Shown piece after piece: positions 1 through 64,000 of a DNA stretch of 64,000 bases. The notes below the pieces were generated by a model. It did not search any database. It was not told where the DNA came from and worked only from the letters and a program-made list of their open reading frames with translations. The position numbers and the translations under genes were made by a program. This stretch comes from Tubulanus polymorphus (taxonomy: Eukaryota; Nemertea; Palaeonemertea; Tubulaniformes; Tubulanidae). Within the stretch, counting starts at the first letter, position 1; each line of letters starts with the position of its first letter. Location of the stretch: NCBI RefSeq assembly GCF_964204645.1, contig NC_134030.1:15714447-15778446 (forward strand). Reading direction: 5' to 3'.

Positions 1-733
1 TCGCCTTAACTGTGAATGGTGCAGCAATGCCAAACGGGTCAAAAACTGATGAAACTTTGCTTAGCACTCCCCGTTTGGTAGCCGGCGTCATTGCTTCTCG
101 GACCTTGAAACCAATCGTGTCTGACTCTGGATCCCATATCACCCCGAGGGTACGTTCAGCGGGTAGCTGGTCGGCCATCAAATCGATCGACTGGCAGCTG
201 ACTTCGGATGGTGGTAATGCTTGCAGGACTTCACGACTGTTGCTCGTCCATTTCGTCAGTCTGAATCCACCACGTTTCACCAGCATCGTTACATCTTTTG
301 CGCGTTGAATAGCTTTGGCGGTCGAATTTTCGGACTTCAGAAAATCGTCCATGTAGAAATGTTTTCTAATGGCTGCGGCGGTTTCTGCGTCTACTTCTGA
401 TTCATTGTCTTCTGCTGTCTTTCTTAAGACGTAATTCGCCATGGCTGGAGAACACCGGGCGCCGAAGATTGTGACTTGCATTTCGTAGACGTCTGGCGGT
501 CTCGTGGTATCTAAGTCTCTCCACAGAAAACTGAGGGCTGGTCGGTCCTCTTCTCGAACTTTTACTTGGTGATACATCTGCTCGATATCGGCCGTTATAG
601 CAATCGGCTCTTCTCTGAATCTTAGCAGGATTCCTGGTAGGCTTTGGAGCAGATCTGGGCCGGTTATGAGTTGGTTATTCAGTGACACTCCCTGGTAAGT
701 GGCAGCAGCGTCAAATACTACTCTGATCTTCTT
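1..733 (-). pseudogene. BEL/Pao retrotransposon pol, reverse transcriptase segment (runs off window start)
   Basis: The minus strand stays in one frame from the stop at 734-736 to the window edge. It encodes the reverse transcriptase of a BEL/Pao LTR element. Visible motifs are RVVFDAAA at the start of the fingers/palm, the catalytic box FYMDDFL near 331-362, LGVIWD, and FDPFGIAAP near the edge, which is typical of the Pao-type RT/RNase H junction. It is in the same frame as the gag-protease reading frame upstream and is separated from it only by a single TAG codon. The stop lies inside the RT N-terminal region, not at a gag/pol boundary, so it looks like a disabling mutation rather than programmed recoding. 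The rest of pol lies outside the window. Confidence 0.85.
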
Positions 734-3295
734 CTAGTTTGGGTTTACGACGGCGTGATGCGGCAAATACCATCTCTTCTTCTGGTTAGAGGCAGCTTCA
801 AGTGGCGTAAGTTTACAGGCGTAGCCATCGGCGATGTAAGCTGCGAATGTCTGCTTATATGCTTCTGCTTTCACCGGGTCACGAATCAAGGACTTCTCGG
901 TCGTTTCTAATCGGCGGTAGGCCATAGGGCGATTATTCGGTAACTGCACGTCGTCGTTCTTCCACAGTAGGCTCGTCTCGTATCTGTCACCGAGACATCT
1001 CGTTCTCTCTCGCAGGATCTTATCGGCTCTGATATCTTCTCGGGATTCGGCTACGGGCTTGTCGTACTTCGTTCCGAAAGACTCCGTTGACCACCATGCA
1101 TCAAGCGTCTCGTGGATATTATCGGTCGACTTCCCGAGGCACAATACGTTTCTTTCAGTCGTCTGTTCGGTATTCGCCATATTGCCGGTAACGGACCAGC
1201 CAAAATCGGTTCTTACGGCAATCGGTCGGCCGGGCCCTGCTGTTCTGACTTCGTGCTGGATGATGGCTTCGATGACGTTGGCTCCCAGCAGAACTTCTAC
1301 TTGCCCGGATGACGTTTCTGGTATACAAATGTCACTGAAGTAGTTTTCGATTATCGTTTTCTTTATCTTCGGCATCGAAACGTTCAATCTGGGTACAGCC
1401 CACGCCTCGTTGACTTCTATGACGTTGTTGACGGCTTCGGGTCCGAGCGGTTTGATTTTCATCTTGAATTTAAGCGTCTTGTACCGTTCACCGTCATTTT
1501 CGACATTGCTCAACTTCAGAAATTTTCTTTCGCCGCTGATACCGAGTCGATCAACAAGTCTGCTACAGCACAGTGACGTTTGTGCGCCTGAGTCGAGCAG
1601 CGCATAGGTATCTTGGTGCTGACCTCCGTCGCCATAAAGTCTGACTGGAACGACTTGCAGTATGGCGTTTGACACGTTATGCTTCTGGCGGCTAGTAGTG
1701 TTGATTTCGGCTTCAGTCTCGTAGTATTCTTGGTTGTTGACGGATGATTCATCTGATAGACACACTGCAGCGACTTCTCTCTTCGGGTACACTCGTTGAC
1801 TCCCGTGTAGCAGGGGGTGATGTTTCCCCTTGCAGTTTGGCTGGGTACACGTTTTCTTGCCAGGACAGAATCTCACACGATGACCTTCTCCCAAGCAGCA
1901 GAAACATCTCTTTGACACTGCAATGTACGCTGATCTCTCGTTGACAGACTTCAGCTTAAACGTTCGACATACAGCGAGCTTATGGTCTTCGTTGCAGAGT
2001 GGACATTTAGCTTGATTCTGGGTCGTGAACATCGATCTAGTATTCGGTCGTGGTCGGTCGAAACTTCGAGTTTCTCTTGTTTCAGTCCGCGTGGCTGGAC
2101 AGTTCAATGATATCTTCACTTGCTGCGTCAACCATCTACTCAAGTCAGACAGGTTTGGGCGGCGTGGTTCAATCTCAAATACTTTCTTGCCCCATTCACG
2201 GTTGAGTTCTGGCGGTAGCTTCATTACGATTCGGCGAAGATTCTCTACGCTTGCTAGGTCACCCTGATAGCCGAGATTCTCAAGGGTCGTCACGGCACAG
2301 TGAAGGCTAGCTTGAAATCTTTCGAGCGGTCCTGCATCACAATTCTTCAGCGGGGGCTGTGTGAAAACTTTCTTGAGGCACGCTTTCACGACGTCTTCTT
2401 CTCGGCCGAATCTTTCTTCGAGTGATCTCAGAGCTTGGTGATATAGTCGACCTTCGTACATCATACCGGCAATCGTCTGCTGTGCGACACCGGTCACGGC
2501 TGACTGCAAGTGCGTGATTTTCTCTGTGTTTGTAAGATCTGGTTGGTCGTCGATCAGCGCCTTAAACAAACCATACCATTTCGGCCAATCGCTTGGATCA
2601 CCGTCAAACTTGTGCAAATGTATCTTCGGTACGGACTTTGAGAATAGATGGTTCGATCTTCTGCTTTGATTGGTTGGTTGGTTTCGGTTCGGCTGATATT
2701 CGGGTTGATACGACATGGACCAGTCAGGCGGCGGTATAACGGGCTGCATCGGCGGCAGAGTTCTATCGGGCTGTGACATCGGCAGGATTCTATCGGGCTG
2801 TGACATCGGCATGATTCTATCGGTCTGCGACATCGGCAGGATTCTATCGGGCTGCGACATCGGCAGGATTCTATCGGGCTGCGACATCGGCAGGATTCTA
2901 TCGAGCTGCGACATCGGCAGGATTCTATCGGGCTGCGACATCGGCAGGATTCTATCGGGCTGCGACATCGGCAGGATTCTATCGGGCTGCGGCATAGGCA
3001 GGATTTCGTCGTCGAAGTCACGTAGGCGATCAGCGTTTAAGACATCTGCGTCTTGGAGGCTGGCTTCTAGCGCGGCGGCGTCGGCTTCGTCTTGAGCCTG
3101 GGCTAGCTTGGCTTGACGAGTGAGTTCATCTTGTTGACGTTCTATTTCGAGGCGACGTCTCAGTTGTTTTACTTCAAGGGCCTTCTTCTGCGCACGTACG
3201 GTGGTTGCTCGTGACGCCGCTGACGAGGCCTTTGACATGACGGATGAGGCGTCGTCAGCTCTTGACTGCAGATAGGTCTTAATGCTAGCGACCAT
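734..3295 (-). CDS. BEL/Pao retrotransposon gag-protease polyprotein (853 aa open frame)
   Basis: This is the gag and protease part of a BEL/Pao element. Residues 1-95 are charged and probably coiled coil. Residues 98-182 are a nine-residue tandem repeat. Residues about 220-400 match the DUF1759-type gag domain (HLHKFDGDPSDWPKWYGLF region). Cys/His-rich zinc-knuckle-like motifs span 431-497 (CPLC, CFCC, GHRVRFC, C-X5-C-X3-HH). The aspartic protease active site is at residues 568-570 (DSG), followed by a DUF1758-like region. The C-terminal 40 residues enter the RT (WYLPHHAVVNPN) and stop at a TAG. The true N-terminus probably lies upstream in another frame (see 3346-3552), so the first methionine here is only the first one in the open stretch. 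Family assignment is firm; activity is unlikely. Confidence 0.88.
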   Translation of the reverse strand: MVASIKTYLQSRADDASSVMSKASSAASRATTVRAQKKALEVKQLRRRLEIERQQDELTRQAKLAQAQDEADAAALEASLQDADVLNADRLRDFDDEILPMPQPDRILPMSQPDRILPMSQPDRILPMSQLDRILPMSQPDRILPMSQPDRILPMSQTDRIMPMSQPDRILPMSQPDRTLPPMQPVIPPPDWSMSYQPEYQPNRNQPTNQSRRSNHLFSKSVPKIHLHKFDGDPSDWPKWYGLFKALIDDQPDLTNTEKITHLQSAVTGVAQQTIAGMMYEGRLYHQALRSLEERFGREEDVVKACLKKVFTQPPLKNCDAGPLERFQASLHCAVTTLENLGYQGDLASVENLRRIVMKLPPELNREWGKKVFEIEPRRPNLSDLSRWLTQQVKISLNCPATRTETRETRSFDRPRPNTRSMFTTQNQAKCPLCNEDHKLAVCRTFKLKSVNERSAYIAVSKRCFCCLGEGHRVRFCPGKKTCTQPNCKGKHHPLLHGSQRVYPKREVAAVCLSDESSVNNQEYYETEAEINTTSRQKHNVSNAILQVVPVRLYGDGGQHQDTYALLDSGAQTSLCCSRLVDRLGISGERKFLKLSNVENDGERYKTLKFKMKIKPLGPEAVNNVIEVNEAWAVPRLNVSMPKIKKTIIENYFSDICIPETSSGQVEVLLGANVIEAIIQHEVRTAGPGRPIAVRTDFGWSVTGNMANTEQTTERNVLCLGKSTDNIHETLDAWWSTESFGTKYDKPVAESREDIRADKILRERTRCLGDRYETSLLWKNDDVQLPNNRPMAYRRLETTEKSLIRDPVKAEAYKQTFAAYIADGYACKLTPLEAASNQKKRWYLPHHAVVNPN
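2752..3007 (-). repeat. 27-bp in-frame minisatellite inside BEL gag
   Basis: About nine copies of a 27-bp unit encode the peptide DRILPMSQP with small variants (one L for P, one T for P, one M for L). The array lies between the N-terminal coiled coil and the DUF1759 domain. Every unit keeps the frame, so length change by unit gain or loss would leave gag open. Confidence 0.9.
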
Positions 3296-3345
3296 CTGTG
3301 TGTGCGTCTCTTCGATTTCGGTGACGTATTTCTCTGCGGCGGCTG

Positions 3346-3552
3346 TCTCGTTTCATCGTTGAGGCTATCGACGTACGTGTCGTTGGCTATCGCGACATTT
3401 TCTAAGGCGTCTGCTAACTTCTGGACCAGCGACACCAACTGGGTTCGGCTGCCTCGAACTTCGATCAGCGTGGTCACTTGGTTGCAGATCCGGGTAAACG
3501 TTGCTTTTCTGCAGCCTCGGGTGGTCTTCAGTTTTCTGCTTTCTTCGGTCAT
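3346..3552 (-). pseudogene. BEL/Pao gag N-terminal segment, shifted frame
   Basis: An open frame starting MTEESRKL carries a segment typical of BEL gag N-termini (charged, with TRICNQVTTLIE and a helical region). It lies directly upstream of the main gag frame but in a different frame. The main frame is closed by a TGA just upstream of about 3345, and good gag-like sequence passes from one frame to the other there. The simplest reading is one small indel near 3330-3350 that breaks gag. Confidence 0.6.
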
Positions 3553-3873
3553 CTTCGTTGTCTTCTATCCGGTTCGAGGGACCAGTAAATGTTGGGAGAG
3601 TTCTCGGTCCAACACCACGGGGTTTCGGGCTCACTCCACTGACAGGCGATGGGAGTGAGGAAGCGAGCGAGGAGGACTGTATAGGTTCTCGGACAGAAGC
3701 AAAGCAAAGGCCGGGCAGAAGCAGAAGCCAGGCGGGTCGACAAGGCAGAAGCAAAGCCAGGCGGGTCACCAGACAGAAGCAAATTTAGCGAGTCGGCCAG
3801 AGTCACGTTCCCTGGTTGAAGCAGCAAGGCAGAGTCGTCGTCCTGTCCCTTGAAGCAGCCGTTCCTTTCGTCA
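3553..3873 (-). other. BEL/Pao 5' untranslated leader
   Basis: This is the sequence between the putative 5' LTR and the gag N-terminal segment on the minus strand. It holds imperfect GC-rich direct repeats (GGCGGGTCA-type, 3725-3780) and no convincing coding frame. A primer binding site could not be assigned by eye. Confidence 0.4.
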
Positions 3874-4163
3874 TGAAATGACTAACTTTAAGACTTTCTT
3901 CAGACTATAGCGATTTATTTAGCGGAGAGATGTGTACAGTCAGGCTTGCATAGATGAACTGATTTTACAGGATATTTGTTGCGGCTTTTATACAAAATCA
4001 GGCTGGGAACTAATTATGATTACAATCTGTTGAGAATGTTACAAACTGTCAAAATGTTACTATAAAAAGGATTAAAATATACAAACGAGAGAACAGGCAC
4101 AGTCTTAAACTAGTTAGAAACAAAATAATACACGTGTTATAGATTATGAAACGCGAGTTCACA
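3874..4163 (-). repeat. Putative 5' LTR of the BEL/Pao element
   Basis: On the minus strand this segment begins TGTGAACTCGC and ends CATTTCA. It contains a TATA box (TATAAAAG, plus-strand 3985-3992) and a downstream AATAAA (plus-strand 3914-3919) in the order expected of an LTR. It sits just upstream of the gag leader. Its partner LTR lies outside the window, so both boundaries are inferred from TG/CA ends only. Confidence 0.45.
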
Positions 4164-4194
4164 CGGGATCTCGGTGGTAACCAGGTCCACGCGC

Positions 4195-4423
4195 ACTATA
4201 GCCATCTGGCTTTGATGAACTGTTGTAACGGTTACAACAGTAATGATACATGTATAAATAATATATCACAGTGAAAACAGTACACCAAAGATGTAAATAT
4301 AAAAACAATAGATATATCTGTAATGATACATGTATAAATAATATATCACAGTGAAAACAGTACACCAAAGATGTAAATATAAAAACAATGAATATTCTGT
4401 AATAATACATGTATAGATAATAT
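4195..4423. repeat. AT-rich tandem array, left part (about 80-bp unit)
   Basis: Roughly two and a half copies of an AT-rich unit of about 80 bp contain the shared core CACAGTGAAAACAGTACACC followed by AAGATGTAAATATAAAAACAA. The same unit resumes at 5412, on the far side of the Penelope-like insertion. The long open frames across it are by-products of the repeat. Confidence 0.85.
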
Positions 4424-4524
4424 TAGTTGTCGAATAAACACTATTATCCGTGTAAACTGTAGATAAATGAAGAAATCCCACACTTCGAATTTAAAATTAT
4501 ACGATCAAATTTATTATTATGAAA

Positions 4525-4566
4525 CCACAACGTTTCGGCTGTTGACTAACAGCCATCATCAGGTGG
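4525..4566 (-). ncRNA. Hammerhead-ribozyme-like motif of the Penelope-like element
   Basis: Read on the minus strand, this segment has the conserved hammerhead core in order: CTGATGA, a perfect 7-bp stem (GGCTGTT / AACAGCC) with an AGTC loop, then GAAAC followed by GTT. Short CCAC / GTGG arms flank it and could form stem I. The GAAACGTT end leaves only a minimal self-complementary stem III, the arrangement reported for Penelope-like retroelements, where activity is expected mainly from dimers. The motif lies 3' of the GIY-YIG frame, which fits that family. Self-cleavage is not shown here. Confidence 0.7.
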
Positions 4567-4792
4567 AATGACCAGATATACAAGTAACAAAGCATATAAA
4601 CTCACAGGATCTAAAATAAAAGCAGTGTGTCAAAACTAAAGATTAACAGACCAAGCAATAAAACATCAAGGGGTACCGTGGAAACCACAGCAATTCTAAA
4701 CAGTTCAGAGTAAAAACAAATTATGTAACTAAGTGAAGTGGACTGAAGAGGGTGGCGATAACAGAGTGACACATAGTGACATCAACCCAAAT

Positions 4793-5239
4793 CTAATTAA
4801 GAGTTGATGTGTCTGGATAATAATTTTGGTTATGTGGAGAAAAACCAGTATCTAAATTAGTAGATAAATAGGATTTCGAAAGTTTACATATTAGGGCTGA
4901 TTCCACTATGTGTCTCTTATGAATATCTTTACAAGGATAAATAAGTTTCGAATTGTGAAAGTCAAATTGGTGATTGGTTGTAAAGACATGATTTGCTATT
5001 CCACTCTCAGGCTTTTGGTTGCGGATATCTATTTTGTGTTCTTTAGTACGCTGACTGAGATTGCGTCCCGTTTCGCCGATGTACATCATATTACAGTCTT
5101 TACATGGTATCTTATAGACCCCGGACTCAATTAGCTCACTGTTTGGTTTATTCTTGGTTAAAACATTAGTGAGTTGGTTATTATACTGAAAGACTAATCT
5201 AGTGTCGATGGTGCTTAATGTGGATTTAAAGCGTTCCAA
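4793..5239 (-). CDS. GIY-YIG endonuclease fragment of a Penelope-like element (148 aa)
   Basis: The frame carries a GIY-YIG nuclease domain: the GVYKIPC and MMYIGETGR motifs, then the downstream RTKEH and a helix with IANHVFTTNHQFDF. The CXXC (CKDC) between the two halves is the signature of the Penelope endonuclease, which nicks target DNA for reverse transcription. Frame-consistent coding continues upstream to about 5300, where a stop and unrelated sequence show the 5' truncation. No RT residues are present, so it is a remnant. Confidence 0.85.
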   Translation of the reverse strand: MERFKSTLSTIDTRLVFQYNNQLTNVLTKNKPNSELIESGVYKIPCKDCNMMYIGETGRNLSQRTKEHKIDIRNQKPESGIANHVFTTNHQFDFHNSKLIYPCKDIHKRHIVESALICKLSKSYLSTNLDTGFSPHNQNYYPDTSTLN

Positions 5240-5411
5240 AGTAGGTAAATACGGGATTATAATATTCTTTTGAGCTCTGCGTTTTGTGGTCAGGTCGTTA
5301 CTTCCAATGAATTGTTACGTGAAATTTGGTTGAGCGAAAACAATTTTTTTCGAACAAATGTTTGAATGAACACAATTCTGTTCGATTGAACGAAACACTT
5401 AATACTTTCAC

Positions 5412-5960
5412 ATAGATAATATATCACAGTCGAAACAGTACACCAAAGATGTAAATATAAAACAATAGATAGATCTGTAATAATACATGTATAGATAATA
5501 TATCACAGTGAAAACAGTACACCAAAGATGTAAATATAAAACAATAGATAGATCTGTAATAATACATGTATAGATAATATATCACAATATATAATATAAA
5601 AACAATAAATAGATCTGTAATAAATAATATCACACAATAAAAACAGTACACCAAGGATGTAAATATAAAAACAATAGATAGATCTGTAATAAATAATATC
5701 ACACAATAAAAACAGTACACCAAGGATGTAAATATAAAAACAATAGATAGATCTGTAATAAATAATATCACACAATAAAAACAGTACACCAAGGATGTAA
5801 ATATAAAAACAATAGATAGATTAATAACATAAATATAAATAATATATCACAGTGAAAACAGCAAAGGTGTAAACAATATGTAAAAATATCAAAAAAACAA
5901 TAAATAGATCTGCAATAGATAATCTATTTAGGTGAAAAAAGTACACCAAAGATGTGAAAA
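5412..5960. repeat. AT-rich tandem array, right part (70-85-bp unit)
   Basis: At least six copies of the unit found at 4195-4423 continue here with period changes between about 70 and 85 bp. Three consecutive copies at about 5620-5820 are nearly identical (ATAATATCACACAATAAAAA type), a sign of recent local amplification. The left copies carry the TCACAGTGAAAACAG variant. Confidence 0.85.
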
Positions 5961-6410
5961 AATCACTCTTTGTAAGTCATAAGCACACAAAAAGCACCAG
6001 TAGGAAATCAGCGTGAATGATATTATATGCGTGCAAGAATATGTTTACCAGTGAATGTTAAGTACATGTATATTAAGTTAAAACATGAATTTCATTACCT
6101 TTTCATATAAAGCTAAAAGAGATGAAGGTTAAAAAATTGAATATTAATTTTGATAATTTATACAACACAGTGCCATGTAAAGCTAACAAAGATGAAAGTT
6201 TAGATTGTACAGCTATATATTAATTTCAATTGCTATATGGTATTACAATGTGATAGAATTCAAATGCATAAGGAGGTTATATGTTTATAGGCGATGGGCA
6301 GAATAAGAAAAGGAATAAACCCACAACAAATGAAGATAAATCCACGAGACAAAAGAGATATAAGATGAATCCACAGATAAAAGAATGAAGATGAGTCCAG
6401 AAGCTAAAAG
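5961..6410. other. AT-rich spacer without gene
   Basis: There is no convincing coding frame. Short degenerate repeats (AAAGCTAAAAGAGATGAAGG-like, and GATGAATCCAC-like at 6330-6400) are visible. The last of these lead into the minisatellite. Confidence 0.5.
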
Positions 6411-8510
6411 ATAAGATATCTACTTTCACACAACAACTTACACTTACGCTCGATGAGATCTACTTTCACATAACAACTCACGCTCGATTAGATCTACTAT
6501 CACGTAACAACTCACGCTCGATGAGATCTACTTTCACACAACAACTTACACTTACGCTCGATGAGATCTACTTTCACATAACAACTCACGCTCGATGAGA
6601 TCTAATTTCACACAACAACTTACACTTACGCTCGATGAGATCTACTTTCACACAACAACTTACACTTACGCTCGATGAGATCTACTTTCACGTAACAACT
6701 CACGCTCGATGAGATCTACTTTCACACAACAACTTACACTTACGCTCGATGAGATCTACTTTCACATAACAACTCACGCTCGATGAGATCTACTTTCACA
6801 CAACAACTTACACTTACGCTCGATGAGATCTACTTTCACGTAACAACTCACGCTCAATGAGATCTACTTTCACACAACAACTTACGCTCGATGAGATCTA
6901 CTTTCACACAACAACTTACACTTACGCTCGATGAGATCTACTTTCACACAACAACTTACACTTACGCTCGATGAGATCTACTTTCACGTAACAACTCACG
7001 CTCGATGAGATCTACTTTCACACAACAACTTACACTTACGCTCGATGAGATCTACTTTCACATAACAACTCACGCTCGATTAGATCTACTTTCACACAAC
7101 AACTTACACTTACGCTCGATGAGATCTACTTTCACATAACAACTCACGCTCGATGAGATCTACTTTCACACAACAACTTACACTTACGCTCGATGAGATC
7201 TACTTTCACGTAACAACTCACGCTCAATGAGATCTACTTTCACACAACAACTTACACTTACGCTCGATGAGATCTACTTTCACACAACAACTTACACTTA
7301 CGCTCGATGAGATCTACTTTCACATAACAACTCACGCTCGATGAGATCTACTTTCACACAACAACTCACACTTACGCTCGATGAGATCTACTTTCACACA
7401 ACAACTTACACTTACGCTCGATGAGATCTACTTTCACATAACAACTCACGCTCGATGAGATCTACTTTCACACAACAACTTACACTTACGCTCGATGAGA
7501 TCTACTTTCACGTAACAACTCACGCTCAATGAGATCTACTTTCACACAACAACTTACGCTCGATGAGATCTACTTTCACACAACAACTTACACTTACGCT
7601 CGATGAGATCTACTTTCACACAACAACTTACACTTACGCTCGATGAGATCTACTTTCACGTAACAACTCACGCTCGATGAGATCTACTTTCACACAACAA
7701 CTTACACTTACGCTCGATGAGATCTACTTTCACATAACAACTCACGCTCGATTAGATCTACTTTCACACAACAACTTACACTTACGCTCGATGAGATCTA
7801 CTTTCACATAACAACTCACGCTCGATGAGATCTACTTTCACACAACAACTTACACTTACGCTCGATGAGATCTACTTTCACACAACAACTTACACTTACG
7901 CTCGATGAGATCTACTTTCACATAACAACTCACGCTCGATGAGATCTACTTTCACACAACAACTCACACTTACGCTCGATGAGATCTACTTTCACACAAC
8001 AACTTACAGTTACGCTCGATGAGATCTACTTTCACGTAACAACTCACGCTCAATGAGATCTACTTTCACATAACAACTCACGCTCGATGTGATCTACTTT
8101 CACACAACAACTTACACTTACGCTCGATGAGATCTACTTTCACGTAACAACTCACGCTCAATGAGATCTACTTTCACATAACAACTCACGCTCGATGAGA
8201 TCTACTTTCACACAACAACTTACACTTACGCTCGATGAGATCTACTTTCACACAACAACTTACAGTTACGCTCGATGAGATCTACTTTCACGTAACAACT
8301 CACGCTCAATGAGATCTACTTTCACATAACAACTCACGCTCGATGAGATCTACTTTCACACAACAACTTACACTTACGCTCGATGAGATCTACTTTCACA
8401 TAACAACTCACGCTCGATGAATCTACTTTCACATAACAACTCACGCTCGATGAGATCTACTTTCACATAACAACTTACGCTTGATGAGATCAACTACCAC
8501 ACAACAACTA
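6411..8510. repeat. Minisatellite of interleaved 40-bp and 34-bp units with higher-order structure
   Basis: The array is built from a long unit (GATCTACTTTCACACAACAA + CTTACACTTACGCTCGATGA, 40 bp) and a short unit (34 bp, with CATAACAACTCACGCTCG or CGTAACAACTCACGCTCA). The long unit differs from the short mainly by a 6-bp internal duplication (CTTAC-ACTTAC). Each unit contains GATC inside AGATCT. Rare variants (GATTAGATC, CTCACACTTAC, CTTACAGTTAC) recur in the same order, giving a higher-order repeat: a block starting at 6839 recurs at 7511, a 672-bp offset. No coding role is apparent. Confidence 0.95.
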
Positions 8511-8717
8511 ACACTCGGAAGGCATCCTCACCTAAAAATCTTAATAATGGACCCAATACCTTGAAATGCAAAAAAGGGAAATGAGTGACCGACTTGAAGA
8601 CTTCCCTGGAAAGAGAGAGTTGCTACACTTTGAAAAAGTCACAGAGAAAGCACCCTTCCCACGTTTTAGTTCCCAGGTACTTGCTCCACAACTTTCTCAA
8701 AGCAAAATCTAAGGAAT
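8511..8717. other. Downstream flank of the SGNH-C48-MULE gene
   Basis: This unique sequence lies between the minisatellite and the minus-strand stop codon at 8718. It holds the 3' untranslated region or 3' flank. No clear AATAAA on the minus strand and no terminal inverted repeat matching the 5' side were found by eye. Confidence 0.4.
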
Positions 8718-11700
8718 TTACATGTTCGGGTCACAGGAAAGACAAAACCATTTCTCAGTCAATGGTTCATCAGTCAAACCAACACATTTCCAGTGAAACC
8801 ATTGGTCACATGTATCGCACCCAATTGAGTGATGTTTATTTTGGTTAGCGCTACAGTTCTGTTTGCATACAGGACATCTCCATTGTCTTTGAATTTTTGT
8901 TTCAGCTATAAATTCGGATGGACATTTCTCTTTCTTCTCTTTACAGACACTTTTGAGTTTTAGCTTTGCAATATTTTGTATACCAGGGGAGCCAAACGTA
9001 TTCGTTAATTTCTCCAAATCATCTTCATTGTTACAATTATTTACCTCTGATATTTTTTGCGTGATGTTCTTATTCCTAATCTTTGATGATTTTATTCTTT
9101 TGACTCTATTGAATTTATGTACAAGTTTAACATGTTTTTCTAAATGAGCTATACTAGGAAAAGATAAATTTACGCCTGATGTCCAACATAATGCGCACAT
9201 AACAAGATTTAAGTCATGGACAATAGATATATGCTTATCAAGCTCCGGACGACTTGAACAAATATAAGGGGATTTAGAATTATTTTTTATGCATAATGAA
9301 CATAAAACTGTCTTAGTTGTATTGACAGGAACATTTTTATTTGTTTCTTTCAGGTCTGAAGTAACCTCACGTGTTCTTATATCAACAGTTGAGTCTTCAT
9401 TATCAATATCATCTATATTATCATTAGCTAAATAGGAGTTTTCATTTTTACGATTCACTTGCAATTCATTTTCAGCTGGTTTATTAAGTAACCGTTCACT
9501 AATTACATTTTGGGACAACTCAATTTTTTCATCTAGCACTGTTTTTCCTAATTTATATAATGCATCTGTGACAGTTTTATTAAATGAAACACCTCTTTTT
9601 GATAATCTTGTTCTTTTTCTACCACCATGTCGGTCACTCCAAGAAGCCTGGGGAAATGAAACATTAGGACGATAGGGATCATAGACAACTGACTCCTCAG
9701 AAGATACTAAATCATATTTGCTGTCTTTAACAGCTCCACCAAGACGTCGGGGGCCAAGATTGTGAGGCTGCCGTTTGGCTAGTTTGCCTGAAAGAAGTCG
9801 AACCCCTAAATGGCTTTCATCATGTAAGATTTTCAATATCTTGCCTTCTTTTATAAATTCAAGCTCTTCACTTGTTGCTGAATGTGAAACAGCTTTCAAT
9901 TCATCAATCAAATGACTAGTAAGAACTTGCCGAGGTGGATAATTGTTGACACCACTTTCAATTTTATGCGACAAGTAAGACGACAGCAGTTCATCAACTC
10001 TGTTTATTTTCTTGTTGTGAGCCATTAGGGCAAATAGATGTTTGCAGAAGTAAGGTTGTCCCTTCATAATGAATGCTTCGCAGCTACAAATACCCAGTTG
10101 AAGATTAACTATATGAGAATTATCTCCTATTTTCTCTTGTAATGCATCCGGAACCAAGGTGAATAAATACTTAAAATAAAGTCTAGCAGCAAGTGAATCT
10201 AAGTCTCCAATATAACTGCGACATTTACTGATTATATCATAACTGTGTTCATTAGAGATCTGATTAAAATCACAGGCGAGAAACTGACTACTTACAGGCG
10301 TACTTGATGGTAATCGATCTTCTAATATTTGAAGGTCATTATCATTAGTGACACTTTCAAAAAATTGATCAGACAGTGGCTCATCTGACGTATCTTCGGA
10401 CCCACATATATTTCTATTTGACTTTCTGCGAGGACTATTAAAAATACCCCATCCATTTCCATCAGAGGCAACCAAAAATCCACTCTTTAACAATTCAAGT
10501 GCTCTATCACAGGTTCCTCGCACAAATGTCTTCTTTCGTATAGTTCGAATCTTTTCTGAAGATTTTTGGTAATTAAAATTGGCCGCTTTTAAATCATCAT
10601 CAAATACATAACGGAGCATTTTTACTACAAAAATTGATATCAAACGATTGAGATGATTGCTGAAATATGTTGAATCTATATCTTTGAATTTTCGTTCAGT
10701 AACATTGTCTGTCATAAGAAGGGGATTATGACGTTCAGTAGCTATGGTGCGATATATCGGCTCAGCATTAAATATTTCTGACCATGTCTCAGATGAAAAC
10801 CAATTTGTCTCGAGATAATTCATCAAATTTTTCTTTGAGTCATCACTTAGTAAGTTTGCAGGGATATTATTCTTTATAAAATTGAGAAATTCATTAGCAA
10901 GGAAAGTGCGGGAAGGTTTATCCCATGAGCGCATAACACATTTAAATCCCGTCTCTAATGGCCTCATAAGCAATTTTAATTGTGAATCATCATTCAAAGT
11001 ACGTCTAATGCACTGTAAAGCATGAAAATTACAGAGAACAGATAGCAAACCATTTAATGATGCAACCCTTTTAAGGGCAGTATCTTTGTCATGTTGTACA
11101 CGAGGGGAAAGGGGTTGAATGAAAGAACATGGACGGATTGAGAAAAAACCACTGCCATCATTGTATATATAGAACTCTCTAGGATGTTGACAATCTATTC
11201 TTTGACAGGGTGTGTTAGCACATAAAATCTGAAGTGAGAGAGCATGCGAATCTGCATCATCAGAATTACTTACTGAAGCTGCTGCTATACGACCTTCGTT
11301 TAAACTATCAGTAAATGTAATAAAGCTGGTTTTGAATCTAACTGCATTGAAATCATGTTTAACATCCATTCCTATAACTGAACGGCCAAATTTTGATAGA
11401 TATGAAAGATTTTTTTCAGGAGCTAATACAAAATGATAATTTCTTTTCAGACTCCGATCTCCCCTTTGAAATAAAATCACAGATTCCACTTCAGTCTCTA
11501 ATAGTTTTTCAGTATTGCGCCAATCTGAGCCAACCAAAGGGATATCATCTTGGCTTCGCATACTTTTTTTAACAGCCTCCCTATCGATATAACGCAATCG
11601 ATCACTTACTTGCTTTAATGTATGATTTACTGAGGAGCTTTCTTCATTTTCATTTGACAAATGGACTTTCTGTTGATTGTTTGTAGCAGAAAGAACTTGT

Positions 11701-14061
11701 TTTGGAGTAGCTTTAAGTACAATTCGTTGTTGATCCCACTTATCTCTGGTTGCTAGGGATGGACGTTTATTTGATTGTACAGGAACACTCTGATGATATT
11801 TACCATTATCGCAATGTTTATATATCTTCCATGTTGAAAGGTCATCATTGTATAAGACAAGCTTTATCTTCCAATTGCACACTAGATGAGGGTGATGAAG
11901 GCGTTTTGGTTGATCACTTAATCTTGCCTGGGCTGGTCGATCCTTTTTTGTTCTCAATTTATAATTGTAGCAAATAACACAAAGTTTCCTACCATAGGTG
12001 TCTAAAACCCATTTTTTACTAGACGCAGATGTACAGTGCTCACAAATGTTAGGCAATTCTAAATTCAGATGACAAGCAGTGCAGTTCATGGCTGTTATTG
12101 ATCTATCTAAACCACTAAGTAATTCACCACATGCTGAGCGACAATCATTTGACTTAGATGAACATGTTATGATCATTTCAACAACTTTTTTCCCATGAGG
12201 TTTTTCATTGATTCCTGATATGAACTCATATTTTTCATCAAATCTGTGAGTTTTCCCCCATCCAGCCTTTTCCGTTACAGATACCTTCATAGCTGTTTGA
12301 TTACCTGGATAAATAGCACGCACATTTTTGTCAAACATATAGACTTTTTTGGTGATATCAAATGTAAATTTACTGAAGTGATTTTTGGTTTCAACACCAG
12401 TTTCTAATTCACCATCTTCTATCCACTGAATAGTAGTGAATTCTCGAATCCAATTACAAGCCTCTCCATTGTTCAAAAACTCATTGATTCTATCCATTGA
12501 TTCCTTATCATCCTTACCAGCATCCGAGCATGGGAATGTTTTATGTAACTGCTTTCCCGTTTTCAAAGTGATTTTCAATTCTAATACGTGATTACTGTTT
12601 CTGCACCGATGATGAATTTTTGGTTTCCCTTTAATTAATTCGCTTAACTTGTCCAAACATTTTTCTTCCACTAAAGGGCTGCTTCTAGTAGTGCCTTGAG
12701 GTTTCTTGAGGTTAGCGTGCGTATACGATTCTTTTTTCCTCTTTGATACTGGTATTTCAAAGTCATCATCATCATTATCAGAGATTGTGATTATCTTAGT
12801 ACCTTTCCTTTTCAGTTTAGATGCAAGACCATTCTCTCTTGGTATAACCGAAGAATCAGTTGAATAAATATGACTTAACTGAATTGATTGTCCAATTATC
12901 CAGTCAATAAGAACTTTGCGTATAAAATGTGAATGTTTGCTTATGTCATGTAAATATCCAATTTTTGAAGATATAGGGCTGAAACTAGTAAGATTTGAAA
13001 ATTCCTCAATATCCTGGGCCGCAAGACATCCTATGAGTACAGCAGATGGACCACAGACAGAACTACATGTTTGAATAGGATAAAGAGGTGCACAAGATCT
13101 ACCACAATTGACAAATCGGCGGCTTGCGTTATGATGTTCTGTATCATGGCAACAAAGAAGAGTGGGCAATGGGAGTTTAAAATTTGAACATAGCGCGTTG
13201 ATATTAGCCACTAATGCTATTGGACAAGACCAGCCCAATGTGTCCAAATAAAAGAGCTTGTTGTTTACCTTATCATAAACTGCAAGGGCCCAATGATTAG
13301 CATTTTGAGCATTTAAAACAGAAACATTATCAATGCAGCCAACATGAAGGAAAAAGATCATTCTATCACATTGTTCAATAGAACCAAACCTTTTTAAAAG
13401 ACGACCAGATATTGACAGGGAAAATGTCTGATTCATAACATCAGCAAACACACGAGGAGAGGTATGATTAATCAAACTTGCAAAGGCGTGCATAATCGAA
13501 CCTTCATACCATTTATCTAAATACATAGTTTGTAATTCATCAACTTGAGCACTATAATTTAAAAGTTGAATGAATTTGTCATCAGCCATTTTAGTTACAC
13601 ACTCAAAGAAATATTTCAAATTGTTAGCACTGTGGACAGTTTCAGTGTGAGGGTGGTTGGAGGGTTCAGAATCAAACCAGTCACATACTTTCTTAAATTC
13701 ATTTTTCTTTGCTTTGACAGTAGTTAAGATATAAATAAACCTGTTTATCTCACCCAAACTAAAGCATCCATAATCGAGTTTTACATGCGCATGCCCTGCT
13801 CCGGTTGTCAGTCTATCTTGAAGTTGAGTTTTGATCTGGTTAAGCTGGTTTAAAGGTGGTGTGTATCTCGATTGATCTGCTTTCTTGCACTCCTCAGACG
13901 AACAAATAACAAAATCTACATTAGTTGATAATCTGGTTTCTGGAATATTGAAAGTTGAAAAATACTCTAGCCCATCACTTGTCTCATTACTTGTCGTATC
14001 TGCATTCATGTCGCTGGTTTCATCATCACTGATCATTATAATTTCCTCATAGCCACCACCG
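8718..14061 (-). CDS. Exon 9: C48 protease, GATA finger, DDE core, SWIM, C2H2 and PHD modules (1,780 codons)
   Basis: This is a single uninterrupted 5.3-kb exon, entered through the acceptor TTTCAG just upstream of CGGTGGTGG at 14061. The C48 protease has the His of NANHWALA (H659), the Asp of YLDTLGW (D676), the oxyanion Gln of IQTC (Q733) and the nucleophile of SSVCGPSA (C739). The GATA-type finger is C-X2-C-X17-C-X2-C with the conserved W and a GRKLCVICYNYKL second half. The transposase core shows IGMDVKHDFN, QHDKDTALKR, LCNFHALQCIRR and TDNVTERKFK, the pattern of MULE/ZSWIM-type transposases. The SWIM finger is CSC-X11-CKH. The PHD finger ends the protein (CPVC, CDTCDQWFHWKC, CLSC). All key residues are present. 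Confidence 0.85.
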
Positions 14062-16807
14062 CTGAAACTTGAAAATAATTGCTATCATTATCAATCAGGG
14101 AGCTATTATTGTTACATGACCAATCAAATTGATATTTACCTGGATACAAAATTATAAGCTTCCTTATCCTTGCGCGTAGAATCCTGCTCTGTAGCATCTC
14201 TCAGCAGTTTTTCACTGAAATGAAATTCATATTCTTGCATTATTTACATTCATAATTCCTAAGATTTACCAAGCAACAGCATGGTTACAGTAAAAGCACT
14301 TAAGTAGATTAACAAGAAGAAACTAAGGAGAGAATAATAATTTGTTTGAATAATTCATAGCAGCTGTTATGTATTGTACCTTATTCATATTGATAGAAGA
14401 AACAGTCATACATAATTTCTTAAAATTAACAATGTTTTTTTCTTTACCTCAGTACATGGTGATCTATCACATGATCTAACAGTTCCATATCAGTTTCATA
14501 ATGAAATCTGTTGCACCAACACTCCAGTTTCCTAGCAGGTTGATGAACGGCAGTACATGTATATGTTGAAGTCTTCTCACCAACCCAAATAGCCTTCTTT
14601 AACTTCTCAACAGTTAAGCAATCATACCTGAAAAATTAGATTAAGGGCAAAATTTGCAGTGTAGAGACAGACATAACTTAGATTCTGAATTTATTTAGGT
14701 ACCAGTATTATGTTTATTTACCTGTTTGTTGTTCTAAAATCAATGTTCTTCACTATTGTTGGTTTTCTCATATGTCGTCTACTGAGATGTTTCTTCTTTG
14801 ATGGTTGAATATTTTTTGAGTCGTCAGTTGTCACGCGTGTAATTTTTCTGGTTCGTCTCCACGAGATGACTACACTCTCGGATTTTGGTTCAGCTGAAAT
14901 CAATGAAAATTTGTTCTCAAGATACTTTTCCACGTTTCAACATAACTGAAAATGTCATATTAAGCATCTTTTTAAATGCTTACATAATGCTGGTTGAAAA
15001 GCACAAACACTCGAATAAGAATGTAGAAATTCATCAGTTACTTTCACAGGACGCGTGCAATTAGATAAGGGAGGATAATTGTAGTCATAGTCATCTACAT
15101 CAAGTTGCTCCTCACACACTCGAATTGGTTCCCTTCAATTAAAAATCAAGAAATTAAACATTTATCCGTGCAATAGAAATCATGTCACTTTGTGAAAAGG
15201 TTGATATCATAGAGTTCAACATTGCACTGACACCCTACCACTTGAAAATTTGCAAACAGGACTTTTTGAAGAATTTTCGAAAATAAAATGTGAAAATCAA
15301 TATTCTGCCACCAAAACCTGCTAACACTACTGGACTGCTAATTAGCAAACTTGTTACTGGCTTTCTTTATGCATGTATGTGGCACAAAAATATTTGTGAG
15401 TTTTGATTTTTACTTTGTCGGTTCTACAGCCAACTATCGTCCAGCTTGTGGTGCCATCTCTGCGAGTAGCAAATTATTAACCCTGTAATTTAATTGGGGC
15501 CAATCTCTGGCCTGTATTTGGCCTAATTGGACGATGATCTGTTAGAATATATTACATATATTTTCAGTGATCTTAGACTTAGTATGTAAGTTTCCCATTA
15601 TCGGTCGATGTCTACGAGATAGAACCTAATAATTGACAGTCAAAGAGGAGTCAGCTATCAACTTCCTAACTGGCTAACTTACGGTTTAATGTTTTCGAAG
15701 AGAGAAGCTGCCATCTTCTTGATACCAAGCCGACTGAAATGAAGTCCATCGGCGCACAAAAAGTCATTCAAATATTCATCGAAGTCATCATGACTGATGA
15801 ATGTTGTAAAACCATAAACCTAAAACAGAAAATAAAATGCCATTATAAATTGGTGACAAGTCATTTCAGCTTAAACATATCAAAGACATGAAATATATGC
15901 CAAAACAATCACAATTTACCTGGCAAAGTTCTTCAAGCAGCTGATTAGCTCTCCTGATCTCCATATTCATTCGATCAATGAATGCCCGATGATCTCTTCG
16001 CTCCTTCGCCAAAACTACGTGCCTAGTCTCCCTCCTCAACAATATACCTATAAAACATACAAAAAATGAATTATATCAACAACAATAATTTTCAATTTTG
16101 CAACTAGTGAAAACTTAACAAAGCCTACCTGATACATAAATCTGGCAATGTGGATTGAATCTCCGGAGCCTGTTGAATAGGCACACCATCTCATCCCTCA
16201 CATTCACTGGACTTCGGCCCTATAATGTTAATTTATATCAATTATCATCACTGAAAGTTAAGAAAAAGTTGCAATTAATGGCACTCTTTTTTTTTCTAAG
16301 TGTCTAATCAAGTGTTAACATTAGCCAAATCAAGTGTTCAAGACAAAAACAACACAATTTCTCATTTAGTAAGAGTCAATAGATTTAAGACACTGAATAT
16401 TCACTAACTTTATACCTTAAAGTTAGAAATGGGCCTACTACACTAATACAGTAAGCTCAATGTCATTACGGTATATTTATGTGAAAGAATGATAATCTAC
16501 TAAGAAGCGTGCAATTATAAGCAGAAGAAACCTGAATAAGATTATTCGTGCCACCATGGATAACAATGCAATCTGCACCCGAAACCAGTTGTCCAACACT
16601 CGAACCTGCTGCCTCCAGAATCTCCGCAACCGTGCTCCCCGACCGCCAGAACAAATTCTGCCACTCCACTACATCGATTAGGGTTGATCCTCTCCGACTA
16701 CAGCAACCAGCCATATACTTCAGCATACTATCGCTGAAAAAAAGAACAGACGGCGGCAACCCAGCACCAGGACTGGGAGCAGCTACCTTCCTAAAACTTA
16801 AAGACAT
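8718..16807 (-). CDS. Nine-exon gene for a 2,183-aa SGNH hydrolase - C48 protease - GATA finger - MULE-like transposase - SWIM - C2H2 - PHD protein
   Basis: Nine exons join in frame across GT-AG introns: 16807-16532, 16219-16129, 16047-15920, 15819-15683, 15132-14984, 14893-14722, 14627-14448, 14214-14140, 14061-8718. The total is 6,552 nt with one stop at the end. Domains by residue: SGNH hydrolase about 18-205; a Cys/His-containing linker about 300-400; Ulp1/SENP-type C48 protease about 590-760; GATA-type finger 1076-1100; MULE-like DDE core about 1290-1540 (D1302, D1394, E1525 proposed); SWIM finger 1728-1744; two C2H2-like fingers about 1990-2051; PHD finger 2132-2179. The set fits a very large MULE/KDZ-like DNA transposase, or a host gene derived from one. 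No terminal inverted repeats were recognised, so mobility is open. No internal stop or frameshift is present, which argues for recent activity or selection. Confidence 0.85.
15683..16807 (-). CDS. Exons 1-4: N-terminal SGNH/GDSL-type hydrolase domain
   Basis: The first four exons encode an SGNH fold. Block I is FFSDSML (nucleophile S27, with the usual Gly before Asp-Ser replaced by Ser). Block III is HGGTNN (85-89). Block V is ADGLHFS (D189, H192). SGNH enzymes hydrolyse esters; related domains occur in Oskar and in several mobile-element proteins, sometimes without activity. The start ATG at 16807 gives a short leader before the domain, and no upstream in-frame exon was needed. Phases are 0, 1, 0 and 2 at the four donors, and each matches the next acceptor exactly. 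Confidence 0.8.
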
Positions 16808-17604
16808 GATTAATTATCAAAACAATACAATACAATAATACACCGAGAGAGAGGTGGAAATTGGATAGCAGGCTATCACTAATTTCTATCTTCTAGAATG
16901 AAACAGAAAGCCTAAGTAAAGGGACCTACAAACACGAAAAAAAAACTTGAGCACGAACTAGGGCTACGGGGACCACAAGTGCGTTTTAAAAAATTCTTCA
17001 CCTAAAAGCTAAAAATAAACGTTAATTAGAATAAAAAGTATATAAAACTGACCGTATACGTAATCTATATAAACACTTTGATGCGTATGTGTATGTAGAT
17101 CTGAAGTATCGCGCTACCAATTGCTCGAAATTCGCTCAAAATGTAGCACGAAAAGCAGCTCTAAGTTACCGCAATAAGGGTGACCAAACAAACTGCGCAT
17201 TCCCGCTGCAAAAGTTCACGCAGGTTCATTTCAGCAGCGTACTGACATGACCCACCATTTTGAAAAACTGACTTGTAGTGACGCCTGCCCACTCGACTGT
17301 TTTCTGGACTTAGAGAATTTCCCCAACACATACATCATGCGCATGCGTTAAAAACGGAGACATTGGAAACATTACGGTTTTTGCCTTCGTCTCAGAGAGA
17401 AAACAAACGACAGAAAAGTATCAGGTGATTATCGATAGCCTACAACGGTACACACAGTTGACAAACAGTGTTAGGCCTGTGCCGGTTGGTGCGTACTGGG
17501 ACTAAATATACTGGTTGGTCAGTTGGTTCGGTTGTGAAGTGTGGAAGCTAAGATTATAAGAAAGCCTACCGGTATTTATTTGTCTATAGGCCTATTATAT
17601 AGAA
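16808..17604. promoter_or_regulatory. 5' flank of the SGNH-C48-MULE gene with an NRF1-like palindrome
   Basis: No coding frame is seen. This stretch is less AT-rich than its surroundings and contains TGCGCATGCGT at 17338-17348, which matches the NRF1 palindrome commonly found in animal promoters. A second, similar site (CGCGCATGCGTA) lies at about 17840. The minus-strand gene starts about 530 bp from the first site, so this is the likely promoter region. Confidence 0.35.
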
Positions 17605-17844
17605 GCCAATACCATTTTAAGTACGTAGTTGTTAACCGCACGTGACTGTACGGTGATCTCCACAGGTTAACCGCGTACGTGAGGTCCCTACTAAGTTTAT
17701 AATACCATACGTGAGTCCCTAGTAGCCAATACCATTTTAAGTACGAAATTGTAACGCGTACGTGACTGTACGGTGATATCCACAGGTTAACCGTACGTGA
17801 GTTCCCTAAAAACGCTGTACGTGAGTTCCTATAATCTGCAAACG
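17605..17844. repeat. 120-bp tandem duplication
   Basis: Two tandem copies with a 120-bp period both begin GCCAATACCATTTTAAGTAC (17605 and 17725) and include ACGTGACTGTACGGTGAT and CACAGGTTAACCG. A partial inverted copy follows at about 18030-18085 (ATCACCGTACAGTCACGTAC). The segment between could be a small element bounded by these inverted copies. Confidence 0.8.
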
Positions 17845-17925
17845 CGCATGCGTAAAAGAATAGAGTTTGGGTTAGGTGAGGCTAGGCTATTTGTAAATCA
17901 AATTTCATCCACCCACCAGTTACGT

Positions 17926-18003
17926 TCTGTGGCACAGTGGGTAAATCACTGCACTACTACTGGATTTTTTTTTCGTTTGGTTTCGAATCCCAATATTGCA
18001 AGT
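17926..18003 (+). repeat. tRNA-like SINE head (A and B boxes)
   Basis: An RNA polymerase III A-box-like TGGCACAGTGG at 17930-17940 is followed 39 bases later by a B-box-like GGTTTCGAATCC at 17979-17990. The segment between cannot fold as a full cloverleaf (a run of nine T), so it is a tRNA-derived SINE or tRNA pseudogene rather than a tRNA gene. Confidence 0.6.
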
Positions 18004-18089
18004 CCTAGCGTCAACGTACTCACATATAGCTAACCTGTAGAAATCACCGTACAGTCACGTACAGGTAACAACAGCGTTTTAAGTATTAA

Positions 18090-19110
18090 GTGAGTACGAC
18101 AAGCCTACCATGCCTATGTACTACAAACACAACTTTTTCCCTCTCGTTGGCCCTACAGTGATGTTACTATAACTGGTGCCATTATAATATGGATAGGATT
18201 TGGTCAGGACTAGCCTAAAGTCTAATTCAGTCTATGTACTAATTCACTCGATAGGCCTATTTTTAAAACAATACAGTGAAATATTCACACGCAGAAAGGC
18301 TAATTGATTTGAGCCATGTGATTAAGTTTGGCCAGGCCTTCTCTGACCTGCTGACATTAATAGTCAAACCAAAACGTTCATGTGGTCACGGCTTGTATTA
18401 CCAGAAATCATTGTAGGCCTGTACATTTTGCTGTTCGTAGGTTTGGTATACCGATTTCTCCATTCTTGACTGATAAGTGTACGGTACAGCTGTACGCATT
18501 ATATAATTGTTCCAATGGGAATAGGGCCTATTGATTGGGCTTATTATTTCCTGCTTTAGAGTACTGAAATAAACCTAATGTTCATTCAAATATCCAACAT
18601 CGGTGAAAGTTTGATTAATACTGTATACATGTACTGTAGGTTTTCATGTTGTATGAATATTTTGCAGTTCAAATGGGTATGATGCTGATTCCAATGTCAA
18701 ACGCATGAAGTTAGATGGTCAAGGACAGTCAACACCAAGATATCTCTCTTCGACCGATGTTGTACCATAGAAGATCTGATTCTTTCAACTCAAGGAAAGT
18801 GATTCAACACAATCGACATAACACTGGAATAGGTTTGCAGTAACTAACCGTTCATTTCATTTAGTCCTATGTACTTTTTAGCCAATTTGGATTTGATTGT
18901 AATTGAAACTCTGGAAACTGTTAACAAAAGACAAGTTGAAAAAACACAAGTTATGCTTGATTCTCATGTTCAAATTTAATTCAAATTTATTTTATTACAT
19001 CATATTTACAAAGCATATCATTGGTTCATACAGTAATAAAAATTAGGGCAGAACAAATATTATTACAGAAACTCCAAAAAGGCAATGAATTTCTATGACT
19101 AAATGAACAT
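18090..19110. other. Non-coding spacer
   Basis: There is no supported gene. The segment is AT-rich, with scattered TAGGCCT-type words that recur across the window. An ATTACATCATATTTACAAAG stretch at about 18990-19015 resembles a retroposon tail but is not assignable. Confidence 0.4.
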
Positions 19111-19117
19111 TATTTTT

Positions 19118-19671
19118 AGCCCACTTGGGACTTTAGTCCCAGCGGGCTATTGCGTTCACTTTTCGTCCGTCGTCCGTCCGTAGACGGAAATCAGTTATTT
19201 TAGGAAGTTTTGAAGACGCTTCAATGTAATGTCTTGATATTTGGGTTTCACATGTATCTACCCTAGACACATCTTCAGCTCAAAAACTGGCCCTGTCAGA
19301 ATCAAGATGGCCGACTGGCAGCCATTGTTGTTCGCCAAAATCAACACTTTTTACACATTTTTGAACTTTTTGAGGGAAATTTTGAAGATGCTTTGATCAA
19401 TTACCTTGATCTTTCCGATATATGTGAATGCCCCTGGGTCATCAGCATAACAAAAATTGGGATACGGACTCAAGATGGCCGTCCTATGACCTTTTTTAGT
19501 GCCCAAAAATGTCAATTTTGGCCCGAATTCTGAGTTTGCCATTTCTCATTGCAATTTGTGATGGGTATTCTTTGAAAAGGGATGTTTTATACCTTTGATA
19601 CCTGAATTGTTAGATTGTTGAGCATTTGGAACCACTTCCCAAGTGGGCATGGTGTCCCTGGACCCCTAGTT
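19118..19671. repeat. Dispersed repeat with inverted ends (AGCCCACTTGGGACTTTAGT family)
   Basis: The left end AGCCCACTTGGGAC and the right end CTTCCCAAGTGGGCAT are short inverted matches. Inside are CGTCCGTCC runs and two copies of CAAGATGGCCG. A related interior (repeated ATGGCCGCC and CATCTTGAATTTC) occurs at 46595-47185. This looks like a MITE-type element; it encodes nothing. Confidence 0.6.
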
Positions 19672-20235
19672 CTAATAACTCAGATCAAGAGTGACTCTCC
19701 CGTTTATTAGGAAACACACGCAACTAGTGGAATAGGTTTGATTTACACACATGTTGCAGGTATCAATTGTTTATCACTGTAGAATTTGTAATCCATAAAA
19801 GCCAAAATCAACATCAGCCGGAAACCCAGACCAAATCAATTCATAATTTATTGATTGAATCTACACTACGATATATGTATTTATTCAAATATTTCAATAA
19901 AAACATTAACTTCTTAAATCTAATCTATTCTAAATCATAATACGTTCTTATCTGTGAATTCACTCAATCTATCGGCTCAGCAGGTGCTTAAGATGAGTTC
20001 TTAATAGGACAGATCCATTTTTAAGGATGGTGATAATACAGTATCATGACGTTTGAATGCCAAAATAAGTGCCTGGTCAAATATATTAATATTTGTGATT
20101 GTACGTCCACGTATGTTCGGTTTCAAAGCTGAATCATATTTGACGTTTACACAGTGGTTGCATATTAGGTTCGAATCTGTCAATGCATTTTATTCTATGT
20201 ATCGATATTTCAATTTACTACAATTCCCATCATTC
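19672..20235. other. Non-coding spacer
   Basis: This AT-rich stretch has no coding frame above background. It separates the dispersed repeat at 19118 from the repeat motif at 20238. Confidence 0.4.
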
Positions 20236-20237
20236 TG

Positions 20238-20283
20238 AATGGCTTTACAGAAAACCCGTCATCGCTGCTTTGCAGCTATATTT
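20238..20283 (+). repeat. Short dispersed motif (AGAAAACC..TGCTTTGCAGC), copy 1 of 3
   Basis: The sequence CAGAAAACCCGTCATCGCTG followed by CTTTGCAGCTATATT recurs with few changes at 43090-43130 (plus) and about 63627-63660 (minus). It probably marks the terminus of a repeat family. The copy at 43090 lies just upstream of a CFAP45 splice acceptor. Confidence 0.6.
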
Positions 20284-20287
20284 TTAT

Positions 20288-20587
20288 TTATAATTCCAAC
20301 CAGAACTTTTCAATTTCTGGATCATTGTCAAACATTTTTTCAATATCGTTTGAATATTTTACTATATCAGAAAATGACAAACTTAAAAATTGGAATCTTT
20401 TATATGTAATTAATCTCCCTACACTTCTTAATTTTCTTTCATACCCAGCACTAATACCTATATATTTTTTAACCCAAGAAGTCCAAAAAATCCCCGCAGT
20501 TTGTTTATTAAACATTAAAAATCCCCTATTTAAACAATCCCCGAAAATGATATAATCCCATAAATGCTTTGATTTTTTACATAACAA
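20288..20587 (-). pseudogene. 3' part of a broken ORF (unrecognised protein)
   Basis: This 99-codon open frame includes KKSKHLWDYIIFGDCLNRG and a YIGISAGYERKLRSVG stretch. It has the composition of a real protein but I do not recognise the family. It follows the 151-codon frame at 20592-21047 directly. A one-base change in an A9 run at about 20597-20605 would make the two frames continuous, so they are most likely one gene of about 255 codons split by homopolymer slippage. Confidence 0.5.
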
Positions 20588-20591
20588 GGTT

Positions 20592-21047
20592 CTATAATTT
20601 TTTTTTCAATAAAACAGTTATTTCATTAAATGATGTTACACCTTCTATTTCTTTAAAACTTACATCTTTTTCATTTGATAATTTTGATTTTAAAAACTTA
20701 TTTAACTCATTTCCGCTCATTTTCTTTTTAGTTTTTGTTCCTTTTAGTCTTAACAATATTTCTACATTGGTTGTTGGTCTTTTCGGTAATGATGTTACGC
20801 TTGATTGCTTGTTTTCTATTATTTTTTCTAAAATTAATGTCATTTCTTGATGGTAATATAAATGTTTTTTAACTTCTTCTAACGTTTCATCTTCTATATC
20901 GAAAGATTCTTTTACTTCAGTACCCATTTCGGGTGGTTCATCTTCCATTTCGGTTGGTTCATCTTCCATTTCGGTTGGTTCATCTTCCATTTCGGTTGTC
21001 CTCTGAGAATCAAGAGTACTTCTTGATACACACGACATTTTATTCAA
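20592..21047 (-). pseudogene. 5' part of a broken ORF with acidic TEMEDEP repeats (unrecognised protein)
   Basis: This 151-codon frame starts MNKMSCVSRS. It contains three tandem copies of the heptapeptide TEMEDEP (21-bp units at about 20930-20995), then a lysine-rich segment (GTKTKKKMSGNELNKFLKSK) and a helical stretch, and ends in LLKKKL at an A9 run. The continuing protein lies one frame away at 20288-20587. It could come from a mobile element or from a host gene; no known domain was identified. Confidence 0.5.
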
Positions 21048-21049
21048 CT

Positions 21050-21789
21050 AAAAGATACCAGCGGTAGAACAGGAACCGCGATATTAAATGATATAAATAT
21101 TTTCAAGTCTATCGTTTCTAATTATTATAACTTATCATAGTTCAAGTTATTATCTATCTAACGTAAAATAGAATTAACTGTATGAAGTTGTAGTTGTCAA
21201 AAGCACTTAAAGGTTTCATATTTAATAGCCCCAATAACTACAAAAAAACAGTACTTACATTTAGATTTATAATTGTAAACTATAAACTCCTAATTTCGTT
21301 TCGATAGATAGAATATCCTGAGCACAATGTTACAGCGTCTGTTCATTTCCGGGGCGATTTCTAGAATGAATTTCCGTCGTTGATTATTACACGTCATCTG
21401 GTTCCGGTACACCTTTCTAGAATATTCTACACGTTTCTGATTATGACATGTCATCTCTATTCAGAGTTCCAGCACACCTTTCTAGAATTTTCTCTACACG
21501 TTTGCAATAATGATTCATATGTCTCGGCGTCATAGTAACAGCTGTAACAGCTGTGAATTTATAGATTTATTCAATCGTTCATTACATGAAATGTATATAG
21601 GTTCAAATAGAATCATGTTCTAGTATAAACAGCTATGCATTATTTCAATCACACTTTACTAACACTTTTAATGTTTAAAATCTAACTCACACAAATATGA
21701 ATATTGAAATAATGTTGTAAATATATACTTTTTATATTGAATAATCTGTCAATTTAAATGTTATTCATATATATGATTATTTTAAGAGT
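21050..21789. other. Non-coding spacer
   Basis: No gene is seen. Imperfect direct repeats occur at 21350-21500 (GTTCCGGTACACCTTTCTAG and AGTTCCAGCACACCTTTCTA, each followed by a CTACACGTTT word). Confidence 0.45.
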
Positions 21790-21792
21790 AAT

Positions 21793-22189
21793 AGGGGTAA
21801 TGGGCTTTCATATCAAAGGTTGAATGGTCGAGTTCATTAAAAACAAATATTAAAAGTAATTTAAAACTATAATATATTTTCATAACCGTGTGTATTTCAG
21901 TTGAATAATAGAATTATTATTATTATTTGAATATATTTGATTATATGAATTTGTGTATTGTAAATAAATCAATTGGTCGCGGAGCGAAGCGGTAGCGAAG
22001 TGGAGCGACCAATTGATTTAATATAATATGCTTTTTAAATTATTGATATCTTAGAATAAATATTTAGTTATAATATAAAATGCACACGGTTATGAAAATA
22101 TATTATAGTTTTAAATTACTTTTAATGTTTTGTTTTTTAATGAGCTCGACCGTTCGACCTTTGGTATGAAAGCCCATTAACCCTATTAC
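21793..22189. mobile_element. Palindromic MITE/foldback element with a central 16-bp hairpin
   Basis: The element has long imperfect inverted arms. The left starts GTAATAGGGGTAATGGGC and the reverse complement of the right end starts GTAATAGGGTTAATGGGC; the match continues for about 100 bp to CATAACCGTGTG. At the centre TAAATCAATTGGTCGC (21965-21980) pairs perfectly with its complement at 22005-22020 around a 24-base loop made of GCGAAG-like repeats. It abuts the Ty3/gypsy RNase H fragment on the right. Confidence 0.75.
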
Positions 22190-22200
22190 TGATACACAAA

Positions 22201-22510
22201 AGGCACCTATACTTATGACAGACGCAAGTATGAAGGGACTCGGAGCTAGCCTTTTACAAGAGGAAGACGGATCCAAATTACTTAAACCCGTGGCTTACGG
22301 TTCGAAGACTTTGTCTCAGTCGGAGAAGAACTACGCGTGTATCGAGCGCGAACTCCTTGCAATTGTCTTCGGAGTGCAGAAGTTTCATACATTCCTGTAC
22401 GGCAGACCATTCAGAGTCATAACAGACCATAAGCCCCTAGTAATGATAACTCAAAAAAGTCTAACGAGTGCTCCACCACGATTACAGCGAATGCTCCTCA
22501 AGGATACAAC
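22201..22510 (+). pseudogene. Ty3/gypsy RNase H fragment
   Basis: The frame begins in the RNase H domain (ILMTDASMKGLGASLLQ, YACIERELLAIVFGVQKF, VITDHKPLV). These are the catalytic D, E and D positions of a Ty3/gypsy RNase H. RT is missing to the left, where the palindromic element lies. Near 22497 a few bases are lost and the frame shifts into the next ORF, so pol is broken. Confidence 0.85.
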
Positions 22511-23911
22511 ATGAATTTAGAATACAGGCCAGGAAAAGAAATGACTCTTGCAGACACGTTGTCAAGACTGCCTAACGTCAAAAATCAGGAGCAAATCGAA
22601 CTAGACATAAGAGTAGACTTTGTCAGGTTCACCTCAGAGAAGATCGTACAAGTGAGACACGATACAGCCGCCGATGCTGTACTCTGCAAATTGATGGACG
22701 TCATACTCACTGGCTGGCCGCGGTCCATCAAAGAACTACCCAAAGAACTCAGACCGTATTGGAGTGTTCGTGACGAACTTTCAGTCGAAAACGGAATTAT
22801 TTTGAAGGCAGCAAGAATTGTAATGCCAATGATACTGAGAGACGAGATGCTAAGAAAACTGCATTACGGACATATGGGCATAGAAAAGACCAGACTACGG
22901 GCCAGAGACTCAGTATACTGGCCAGGCATCACTAGAGATATCGAAAACGTAGTAAAAAACTGCCGAGAATGCCCAAAACATCTAGCATCGCAGCCGCAAC
23001 AGCCATTGATTCTCCAGGAAATACCTGGAAGGCCTTGGGAAATGGTTGGAACGGATCTCTACGAGTTGCACAACGTTAATTGGCTGATTCTCGTAGACTA
23101 TTATAGTAAGTTTCCTGTCGTTAGGAAACTTCCCTGTCCAAGTCCCAGCAAGTTAGTTGTTAGTGCAACAAAGCAGGTGTTCGCCGAATACGGTGTACCA
23201 ACTGAGGTTAGATCAGATAACGGACCTCATTTCGACAGCAAGGAATATAAATGTTTTGCCAGCGAATGGGGATTCTCGCATCATACCAGCTCGCCAAGAT
23301 ATCCGAGATCGAATGGTATGGTTGAACGCACCATTCGTACTGTGAAAACGTTGCTGAAGAAAGCAAAACAAACCAATCAAGATCCTGACCTGGTGTTACT
23401 GGCATTGAGAGCAACGCCAATTGATAGTAAGTTACCAAGTCCAGGTGAATTGTTAACCGGACACAAGCTGGCGACACACCTCCCCGCGAAAATAATCAAC
23501 ATTGACCCAGACCGGGATGATGTACGCAATCGCTTGTTAGATCGACAACAGATGATGAAAAAACACCACTATAAGCATGCCCACCAGCTGAAACCACCAT
23601 CAATTGGAGACAGGATCACATACCAGAAAGAAACTGGCGGATCATGGCTACCAGGAACGGTTATACAAAAAACACCAAAGCCACGATCATACGTCGTCCA
23701 AGATGATAACAACCAGCGTAGGTTCCGAAGAAATCAAGTTCACATCAGACCAGTTGGTGGAATGCAACAAGACAAGACTAAGAGCAAATCTGTCCTCTTT
23801 GCTCCTGAGCTTGTCGAGACACAACCTAGCAGACCCATCATTGGCCCCAAAACAAACCATACAACTAGGTCAGGTCGGGTCTCAAAACAACCCCAACGAT
23901 TAGATCTGTAA
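22511..23911 (+). CDS. Ty3/gypsy integrase (466-codon open frame)
   Basis: The start carries the end of RNase H (YRPGKEMTLADTLSRLPN). The integrase zinc domain is H118-X2-H121 with C151-X2-C154. The catalytic core has D182 (GTDLYE), D236 (SDNGPHF) and E272 (NGMVERTIRT), so the DDE triad is complete. The C-terminal region has a basic GPY/F-like segment (GDRITYQKETGGSWLPGTV). It inserts retrotransposon cDNA into the genome. The frame is open to its own stop, but the copy is not autonomous because RT and gag are absent. Confidence 0.9.
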   Translation: MNLEYRPGKEMTLADTLSRLPNVKNQEQIELDIRVDFVRFTSEKIVQVRHDTAADAVLCKLMDVILTGWPRSIKELPKELRPYWSVRDELSVENGIILKAARIVMPMILRDEMLRKLHYGHMGIEKTRLRARDSVYWPGITRDIENVVKNCRECPKHLASQPQQPLILQEIPGRPWEMVGTDLYELHNVNWLILVDYYSKFPVVRKLPCPSPSKLVVSATKQVFAEYGVPTEVRSDNGPHFDSKEYKCFASEWGFSHHTSSPRYPRSNGMVERTIRTVKTLLKKAKQTNQDPDLVLLALRATPIDSKLPSPGELLTGHKLATHLPAKIINIDPDRDDVRNRLLDRQQMMKKHHYKHAHQLKPPSIGDRITYQKETGGSWLPGTVIQKTPKPRSYVVQDDNNQRRFRRNQVHIRPVGGMQQDKTKSKSVLFAPELVETQPSRPIIGPKTNHTTRSGRVSKQPQRLDL

Positions 23912-24161
23912 TACAAATATTAAATCTACAAATATTAAATCTACAAACGTTAAATCTACAAACAGTAATTAAACTTTAGAAATATTAGTTATACTATATA
24001 GTTATACCATAATTATTATGTTAGATTAGTTCAGATTCTGTAATTCAATTTATTATAGCCTAACTGAGATACTTCTTAGGGTTTTTAAGTAGATATAGGA
24101 TTATAGCTCAAAGTAAAAAGTAATTAGTTTTTTGTTACGGTTCCTTTCTTAAGAAAGGGCG

Positions 24162-24297
24162 TGTGATATGATTGTGTATATATACATCAATAAAAGTAGT
24201 TCCAAGTATGGCGGTCGTTCTTGTCATGTGTTTTTGTTATCTGACGCTCTGACAGTCGAATATATTTCAAGTCCTGATATCGGAGGACATCATAACA
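24162..24297 (+). repeat. 3' LTR of the Ty3/gypsy element (about 136 bp)
   Basis: The segment runs from TGTGATATGATTGTG to GACATCATAACA with TG/CA ends. It is preceded by a purine-rich AAGAAAGGGCG tract and contains TATATATA and AATAAAAG. The short length suits several compact gypsy lineages. The 5' LTR is missing, so no target duplication can be tested. Confidence 0.65.
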
Positions 24298-24640
24298 CTG
24301 TTAGCCGCAAAAAGATTTCATCCTCTATTACAGGAATTAAGGGTACAACTCTGGGACCAGTTAGTTTAAATTAACCATTATGCAATATGATGCATGACCA
24401 AATACAATGTCAATATGAAAAAGATCCACTATGTACACATTTGAAATTTCAAACCAAGTTTAATCATTAGAAAATTACGACACAACGTTCGATCTCTCAC
24501 TAGAGATCATCCTTTTGAATTTGTATAGAGTGAGTTTCGTATCGTATTATCGTATTATCAATTCTCCGCATTTGGTGTGACTAAAGTTATTTTAGCAATG
24601 AAGTTGTGATTGTCATTATAAATGTTAACTATCCACTGGC
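24298..24640. other. Non-coding spacer
   Basis: No coding frame and no recognised repeat are seen between the gypsy LTR and the dispersed repeat at 24641. Confidence 0.4.
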
Positions 24641-25180
24641 AAACTTACTAACTTTTGGCAACTGACCTTAGATCGTGGAATGGTCTCAGGTGGCCTGCTG
24701 ATCCACTCTTTATTTTTACTACTAAGGAAATATACATTATAAGAAGTAAAAAGTATATTAAAGTACTAGGCCCTATTTATCCTTATCGCAATAATTTGTG
24801 TACGTATGATTGAAAAACGATATTCCATCGAGTTTTATGGTACTTATGATTATTGTGTTTAAAATCAATAATAAGCAACCTTCCACTGATACGAAGCGGC
24901 CTAAGTTTACATCCTACCATAATTTTCCTCGAAACTCTCAGCATTATTTCAAGGGTCGGTCTTATATGGAGAAAATATATGAAGGACATGTTCACAGGCC
25001 AAACGTGGCCAAAAATCTACCCCGAAATTTCAAATTTTACAAGTAATGATAATATACTTCATGCTTTTGGTGCAGAAAAAATGCATATCCACAAATTGCA
25101 AATTGTGTTTTCAAAGTAAACGATTGAGTGTGGAATTGTTTCGAATTCAGGGTTCTCCCATTAACTCTCCGGTATTTTAC
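24641..25180. repeat. Dispersed about 530-bp repeat, copy A
   Basis: From AAACTTACTAACTTTTGGCA through GATCGTGGAATGGTCTCAGG to AGGGTTCTCCCATTAAC this segment is closely matched, in the same orientation, by 29116-29625. Copies differ by small indels and substitutions. Neither has TG/CA ends or a coding frame, so the class is undetermined. Confidence 0.85.
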
Positions 25181-25799
25181 AATTGTTTCAATGCTCCAGA
25201 GCACTATGCACTATGCACAGGGTCTCAGTGCCTTAGATTTCTAAGTACAGCCTATTGGCTCGCACTGTATCCCTCGGAACCAACATCATGTATAAATATT
25301 TTAAAGAAAATTTGAAATAAAATTGTATCGATTATCATTTATATTGTATGTACGGTTTACGAAAAATGATCTCATTATGAGTTTTCCGGTTTGCTCGGCT
25401 ACCCGTACTGGCGGGGTAGTCTAGAGAGGCTAATGAAAACTCCGGTTTGCTGAACCACCCCTCTTTGCGGGGATGCGGTATGATGTTTGATCTGACAGTT
25501 TCAAGTGGTTAATGGCTGTTTCAAGTGCTTACAACGATGCTTATTACTTCGTGGTACATGGTGGTTTAAAAAAAGATTTCATAATAATACGCTCACCGCG
25601 TGGGCTTCGTAGAAAGACCACTGCCTGTGGCCTTCCCAAATTTTAATTGTCCTGTCCGATTTGGTTTCATCCAATTGAGAGACTGCCTTTTCCAGTTAGG
25701 GCATTTTTGGATCACGTCACTCCAGGAAATGACTTAACGCTTTTGGGCCCCTTCGTCGGTTCCACATGTTTCATTTGAGCTATAGACCACAATGGTGAC
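25181..25799. other. Non-coding spacer with an ATTATGAG/CCGGTTTGCT repeat end
   Basis: There is no gene. At 25373-25396 TCATTATGAGTTTTCCGGTT resembles, in reverse complement, the ends AAACCGGCATTCTCATAATG at 30878 and 31347. This suggests a repeat family terminus. Confidence 0.4.
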
Positions 25800-26180
25800 A
25801 CCATGATGGTCAGTAACTGACCAATTGAGATATCCCTGAGTCTGACCACTTGACTTCGAATTTCGGAAATTTATCATGTAATGTTTGTTTTCAAACCTCT
25901 AGGGAATCATCATTGCAAATTCATCACTGACCATCACTGACCACCAATGACCAATTCAAACTTCTCGAATATGAAAACGATATACCGCGTTATGGTGTCA
26001 AACTAGAAAAGATTCGCCATTGAAAATTCATAAATTGACCATCAATGACCACCACTGACCAATTGAAACTTCTTGAAAGAACGATATACCGGTACCGCTT
26101 TTGGTGTGAAACTAGAAAGGATTCGCCATTAAAATTCATAAATTGACCATCACTGACCACCAGCGAAACTTCTCAAATAT
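25800..26180. repeat. Degenerate tandem repeat, about 110-120 bp, three copies
   Basis: Copies share GACCATCACTGACCACC, then AACTTCT, ATATACCG, TGGTGTCAAACTAGAAA and GATTCGCCATT. A related word in opposite orientation (CTGGTCAGTACTGGTCA) clusters at 30260-30420. Confidence 0.7.
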
Positions 26181-29115
26181 CGTGGTCGAATTCGAAAGTG
26201 CTTGTCGTCGTATTGCTATTTCTAGAAACCAGCAGAAAGTTTTGCTACTGTTTTTGAATGGCGTTGACATGATGGAAATTTATTACCCATAAATGGGTTA
26301 CACATCTGGATCACAGCACCTCACTTGCCGCAGTGCGTTATTTTCACTGCATAGTAATGCTAATACATAAACTTTTTTACTACTTGACTCGAATCATCTG
26401 AACAGTACTGCGTTTGAAAACTCAACGAATAGAAAATGTTTGCGGGATGCGCCTACAAATAAGTTATAATAAGATTAATTAATCGATGCATGAAAAACAA
26501 TTAAATCACAAGGTGACTAACACCCGTCTTTCAACCAATCTGCGCGATACCAATTAATTAAATCATTAAACGCATTGGGTTCCTAATATTTGAAATCATG
26601 TGATACAATAGTTGTTATTTAGACTTGGCCACTTTCATTTCAGAAAACCGCGTACTAGACCAGTGGTCACCGAGGCATTAACCATTCCTTCAAGTTTTGA
26701 AAATTCGATGGTAACGCGGATTCTTCGCCTCTAAAAACTGTTTCGTTAATAGTTGTCTTTATATTAAAAGTGTTCATAGGAATTGAAATTTGGAGCGATA
26801 TCAGTCACAGCTGTAACCCTTTTTCATTGTCAGTTCTTTTTTGGAATTCAAGTAGATTAGTGAAAATATCAATGATGAAGTTCACTTATTATATCAAGTA
26901 CCGTTTTTACTGTCGCATGCGAGTCGAAACAAAAAGATCTATCCAACTGCATATGTTCAGGTATAACCTGTGATATCCTTCAGTATGTTATGAATATCTT
27001 TAAAAATTTGTGTTCTAGTATAATACCCGAAGGTTTAACTATCGGACACATAAAAGATTCGCCATAATCAAAGTTTTTAAGAAAATCTTTCTTCGAGAAA
27101 GAAAGATCTTTAAAAGAACGATTGGCGTCAAACTAATCCATAATGGACTGTTGTGAATTTATTGAATAATCCACCTGAGAAATTTTAAGATTTCGAAGCG
27201 AAATTTATTCATATAAATCAAAAATACATAAATAACTTGTTGTTATTTGCGGGTCTCATGAAACACTTTCGTGCGCTCTTTTTAAATCTAAAATAGCATA
27301 AATACATGCGTGTTTCGTTATAAACAAGGTTAAATTCCAAACGCACATGAAATATGGAGCCTGTATCTCACACGATATACACATCTTGAATATTCTCTAA
27401 CTACGTAGGCCCTTTCCAAATGGGAATTGTTCAGTTTTTTAACGGCCGACATTCAGAGGCACCTAAAAAACCGGTTGTATAGCACTTGAGATTTTCAGTG
27501 TAGGGCACATCTCACATCGACTCGGCTCGCGGTCGGTGGTTTAATGGGAACACATCTGGTTGTTACTAGTTTAACAGTTGACGAATTCAGAAAACTTTTT
27601 TCAAATGTCTTTGATAACTTTTTAAACATAGTATTCCTCTTAATTACATTTCGCTGATTCCATAGATATTTTTTCATGAAAATTGCTCCAGTTATAACGG
27701 ATTTAAACATACATGTAAAATGATTATTTTTAAAATATTCAATTTTCTCCGATTTTGAAGAAATTCTGACACAATATCATCTCCACTCGACACATGATTT
27801 TACTTCGGCGCCTTTGAAGGGAGTGTCACTTGTTGTTGAGTTCATATTTAGTCAATAAAGAAGATATGCCTGATTCCTTTTTAGAATTTAGATTTCGACG
27901 GATATCATCAAATTACTAGAAAGGGACAGCAGCTTTCGGTCATCCGCAAAAAAATACCTAAAATGCTCTCCTAGGGTTATGGAAAAACATGTCACGAAAC
28001 ATACGGAAAATCCTTTGTTTGGTAGACTGAAATTATTGAACTCTTAAATAGCAACCTTCAGAGAAACAAAAACATAAGAATATATTCTCGCCCACCCTTT
28101 AAAAAAACAACGTGATTTCAATTGAAGATGACACGTAGCCTCATATCAAATGATATGAACGCAACAGAGCCTATTCATTCTCTTTACGAGGATGGGTCTC
28201 CACATTAATAGGATACGATACGAGATTCGTGGGTACGAATGATGAATACAACTGATAAAGCGCCAATTTCACTGATTCTTGCACATAAAGGTGTTTTAGA
28301 GTAATCTAGTTAACAGGTGTGTTTTAGGAGTATTTTGAATTTAAACTCAAATCGGGGTTCATGACGAATATTGAGCATTCTAGGGCTGGAGCAAGAAACG
28401 TGTGGGATCGTCCGCCAATGGTATCACCAAAGAAATAATAAGGAGCCAGTCCGTGGTGGCTATTGAAAGCGACGACATGTGAATGCATTGATTGAATGAC
28501 ATCTCAAAAGTCAGATTTTGTAAAATTGAAGATGATATATGGATAGGTTATTCAATATATACTGGTAAAAATGATGCCCAATATGTGATATAAATGTTCA
28601 ATTAAAAAGTAGAAACCGAATCCATACTTCAGTCTGATATTGTTATAACATCAAACACTCAAATTTAATCCTTTGTTAGATTGGTAGCCAGTGTAGATGA
28701 GCAAGAATAGTGGTCCCTAATTTTAATGTGGACTGTTCAACAAGTTGGAGTTTGTGAAGAGATGAATGAGTTTAAAATGGAGTGGAATTTAGATAATACT
28801 GTTTGAATGTCTATTACTCAATCTTTTTATTGATCATAAAAAATTGTGGTAAAATATTTGACTCTAGGGTTGGTTTTAGAGTGTATCTCTCCACGCCAGA
28901 GGTAATCACGGATATTGGACTACACAAAATTCCTTGTGTACAGCTCAACTTTTTAAATCCCTGGAAAAGCTCGCCACGGATATATCTCAGTAATGATTAA
29001 TTTTCCCACAAATTATCCCCTTCGAAAAACCTAAACAACCAATGTACGCTTGCTCTAACTTTGCCAATGCACTATTGTTACCTTTTCTAGCTATTTGCAC
29101 TAGCTGTTTGTCGCA
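26181..29115. other. Non-coding stretch without recognised features
   Basis: No reading frame with protein-like composition was found on either strand. It includes a small hairpin near 27085-27115 (AAAATCTTTCTT / AAGAAAGATCTTT). It is probably decayed repeat or intergenic DNA. Confidence 0.45.
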
Positions 29116-29637
29116 CTGGTAAACTTACTAACTTTTGGCAACTGACCTTAGATCGTGGAATGGTCTCAGGTGGCCTGCTGATCCACTCTTTATTTATACT
29201 ACTAAAGAAATATACAGTATAAGACGTAAAAAGTATATGAACATATTATTTATCTTTATATCGCGATAATTCGTGTACGTATGATTGAAAAACGATATTC
29301 TATCGAATCTCATGGTACTTATGATTATTGTGTATTAGCAACCCTCCACGGATACGAAGCAGCCTAAGTTTACGTCCTACCAAAATTATCCTCGGAACTC
29401 TCAGCATTATTTCAAGGGTCGGTCTTAGAAAATATACGAAGGACGTGTGTTCACAGGTTAACGAGGCCAAAAATCTTCCCCAAAATTTCAAATTTTTACA
29501 AGCAAAGATAATATACTTCATGCTTTTGGTGCAGAAAAAAATACATGTCCACAAAATGCAAATTGTGTTTTCAAAGTAAACGATTGAGTGTGGAATTGTT
29601 TCCAATTCAAGGTTTTCCCATTAATACTCCGGTTTTT
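29116..29637. repeat. Dispersed about 530-bp repeat, copy B
   Basis: This is the direct-orientation partner of 24641-25180, about 4.47 kb away. It is preceded by CACTGGTAAACTTACTAAC, compared with CACTGGCAAACTTACTAAC at copy A, so similarity begins slightly earlier in both. It ends near ACTCCGGTTTTTTCAATAAG. Confidence 0.85.
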
Positions 29638-30860
29638 TCAATAAGATAAGTCAAACTATTGTTGTGATGGCCAGTTGAATACTTCATCATTATATTGAAA
29701 GATATGTTATACTTAATGCATCTTTTCTTAGGCCTTAGCTTTCTCTATTGGTTAGCGTTGTGATCACTCAAAATTAACCATAAGTTTGAATTCTCACTGA
29801 TCTACTACATCTCTATAACAAAAATATATTTCATATCAGGCAATTAGCTTTGATCTGTGGTCAGTGGACAGCAGCTACGAAACATTTAAAACTACTACAT
29901 TATCATTCCATCTATTCATGTATATGTAATATGATATGATATCTTCTTTGTTCAGTTTAAAAGTCTTGATCGTAAAAGTTTGACAAGTCTCGCATGTTGG
30001 TACCGATACGTACGTTCACGCGAGTGAAATGTGCACGTTACAGGCTCAAATGCGCACGTTACAATTACAAATGGAAACGTTGTTCGTTCAAAACCCTACG
30101 TAAAAATCTTATGCATTTTAGCGGAATTTCAAAGTTAGCTCGCTACATACAACAAAAATCGGACAAGACTTTTTCAAGCGACACATTTAAATGTAAGAGC
30201 TAGTAGTACCAACGAAGGATTCACCAAACATATAAATTACTTATGGGGGTTCTGGTTAGCACTGGTAACTGGTCAGTACTGGTCAAGCATTGGTCAGTTA
30301 AACAATTTTTAGATTAATGCCCACATCATATCTAGTTATTTGACACCAAACAACTTAATTGTTTGCAAACAAATAATTTACTATATGGTCAGTATACTGG
30401 TCATGCATTGGTCAGTTAAAAGACCATGGTCCACGCCACATTTGTTACCAAACATGATTGGATTGTGTCGTTTCGAAAATTTATCTGTTGGGCAATTTGT
30501 GGTCAGCCCTGGTTCGTTAGGTTCTTATTTTGCGGGCATTTTATCTCGAACCACCGAAAGACCGAATCACTAATTAATTCACCAGATCGTTAATTGCTGA
30601 AAATGAAGATTAGTGTTTAACTAATAGTCATTGTCTGAACAAAGTGTCTCTGGTATGGGTCCTATGGAATCATGTCCTTAACTGTACACCGTACTGTATA
30701 TTTGTACTGTATCTTTTTATGTTCACTACTACTGTAATTGACTATGATGTTTTCAAGTGGTCTTAAGTACCGCTAATAGCCGAAAGTCGTTGATTTATGT
30801 GAAATTTACATACAGCGCCACCCGTTGATAGTAAAACTAACCCGAGCAATACGGGTGTTA
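29638..30860. other. Non-coding stretch with ACTGGTCAGT word cluster
   Basis: No gene is seen. 30260-30420 holds several CTGGTCAGT / TTGGTCAGTT words, the inverse of the repeats at 25800-26180. The sequence GTCAAACTATTGTTGTGATG near 29650 recurs in modified form near 30915. Confidence 0.4.
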
Positions 30861-30869
30861 AATAGATAC

Positions 30870-31370
30870 GCTAGCAAACCGGCATTCTCATAATGATCTA
30901 TCTATCAATAAGACAAGTTACACTATTGTTATGATCAGATGGCCAATTGAATACTTCTTCATTATATAAGGATTGTTATACGGGTGTTAAATACGCCATC
31001 CTCCATCTGCAGGGACTCGAACCTGATGGCATCGCTACACTCAGCCACGGCACGAACCCCTGCATCAGTAGGCCGGGTGCGCAGGTACATGCGTAGCTTT
31101 CCGAACGAAAACTGGCGGCACCAATCAGATTGCTCGTTGTATAATCGTTGAGGCAAATTTCAAGGAAGAACTATAAATGGGAAAAACCGGGCTAAAATAA
31201 AACGGGATTTCTGATTGGCTAAAAATCACATCATCTGAACTGCGCATGTATCTGCTCACACGGTCGATTATGGCAGGGTTTCGTGCCGTGGCAATCTCGA
31301 TGCCATCAGGTTCGAATCCCTGCCGGGGGAGGATGTAGATACACTAGCAAACCGGCATTCTCATAATGAT
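30870..31370. repeat. Inverted pair of tRNA-derived SINE heads with shared termini
   Basis: A minus-strand tRNA-like head has its B box at 31012-31023 (AGGTTCGAGTCC in reverse complement). A plus-strand head has its B box at 31309-31320 (GGTTCGAATCCC). Both carry TCGTGCCGTGGC and CGATGCCATCAGG. The sequence AAACCGGCATTCTCATAATG occurs at both 30878 and 31347, bounding the pair. These are SINE copies, not functional tRNA genes. Confidence 0.65.
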
Positions 31371-31741
31371 GCGTCCGGGCGCGTGGCTTTGATAATGGAC
31401 GGAGCCACTCCATTATCTAGCTAGGTCAGCAAATAGCTCGGATATTTTCGGAACAATCCTAATATTGTGTCCTGTCACTTAGTGGCGCTGATGTTTGTTT
31501 CCACGACGACTCGGTGTACACAAGTATTCAGCCCTACATACGCAGCGGATCTGGTTTAAGGGGAAACTTAGAGCGTAGAAACTACAATTCGATACGAAAG
31601 CTGAAAAATCTATTTGAGAGAATTGATAAATATGGTGAGTACAGATTAATCAACACTAATCTAACATGTTTTGCATTGGAGGTGCGTTGCCGTTGTTGGA
31701 TGGTGGAGGCAATAAATCAAAAGACATTTTTTAACAAGTAA
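31371..31741. other. Non-coding spacer
   Basis: Nothing is supported here. A short open frame at 31514-31741 has no recognisable domain. Confidence 0.4.
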
Positions 31742-33480
31742 TCTGACCTACCTAGTTAGTTACCTAATCGTTGGTGGTAAGCTTTTTATAATCGGATGGG
31801 CATATACCAACGTTAGGGATGACAAGGACCAAAACACGGTTGAAAAAAGTAACACTTCAAAAATATACTTTCTATCCACTTCAGTCCACAATTAATGGCT
31901 TAATTCACAAACTAACACAGGTACCTTTCGAAATAATCCAATTCTATGTATGTTTCGAGTAATTAATCAACATTATTTTGAGAAATTAATTAATTTCCTT
32001 ACAAATTTCGCCATTGGCCGCCATTTCTCTGTATTGCACATGTGGCATGATAAGCCAAGGGGACCTACAAGGATTTAGATAAAACTTTCAAGACGAAACG
32101 ACAATTTTTATTTTTGATGGTTTTCCAACCTATATTTCAAATCTTCGTGTTTTCCATTATAAATAATGAAATAATAAATTCTGGTAAAAGAAAAATGTGA
32201 ATTAGTGTTGATTTCTTAATATTTTTCAATTTCGTCGTTTCGCTTCGTTAGTTTGTGCTGTTGTCCTGGCCTCAGTCCACAGGTGCCAGCACCTCCAGTA
32301 ATTTTCAAAATGGCAGCTGTTGACTCTACGGAAATTTACTCTCACTTTACGGCCGATTTGCACATGGATTAAGATCGTCAGGTGAGGTGTTATAGGTATC
32401 AGACAAACTACGAATCTGTTGTGTGTCGATTACAACAAAAATTTGACGGATATCTTAAGAGACAATGAAATGCCAGGCAAATTACTCGTCAGTCAAATTG
32501 TCAGTCAAATTGGCTGACGAAGATTTCATACAAAAATGACCTTCCCATTCCTGACTGTGGTTTGTGAAAATATCCGATCGTGAAACTAAACCACAGACAG
32601 GTTACTGACTATGACCTACCTAGCTAGGCCTGAAAATCTATGAAGAGATGGGCCTACGTTGTGCATCTTTGTAGTCTGTATTTCTATATACCGGTATCTT
32701 CGTCAGCCAATTTGACTGACGAGTAATTTGCCTGGCATTTCATTGTCTCTTAAGATATCCGTCTAATTTTTGTTGTAATCGACGCACAACAGATTCGTAG
32801 TTTGTCGGATACCTATAACACCTCACCTGACGATCTTAATCCATGTGCAAATCGGCTGTAAAGTGAGAGTAAATTTCCGTCGAGTCAACAGCTGCCATTT
32901 TGAAAATTACTGGAGGTGCTGGAACCTGTGGACTGAGGCCAGGTCAACAGCACAAACTAACGAAGCGAAATGACGAAATTGAATGAATTAAGTAATCAAC
33001 ACTAATAATTCACATTTTTCTTCATCCAGAATTTATTATTTCATTGTTTATCATGGAAAGCACGAAAGTTTGAAATACATGTTAGAAAACAATCAAAAAT
33101 AAAAATTGTCGTTTCGTCTTGGAAGTTGTAGGCTACAATCCTTGTAGGTCACCTTGTCTATCATGCCACATGTATGCAATACACAGAAATGGCGGCCAAT
33201 GGCGAAATTTGTGGAGAAATTAATTAATTTCTCAAAATAATGTTGATTAATCATTCGAAACATACATAGAATTGGATTATTTCGAAAGGTAGCCTACCTG
33301 TGTTAGTTTGTGAATTAAGCCATTAATTGTGGACTGAAATGAATAGAAAGTATATTTTTGTAGTGTTACTTTTTTCAACCGTGTTTTGGTCCTTGTCATC
33401 CCTAACGTTGGTATAAGCCCATCCGATTATAAAAAGCTTACCATCAACGATTAGGTAACTAACTAGGGGTAGTCTAACCT
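31742..33480. mobile_element. Long foldback palindrome (about 770-bp arms, about 150-bp centre)
   Basis: The left arm begins near CTAGTTAGTTACCTAATCG and runs inward to CAGTCAAATTGGCTGACGAA at about 32515. The right arm is its reverse complement from TTCGTCAGCCAATTTGACTG (about 32698) out to CGATTAGGTAACTAACTAG. Matches are imperfect but continuous. The left arm has one extra GTCAGTCAAATT. No transposase frame is present, so this is a non-autonomous foldback-type element. Confidence 0.85.
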
Positions 33481-33569
33481 GACTGTTGTTTAGTTACATG
33501 ATCAAATATTTTCGGTCATCCTTATTACCGAGATTTTTCGGCGTATTTTACCGAGATGAACTGAGATGA

Positions 33570-33718
33570 AATGAAATATAGGCCTAACATATTTATTTAT
33601 TCCTTATCGATTTTAACACTTGAAATCATATAATAGGCCTATCAGTAATAAATGCCTGCTGGAGTCATATTTTACATATTTTGTCGGATATTTTTGTAGA
33701 AAAATAACTTTGAACTTT
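33570..33718. repeat. Left arm of a nested inverted-repeat element
   Basis: The segment TTATTTATTCCTTATCGATT through CAGTAATAAATGCCTG is matched in inverted orientation by 35829-36007 (CAGAATATCCGGAGAATATG to AAATCGATAAGGAATAAATA). The LTR retrotransposon at 33719-35828 occupies what was the loop. Confidence 0.7.
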
Positions 33719-34213
33719 TGTCACCCTGATATAATTTGCATATTTCATAATCATATAGATCTACAATGTCATATCGAACAGTTCATAACATTTCATAGCT
33801 CTACTACATATTAATAATAATAATATAATATAACTTATGATTATAGTGTCAATATGTGCTTTAAGGTCGTAATCAACATGTGACATTACTCAACATGTTT
33901 TCACGATAATTAGCTATAGTCAGTGCTCATCGATAATTAATTAATGTCTCTCAAACATGTCACTAGGTGTTTGTTTGTGAGTCCTGATGTCTACAACTTG
34001 TCTGACACCTAGTTCTCACATTATACTCATGATTCTGTATATAAAGACTATGTAAGGCTATGATAATCATTCTCATTCCGGGATGCAATAAAGATTGTAC
34101 ATAGGCCTATAAGGTTTAACTGCCTTGTTGTTCCTGATGGATGGAATCCTGTACCGCTGGTGTAAATGCTAGTCACCCAGCCAGCTTGCCGATACAACAA
34201 CCAGCCGGTTACA
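33719..34213 (+). repeat. 5' LTR (495 bp) of a non-autonomous LTR retrotransposon
   Basis: The LTR starts TGTCACCCTGATATAA and ends CCAGCCGGTTACA. It has TATATAAAG at 34038-34046 and AATAAA at 34087-34092. It is nearly identical to 35334-35828; differences are a trinucleotide-run length and a small indel (ACATAGGCCTATAAGG against ACATATAAGG). Confidence 0.9.
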
Positions 34214-34759
34214 CAAATTTAAGTCCTCGTGACTTGCACAAGTACAGATGAAGCTGTTAAACTATTGGTTGTGACTGGAACGTTGACCTCACGAGAAGAT
34301 CGTATTCAACTGCACCTGTGACGAGATGGCCGTACTGATCGTGAACATTGCTGCTGTTTCAGTGGATACAATGCAGTTGCTTCTTTGTCTCGAATTAGTG
34401 GTCAGATGAACATGATAGAAAATTATAGGAATTTGGATATAAGATACTACCGTACGATCAAAAAAGTTATCGCCGGTTTAAATAGTATGATTCACGATTC
34501 TTTTTTTCTAGGCATCTAGTTCCAATCAGCATAAATCAATTTTAGTTTCATTTCGTACTATAAGTATTAGAATACGGAACACTTCTCAGGGGATATGTCT
34601 AAGGTTAATTAGTCAAATTCATCTACTTACAGGACAATGCGTATCTATACTTTTTTCGCAACAAACTATTTCGACTATACTAAAGGTTTAATCAGCAATT
34701 TTCATTTTCGTAGGTTCATATTTTTTGTTTGTTAGTAGGCCCTATAACTAAAACATGAA

Positions 34760-34957
34760 GATGAATTGGTTGAATTTTTATGTGGACAAATATATAATCT
34801 CAGTTACACCTGGCCACTTATTTTGGATGATGATAATTTTTTCCTTTTGGTTGACAAGGGTAACTGTATTTGTGTTGTGTCATTGCCTGAACTCTGCTCT
34901 GATGTCGAATGTTGCATGTTACTATCATTGTGTCACGAAGTTATTTCCAGTCAGTAA
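34760..34957 (+). CDS. Unrecognised open frame inside the LTR element
   Basis: The frame reading EDELVEFLCGQIYNLSYTWP and continuing to HEVISSQ (about 65 codons) has protein-like composition, while the overlapping longer frame does not. It has no upstream start of its own quality and no recognised domain. It may be a captured host exon or a short element-encoded peptide; chance is also possible. Confidence 0.25.
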   Translation, partial: DELVEFLCGQIYNLSYTWPLILDDDNFFLLVDKGNCICVVSLPELCSDVECCMLLSLCHEVISSQ

Positions 34958-35333
34958 TCGAAAGATCTTCAAAACAGAGAAATGCGTAGGCCTACTACTT
35001 GCAACTTGCATCACCAACTGATCTTCGGGACGCTATAACTACACAACACGTCGCTACTTCTGTTCGTCGCAGAACCAACCAGAATTCGGGGATCCTCTGC
35101 AGATCATTCAAAATCACAGTTAACGTATTATCGCATCGTCCGTAAATAACTACAACATGTGACTCTTTCGTGAATGACTGAGAATCCGGCCGTTACTGTC
35201 CAGCGTTTGCACATTTTCGCGCGGTGAAAGTCAATCTTTCATGTTTTCGCGATGGAAGGAGTTTTGATGAACTTATAGTATCTGCGTTTTCCGCAAATTT
35301 GGAGGACCAAATTTAATTGGACAAGAGGGCATC

Positions 35334-35828
35334 TGTCACCCTGATATAATTTGCATATTTCATAATCATATAGATCTACAATGTCATATCGAACAGTTCA
35401 TAACATTTCATAGCTCTACTACATATTAATAATAATAATAATAATATAATATAACTTATGACTATAGTGTCAATATGTGCTTTAAGGTCGTAATCAACAT
35501 GTGACATTACTCAACATGTTTTCACGATACTTAGCTATAGTCAGTGCTCATCGATAATTAATTAATGTCTCTCAAACATGTCACTAGGTGTTTGTTTGTG
35601 AGTCCTGATGTCTACAACTTGTCTGACACCTAGTTCTCACATTATACTCATGATTCTGTATATAAAGACTATGTAAGGCTATGATAATCATTCTCATTCC
35701 GGGATGCAATAAAGATTGTACATATAAGGTTTAACTGCCTTGTTGTTCCTGATGGATGGAATCCTGTACCGCTGGTGTAAATGCTAGTCACCCAGCCAGC
35801 CTGCCGATACAACAACCAGCCGGTTACA
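35334..35828 (+). repeat. 3' LTR (495 bp) of the non-autonomous LTR retrotransposon
   Basis: This copy matches 33719-34213 almost base for base and ends in ACA followed by the CTTT duplication. Confidence 0.9.
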
Positions 35829-36007
35829 CTTTACCAAGATGAGATCGTCGATCAATGAAATTCAATGAAATTTTATTGCTAGCCATGATTACGTATTTGA
35901 AGTCAAATTTTTTTTTAACAGAATATCCGGAGAATATGACCTTAGAAGGTATTTATTACTGATATAATATGATTTAAAATGTTAAAATCGATAAGGAATA
36001 AATAAAT
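35829..36007. repeat. Right arm of the nested inverted-repeat element (interrupted)
   Basis: This is the inverted match to 33570-33718. The arm is cut at AAAT (36004-36007) by the TIR element 36008-38786. On its far side AAATATACTATATTTC continues the arm pattern (compare AAATATGTTAGGCC in the reverse complement of the left arm). Confidence 0.65.
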
Positions 36008-36426
36008 GTGACCCGTGCTGTGAATTCTAGGCACAACTTTTTTTCCACGAAAATGAGATAACTCCTGAAACATGTTCTACAGAAAGAGGGCTTTCAAACA
36101 AACTTTAAATGGTGTTGATATCTCAACCCAATCCCAAATTATAGCATTTTGAATGTCGAAAAAGACAGAAATCCAGTTCTGAGAAAAACGCAATTAAAGT
36201 TATGTATTAAAGTTATTTATTAAATTGAAGTTGTTGTTCAGTTATTTCCATTCTTATACATCAAATTTGATCAGGTACAGGGCATACAAGGTCTTTTTTA
36301 TCATCTGATACATATTCCCTGATATCAGTATACAAATATAACTGCCTTTCCGCAGACAAGCCTGGTGGTGGAAGAACTGGCGGCATGGGTCCGAGATTCG
36401 TTATTGAGCCGTTCCGTTTTTTCAAA

Positions 36427-38211
36427 TCAAAACATGACAGAATTGGAATCAGAATATTCCTTTGCTTCCATTATTGTGGATCCAGATTTGAAGGCAAAAG
36501 AATGGTGTTTTTTAATCCCCTCAAATTTCCTAAACAGCGGGGAGAAAAAATTTACCCAGTCGTAAGTTGACGCAAACACCCGACCAGACTCGTCGCCTAC
36601 CAGCTGGGCGATATTAAGGCCAGTATTACTACTACAATGAACTACTTTTTCAATATCTTCAAAGCAGTCTACCTTTGTTCTTTTAAATAATCTTTTGAAC
36701 AGACCGAATGACCAGTCTACACTAAATTTAGTGTGTCCAACAGGCATAAAGTTATATGATATCGACTGATGGCGGCCAGTGGCACAACGCCAAGCAAAAT
36801 ACCATAATACGTAATTGTTCTTGTTTTGACCAGAGCAGTTATCTGCATGAACAGAGACATGTTTTGTCAGGGTTGCAACACGACTATGGGTCGCTCCACA
36901 CGCAATCACATATTCATCATATACCTTCTTTTTTGAACAATCAGTTGGGAGCAAGCGTAAATCATCTCGTTTATAGCCTGGAATACGCCCAGGCAAATCA
37001 ATTGCATGGGTCTCGGCATAGTTTAGTATGAAGGTCACTATGATTTTCCTATCCTCAAATGAAAGTGTATGCTTAGGTAATTTTTTACTGTTCTTATGAA
37101 TTCTTGGAGTGATCCCTTTGTCCTCATAATGCTTTATCAACTCAGTAAATGTTTGCCGGCTTATACAGTTAACATAACAAAACATATCTCGACAAACAAT
37201 TTTCCCTTCATGAAACCAAGTTGAGCGATTTTTTGTCCTTTCTTTCTGATCAGGGCGTCGCGTATTTTGCGTAAGATTACTCATGTGCCGACAGCAAGCT
37301 ATTTTTGCCAGTATAGCTATGTCTTTTTCAGCCTTATCCAGTTCAATAAGTGCACATTTAGCATCCTGTAAAAATTTCTCTGCATATCGAGTTTGGCAGG
37401 GTTTACCATCGTTATGTTTACACCTCTTACAAATACGATTTGGATCGATGTTTACAACATTAGGTGGATTAGACTTTTTTCGCCGTAAGGGTTCTGTTTG
37501 GTGATTTTCTCCCAATGGTTCGGCTATTAGCTGTTCAAATTGTAGATTTTCTATTATAGGCCGCTCTGAAAAATAGAATGGGTTTCATTTTGAATATTGT
37601 ATGAAAGATTTGGTCAAGCCAAAACCCACTAGGGACAGGGTAGGCCATACCCTCCAAACTAAAATTCGCCTGATGATCATTCCAATCAACCAGATAGCTT
37701 TAGCCCTGGGCGTACATATGTATTTTTAAACAGCTGCCCAACTTTATCATTGATGAACAGGTACAATGTATTGTGAATAGCCGATCATTCCATTTTGTCT
37801 GGTGTGCTTTCTGAATCTGGGCTACATTAGTGTGGAAAGGAGCCTCTCTGTCTCACTTTGTAATAAAAAACACTCACCTATTTCTATGTTTTCAAGTTCA
37901 ATTTGATTTGGTGGGGCTTCAGTCTCATCTTCAGTAACAACATGTCCCATCTGAGGCTGTGATGTCTCCTCATTGACGACATCGTCATCACTTTCTTCTT
38001 CTCCAGACTCACATCCACTACTGGATGACGTGCATTGATCATCGTCACTATCAGCAAAATAATCACCAATAACATCAGTCCAATTATTTTGGTCAGCCTC
38101 TGACATCAAGTTTAAAGAACTGAGTTCATTTAGATACTTTGCAACTTGTTTACAGCGACCTTGTTTACAGTCAATTTCTTGATTCATGGGCGCCGCCATT
38201 GGAAATTTCAA
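36427..38211 (-). CDS. Two-exon DUF7869-type protein, internally shortened (about 490 aa)
   Basis: Exon 1 is 38211-37878 and exon 2 is 37565-36427, joined in frame through GTGAGT and TTTTTCAG sites. Exon 1 encodes an acidic, serine-rich N-terminus (DDDQCTSSSSGCESGEEESD). Exon 2 has a Cys cluster (CKRCKHNDGKPC), a helical mid-region, then the family signature HADNCSGQNKNN, VGHTKFSVDWSFGLFK and YDWVNFF. Family members usually have a long segment between the YDEYVIACGA-like and ADNCSGQ motifs; here the two are only about 25 residues apart, so a large internal part is missing. The frame is otherwise intact. Methionines at residues 5 and 9 are alternative starts. Confidence 0.75.
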
Positions 38212-38439
38212 AGTTCATAAAACGGCTCACAAAAAACTCAAATTATGTAGTCAAAATCACTAGTTACGTTACTATTCTGGCTTAATTATCACGTATAATA
38301 TTTTATTCCAGTCACCTGTAGTGTTTTGATAGCTGTTTAGTCAATAAAACATGCATAATTTTATAAAATATTGGGAAAATTTGATACCCGGAAATGACTT
38401 GCAAATTTATTGCGCACTCATTCCCATGCCATGGAATGT

Positions 38440-38480
38440 GTATGCGCGATGACGTCATTCGATTGGCGCTGTGATTTCGA
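38440..38480 (-). promoter_or_regulatory. CRE and CCAAT-box pair upstream of the DUF7869-type gene
   Basis: The perfect CRE palindrome TGACGTCA lies at 38450-38457, and GATTGG (CCAATC on the minus strand) at 38461-38466. Both lie about 240 bp upstream of the start codon and inside the TIRs. They are a plausible element-borne promoter. Confidence 0.4.
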
Positions 38481-38790
38481 GTCCTATGATATGCGATACG
38501 AGGGGTGTTCCGTTTTTTTTCAAAATTTTTTGAGGATCGAAGTTTTTGCTAGTTTTATTCTATATTTTACGTGATGCTAAGATTATTGACATTTTTTTGG
38601 ACCCCGATTTGGAGTGTTTAGAGACATAATACCGACTTTATCTATTTGTATGTTGTTTAAAACATCCCATAGATGGCGAAACTGGCGTTATCTCAATTTC
38701 GTCCAGGGACAGACTTTTAGTGATTAATTGCTCTTACTCAAAACAATACCCAGCGACTTGCGCCTAGAAGTCACAGCACGGGTCACAAAT

Positions 38791-39450
38791 ATACTATATT
38801 TCCTCGATACTTTCAAATCACTTTGACTTTTAACCGCCCGGAATTCTGTTTCACCAGGGTTTCCAGCAGTCCTTCCAAGTCCTTTTTAGTTGTTCTTTTG
38901 GAAAAGTTTGGACAAACATCATCTGTGTCCTTCTTTTTGACTCTAAGTCCTTCCTTTTGATGAGAAAGTCCTTCACATGCAATTTTGACGCGAATTCGAC
39001 TGCTGAAGTATTCTATGGACCTGGTAATTCAATTGTCAGTGAGGTTAAGAAATAACGAAATGCAAAACGATATTACGAGAAGTTGATTTTTTTTGCGACT
39101 AGTGCTAAAGTAGGACTATGGAACAAAATACAAAGAAATGATTGTTGAAAGAATACAAGAAATTAGGCCTATGTTCTTAAACTGGAAGTTTTTAAGCGTA
39201 GTGACATTTTGAGATGGTCCCAAAGGAACCAGAAAGTGACCTAATCAGAAATTCAAAGTGAGAGGGTTTCCAGGAAACCAATAATAAAGCCTAAGGCTTA
39301 ATTTGAATATCTTGTTTCTCCGCAGCGCCCGGGTCATTTTGTGAATTCCAATACAATTTTTTGATCAGTTCGTTTCTATAGCTGCTGGGTCTGTTATTGT
39401 ATGCCTGATCATGGTTTAAAAGAAGTTATGTACAGGGCAGATAGGCGGCC
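38791..39450. other. Non-coding spacer
   Basis: No gene is seen. 38870-38960 has repeated AGTCCTT / CCTTC words of low complexity. Confidence 0.4.
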
Positions 39451-39454
39451 GGTC

Positions 39455-39880
39455 GGGTCAACATTTAAGCTCAGCAGAATAGAAAGCATCATTTGTTTAG
39501 CTTAAACACTGCAGGATATGTTTTAAAGCACAAATCGTTCTCTAATCTGTAATTTATTAATTGGTCCCTTCAAGTTGTATATGAGCATGCACAAATCATT
39601 CTCCCCGGCAGGGATCGAACATGCTGATTTCGCTAAACTCGGCCACGGCGTGGAATCCTGCCACACTAGACAGGCTCCATGAGTCCGCTACTGAAGCGAA
39701 AAAATTACAATTTCATTTTGTACTTCATTTCGGCAGGACCCCCGAAAGAATGGCCATTTCATTTTGTAGTTAAGCATTTCGGTTGTACTTAAGCATTCGT
39801 AATTTCGTTTCATATTTAGTAATTTCATTTCATATTTCGTAATTTCGTAGTTTTGTTCTTTAGAAGTACCCATATGAATC
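39455..39880 (-). repeat. SINE-containing dispersed repeat, copy 1
   Basis: This is closely related to 59370-59815 in the same orientation: shared AACATTTAAGCTCAGCAGAA, AAGTTGTATATGAGCATGCA and GAAGCGAAAAAATTACAATT blocks. Within it a tRNA-like head reads on the minus strand, with A-box-like GCCGTGGCCGAG and B-box-like TGTTCGATCCC (39611-39621). The right part is a run of ATTTCGTTTC-like words. Confidence 0.75.
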
Positions 39881-39886
39881 AACCTA

Positions 39887-41103
39887 CTGTATTTTCCGGT
39901 GTGTAATGAGTTTTTGAGACCAAAAATCATGTCCAAAAAACATAGGTCGACTTATACACCAACTACACGTTCAAGGTTGCCATGATGAAATGGAATATTA
40001 ATTCATGTTAGGCTACACACGAATACCAATTAGAATTTAGGATTTGATAAGATAGTTTCTTATAATTTGGAAATGTTTCAAAATTAACTGATGTTAAAAT
40101 CAAATGAGAAAGAAAAGCGCGCGTGTATCATTGCACAGCATTTTATATAAGCCGCGCTGCTGTGGCAATATACACAGCAGTCTAATATTATATAAACAGG
40201 GTTCGTCGCAGGCAGTGAAAGCAGTGAATAGCAGCGAATTGAAAAAAATCTATTCACGGCTGTTAATAGCAGTGAATTTTTTAGAAAGGCAGTGGAAATG
40301 GGAAAGGGGGCAGTGAATTCGGAAATGTGTTCAATTTTGTCTGAGATTGGCAATTTTAAGAGTTTCAAAAAAATATACCGACGATGTCATGCCGATGGCA
40401 ATTCAATTTCATTTTATTCATTGGTGTTGTGACCATCGACGTGCCAACCAACTCAATTCAATTTTTTTCACGAGTTTTCATTTTTATGGTTGCCATGGCT
40501 ACCAGGTCCAGGCACCTGTTTCACAAAATTGCAAATGGCGGTGGTTTGCGTTCAGACTTTTTAAAAATCTCTGGCCCGTTACACTGTGGGAAAATGTACA
40601 TTTCAAGATTCGTGGCTTCATCATCCGGAGTACCATAGCTGGATTGAACGTGTTCCGAATTGTAGTCATAAGTTTAGATGTAGAATTTGCAAGAAATCTA
40701 ACGAACTTGGAGCTGGTGGTTTCGGAGCTTTGAAGTCTCACATGAAAAGTACCCTACACCTATCTGGTTTTTAAGCCTTATAATGAGAAGACAATCAAAA
40801 GCAGTTCATGTTTAATAAATGAATTATTATGCGAATATACCTAGTTGGTGCTTTTTGGTTCTTCAGCGGGTGTTTGATTGTTTTGGCTCTATCCGTTGTC
40901 TTTTGGTAACATGTCTTTACTAGGTAGCCAAATGGAAATTTATTCTAATTGACGCAACTATTGAAATTTTGAGATGCTCCCTCATGTAACACATGAAGAA
41001 GCGACTCGACTTATACACTGACTTAAGCCTTACTACAACTTTTTAAACTGAAAATTTTACCTCGACTTATACACCGGGTCGACTTGTACACCAGAAAATA
41101 TAG
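39887..41103 (+). mobile_element. TA-flanked TIR transposon remnant (1.2 kb)
   Basis: The ends CTGTATTTTCCGGTGTGTAA and, in reverse complement, CTATATTTTCTGGTGTACAA are bounded by TA on each side (39885-39886, 41104-41105). Both ends are followed inward by a TCGACTTATACACC block. A TA duplication points to a Tc1/mariner-pogo-type element. The interior holds only a zinc-finger fragment, so it is non-autonomous. Confidence 0.7.
40586..40774 (+). pseudogene. BED-like zinc-finger fragment
   Basis: The frame contains FQDSWLHHPEYHSWIERVP followed by C-X2-C (CRIC) and SHMKSTLH. This is the layout of the BED-like finger found at the N-terminus of many transposase-related proteins (W, then VPG-like turn, then CXXC and H-X4-H). 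It ends shortly after the finger. It lies inside the TA-flanked element, so it is probably a transposase remnant. Confidence 0.6.
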
Positions 41104-41339
41104 TATGTAAATAGCAAAAAATTACTCAATTTTTTCACTTTGAAACAAGGCATTGTAACACTGAAGTTCATTAGTAACAAGATGACTGAGCGATGCGTGT
41201 CTTTTAGCTAAACAGCGCATCATTTATGTCAACTTCCACTTAAGCGAAGTCCATTTTTGCTAAATTGCACATTGTTCTTTCTGCCTTTGGTACTAAAAAA
41301 TTTGCAAAAGAGGCTTAGTTTCTCTTAAGAACTTTCAAT

Positions 41340-41850
41340 GTATTCAATGCAGTAATAAAATCTCTAATGGTATGGAATTCCGTCGGGAAACGTTTTCTTA
41401 TCTAATGATTTAGCTATATATTTGTTGTTGGAACATTTCTTTTCGGAAGAGCACGGGTATGCTATCATATATTCGTGCTTCACACACACATGAGTCACAC
41501 TGACTCGGTGCTATGTGGTGTATTGATCTTTTTCTCTCAGCTACGTGTATGTGAAAAGGGTGCCTTGCGTGTGGCCTCGTTGAAGTTTGCTAAGAAAAGG
41601 CAAACGATTCAAGCAACTGCGGGCTGCTGTGGTAAACACAGACGGCAAGCGCATATACCGATATTCTAAATCTTTAGAATAACGAGTAGTACTGGAAATC
41701 TTTATGAATTAAATATGCTGAAACTCTAGCAGTTAAGAGAGATGATGTTTAATTTTGAAAGTTCCAACAACAAATGAATAACTAAATCATTAAATTGAGA
41801 ACGCTTTCTGATGAAATTCAAGAAATGATTTTATTTAACAAAAATTAATG
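41340..41850. repeat. Inverted-repeat element with about 85-bp imperfect arms
   Basis: The left arm (TAATAAAATCTCTAATGG to ATTTGTTGTTGGAAC, about 41350-41435) is matched in inverted orientation by the right arm (GTTCCAACAACAAATGAATA to AATGATTTTATTTAAC, about 41760-41840). The element ends just before the acceptor of the first identified CFAP45 exon, so it may cover or displace the promoter or exon 1. Confidence 0.7.
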
Positions 41851-41866
41851 AGTATTTCATTTACAG

Positions 41867-44800
41867 CCTGGTAGTGCAGTCAGTTCAGTGCCGAGCAGTT
41901 ATGGATCGAGTGGGTCGCGACGCGCTAAAACACGTCAGTATCGTGTCATTAGTCATACGTCAAATGTCGATGAAACTTTATTTGGAATGCCGCATCACAT
42001 CCAACAACGCAATCAGATGCTAGCTGAAAAGTGGCAGAATACTGATGCCGATTCAAGCAATGTAGATTCGATTGAGAAACAGGCCCGTGATCGCAGTGCG
42101 AAACGTGGAATCAAATCGAAGAAATTGTCACCTAAAAAAGAAACGGTACAAGTTATAACAAAAGACCTCATCAGGAATCTTGTGTAAGTTCAATCCTACT
42201 TAGAATCTCAAATCTCACCCCATTTTCCCAGTGAATATCTCCTTCCTCGGCAGAGATTTGAGTGTTCTCGATGAGGGGTTTTAGCGCGATAGCCCGCCAA
42301 GCTGTGGCACTTCACCGCCGCGGCAATAAAAGATACCCCATGCTTAGAAAAATGAGTTCATTTACTTATCTGGCTTTCTAAGACTGTCAGGTTCACGTGC
42401 TCCATTTAATTACCGTCGCATCAATAATTATATAAACACAGACTTCATAGCTCCATGTCACCTAGTAAAGACTCTTTTTGTCAATAAGTGCATGGTTTTG
42501 CGCGAGCGTGTGCTGAACTACCCGTGGTATAAATATCCAGGGATTTCTCTGTGCATTAAGTATAAAAAACAGCAATGCCAAAAAAGGTCACACCGCTGCA
42601 CCGAGTGCTTGCTGAATAGACGACCCAGCAGCCTCAATTTTTCTAGTCTACTATCGAGATAAAACATTATCATCATAACTTATCAAAGTCATGATTATTT
42701 GCATGTCCCTTTAAGAGGTTAAGTTTGTAGTGTTAGAAAGCTCAGTTGAAATTCCTTTGATTATTATAATAACTAAGATTTTCTGACATTCGTCTCTTGT
42801 GATTCAAAAAGCTGCCATTTTAATTTTTCCGTCGCAAATCACACAATCAGACTGAAATCAGTCCAGATACTTAATTCTCGTGATCTGCTTCATCTCACGC
42901 TTTTTCACAAGCCGTTATTATGTTCCATCAGTATAACTTCTGTTTGGTTGATAATTTCAACAATGTTACCTATTTATTGTTTCAAAGCTGGGCATTAATT
43001 AATACGTTGACGCCATCACATCATGTTCGCGTCCCGACAATGCAATAATTAAGTTTTCTATAATTCCCTCAATCGTGATTAGCATGGCACAGCTGGTCAG
43101 AAAACCCATTATCGTTGCTTTGCAGCAACATTATTCGTTTGATTTTCTTTTAAAGTGTTCCATCAGAAGATCCATCAGGACAGTCAGTGATATTATCACG
43201 ATCAGATTTCGAGCGAATAATGAAATCATGTCGTGTTTTAACAAAAGAAGAACGTGAGGCTCAAGCAGAGCGTATTAAAAAAGAGAAAGAGTCTCTTCAG
43301 GTATTCAGCTTAATAAACCCTTGACTTCCTTTTGAAAATTTTGAACAAGAAAATCATCGTGACAAGGTGACTGGCACATTAAGTGAAATTTTCCAAAAAA
43401 TCTATATCCTTCACAGTTGCTTCCGCTTTCAGTGCCCATTACAAAAGTAATATAGAGAAATTCTGCATAATACTACTGGATCGGACCTCGTTGAAAATGA
43501 ACGATACAATGATGATCTCTGATGAACATTTGATGTGTTTTGAGAAATCCATATATTTCATTCTAGGATGCATGTTCAGAACGTAAAAATCAGATGAAAA
43601 TTTTAGACATCAATCGACGAGAAAATGAACCATTGAATGACCTTGAAGAAGAGGCACGAGAAAAATCTGAACATCTCCTTGAAAGAGCAAATGAACAGAG
43701 GCAAGAGCAAGAGGATGAAATTAAATATCTGAATGAGGTACATTTATAACCAACTCGTGGGGCCACTTTGCAGGCGGCAATTTGCCACAAAATTCATCTA
43801 GAGGGCATGATAAATTAGTGTGCAGTTGTGGTATTTGTTGGCGATTTTAAATCGCCAACAAATACCACAACTCCACCCTTAATTATAAGTTGTTGATGAT
43901 TAGCGCCTATAAAAATGCGTTGAATTTTGAGGAAGCTGCTTGTATTGTCTGTTATATCTCAATGCCAGATTGTTTTACAGCTTTGAAACTGGCCAGGGAG
44001 GTAGAAGGATCTATTGTCTATTGCATAAGCCTATTTCAAAGAATCAACGAGTAATTTGGATTGATAACATCGAAAGTATTTCAAGCAAAGAATTGAAATT
44101 ATTCCTGCAGCTAATTCTGTCTAAGATTCATCAGTTCATGAGTCAAAATATCCTCATAATTAGATCTAACCATGATCTTACTTACTGTCACTAAATGATA
44201 ATCCAAAACGATGATTTATACATTCATGTTCCTTGCTGTCTACTAGAGGCATTCTGTATGAATTCAAATGCCAAATGGATATAAAATGTATAAGTTACAA
44301 GAGCAATTCAACTTGTATACACTGAACAAGCGCGTCTACATCAAAATCATCAATTCTGACTAGTTAGAAAAGAATTTTCCAATTTTTAAATCACCTAGCC
44401 TGTATACTATTGTCTATTGTTTAGTGTGAAAAGTAGAAAATCTTTAGAAAAGTGTCAGTTACCCTTTAAGTAATTTGTGAAGTTTTCATGGGAAATTTTG
44501 AAAATGATTTAACCAATTATCTTGACCTTACACACATCTTTGTGTCCACATTGTCATTTCATAGTGTTATGAATGAACTGGCAGAGGCAAGAAACCAGCT
44601 AAGAATTGTCTGGCAGTATGGAGAGGCTATGATATTATTTATGGGGGACTCAAGTCTGGTGCACACTTGAAATTTTTTCATAATAATCTTTAGAAAGCAA
44701 AGAATTTTAGCTTCTTTTTCGGCCAATATTTAGAGAGCATATAACAACTAAAATCATTCTGTATCATTTTTGCAATGGAAATTTTATTCTTTAAGATTTC

Positions 44801-47800
44801 TATTTGATTTTTCACACTTCACCGGCAATGGGAACAAGAAAAAATAGAGAATCTCTTCACCATTGCCAGTGATGAGTTATCTTGTCATGTGGTTTTCTAT
44901 ACTACGTAAAATTGATCAGTATAGGTGATTTATCAATGTACAAATGGTACTGGCAGCATATTAATTGTATAATTTCAAAAATTAGCATTGGCCATAGCGA
45001 CTGGACCTTAACCACTAGGTGGCAGCAAACATGTAAAACATAGATCTGTCAGGAGTGATCTAATTGGCATCCATCTCTGTGTCGTCACTCCTCATTTATA
45101 GGTAGAAAGAGGTTTTTTGAGGAAAAATATGAACAGGTTTTAACGTATTTAGCCTATAATCTTGATATTTGATAAATGTTATCAATTCGATTTCATACAC
45201 GCATTGATTATTATCCTTAGCTTGTGTTTCTTTGAATCTACCGACAAAAGTTTTGCCCGAAGTCAATTTATTCAATTAAAGGGCAAATGCCATCAAAATT
45301 GTACTGCGATTTCTCAACCAGAAGAAACATAAGTATATAAATAACAATCTGAGATCTGACTTATTGAAAAAAGTAACTTGAATTAGCCGTGAATTAGTCA
45401 TTTATTTATCCTTCACTCCATGCGTATAGTTCATATTCAACCCGCGGGTGGCGCTATTTATGATGTTAACTATGACAATCAACACAACCACGTATGCGCG
45501 CTGGTACGCGTAGCCTAAGCATAATCGATAGAATAAACATCATTTGCTCACCGTATTCACTGACCTACAGCGCTACTCACTTATATACAGTTATCATGGC
45601 ATATACAACGTTAGCAACATTATACAATGGTAAGAGTTTACTAATTCAAATCACTCCCAAAACGATAAAATACCGCATGAAATGTCTAGTGAAATGACTG
45701 GAAGCCGCAAGCCTTTGTCAGAGATGATGTCAGAAACACGCACCTGCTAACATAAACAATAACAGTGAACACGTGCTGAAATTGCTGATTTAAAAGTCGT
45801 ATTTCTCAGTAATGGCTGAACTAAAATTCAAACCAGTTCCATATTTGATATTTGTGAATACATCACATTTGAAAATGAAGTTTACACAATATTCTATTTT
45901 GATGGCATTTCCTCTTTAAGTTTTTATCTTGTTATTTCCGTCACTTTTTGCAAAAAGTCATGGAAATGATTTAAAGACCTGATGTTTAAGCATTGGAAAT
46001 ATGAAATTGATTGAAGGTCAGGTATTGAATTTTTTATTATAAGTTAAGCTCCCGCGTCAAACCCCAAGGGGCTCTTGTTTTCATTTCAGTTGATATTGAA
46101 CGCAAAATGTCACGCAATCCGAGATGCTCAGGTTTTGGAGAAAAAAACAATCGAAGATGAAATGGAGGATGAAGAAAAACGCTTGGACATGATGATGGAA
46201 GTTGACCGTGTGAATTCGATCAAAATTCAAGAAGAGATTGCAAAGTCCCGCAAAGAAGACTGTCTCCTTGGCGCCGAAAAGTTATTGAAGCAAATCCATG
46301 AAAACGAACAACAGTCATTGTATGAACTTGAACATAAAGATATGGAAAATCGAATGATACAGAAAATGATTCAACGCTACATTGAGGAAGACCTTGAAAA
46401 ATTGGAACAGAAGAAACATGAGCAAGCACACCACCGGGTTGGTTTTCTTTAAACTATAATGTTACTTGCAACCACTTTTCTCAAATTAAGTTTTCTAACC
46501 TCTATTTTTCACACAATTTTCTGTATTACTGGGGAGGAGACTTAGTTCTGTCTTGTAACTGTTTGTCATTGATTCTTCTAAATATGCTATTTGAGATGTC
46601 CACCCCTATTGGGAAAAAGGTCATTGGTGATAAAATATGGCTGCCATTGGGGTGGCCATCTTGAATTTCTTGTTTGCACAATGCAGCCCGCAATTCTTGA
46701 TGGATTTCCGCAAAATATGGTGTGAGGATCAGGGTAGGTAAGCTGTCCATGCCTATTGTATATTGAGGTCATCGGCTTTCAAAAATGGCCGCCAGGTGAG
46801 CCATCTTGAATTTCTAGCATGAACCGGCCTGCAATTATTGATGCGTTTTCATGATACTAGGTGTAAGAGTTTTGGTAGGTGAAATGTCTACCCCTTTTTG
46901 AAAATTGAGTTCAAGTATGGCCGCCAGGGTTGCTATCCATCTTGGATTTCTTTTCAGCACAATGCCTACACCAATTCTTAATGCATTTTTTCATGTAGTG
47001 TGAACTTTGGGGCAGCTTAAATGGGCTTGTCTTTTCATGTAAGGATATATGAACATTATTGTCACATAACTATTTTAAAACTTGTTACATCGTTAAAATG
47101 TAAATCATCCTGTAAAACATTGAATACTGGATCATTCTTCTTCCACTGCGTCATGAAGGTATAAGGCCCGTGGGCTTCTTGTTTACCTATGCCGTGACTT
47201 TTGAGTGACTGTGTTCAATTTTTTGTGGCACAAAATTTTATGCCTTTTAAGCTATACTAAACCTTGATATCCCATGAATTTTGCGTTCATCCATTCGTAG
47301 AGGAGCAATGTTAACCCGTGTAGAATACATAAAGCGAAACAGATAGTAGTTATAAGCCTAGTTCTTTTGGCCCTATAGGATAACTTGTTAATTGAACGCT
47401 ACCCGTGTATAGTACTAAACATAAGAAGTGAAAGCTTGTACTTCAAAGAAGCAAGTTATCATTTAAGTACTATCCGTCTCGCTTTACTCATTCAGCCTCC
47501 AATGATGTTCACACTCATACACTGGGGAATTCTATGTGTAACCCATCATTTAGTTTCTAATAGAAATAGTAACTGATATGAATTTGATCATGATTTCCAA
47601 CAATGATGGGGATTGACTCAAAGGAAAAGGTTCCACAATGCTGATAGATACCTGATTACTTCCAAATTCATCAATATGTTATCTTTATACATCAATGATG
47701 TTCACACTCATACACTGGGGAATTCTATGTGTAACCCATCATCTAGTTTCTAATAGAAATAGTAACTGATATGAATTTGATCATGATTTCCAACAATGAT

Positions 47801-50800
47801 GGGGATTGACTCAAAGGAAAAGGTTCCACAATGCTGATAGATACCTGATTACTTCCAAATTCATCAATATGTTATCTTTATACATATTATATTTGTTAAC
47901 AGGATGAATTAAATAAGGCTAATGCTGATATGTTGGATCGCAAAAAGTTGATTAAAGAACAGGAAAAACTTGCTGAAGCAAAAGTCATTGAATACATGAA
48001 GCAGAAAGCTGTACGTATGTTTGAAAAAAATCTAAATTGTTTTAAATGCTACAGAAAGAGATATACAGTCTACCTCGGATGTAACGTCGTTGGATATACC
48101 CAATTTTTTTCCTTCTATTAGGCCTTAAAAAAACATCGAAACCGTATTTTTTATAACGTAGATTGCTTATATCGTATAAATTATTTGGTCCCAATTAGTA
48201 AAATCAACGTAATTATCCTTGGATATAACTTAACCCAAAAATTAAGAGATTAGAAAAAATATAACAGTTAAAAACGAAAATGTTAATACGGTACAATATC
48301 CCTACTACTGTACACACTTGTGTCATGTTGAGTGATTGATAGATAGTTTCTATCACAAAACTAACATATAAGCATATCACGGTTTATGTTGTGCTGAGCT
48401 AGATAGATTTCTACATAAGCATAGATCGTGAATCATCATGTACGGCAATGTCAACTGTTGCCAGGGCTACCATAGGCATACACGCAAGCTATTTAAACTT
48501 CATTGGAAGTCAGATAGATGGCATATGGGGGTACTGTATGTATGTACTTTTTATGCACACCATAGGAATGCATGGATATCCCTTGGTTTTAAATGACATT
48601 CAGATATAACGAAGTTTCTACGGTATATACGTATACCGTATTTCGGTTATAACGTAGAAATTATCTGGTACCGACTGCTACGTTACATCCGAGGTAGACT
48701 GTATTGTATAATTTCTATGATTCTTGTAGCATACAAGTAAATCTTGGGCTCTGGATCTCTACAGAGTTCTACAGAGTAAAAAGTGTTGATGGTAGAGAGG
48801 CCGGAGTTGATAATGATAATAACGATCATAGATAATTGATGATGGTGTAACAAAGTGAAGGGCATGATCATGAAATAGGCTGAATCAAGTACATGAGGGT
48901 AAATGGAACAAAACGAATCAATCGTTGAGCACACGGTTGTCATACTTTTTAGGAACGAGAAGCTGCCTATGAAGCTGAACAGGAACGCATCCGTGTAGAG
49001 AAAGAGAAGGAGACAGCTCGTTTACGGGCATTACAGGAACGTGCTCGTGATGAACAAGCCGAACGGGATGAACTGCGAGCAAAACGAGCGACTGAACAGG
49101 CTGAACGTGAGTGGAGGCGTAAAAACACTGAAGAGGAACGAAAAAAACATGAAACAGAGGAACAGTTAAAGATAGCTCGTGCTGAACAGATGGAGAAAAA
49201 GGAACACTTTCTTGCTGTGCAAGCTAAGCGTGATCGTGCTGAATTTGAGCGAGTACTTGGGTAAATATCTGACATGACTTAATAAGTTATTTTTCCACCA
49301 TGTCATCCTGATTCAGTTTCCGCTTAAAAAGTTGTCTTTTTGATTCAAAATAGGAGATTAAGAAAATACAATTTTTTGCTTAATTTTCCTGTAACCGTCA
49401 ATCGGTTGCTAGTCACCGATGCGAATAAACCAGCTACAGTGAATAGATTAGTCAGTATTGATCTCTGTGAGGCATTCTAACTCGTTTTCCTGAGAGCATA
49501 TGGTGACTCGAGCCTACAATTTCTACATTAGCAGGAACGTGATTCATCATACGATTCACGTGTACTAGGGGGTATAGAATCCTTGTGTCATGTAAGTCTA
49601 ATTTCTGAAAATGAGAAGATCATCAGCAGTAATTGTGCAATACTTTTAAGACATTGTCTAATGAGTTTGGCTGATATTTTGGACAGTAATGCGTCAATGA
49701 CCTTAGGGGTCTCTGACCACTAAGGGTCAGACCTTGAAGGTGTGCCACAAAGTTTGCGAACTTTGTATCATTCAAAAGCGTGTGAAAAGAGCTTTCAGAA
49801 AATGTATATTTTATGGGGTTATTTGAGTTTTAAGTTTAAGTTACTCATTAGCACTTAGGAATTTCACTATAAAGTGCCAATTACTCCTCAGAAAATTCAA
49901 GGGAAAATCCAAGTTTATCACAATACCGAATTGCTCATTTGCTTGTTTATTTTAATGCATTACAAGTTCATGTTATTTTGTAGTGAATAGTCAAGGCTTT
50001 CATATATAAGTTTTGATGAGGTGGGCCACCAAAATCGTGTCCTTTTGGCCCCCCCCCAAAATTCATCCAAACATTCTTGGATTTGAAGTGAGTGCTCGGA
50101 TCTTGCCAGTTAAATGGTTAATTTTCATCATCACGAATAAAATTTTGATTGTGGAATGTAGGTATGCTGTACTATGTTAGGCTATGAAATCCTAGGCCGA
50201 CAAGTCTAGCTTATATGTGTTACCCATTCTAACAGCTTGTTAAGTAATGTCTCATCATCATGGCCCCTGTCTACACTTTGTTTGTCTAAGCCCTATCCCT
50301 CAGATCTATCATTATCCTAAGATGGATTGGCCATGACAGTGTCATGAGTGATTGATCAAATAATATATTTATTGGGACTAGCATCTTCAAAACTTTCAGA
50401 GACACTGATCAGTCATGCAACCTTGGCCACATGAATCCATGGGGCTTTTAGCCTTATTGTTAAATAATAATGAGAACGCAACTATCACAATCCCAATGAT
50501 GATAATGAGTTTATTTACATGTTCAAACGTTTCGATCGATTTGGACTCATCTCTTCGAGTCCGTAAACATCGAAAATTGGGCCCCATTCAATGAGGCGAC
50601 ATGTTTTTCTGAGTCGTCATCCCGAAATCCACTGGAGGCTGCTCGTCACTTCGATCAATTCAAGTCTAAATAAACAAATTTATTGCCGCAAGACTTCACA
50701 TTCAGCCGCGGTCGTCTAACTGTATTTTTTAATGATAATCCCATTTTCTTCATCAGTACACTTTACCTATCCACAGGATATTTACTACTCTAAATATTAT

Positions 50801-53800
50801 AAGCACTGTCGAGCTGTTAAGATTGATGAATTAATTTGTGTCTTTATATCCTCGTTCCGCGGATCCGCTGCAAGTTCTCAAACTTGTTGTGTTAATTGCA
50901 TACTAATCATAAAAAAGAATTCATTGAGTGACCATGAGAATTGGTATTTAGAATTTTGGCATTTATTGGCTATTGAGAACATGTGAACTCATTACATGAT
51001 ACATCAAATTTAAGAAGATGTTACATTTATAATACAAATAATTACATCAAAGTAGAACTTACATTTATAATACAAATAATTACATCAAAGTAGAACCATT
51101 ATTTGTAATCAAATGTTGAAATTGTTATCAAAATGTATTACCAAGTTTGTTTTCTGGTGTTATTATGATGTGAAATTAACTACATTAGTTAGTAATGATA
51201 GACTGGGATATTTTTTCCGGGACATTTTTTCCCTGGGACATTTTTACCGGGGACATATTTTCCCAGGACATTTTTACCGTATACCAAACATACTGCATAG
51301 AGCACCATGATTTCATCTCGTTCAGCTGTTCTCATTCAAAATGGATTTTTGTGCTCAAAAGTAAAATGTACTCATTTGATCCGAATGGACCCATGGTCCT
51401 TTATTTTGTTAACAGCAAAAAGACCCATCCAGGCTAGACAACGAAATATTTGACCCGAAAATCAAACGGAACTTGGCTTGTTAAGGTCTAAAATGCTTTT
51501 GACATCCATACGAATGACATTTGTACTTGTGACATTTGAACGTATGATATTGGGCTTTACTTGAAATGAAAGTTGTTATATGTTGTCAAATTGAAAATTG
51601 TCAAATTATTTGACGTATATTCATTGCAGAGCGCAAAAAGAACTGGTTGAAAAAGAGAAACGAGAAAAAGATGAACATGCTCGACGTCGACGTGTTCACG
51701 CCTCAGATGTACGCATGCAAATCAAAGAGAAAGAACAACAAAAGATTGCTATACGAAACGCATTCTTTGAAGAGGGGGTACAAATTGATGCTGAGGCACG
51801 AGCACGAAGAACGAAACTTGACGAAATTAAGAAGAAAAAATTAGAAGAATTGAAGTACGTAGGCAATGAGTATTTATTTTTGATAAAGAAATCAATGTTA
51901 CCACTATAATTACATTTCAAGGATTCTTAATCTTCAGGAAATATTCAGGGGCTACGTTTTCCTGCATAATTATTGGTGTAGCCCATTATTTCTTATCCAA
52001 AAGGCCTGCTGCAATGGCCTGAGAAGCATCAACCTTATGTTGATGTTGATAAATCCCTAAGAAGTTTATTAGGATGACAAAATACACACCCCGGTATATT
52101 TTGCTCAATGTTATACAGTCAACTTCACTTAATCCCTATCAGTGTGACTGGCGATTTTTCTATGGTTTCATTGAAAATAAGAATAAAGTGAAAACCAATT
52201 TGTGACAAACCAACCCAAAATATGTCGAAAGGTGTTCCTTTTCATCCAACCATTTCCATAATCACTCCATCTTTCAGTATATATATTCGTGTGTTAAGTA
52301 CAATTTTTTGATAAAATTTGATGGAATTCAAAAAACTGTCACAGTTGGGGGTCATTCATTTACTACGTACGCATTAGGGGAGGGGGAGGGGTTAGTGCAA
52401 TTACGTACTGTAATGCTTAATGTATATGAAAATATGGCCGATTTTGCGTACAGAGGGCAGATTAAGAGGGCTTGACTGTAAAAACTGTCTATCTAGTCAA
52501 CCTTTGGAATAAAATGTCAGCTTGATTCCACCAATTATCCAGGTTGATAAACTTTACAGTAAATTATATAAGAAAATTCTGATCACTCATCTCAGTTGAT
52601 GTGATTTTTGTCAGGGAAATTATCTGCGGTTAATTCTGAAATGAATGAATGAATGCTTTCAGGAAATGTGGTATCGCTGACCATTTCTTACAGCAAATAG
52701 CAGCAAAAGTCAACCTATCGATGGAAGCGCGATAAATTCTTGGTAGCTTTTTACTTAGTTGTTTTTTCATCCATCTTCAAGCTTATGCATGTAGTTACTC
52801 TTATTCAGTCCCAAAAAAGGTTTGTGTCATGTACAGTGCAAAAAGTAAAAGGTGAAATGAAACCTAAAAGCCCTGCTGTACCCGGATTTCATATGCAGCC
52901 CACGATTACCAAAAATAGTTTACTTAAATGCTTTGCTGTCACTGATTGTCAATAAAGGTTCAGATGAATACTGAACAGATATGGACCCAAATAATGCTTT
53001 GCTGTTGCTGATTGTAAAAAGCTTGCTTTCCCTTATCCTCAGACACAAATTACAAGTCACTTTCATTTCCTGTTCCTTAAAGGTGCAGCTGGAGTCGAGC
53101 TGCATATTATGACCGAAGAATTTTGATTTATCTATTAAAGTTGAGTACTTGTCATTGTTTAGAAGTTAGGCCGTTCAGAGAGTCCAGGGTATTACCAACC
53201 TGATCACTTGGCAATATACATGTAACTTGAAACTGAATCAAATCAATATAAACTTATACCTATGTCTGTTTGATGATTTACTGGCTCCAATGATTAATGA
53301 TGAAGCTGTACCGCCAACGTTAGGCATGTATTGAGTTAAGATGGATGTTTCAAAGTTACCGGTAGATGTGACAAAATGTACAAAAAATTCTCAATTGGAC
53401 TTAAATATATTAGAGAGCTCTCAAAATTTCAATAGTTGTGTCAATTAGAACAACCAGGGGTGGATCGAGGGTTTGGGTTAGACATTATTGGAAGGAAATT
53501 TTAGGGCACCTGTCTCATCTAAGAGCACATCCATTATCCAAGCCAAAGTGAGCAGAAATTTTTGAAAATTTGGTACCATTTTAAGCTTCTAGAGACTAAA
53601 GAGCAATAAACATTAAAAATAAACCAAAACCCAAGACATGAATTCAAGAAATGCAGAGAAAAATGAAGCTGCAAAAAGTGTCTGGTGCCAAATTTTTTGT
53701 CAAGCATTTATATTTCAAGCCCCAGGACCTCTAGTTTCCGAGAATGAAACATCTTTACATGTATTTGTATCTGCCTTGGAACTGTTCAGAATTAACCACC

Positions 53801-54589
53801 GTTACTGCGTTATACCGCACATATCCTTAATCATATCAGGGGTTGACTGTACCGAGAAAAATCTGCAAAATTTCGCTGATAAAAATTTGTTTTCCAATAT
53901 TTTGTTGCTTCACTTATTTCCAATAGAACCTGCATTATCCTGATCATTTGGGACCGGTGACAATGCGGATTAAGGTAAAGGATTAAGCAGTTTTAAAGAG
54001 CAAATGTTGTCAAAATAGAATATTGTGTAAAACTCATTTTCAAATGTGATATATTCACAAATATGAAATATGTGACTGGTTTGAATTTTAGTTCAGCCAT
54101 TACTGAGAAATACGATTTTTAAATTGGCACGTGCTCACTGTTATTGTTGTAAGCAAGTGCGTGTTTCTGACGTCATCTATGACAAACGCTCGCGGCTGCC
54201 AGTTATTTCACTAAACATTTCATCCGATATTTATCCATTTTGGGAGTGATTTGAATTAATAAACTCTTAATATTGCACACAGTTGCTACTGTTGTATATG
54301 ACATGATAATGGTATATAAGTGAGTAGCACTGTAGGTCTGCGAAGACGGTGAACAAATGATGTTTATTTTATCGACTATACATAGGCACCGCTACGCGAT
54401 ACCCTATATATGCCCTTTAAGGCTCCATAACATGTTATGTATTGTCATGTGCCTTAATGACTTTTTATGGTTTATCAATTGAGTAACTCGAGATTTCTCT
54501 TGTTTTCTTACAGATCGGCTGGCATTGATACTCGGTATATCGCTCAAGTTGAACGGAAAATACAGCAACCACAACACGTCAGCGTCTAA
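41867..54589 (+). CDS. CFAP45: CFAP45 (CCDC19/NESG1), cilia and flagella associated protein 45
   Basis: Eight coding exons join in frame: 41867-42183, 43156-43300, 43567-43737, 46090-46437, 47903-48010, 48953-49260, 51630-51854, 54514-54589. Phases at each GT-AG junction agree. The product (565 residues seen) is a long coiled coil typical of CFAP45: an N-terminal SRRAKTRQYR..NVDETLFG segment, TKDLIRNLVVPSEDPSG, VLTKEEREAQ, ILNAKCHAIRDAQVLEKK, AEREWRRK, EFERVL and LDEIKKKKLEELK. Length is close to that of vertebrate orthologs. The protein is a microtubule inner protein of axonemal doublets in motile cilia and sperm flagella. The initiator exon was not found; ATG at 41490 with a donor at 41508 is a weak candidate. 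AATAAA at 54873-54878 can end the mRNA. Confidence 0.92.
43090..43130 (+). repeat. Short dispersed motif (AGAAAACC..TGCTTTGCAGC), copy 2 of 3
   Basis: CAGAAAACCCATTATCGTTG followed by CTTTGCAGCAACATT matches the copy at 20238 and, inverted, the one near 63627. It ends about 25 bp before the CFAP45 acceptor at 43155, so repeat-derived sequence may contribute to the branch-point region. Confidence 0.55.
43824..43872. repeat. 49-nt perfect palindrome (24-bp arms, 1-nt spacer) in a CFAP45 intron
   Basis: AGTTGTGGTATTTGTTGGCG plus ATTT, a single T, then the exact reverse complement. Both arms are identical over 24 bases. It lies about 90 bp after the donor at 43738. It could extrude as a cruciform or fold as an RNA hairpin. 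Confidence 0.9.
45289..45917. repeat. TIR element (MITE) in CFAP45 intron, copy 1
   Basis: The left end CAAATGCCATCAAAATTG and the right end, in reverse complement AAATGCCATCAAAATAG, are inverted. The interior includes a GATAGAATAAACATCATTTG block. Inverted relatives of the interior and right end occur at 53999-54420 in the same gene. Confidence 0.65.
46595..47185. repeat. Dispersed repeat with three degenerate internal copies (ATGGCCGCC / CATCTTGAATTTC family)
   Basis: Three imperfect units of about 150 bp share CCATCTTGAATTTCTT, a GCACAATGC word, CAATTCTTGATGCATTTT and a GTAGGT word. The right end is GGCCCGTGGGCTTCTTGTTT. It lies in the CFAP45 intron after exon 46090-46437 and is related to the interior of 19118-19671. 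Confidence 0.65.
47501..47886. repeat. 193-bp tandem duplication in a CFAP45 intron
   Basis: AATGATGTTCACACTCATAC begins at 47501 and again at 47694. The two 193-bp copies differ by about one base (CATCATTTAG / CATCATCTAG), so the duplication is recent. The second copy ends about 20 bp before the acceptor of exon 47903-48010. Confidence 0.9.
48066..48701. mobile_element. Tigger/pogo-like MITE with TA duplication
   Basis: The termini CAGTCTACCTCGGATGTAAC and their exact reverse complement at the right end are flanked by TA on both sides (48064-48065 and 48702-48703). The TIR sequence and TA target fit the pogo/Tigger branch of Tc1/mariner. No transposase frame is present. It lies in the CFAP45 intron. 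Confidence 0.8.
49261..51629 (+). other. CFAP45 intron
   Basis: No coding exon is supported in this 2.4-kb intron. It holds a 45-bp tandem duplication at about 51021-51105 (TTACATTTATAATACAAATA unit) and a run of about five 17-bp units GGGACATTTTTTCC-like at 51205-51280. Confidence 0.6.
52118..52478. mobile_element. Tigger/pogo-like MITE (ACAGTCAA..CTTAATC ends)
   Basis: The left end ACAGTCAACTTCACTTAATC and, in reverse complement, the right end ACAGTCAAGCCCTCTTAATC are inverted and flanked by TA. It is 360 bp, non-coding, and lies between the last two constitutive CFAP45 exons. Confidence 0.65.
52663..52735 (+). CDS. CFAP45: Candidate alternative terminal exon of CFAP45
   Basis: An acceptor (GCTTTCAG) is followed by a frame that continues from the donor at 51855 in the correct phase and encodes KKCGIADHFLQQIAAKVN, then LSMEAR and a stop at 52733. 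The pattern G-I-X3-F/Y-X2-Q/E-X3-K resembles the conserved CFAP45 C-terminus and the product of the last exon (SAGIDTRYIAQVERKIQQ). AATAAA follows at 52951-52956. It may be a duplicated, mutually exclusive last exon. Confidence 0.6.
53999..54420. repeat. Inverted relative of the CFAP45 intronic TIR element
   Basis: GTCAAAATAGAATATTGTGT, TTCACAAATATGAAATATGT and CAGCCATTACTGAGAAATAC match, in reverse complement, 45780-45917. Later blocks match 45520-45780 (AAATGATGTTTATTTTATCG against CGATAGAATAAACATCATTT). The copy ends about 90 bp before the last CFAP45 exon. Confidence 0.75.
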
Positions 54590-55120
54590 TCATCCCTCAC
54601 CTCAAAAATACTATATTGTTATCTTCTATCTGTTAAATATGTATAATATACAGAATTTTTAAAAACCCGTACACGGGTGTTCGATAAAATTATCCCAATC
54701 TTTTTTAGGATTATCATAGAACCTTCACTGCTTGCAAAGAATCTTTTTATGTCCCTTGAATGTTCGTTGTTAACAATATTGTGATATTTATTTGGGCAGT
54801 CTGGTTTTAGATAAAGAAATGTGAATGAATAATATACACACAGCAAATTGTTGTACATATGATTTGATTTTAAATAAATAATGAACTTTTAGTCAATCTA
54901 AAAAGAAAAACACAAATATACGTGTATCATTGTTTCGTGGGTATAGAGGATTACTCGCCTGCCATCGCCACACACGCAGTACCGCCTTGGCCAACTTAGA
55001 TATTTGATTCTATATTTAGGCAGGTGGGGATGGTTTCTGGTGCAAACGAACTAAGCACCAAAGCAGCGATAACGGATTTTTTAGTATATTTTGAAAGACA
55101 ACTATTCTAATCAAAATTTA
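54590..55120. other. CFAP45 3' UTR and downstream spacer
   Basis: The 3' UTR runs from the stop to beyond AATAAA at 54873-54878. Nothing else is recognised before the decayed element at 55120. Confidence 0.5.
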
Positions 55121-56110
55121 TCTAATGTAAATGAAATGAACTATTCTTGGCACACGAGGGCGCGCAATAGTAAAACCCCACCTATGTAGATCCGGGCTCA
55201 GGTCTGGTGGTACCAGAATCAAGATCTCCCAGTAGCACATCGATTGAGACCAAAAGACTTTCCAATACCGTTGCAAGCGCATGCTTCTGAAGTGGCCTAA
55301 GGGTACCACCAGACCCATGGAGAAACGGTGCTCGGGGTTACGGAGACTCCTGCAACAGCTTGAAGTTTCGATACTCGAGCCATGGATTGATAGGATGTAT
55401 AGACTGCCGACGCGAAGATCAAGTTCATCCCCCAAAAGAGAAATGTTGGGCCGCCGTCAATTGCGACTTTTCCCTGATTACGCGGAACCCTAAACTGGTG
55501 TACTGAGGCCACCGCCTCCTGACACACTTAAGCTGACTGACAGTACCAACCAGTCGACGAGGTTAACAAACAGTGAATCCCTTCCGGACAAATTAGTAGG
55601 GGGCCGTACTGAGGCCGAATGGAAGGGACCAGAACTATAACTGTTGGCCTATCCACTTAAGAGAATTTTAGGGGAATTGGAGCCTGAAAATATACATCTT
55701 CCAGGTCCACAAAGAAGCCACCCATTCACCCAGGCGTAGGCCTTGAATCACATCTCTGGGTTTGGTCATAAGAGACGTATGGAACCATGAATATTCGTGA
55801 GACCCAGCTGGGAAAAGTTTCGTTCCGTTGTGGTACTATCAATCCCTTCTCGGCCAAATTTTCGAGTGCCGGTGAAATGAGCACATTTTGGGACGCTTGT
55901 TGGGAGGGGACCTCGTCAGGCACGGTCACCTTAAGAAATGGAAACATTAGCCACGTGAGACGATTCAGGCGAGCCAACCATCCCCGAATAGATCGGACCA
56001 GTAGGAGGCTACGTACTTGTTGCAGACAACCTCCCACCGGTCTCGAGGATTCATGCTGGGTTCTTACAAAAGGAATGCGCCTTCTTGCATTCGCCCCGAT
56101 ATGAACTACA
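55120..56110 (-). pseudogene. Decayed DIRS-like retroelement RT remnant
   Basis: On the minus strand, RT-like segments appear in order but in different frames: ALENLAEKGLIVPQRNE and SRIFMVP (about 55800-55900); then GEWVAS with DLEDVYFQ one frame on (about 55690-55735), resembling RT motif A; then MRLQRYWKVFWSQSM and LILVPPDLSPDLHRW (about 55180-55300), resembling the region after RT in DIRS-type elements. Frameshifts and stops separate them. The family call rests on motif resemblance only. Confidence 0.5.
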
Positions 56111-58140
56111 TGTATAACTATTCTGTTAACAAATTTCGTGTTAAGTCGAAATTCGACTGAATAAGTCAAAATTGTGAAAAAATTTTCTCGTATGTCACCT
56201 AGGGGCTTCCGTACATAGCTGTATAGTGTACGACAGTTGTTTTTTCTGTGGGTGTTTACACGTTCATCCTCGAGTACTGGTAATCCACATTAACGGTAAC
56301 AAAATCAGTCCCACGTTCGTTTCCTTTTACTTCATTTCGAGGAAGCATGAAAATAGCGAAAATTATTGTCTCAGTTTCGATTAAATGAGTCGATATAGTT
56401 TGATTTTATAGGTTTTGGGCAGCTACTTATTTATGAATAAAGTTTCTTGCATATGTTTTACTTGCATTACCGGTACTGGTATTTGTTTGGCATTGGTAAA
56501 AAAAGTAAACTTCCCTCCCGTTCTATAAGTCTCTGGTTGAGCTTTTTATTTCAACTTTTTTATTTTAAAAAAAGCATAAAATAAAATCCGCCCGCCTTCG
56601 TCACTTTCCAGAAAAAAATCTGATAAGGAACTAGGGTATTTAGTCGGTATAGCCGGAGACCAGGCCGAGCCCACTGCCGCAAGAACCAGTCAAGAACTCG
56701 TCTTCCACAGCGCCCGTGTGGTGGATTTTACCTGACTCTCGTGGATTTTCCGCAGTATTACATTGAATATCATTAGAAGACGTATTGTAATTGTAAAGGA
56801 TGTATGATTATATCAGAAGCGGCAGGCGTAAATAGAAATGATAAGTAAATCGGATTATTCGGTAAAAATGGCGGATGTATACACGATTTGGAAGTCTGAT
56901 ATAAAAGTGAGACACTGACATGGGGATGCTGGTGGAATGATAAAGCTATCTACGATCTGTGTAGGGCGGGCGTGAATTTCATCGGCGGCTACAAGCGGTC
57001 AATATAAAACTGTGTAAACAGATAATTTTAATATTCAAATTTTTTAGAAAACTATGTTCGATATTAGGGGTATGCAGGTCTCATGAGATTAGCAAAATAT
57101 AATAGATAGCTGTCATATACGGCTCCGCGTCCTCTGATGGCATGTGTATTAGGTGACAATTCAATTCTTTATTGATCCTTTAACATATAAAATTCCCAAA
57201 TTCAATAAAGTTACAAATCTTAAAATAAGAAAATAAACATACAAGACACATGCGTAATTCATACAGAATTACATAAACAAGTTATTTTAAATGACAATGT
57301 CTACTACAACCCAGACTCAAGAGGATATCGAGTGACAGCCAAACCGAGACCAGGCCGGCTGGATAGGCCACACCATGCTCCAAAGTCATGATGAAGCAGA
57401 CATCAGTCACCATGGAGGCGATGAAGTTGCAGACCAGCTTAGAGGCAAAAGTGAATGAAGTCGGTCGCAAGTTGTCATTATTGACAATTTTCAATAAAAA
57501 AATTTCAAATTTGCAATCCCACTTTAGCTTATCCCAAAAATTCTACATTTTTTTCGCAGGCGTCAAATAATTTATTAATTTCTTGTTGCGAGTAGTGCTT
57601 AAGTACGAAACGAAATACCACGGACTTAAGAATTTAATTTTTCATCCGAACGATTTAGCCTACGCTATGTGTACTGTTAAACCTCATTAATGCGATTTTG
57701 TTAAAGACGAAATTAGTTAATTCTGATGTTTTCCATCATGACCCAGCCAATAGATTTATATCAATCAAGATGTGTACAAAAACCCATTTAATACAACAAT
57801 TTCGGCACTTTCGCATACACAAGATTCATATTCTAAGTACAACTGTAAGGGTAATCTCGACTGACTGTGATTTTTCTTACGTGAACTGTTAGGCATTATT
57901 GCTAAATAATGAAAACAAAACAGGACCATTCTTCTGAATGTAAAATACTCTAGATGCATAATAGGTAGGGATGATCAACCGGACAAACGTACGCATCAAG
58001 ACGTTGCACGGAGAGCGATGCCGGCGTAGTGTCACTGAGGCAGAATGATGATTGCTTGTTTGTCTTTTTGTTTGTTTACGTTGTTCGGAACTCCTTTTTA
58101 AAGCCTTATTGGATTCATTTAACCTCAAGATGGGACGGTC
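56111..58140. other. Non-coding stretch
   Basis: No gene is supported. 57150-57300 has AAATTC/AATAAA-rich tail-like sequence of a possible retroposon on the minus strand, with GC-richer sequence at 57300-57480. A short frame there (minus 57494-57282) has no recognised domain. Confidence 0.4.
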
Positions 58141-58149
58141 TTTGGTTGC

Positions 58150-58250
58150 CCACACACTGTAAGCTGCCAGCAGGACTCGAACCCACTTGTCACTCAGCAC
58201 TGATAGTGGATGCAACAGCATCATGCCTTATCTCACAGCTACCGAGGCCA
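58150..58250 (-). repeat. tRNA-like SINE head
   Basis: On the minus strand GGTAGCTGTGAGATAAGGC (A-box-like) precedes GGGTTCGAGTCC (B box, plus-strand 58173-58184). The spacing and unpaired arms indicate a SINE-type sequence rather than a tRNA gene. Confidence 0.5.
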
Positions 58251-59365
58251 CTCGATCACTGTTGTGGTGTTCAACGCATGAAAAGAGAAAAAGGTTTTTT
58301 TCCAAGCACGCATTACATAGCGAATCTATCTGCCGAGTGTGTAAGCGGCTGCTACCGCCTTGTGAGTGCGCAGTAGGTGGGCAGAGCATACTTCTCTTAG
58401 AATATAGCTGAACCGATAAAATTTTACAATGAACTGTCAGTCTACTGATTGATGATACAACATGGTTGTTCTTGGCAATGATATTTTCCTTCAATAAACA
58501 AATCTGGTAAAATTGAATGAAATAATCTATCTTTATTGGCGATATCGTATCATGGTTGGGTGGTAACTTTAGTAAAGGTGTTGCTGCGCGATCACATAAC
58601 TTACACGGGTTTCAGTCATGAGTAGGCCAACCGTTCTACTGCTCTAGAAATATGTATTCTGCCGCTGAGAATTCTGTGCCTATTCTTTACTGCCAATGTC
58701 AATGCGGACACTACGCGATTGCTTAACCCCCTCTCATCTACTACATAACTATCGAGAAAAATGCGATGGAATTACTTTTTGGGCCATTAAAACAGAAATC
58801 TGGCGAGGCTATCTTGTAGGGAAAAATTGAAACATTATTTGGAATCATTTTTAGCTGTGTCTAATGTTTTACGAGAACCGAGTTACAATTTGAAGTTACT
58901 TTGTCAAACAATGCTCAAAATCGGCGTATGTAAGTAGATCGTTTTAAATCATGGATTCTACCACAAAAATATTCAGACCTCGACCTATTACCTATAGTTC
59001 GCTGCTAAGTATTTTCACGTCACAAGAAATTACAATTTATTACAAATTATCGGACAGGAAACCACAGCGCTCATCTTCTGCTGATGAAATGTCAAACGTG
59101 CACACAGCAGTAAGCAGCATTACAGTATCACTATATAGTAGTGTATACGCCAAAACAGTTTCTCGTAGAATTTTAACAAAGTTGACCACGTAATCAACGG
59201 AGGCTCGCCATATCTTCCATCGCATCGATTACACGTCGTTTAAGGGCTAGAACCAGAAACAAATACTTACATTAAAAAAAACGTAGCGTGATTTTACATA
59301 GTTGGCTCAATGCCAACTTCAATATCGCTAACAAAGGTAGACCAAAAATGAATACCTTGTTTCTT
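58251..59365. other. Non-coding stretch
   Basis: Nothing beyond short random open frames was seen. Confidence 0.4.
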
Positions 59366-59369
59366 GTTT

Positions 59370-59815
59370 CGGGTCAACATTAAAGCTCAGCAGAATGGAG
59401 AAACAAGGTATTACTTTTTTTGCGTAAACACTGCAGGTTATGTTATTAAGCACACTTCGCTCTCTAACCCATTATCTATTAATCTATCCCTTCAAGTTGT
59501 ATATGAGCATGCACAAATCATTAACCCATGACAGGGATTTGAACCTGATAATATCGCTCAACTCAGCCCTAGCGCGGAACCCTGCCACACTAGACCGGCC
59601 ATGAGCCGCAACTGAAGCGAAAAAATTACAATTTCGTTTCGTATTTCATTTCATACTTTAGCAGGACCCGCGAAAGAATGGCCATTTCGTTTCGTTGTTT
59701 AGCATTTCTATAGGCATTTGTTTGGTACTTCAGCATTTCATAAATTCGTTTCATATTCGTAATTTCATAGGTTCGTACTTTAGAAGTGCCCCATTCAAAG
59801 GGCCTTAGCTCTGGA
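59370..59815 (-). repeat. SINE-containing dispersed repeat, copy 2
   Basis: This is the partner of 39455-39880, about 20 kb away in the same orientation. The tRNA-like head (GGTTCAAATCCC on the minus strand near 59535) and the ATTTCGTTTC-rich right part are both retained. Confidence 0.75.
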
Positions 59816-59849
59816 ACCACTTCATTTAAATGCGGCCTAAAAAGATGTA

Positions 59850-60041
59850 CAGTGAACCCCCACTGTTTAATGCAAGGTAGGTTAACTTGACGAAGCAGAC
59901 ATCAGTTTATACTGCCCTCCCCCTACGCCTACCGCCAGGTTTTCTCAATGTAGTAAAACACCTCCGATATACCACCATACTCTCTATACGCCAAAATCGT
60001 TCAGCACCAATGTGGCCCGTATACATCGGGGGTTGACTGTA
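59850..60041. mobile_element. Short Tigger/pogo-like MITE
   Basis: The left end CAGTGAACCCCCACTGTTTA and, in reverse complement, the right end CAGTCAACCCCCGATGTATA are inverted and bounded by TA. It is about 190 bp and non-coding. Confidence 0.6.
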
Positions 60042-62250
60042 TGTGCAGTTTTTTCTGATGTCAAAATTAATGGAACTAGACCTTAGTTACAAGCCTTTGC
60101 CTTTTTAATCCGGTTACAGTTTGGCTTGTTTAATGAGTATTTCCAAGGAGACAAGGGTGGGAGGTTTTTATTCTTAAATCCAAAAATTATTCACTGTGTA
60201 ATACTTATATGAGACAAGGGCGGGAGCTTTTCAGAGTCTCAATCCATAGAGGATTCCAAGACATGTTCATTTGCTTATTTTCTTTATCTAAAACATTGAC
60301 ACTACAAAATTTCAAACAAATGCAGTGTAAAATGGCATATCATCTCAAGGGTCACATGCCAAATCATTTTGTGATCTGAATTGCTGGGAATGTCATTCTT
60401 ATCATATCTAAACTCTGTATACACTAAGAACACTAGTCTAATTTTTCTCTTGATTGACTGCTTTATTAGGACACAAGAGTACAACCTATTGAAAGTCTCT
60501 TCTACTCGATCATTTGACTTGCTCCAGTTCATCACAATAAAATTTAAATATTAAGTAAGTGCACTACTTACACATAATACTAACTATAGATAAAAGCGAA
60601 ATGCATGAAAAAATATTACAAAGCGTCATCACGCGCATTGTTTTTATTTCCAAAAGACAGAGCCAACCATAAACAATCTGACGCTTGTTTCGGACTTAAT
60701 TACTTTCTTTTTATTTTGGCTTTCAGGGTGACGCGGGCATATTTGCGATTTGATGAGAAACAAGGTATCAATTTTGATCCATCAAATGCGCTTGGAGAAA
60801 ACCAAAATTTCAAAATTAATTTTACAATTACTTTTGTGCCCTTCACCAGTACCTTAGTGCCCCAACTTCCATAGATCCTGGCTCCGCCCTTGGTTTTGGT
60901 TGCAAATTGCTCGGCGTTTGTTTTTCAACAGATTTGATCACTCTGTGCCTGCTCTTCATTGGATTATGACTGATAATAAACTTGTAGTAGTAAACTCATG
61001 GAACCGTTCATTATTCTATGTGAAAAAAGTACTGTATCAAGTGTATTAGAGATAGTCAATTAATGTAAACTATGTCAGTATTCAATGTAGGAGCATTTAA
61101 TAAATATGTAGCATTTGAAAACCAATTATTTTTATCATTCAGTGCCTGATATTCATAATAAACTACTAATTGAATCATTCAAATTTTCAGGAATATAGCA
61201 ACAAAAATTCTGTTGCCAAAATTGCCTTGACTTTGAAAGAGCACAAAGAAATCCTCAACAACTACAACAATTCACAACTACATTATCAACATATTTTTCT
61301 AGCATAAGTTAACTTTTATTATTATCATTAGTTTCAATTGAATAAAAATCATTCCTCAACACTTATAAACTCCATAGTGCCGATAACTATTTGAACAGTG
61401 TAGCCCAGAAAAAAATTATCAGTCCAGAAATTAATTATTATGGTATGTTAATCATACTACATGTAATTAAAAGATATTTTGTTTCATCCACATCTTAGGT
61501 GTTTACTAACTTGTGAGTTAAAGGGCATGCATGAGCAGCATGCATTTACTCACAAAATCATAAAAAGACTTCAACACTTCAATTATAAAAACTTACAACC
61601 AACGATTAGGTTACTAAACACCCATAGCTTGTGCGAGAAAAATTCTTTTGATTAGAATAACTATGGCTAACACAATTTAATTAATTTGATTTTCTGACAA
61701 CTTTTTAGGGCCTTATGGTAGAAGCTGTGTCTATGCTAGAGACTGAAATCCTCACTTTAATTCCTTGATTTATACTTCCAAAAACGGAATGCAACAATAA
61801 GGAACATGATTTTTCAACTTCGATTATTCTCGGAAGTGAGGTTCTTTCTGTGGCCAAAACGTATCATGTAACTCCCCAGTCAGATATTCATGACGCAATT
61901 TTGAGAAGTTGCCTCCTTATCATTTTTTTACTGTGACTTGATATGTTTAATACTCAACAGTCTATGTCCCAGTCACAACCTCCTCTGAGCATTAAAGATT
62001 TTTCATACTTTTGGGTGAAAATTTCTCAAACTTGTTATTCGGATTTCCAATAATCCAGATAAAAATCCACAATCCATTAGGATCAGGATTAAGTGATTCG
62101 ACTGTTTAATGGAATTAGAAAGAATTTATTCATCATTGATAACAGCCTGGTAAAATATGTACGTTTTCGAAAGGATATCTGGTTGTTCTTCAAATACTCA
62201 GAAATTGATCATGAAATACAATTTTAAATCTAAAAATAAAACGCAGAAGG
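60042..62250. other. Non-coding stretch
   Basis: The open frame at 60605-60874 lacks a recognisable domain. No splice-consistent exons were recognised. A pale remnant of a Tigger-like terminus may lie at about 62040-62110 (AATCCAGATAAAAATCC, ATTAAGTGATTCGACTGT). Confidence 0.4.
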
Positions 62251-62259
62251 AAAACAGTA

Positions 62260-62581
62260 GACGATACTGTGGCTTCACGTGAACACTTGCTGATTTCTGC
62301 GGCTAACCCAATCATAGCGGAGACTTTGCTTTCTGATTGGCCTTTTAAAACTGATATGCTTGTGTTCAAACTTATGCGAAACAATCTGCTCCACAGTCTA
62401 TCATTGCATTATAGCACACAAGGGGCGTACTCTTTTATCAGATCAGAGAATCCGTTTGCCTCCAATCATGATTAGGATTTTGCGTGGAGCCAACCAGGGA
62501 TTTCGGATGGAGACTTCGGAGGTCATAAAAGAGTACACCGAAGCATCTATACAGCGATATCGACGACATGAATGTACTTAA
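62260..62581 (+). other. Short unassigned segment with CCAAT boxes and a 37-codon frame
   Basis: CCAATC (about 62308) and GATTGG (62335) flank a GC-richer stretch, and an ATG at 62468 opens 37 codons (MIRILRGANQGFRM start, RRHECT end). GTACTCTTTTAT and ATAAAAGAGTAC are inverted within it. It could be a promoter with a small ORF or a short inverted-repeat element; no function is proposed. Confidence 0.25.
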
Positions 62582-62599
62582 TATTGTGGCGTGTAGTGA

Positions 62600-64000
62600 T
62601 TTCATAAATCACTGCCGATGATGCTCACATGCAATAGAATTCGAGCTTAAAAAATCAAAGCTATAGAATTCAATTTTGTTATCAATTCATGCTTCATGAG
62701 GTACTATGAAATTAAATGGCATAATTGACACTATTACTGCAATGAAAATTTTACAACTTTCGATGGAATATTCCACGAATTTTATTATGCAAGTTATTTT
62801 GTAGCGAAACCAGTGAGTCGATGACGACAATATGGAATTCACTAACACAATAGTCCATAAAAATTGGAAGAATGCTGAATAATCATGAATTAATGAGGTA
62901 AAAATAAGTTAATTGCAGAGATGAGTAAGGGAAAGGGACACCATATTTGATCAGTTTAAAAGTAAGTTCAAGTATAGACACAGCGTCAATTATCATAGAC
63001 ATTCGATTATACATAAAAATCTATAAACATTCTATGCATTCAGTTAATGTTATTTTTTTCGATCTAGAACCATATGTGTAATTGATATAAGAGCCTCACG
63101 TGCCATGGATGGTTTCAACTGTTTTATCTGATTTATCGCTTGGCAACAATGATTTTCGGCTAACAATCGAGTCTGTTGAATTCCATCACTCTAAAAATGA
63201 TTGAAAAAATCATCTTTTAAGACAATACAACAAATTTAAATAAATAGTTCACTACCTATTTCCCCCACTACAGCCAGCTTTGCATGAAATGATCAAAATT
63301 CTGGTTATATATGAGACAAAATACACTTTCTGCTTCAACATTTTTAACACAGTACAATCATGTTTTTCAAAGGTTCAATTGAATTAGATTTGACTTTCTC
63401 AATAAAATGAAATCACATCTTGATTTTTTTCTTGTTTAATAAAAATTGGTGGAATTTATGATATCTAGGTCATCATAGCCTAATGCCAATTTGAGAAAAC
63501 TCTAGCAAATTTGTCAATAATGAATTTTCTCCTCCCAGAAATCAAATCAGTTAAGATTTCACAGAGATTTCACCTTCAAATGAAATTTTTTTAATCATAA
63601 GATAAAACACCAAAATAAGATAAAATATAGCGGCAAAGCAGCCATAACAGGTTTTCTGAGTTGGTTGAAATGTCGTACATAGATTTTGTCTAAATGAATA
63701 TCAAATCAGTAAGTAAACAAGGTAATTTTGAAACTACGTATCTACGTCACCCCCGATAGCCGGTAGAGAATGACCCCTGAAGAAATTGATCTTTGATATC
63801 GAACAAGAGCCCCAAGGGGCACTATGGCCAGCCTGTCAGCTTTTCATAAAATGGCAAATGATGATGCATTCTGTGGGTTAAATTTATCAAAATACACTCC
63901 TAGCTGAGAGTCATACCTAATAATCTACACAATACAATCGTAGAATACAAAAGTAGCACAGACAGCGAATGGATCTGGCAGGAACAAATACCTGATAAAT
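62600..64000. other. Non-coding stretch with a third copy of the AGAAAACC motif
   Basis: No gene is seen. GGCAAAGCAGCCATAACAGG followed by TTTTCTGAG at about 63633-63661 is the inverted third copy of the short dispersed motif at 20238 and 43090. AGAGCCCCAAGGGGC at about 63808 resembles CCCCAAGGGGCTC at about 46060. Confidence 0.45.

Follow-up and report, generated by a model that had tools for sequence, protein, structure and literature searches.

A Rehavkus-like DNA transposon of Tubulanus polymorphus with a predicted SGNH esterase at the start of its transposase

Results

The window, by which we mean the whole stretch of 64,000 nucleotides of Tubulanus polymorphus DNA analysed here, contains part of what is very probably an autonomous-looking cut-and-paste transposon of the MULE/Rehavkus kind, with a single spliced gene that would encode a transposase of 2,183 residues. 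Evidence for a mobile element comes from its matching inverted ends with an exact 9-bp duplication, from further copies and from short derivatives with ends of the same kind, from conserved catalytic residues, and from a dN/dS far under 1 in all parts compared with a diverged copy. We further propose, tentatively, that an SGNH esterase has become fused to the transposase of this element and is kept there by selection, such that a lipid or acyl hydrolase joins cut-and-paste transposition.

Gene structure and transposon ends

On the minus strand, nine predicted exons (16807-8718) splice in phase into a frame of exactly 2,183 residues with a single terminal stop, and all predicted introns are of the GT..AG type. 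The intact nine-exon chimera described in an earlier sequence-only reading was thus borne out. A single minus-strand open frame (8718-14081; 1,787 codons) covers the last exon; when the mononucleotides of the window were shuffled 50 times, the longest stop-free frame had 194 codons. The exon-4 donor contains an in-frame TAA, where the esterase would stop in an unspliced message. The coordinates of all features are collected in Table 1.

Table 1. Features of the transposon, numbered from the first letter of the window
Feature	Position	Strand	Remarks
Exon 1	16532..16807	-	SGNH esterase start; SDS (Ser27) and GGTNN (Asn88) blocks
Exon 2	16129..16219	-	SGNH
Exon 3	15920..16047	-	SGNH
Exon 4	15683..15819	-	SGNH end; DGLH block (Asp189, His192)
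Exons 5-8	14140..15132	-	linker region
Exon 5	14984..15132	-	linker
Exon 6	14722..14893	-	linker
Exon 7	14448..14627	-	linker
Exon 8	14140..14214	-	linker
Exon 9	8718..14061	-	transposase proper: Ulp1-like, GATA, DDE, SWIM, C2H2, PHD
Ulp1/C48-like protease	12861..13568	-	profile comparison and motif
GATA-type zinc finger	11931..12044	-	C-x2-C-x17-C-x2-C; profile comparison/motif
MULE-like DDE transposase core	10671..11378	-	Asp1302, Asp1394, C-x2-H from Cys1413, Glu1525
SWIM-type finger	10026..10094	-	C-x-C-x(n)-C-x-H; Pfam score under cut-off
Two C2H2-like fingers	9117..9302	-	motif seen directly; conserved in sister family
PHD finger	8733..8876	-	nearest solved relative TAF3
Target-site duplication, 9 bp, right copy	17385..17393	.	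CTTCGTCTC; left copy at G000 C6:15710220-15710228, beyond window
Right terminal inverted repeat (5' end of element), 117 bp	17268..17384	-	pairs with left TIR at C6:15710229
Transposon part within window	1..17384	-	whole element G000 C6:15710229-15731830
Minisatellite, period 34+40 (74) bp	6418..8509	+	between gene 3' end and 3' TIR
Second minisatellite, 69-80-bp	4240..5958	+	in 3' part of element; nested insertions seem to divide it

The two terminal inverted repeats (TIRs) are identical at 115 of 117 bp, the left one lying 4.2 kb to the left of the window, and the 9-bp target-site duplication (TSD) is exact. Nested insertions included, the whole element measures 21,602 bp. These ends had not been noticed in the sequence-only reading.

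Related copies in the genome

A genome search for further copies and their ends, as that reading had proposed, recovered a copy at C7, another on contig C39, a sister family and short derivatives. The C7 copy is 96.5-98% identical to the window element at the DNA level, SGNH exons included; it contains stops and its 3' end is missing, leaving current activity of the window subfamily no more than a possibility. C39 is diverged. Where the splice sites of exons 2-9 were aligned in this copy, the GT or AG is kept, except at the exon-3 acceptor, which falls within a 60-nt gap, and the alignment at the exon-3 donor is interrupted by a 7-nt gap. Exons 2-7 show identities of 0.81-0.90 to C39 (just 68 nt being aligned for exon 3), as against 0.52-0.82 for the introns between them, while exon 8 aligns poorly (0.65, its intron 0.83) and the search of the C39 stretch did not recover exon 1. 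Exon gaps occur only in multiples of three. In all parts compared with C39, dN/dS is far under 1: approximately 0.12 for SGNH exons 2-4 (94 codons; 17 synonymous and 10 other changes), 0.34 for exons 5-7, 0.21 for the Ulp1 part and 0.19 for the DDE-SWIM part. Against the close copy C7 the estimates are noisy, with 0.81 for the Ulp1 part (1 synonymous and 3 other changes) and 0.91 for the C-terminus (3 synonymous and 10 other changes).

The sister family in the same genome comprises at least eight stop-free copies among the matches listed, and its copies are about 99.8% alike. Its elements are approximately 12 kb long with 44-bp TIRs, exact 9-bp duplications flank all three copies checked, and tandem repeats lie between the ORF and the 3' end. 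The sister protein is 47% identical to that of the window and, judging from one copy searched, is the same protein minus the SGNH part; its ORF has its own early Met. A tblastn search with the SGNH exons in one sister copy (B) turned up nothing convincing, with a best E of 0.08 or worse, barring short chance pieces. Short non-autonomous relatives had both ends in four of five stretches, with 9-bp flanks matching at 9, 8, 8 and 7 of 9 positions. Together, the TIRs, the exact TSD, the 96.5-98% identical copy and the near-identity of the sister copies support the earlier suggestion of a recently active giant transposon. A giant C48-bearing frame at C4:26328541 was considered as a possible relative and left aside; it was absent from the listed matches to the window protein, and Pfam gives UCH and C48 for it. 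In viral contigs, 311 stretches fitted a pattern, and no relatives were confirmed among them.

Domains of the predicted protein

Each domain named from sequence alone (SGNH, C48, GATA, MULE, SWIM, C2H2 and PHD) found support, some only by sensitive methods. The Pfam HMM search proposed as a check agreed in part: SGNH (38.4 bits vs 32.9) and PHD (28.5 vs 24) scored above their cut-offs, while SWIM fell below and C48, MULE and GATA were not recovered in plain scans of the window protein. Exons 5-7 gave no Pfam match above cut-off.

The SGNH match is to PF13472, from profile position 40 onward, and the Ser27, Asn88, Asp189 and His192 blocks were located, with the Gly block placed by eye. The nearest solved chain is that of ZfL2-1, at just E 0.26. 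Among the genome matches listed at an E of no more than 1, with all 12 candidates scored, the SGNH exons had no relatives besides those of C6, C7 and C39. By its dN/dS against C39, the esterase seems to be kept by selection. Seen to date only in the window subfamily, the N-terminal SGNH domain probably has esterase or deacylase activity that serves the life cycle of the element.

In the Ulp1-like part, His659, Asp676, Gln733 and Cys739 (full-protein numbering) are invariant across three aligned lineages. Yeast Ulp1 was matched at E 0.0016 for the whole chain, with a single-domain E of just 0.019, and a set of six of the 23 C48 hits gave a score of 43.0 (E 3.8e-5), against at most 28.1 in 100 shuffles. 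The His and Asp are also supported by alignment; neither alignment extends to the Gln and Cys, which are supported by motif and the expected spacing.

For the DDE core, 14 MULE transposases (of 109 PF10551 hits) were pooled into one alignment, against which hhalign gave E 1e-5 and a score of 52.5, compared with at most 25.7 for 100 column shuffles and 11.4 on reversal. The MULE signal needs the pooled alignment, since single MULE groups match weakly: E values were 0.11 to 0.48 for four of five groups and 0.014, over 18 columns, for the fifth (L035). Single-sequence structure models of the Ulp1-like and DDE parts had mean pLDDT values of 33.3 and 34.6 and were unusable. The GATA-type finger matched GATA-1 at E 2e-5 and the PHD finger matched that of TAF3 at E 2e-10. 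The PHD finger keeps the cage tryptophan of TAF3 and seems changed at another cage position, making its histone binding uncertain.

Discussion

Rehavkus, a published outgroup of MULEs, is described as having a 9-bp TSD, TIRs of 26-400 bp, a transposase with a PHD finger and a minisatellite ahead of the 3' TIR (portions of PMC6446971 at hand). The window element resembles it in its MULE-like DDE core, its exact 9-bp TSD (also in 3/3 sister copies), its 117-bp TIR and the 44-bp TIR of the sister, both within that range, its above-cut-off PHD finger, and its minisatellite at 6418-8509, which is present in C39 and has a counterpart in the tandem repeats of the sister copies. The predicted single spliced frame would fit the one-ORF feature of Rehavkus. 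A large size is shared (9.5 kb for Rehavkus-1_TC in the part of PMC10218199 available). In contrast, SGNH, Ulp, C48 and GATA are absent from the main text of PMC6446971, and the hosts named in the portions at hand are arthropods and annelids. The placement with Rehavkus is by these published features. As for MULEs in general, the DDE core matches the pooled set, although the Pfam scan found none, and the 9-bp TSD lies within the spread of 8-11 bp shown by the consulted MULE rows in Table 1 of PMC6446971.

Mutator transposons of hydra, lancelet and plants encode an Ulp1-type protease, as the window transposase does, with SGNH not mentioned for them in the consulted sections of PMC2836005. The same sections list Ulp1 in Ginger1 transposases, plus PHD in one family, but Ginger1 differs in having a Gypsy-integrase-type core, an H2C2 finger and a GPY/F motif, whereas the window core aligns with MULEs. 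The sequence-only reading knew of no described architecture with the full domain combination. With Ulp1 and PHD in transposases already published, as these sections indicate, the novelty narrows to the in-frame SGNH esterase, and our literature searches found no published example of an SGNH-MULE fusion. SGNH domains do occur on mobile elements, namely in the ORF1 esterase of a CR1-like LINE (ZfL2-1) and in LTR and Penelope-like elements that carry GDSL ORFs (PMC3905857 and PMC5408684, in part), but these carriers are retroelements and the window element is a DDE transposon. Fish Helitrons with texim tie an SGNH gene to a DNA transposon (PMC4021074, in part); there it is a separate gene on a rolling-circle element.

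The in-frame TAA at the exon-4 donor, present in both the window and C39, would suit an element that makes two proteins, a stand-alone SGNH esterase from exons 1-4 and a transposase from a Met early in exon 9. The sister ORF points the same way: it has an early Met of its own, and the search of one copy found no SGNH exons alongside. We nevertheless regard this arrangement as unlikely, because the donors and acceptors of the exon 4-5 intron and of later introns are conserved in C39, the lengths of exon gaps are all divisible by three, and exons 5-7, at dN/dS 0.34, change in the manner of coding sequence. One-protein and two-protein forms could coexist.

Gene capture by MULEs, as covered in the part of PMC6431247 at hand, raises another explanation, namely that the SGNH exons are a functionless passenger, a host gene fragment taken up in Pack-MULE style, and their not being found in the sister copy searched would agree with this. 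A dN/dS of 0.12 over 94 codons in exons 2-4, the preservation of the SGNH blocks in the window copy and, among the candidates listed, exon relatives only in the C6, C7 and C39 copies make such a passenger improbable. Far less credible still is a host gene domesticated from a transposase, which the sequence-only reading had also raised; the intact frame and the few close copies would agree with it, but it is largely refuted by the TIRs, the exact TSD, the derivatives and several dispersed copies with transposon ends.

For the preferred reading, a cut-and-paste transposon with a single large protein, the GATA, SWIM and C2H2 fingers would bind the element ends and the DDE core would cut and insert with a 9-bp stagger, while the PHD finger may tether the complex to histone H3 tails and the Ulp1-like domain might strip SUMO-like modifiers off the transposase or nearby host proteins. 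If the esterase is part of transposition, possible roles would include nuclear-envelope access, host-factor deacylation and spread between cells, and its acquisition would parallel the independent esterase gains by LINEs, LTR and Penelope-like elements. The role of the retroelement esterases in mobility is unsettled in the portions of PMC3905857 and PMC5408684 consulted; with an esterase joined to a cut-and-paste transposase at a dN/dS far under 1, a shared step independent of reverse transcription becomes testable. The window element also extends the reported features of Rehavkus, and a single genome offers a natural comparison between a family with the esterase and a family apparently without it.

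Reading frame and domains of the gene

Our analysis leads us to regard the window element as a genuine and mobile MULE of Rehavkus-like type whose protein starts with an esterase. A cut-and-paste mechanism is well founded for it; we also infer roles for its PHD, Ulp1-like and SGNH parts. The sequence-only reading had proposed one intact, in-phase spliced protein of 2,183 residues, and exactly this length was recovered when the exons upstream of a 1,787-codon open frame were joined in phase across GT..AG introns. The longest stop-free frame in 50 shuffles of the window did not exceed 194 codons.

The domains that had been named hold up on different grounds. The SGNH domain and the PHD finger (nearest relative TAF3) score above the Pfam cut-offs, and the GATA finger, C-x2-C-x17-C-x2-C, finds GATA-1 with an E of 2e-5. 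For the Ulp1-like part, comparison with yeast Ulp1 gives E 0.0016 (0.019 for the single domain), and this part scores above all 100 shuffles against a C48 set of six sequences picked among 23 hits from the same genome. The DDE core matches a pool of 14 MULE transposases, picked among 109 hits, at E 1e-5, a value that comes from the pooled set, single MULE groups giving little signal; the shuffle maximum is half the score reached, and the alignment takes in the three acids and C-x2-H. Three other parts of the window protein had no match to the MULE set, and three had none to the C48 set. The SWIM and C2H2 assignments are based on motif and conservation.

Ends and nested insertions

A genome search for other copies and their ends, suggested in that reading as a check, turned up a TIR pair, a 9-base duplication and dispersed relatives. 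Sequence 5' of the gene follows a second copy up to a point where similarity stops, and the host-genome search placed the inverted partner of this end to the left of the window. Both TIRs begin with GCAAAAACCG and differ at only two of 117 positions (115 identical); directly outside them, on either side of the element, stands the nine-base sequence CTTCGTCTC. End to end it spans 21,602 bp, part of which is inserted sequence: a retrotransposon, by eye Pao-like, and a GIY-YIG-like fragment, perhaps from a Penelope-like element, both lie within the 3' minisatellite.

Coordinates of features in and around the window element and elsewhere in the genome
Feature	Position	Remarks
Left inverted end	C6:15710229	4.2 kb left of window
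LTR retrotransposon, ~7.2 kb	C6:15711447-15718685 (window 1-4239)	LTRs 655 bp, 99.8% identical
GIY-YIG-like fragment, ~1 kb	window 4421-5410	with stops; motif by eye
Open frame, 1,787 codons	window 8718-14081	minus strand
Right end, limit of similarity	window 17384	
Open frame resembling retroelement integrase	window 22433-23911	by eye
Long nested inverted repeats; 0.5-kb direct duplication with inverted-repeat flanks	window 31751-33467 and 33588-36010	
Frame of 385 codons	window 36430-37584	DUF7869 above cut-off
Giant open frame (stretch L027)	C4:26325301-26331700	UCH and C48 above Pfam cut-offs
Frame of the same length as the giant C4 frame	C2:24206705	C48 hit

Close copies and selection on the esterase exons

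Searching the genome with the window protein gave at least 47 matches (26 of 135 candidates scored), so that all copy counts are lower bounds. The closest among the matches listed is a copy on contig C7, in pieces of 87-98% protein identity, some with stops, and 96.5-98% DNA identity. Exons 1-8 are present in it by tblastn, exon 9 has about 0.2 kb missing internally, and the alignment stops short of the 3' end of the gene. Pieces on contig C39 (84-86% identity, stops in two) comprise exon 2, exons 4-7 and part of exon 3, with the exon 3-4 region occurring twice. Further pieces among the matches listed lie on C10, on C8 and elsewhere on C6, the contig of the window. With the SGNH part as query, the matches listed comprised the C6, C7 and C39 copies only.

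In a rival reading the SGNH exons would be a passenger fragment. Against C39, however, dN/dS for SGNH exons 2-4 is 0.12 (94 codons; 17 synonymous and 10 other changes), a value that leaves out exon 1, the bearer of the serine. The other parts give 0.34 for exons 5-7, 0.21 for the Ulp1 part, 0.33 for the middle part, 0.19 for DDE-SWIM and 0.30 for the C-terminus. During the diversification of the subfamily, the esterase exons thus appear to have been conserved about as strictly as the transposase, and this speaks against the passenger reading. Values against C7 range from 0.31 to 0.91, resting on very few changes.

Relation to known transposons

Rehavkus is described as the outgroup of MULEs, with a 9-bp TSD, a TIR of 26-400 bp, one ORF, a PHD finger and a minisatellite preceding the 3' TIR (PMC6446971). 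The window element shares four of these five features (TSD, TIR length, PHD and minisatellite), and its predicted single spliced frame may agree with the fifth; its likeness to Rehavkus is thus one of features. The sequence-only reading knew of no description of the full combination of domains. Its Ulp1 and PHD features are not new, since according to PMC2836005 Mutator elements can encode Ulp1 and one Ginger1 family has it together with PHD. SGNH esterases have been published for CR1-like LINEs, LTR and Penelope-like elements and fish Helitrons. Among titles and abstract starts listed from open-licence literature, none describes a DDE transposon, MULE or otherwise, joined to an SGNH, GDSL or esterase domain, and in the texts surveyed the N-terminal esterase is so far unreported for Rehavkus-like MULEs.

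Sister family and short elements

The matches listed include at least eight stop-free rows of a sister family at 47% protein identity, and other, broken or partial, rows at 35-50%. The three of eight copies aligned (A, B and C) are 11.8-12.6 kb long, with terminal repeats of 44 bp and exact target duplications (CGTATGGCA, GATCAAATC and GTTGAAAAT). The frame of 1,918 codons has the domain order of the window protein; a search of one copy for SGNH exons gave none. In all three, both 44-bp ends close with the palindrome TGACGTCA, which we take to be a CRE-like site and which could drive transcription.

A TIR search of the genome gave at least 40 matches (40 of 150 candidates scored). Of five examined as possible short elements, one has a single end; the other four have both ends, 734-786 bp apart, and their 9-base flanks agree at 9, 8, 8 and 7 positions. 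Two further stretches, L024 and L047, contained no inverted end pair.

Other elements

The giant frames on C4 and C2 may encode the protein of a further transposon, one that combines two deconjugating enzymes. Within the window, the nested inverted repeats and the flanked direct duplication are perhaps further mobile elements.
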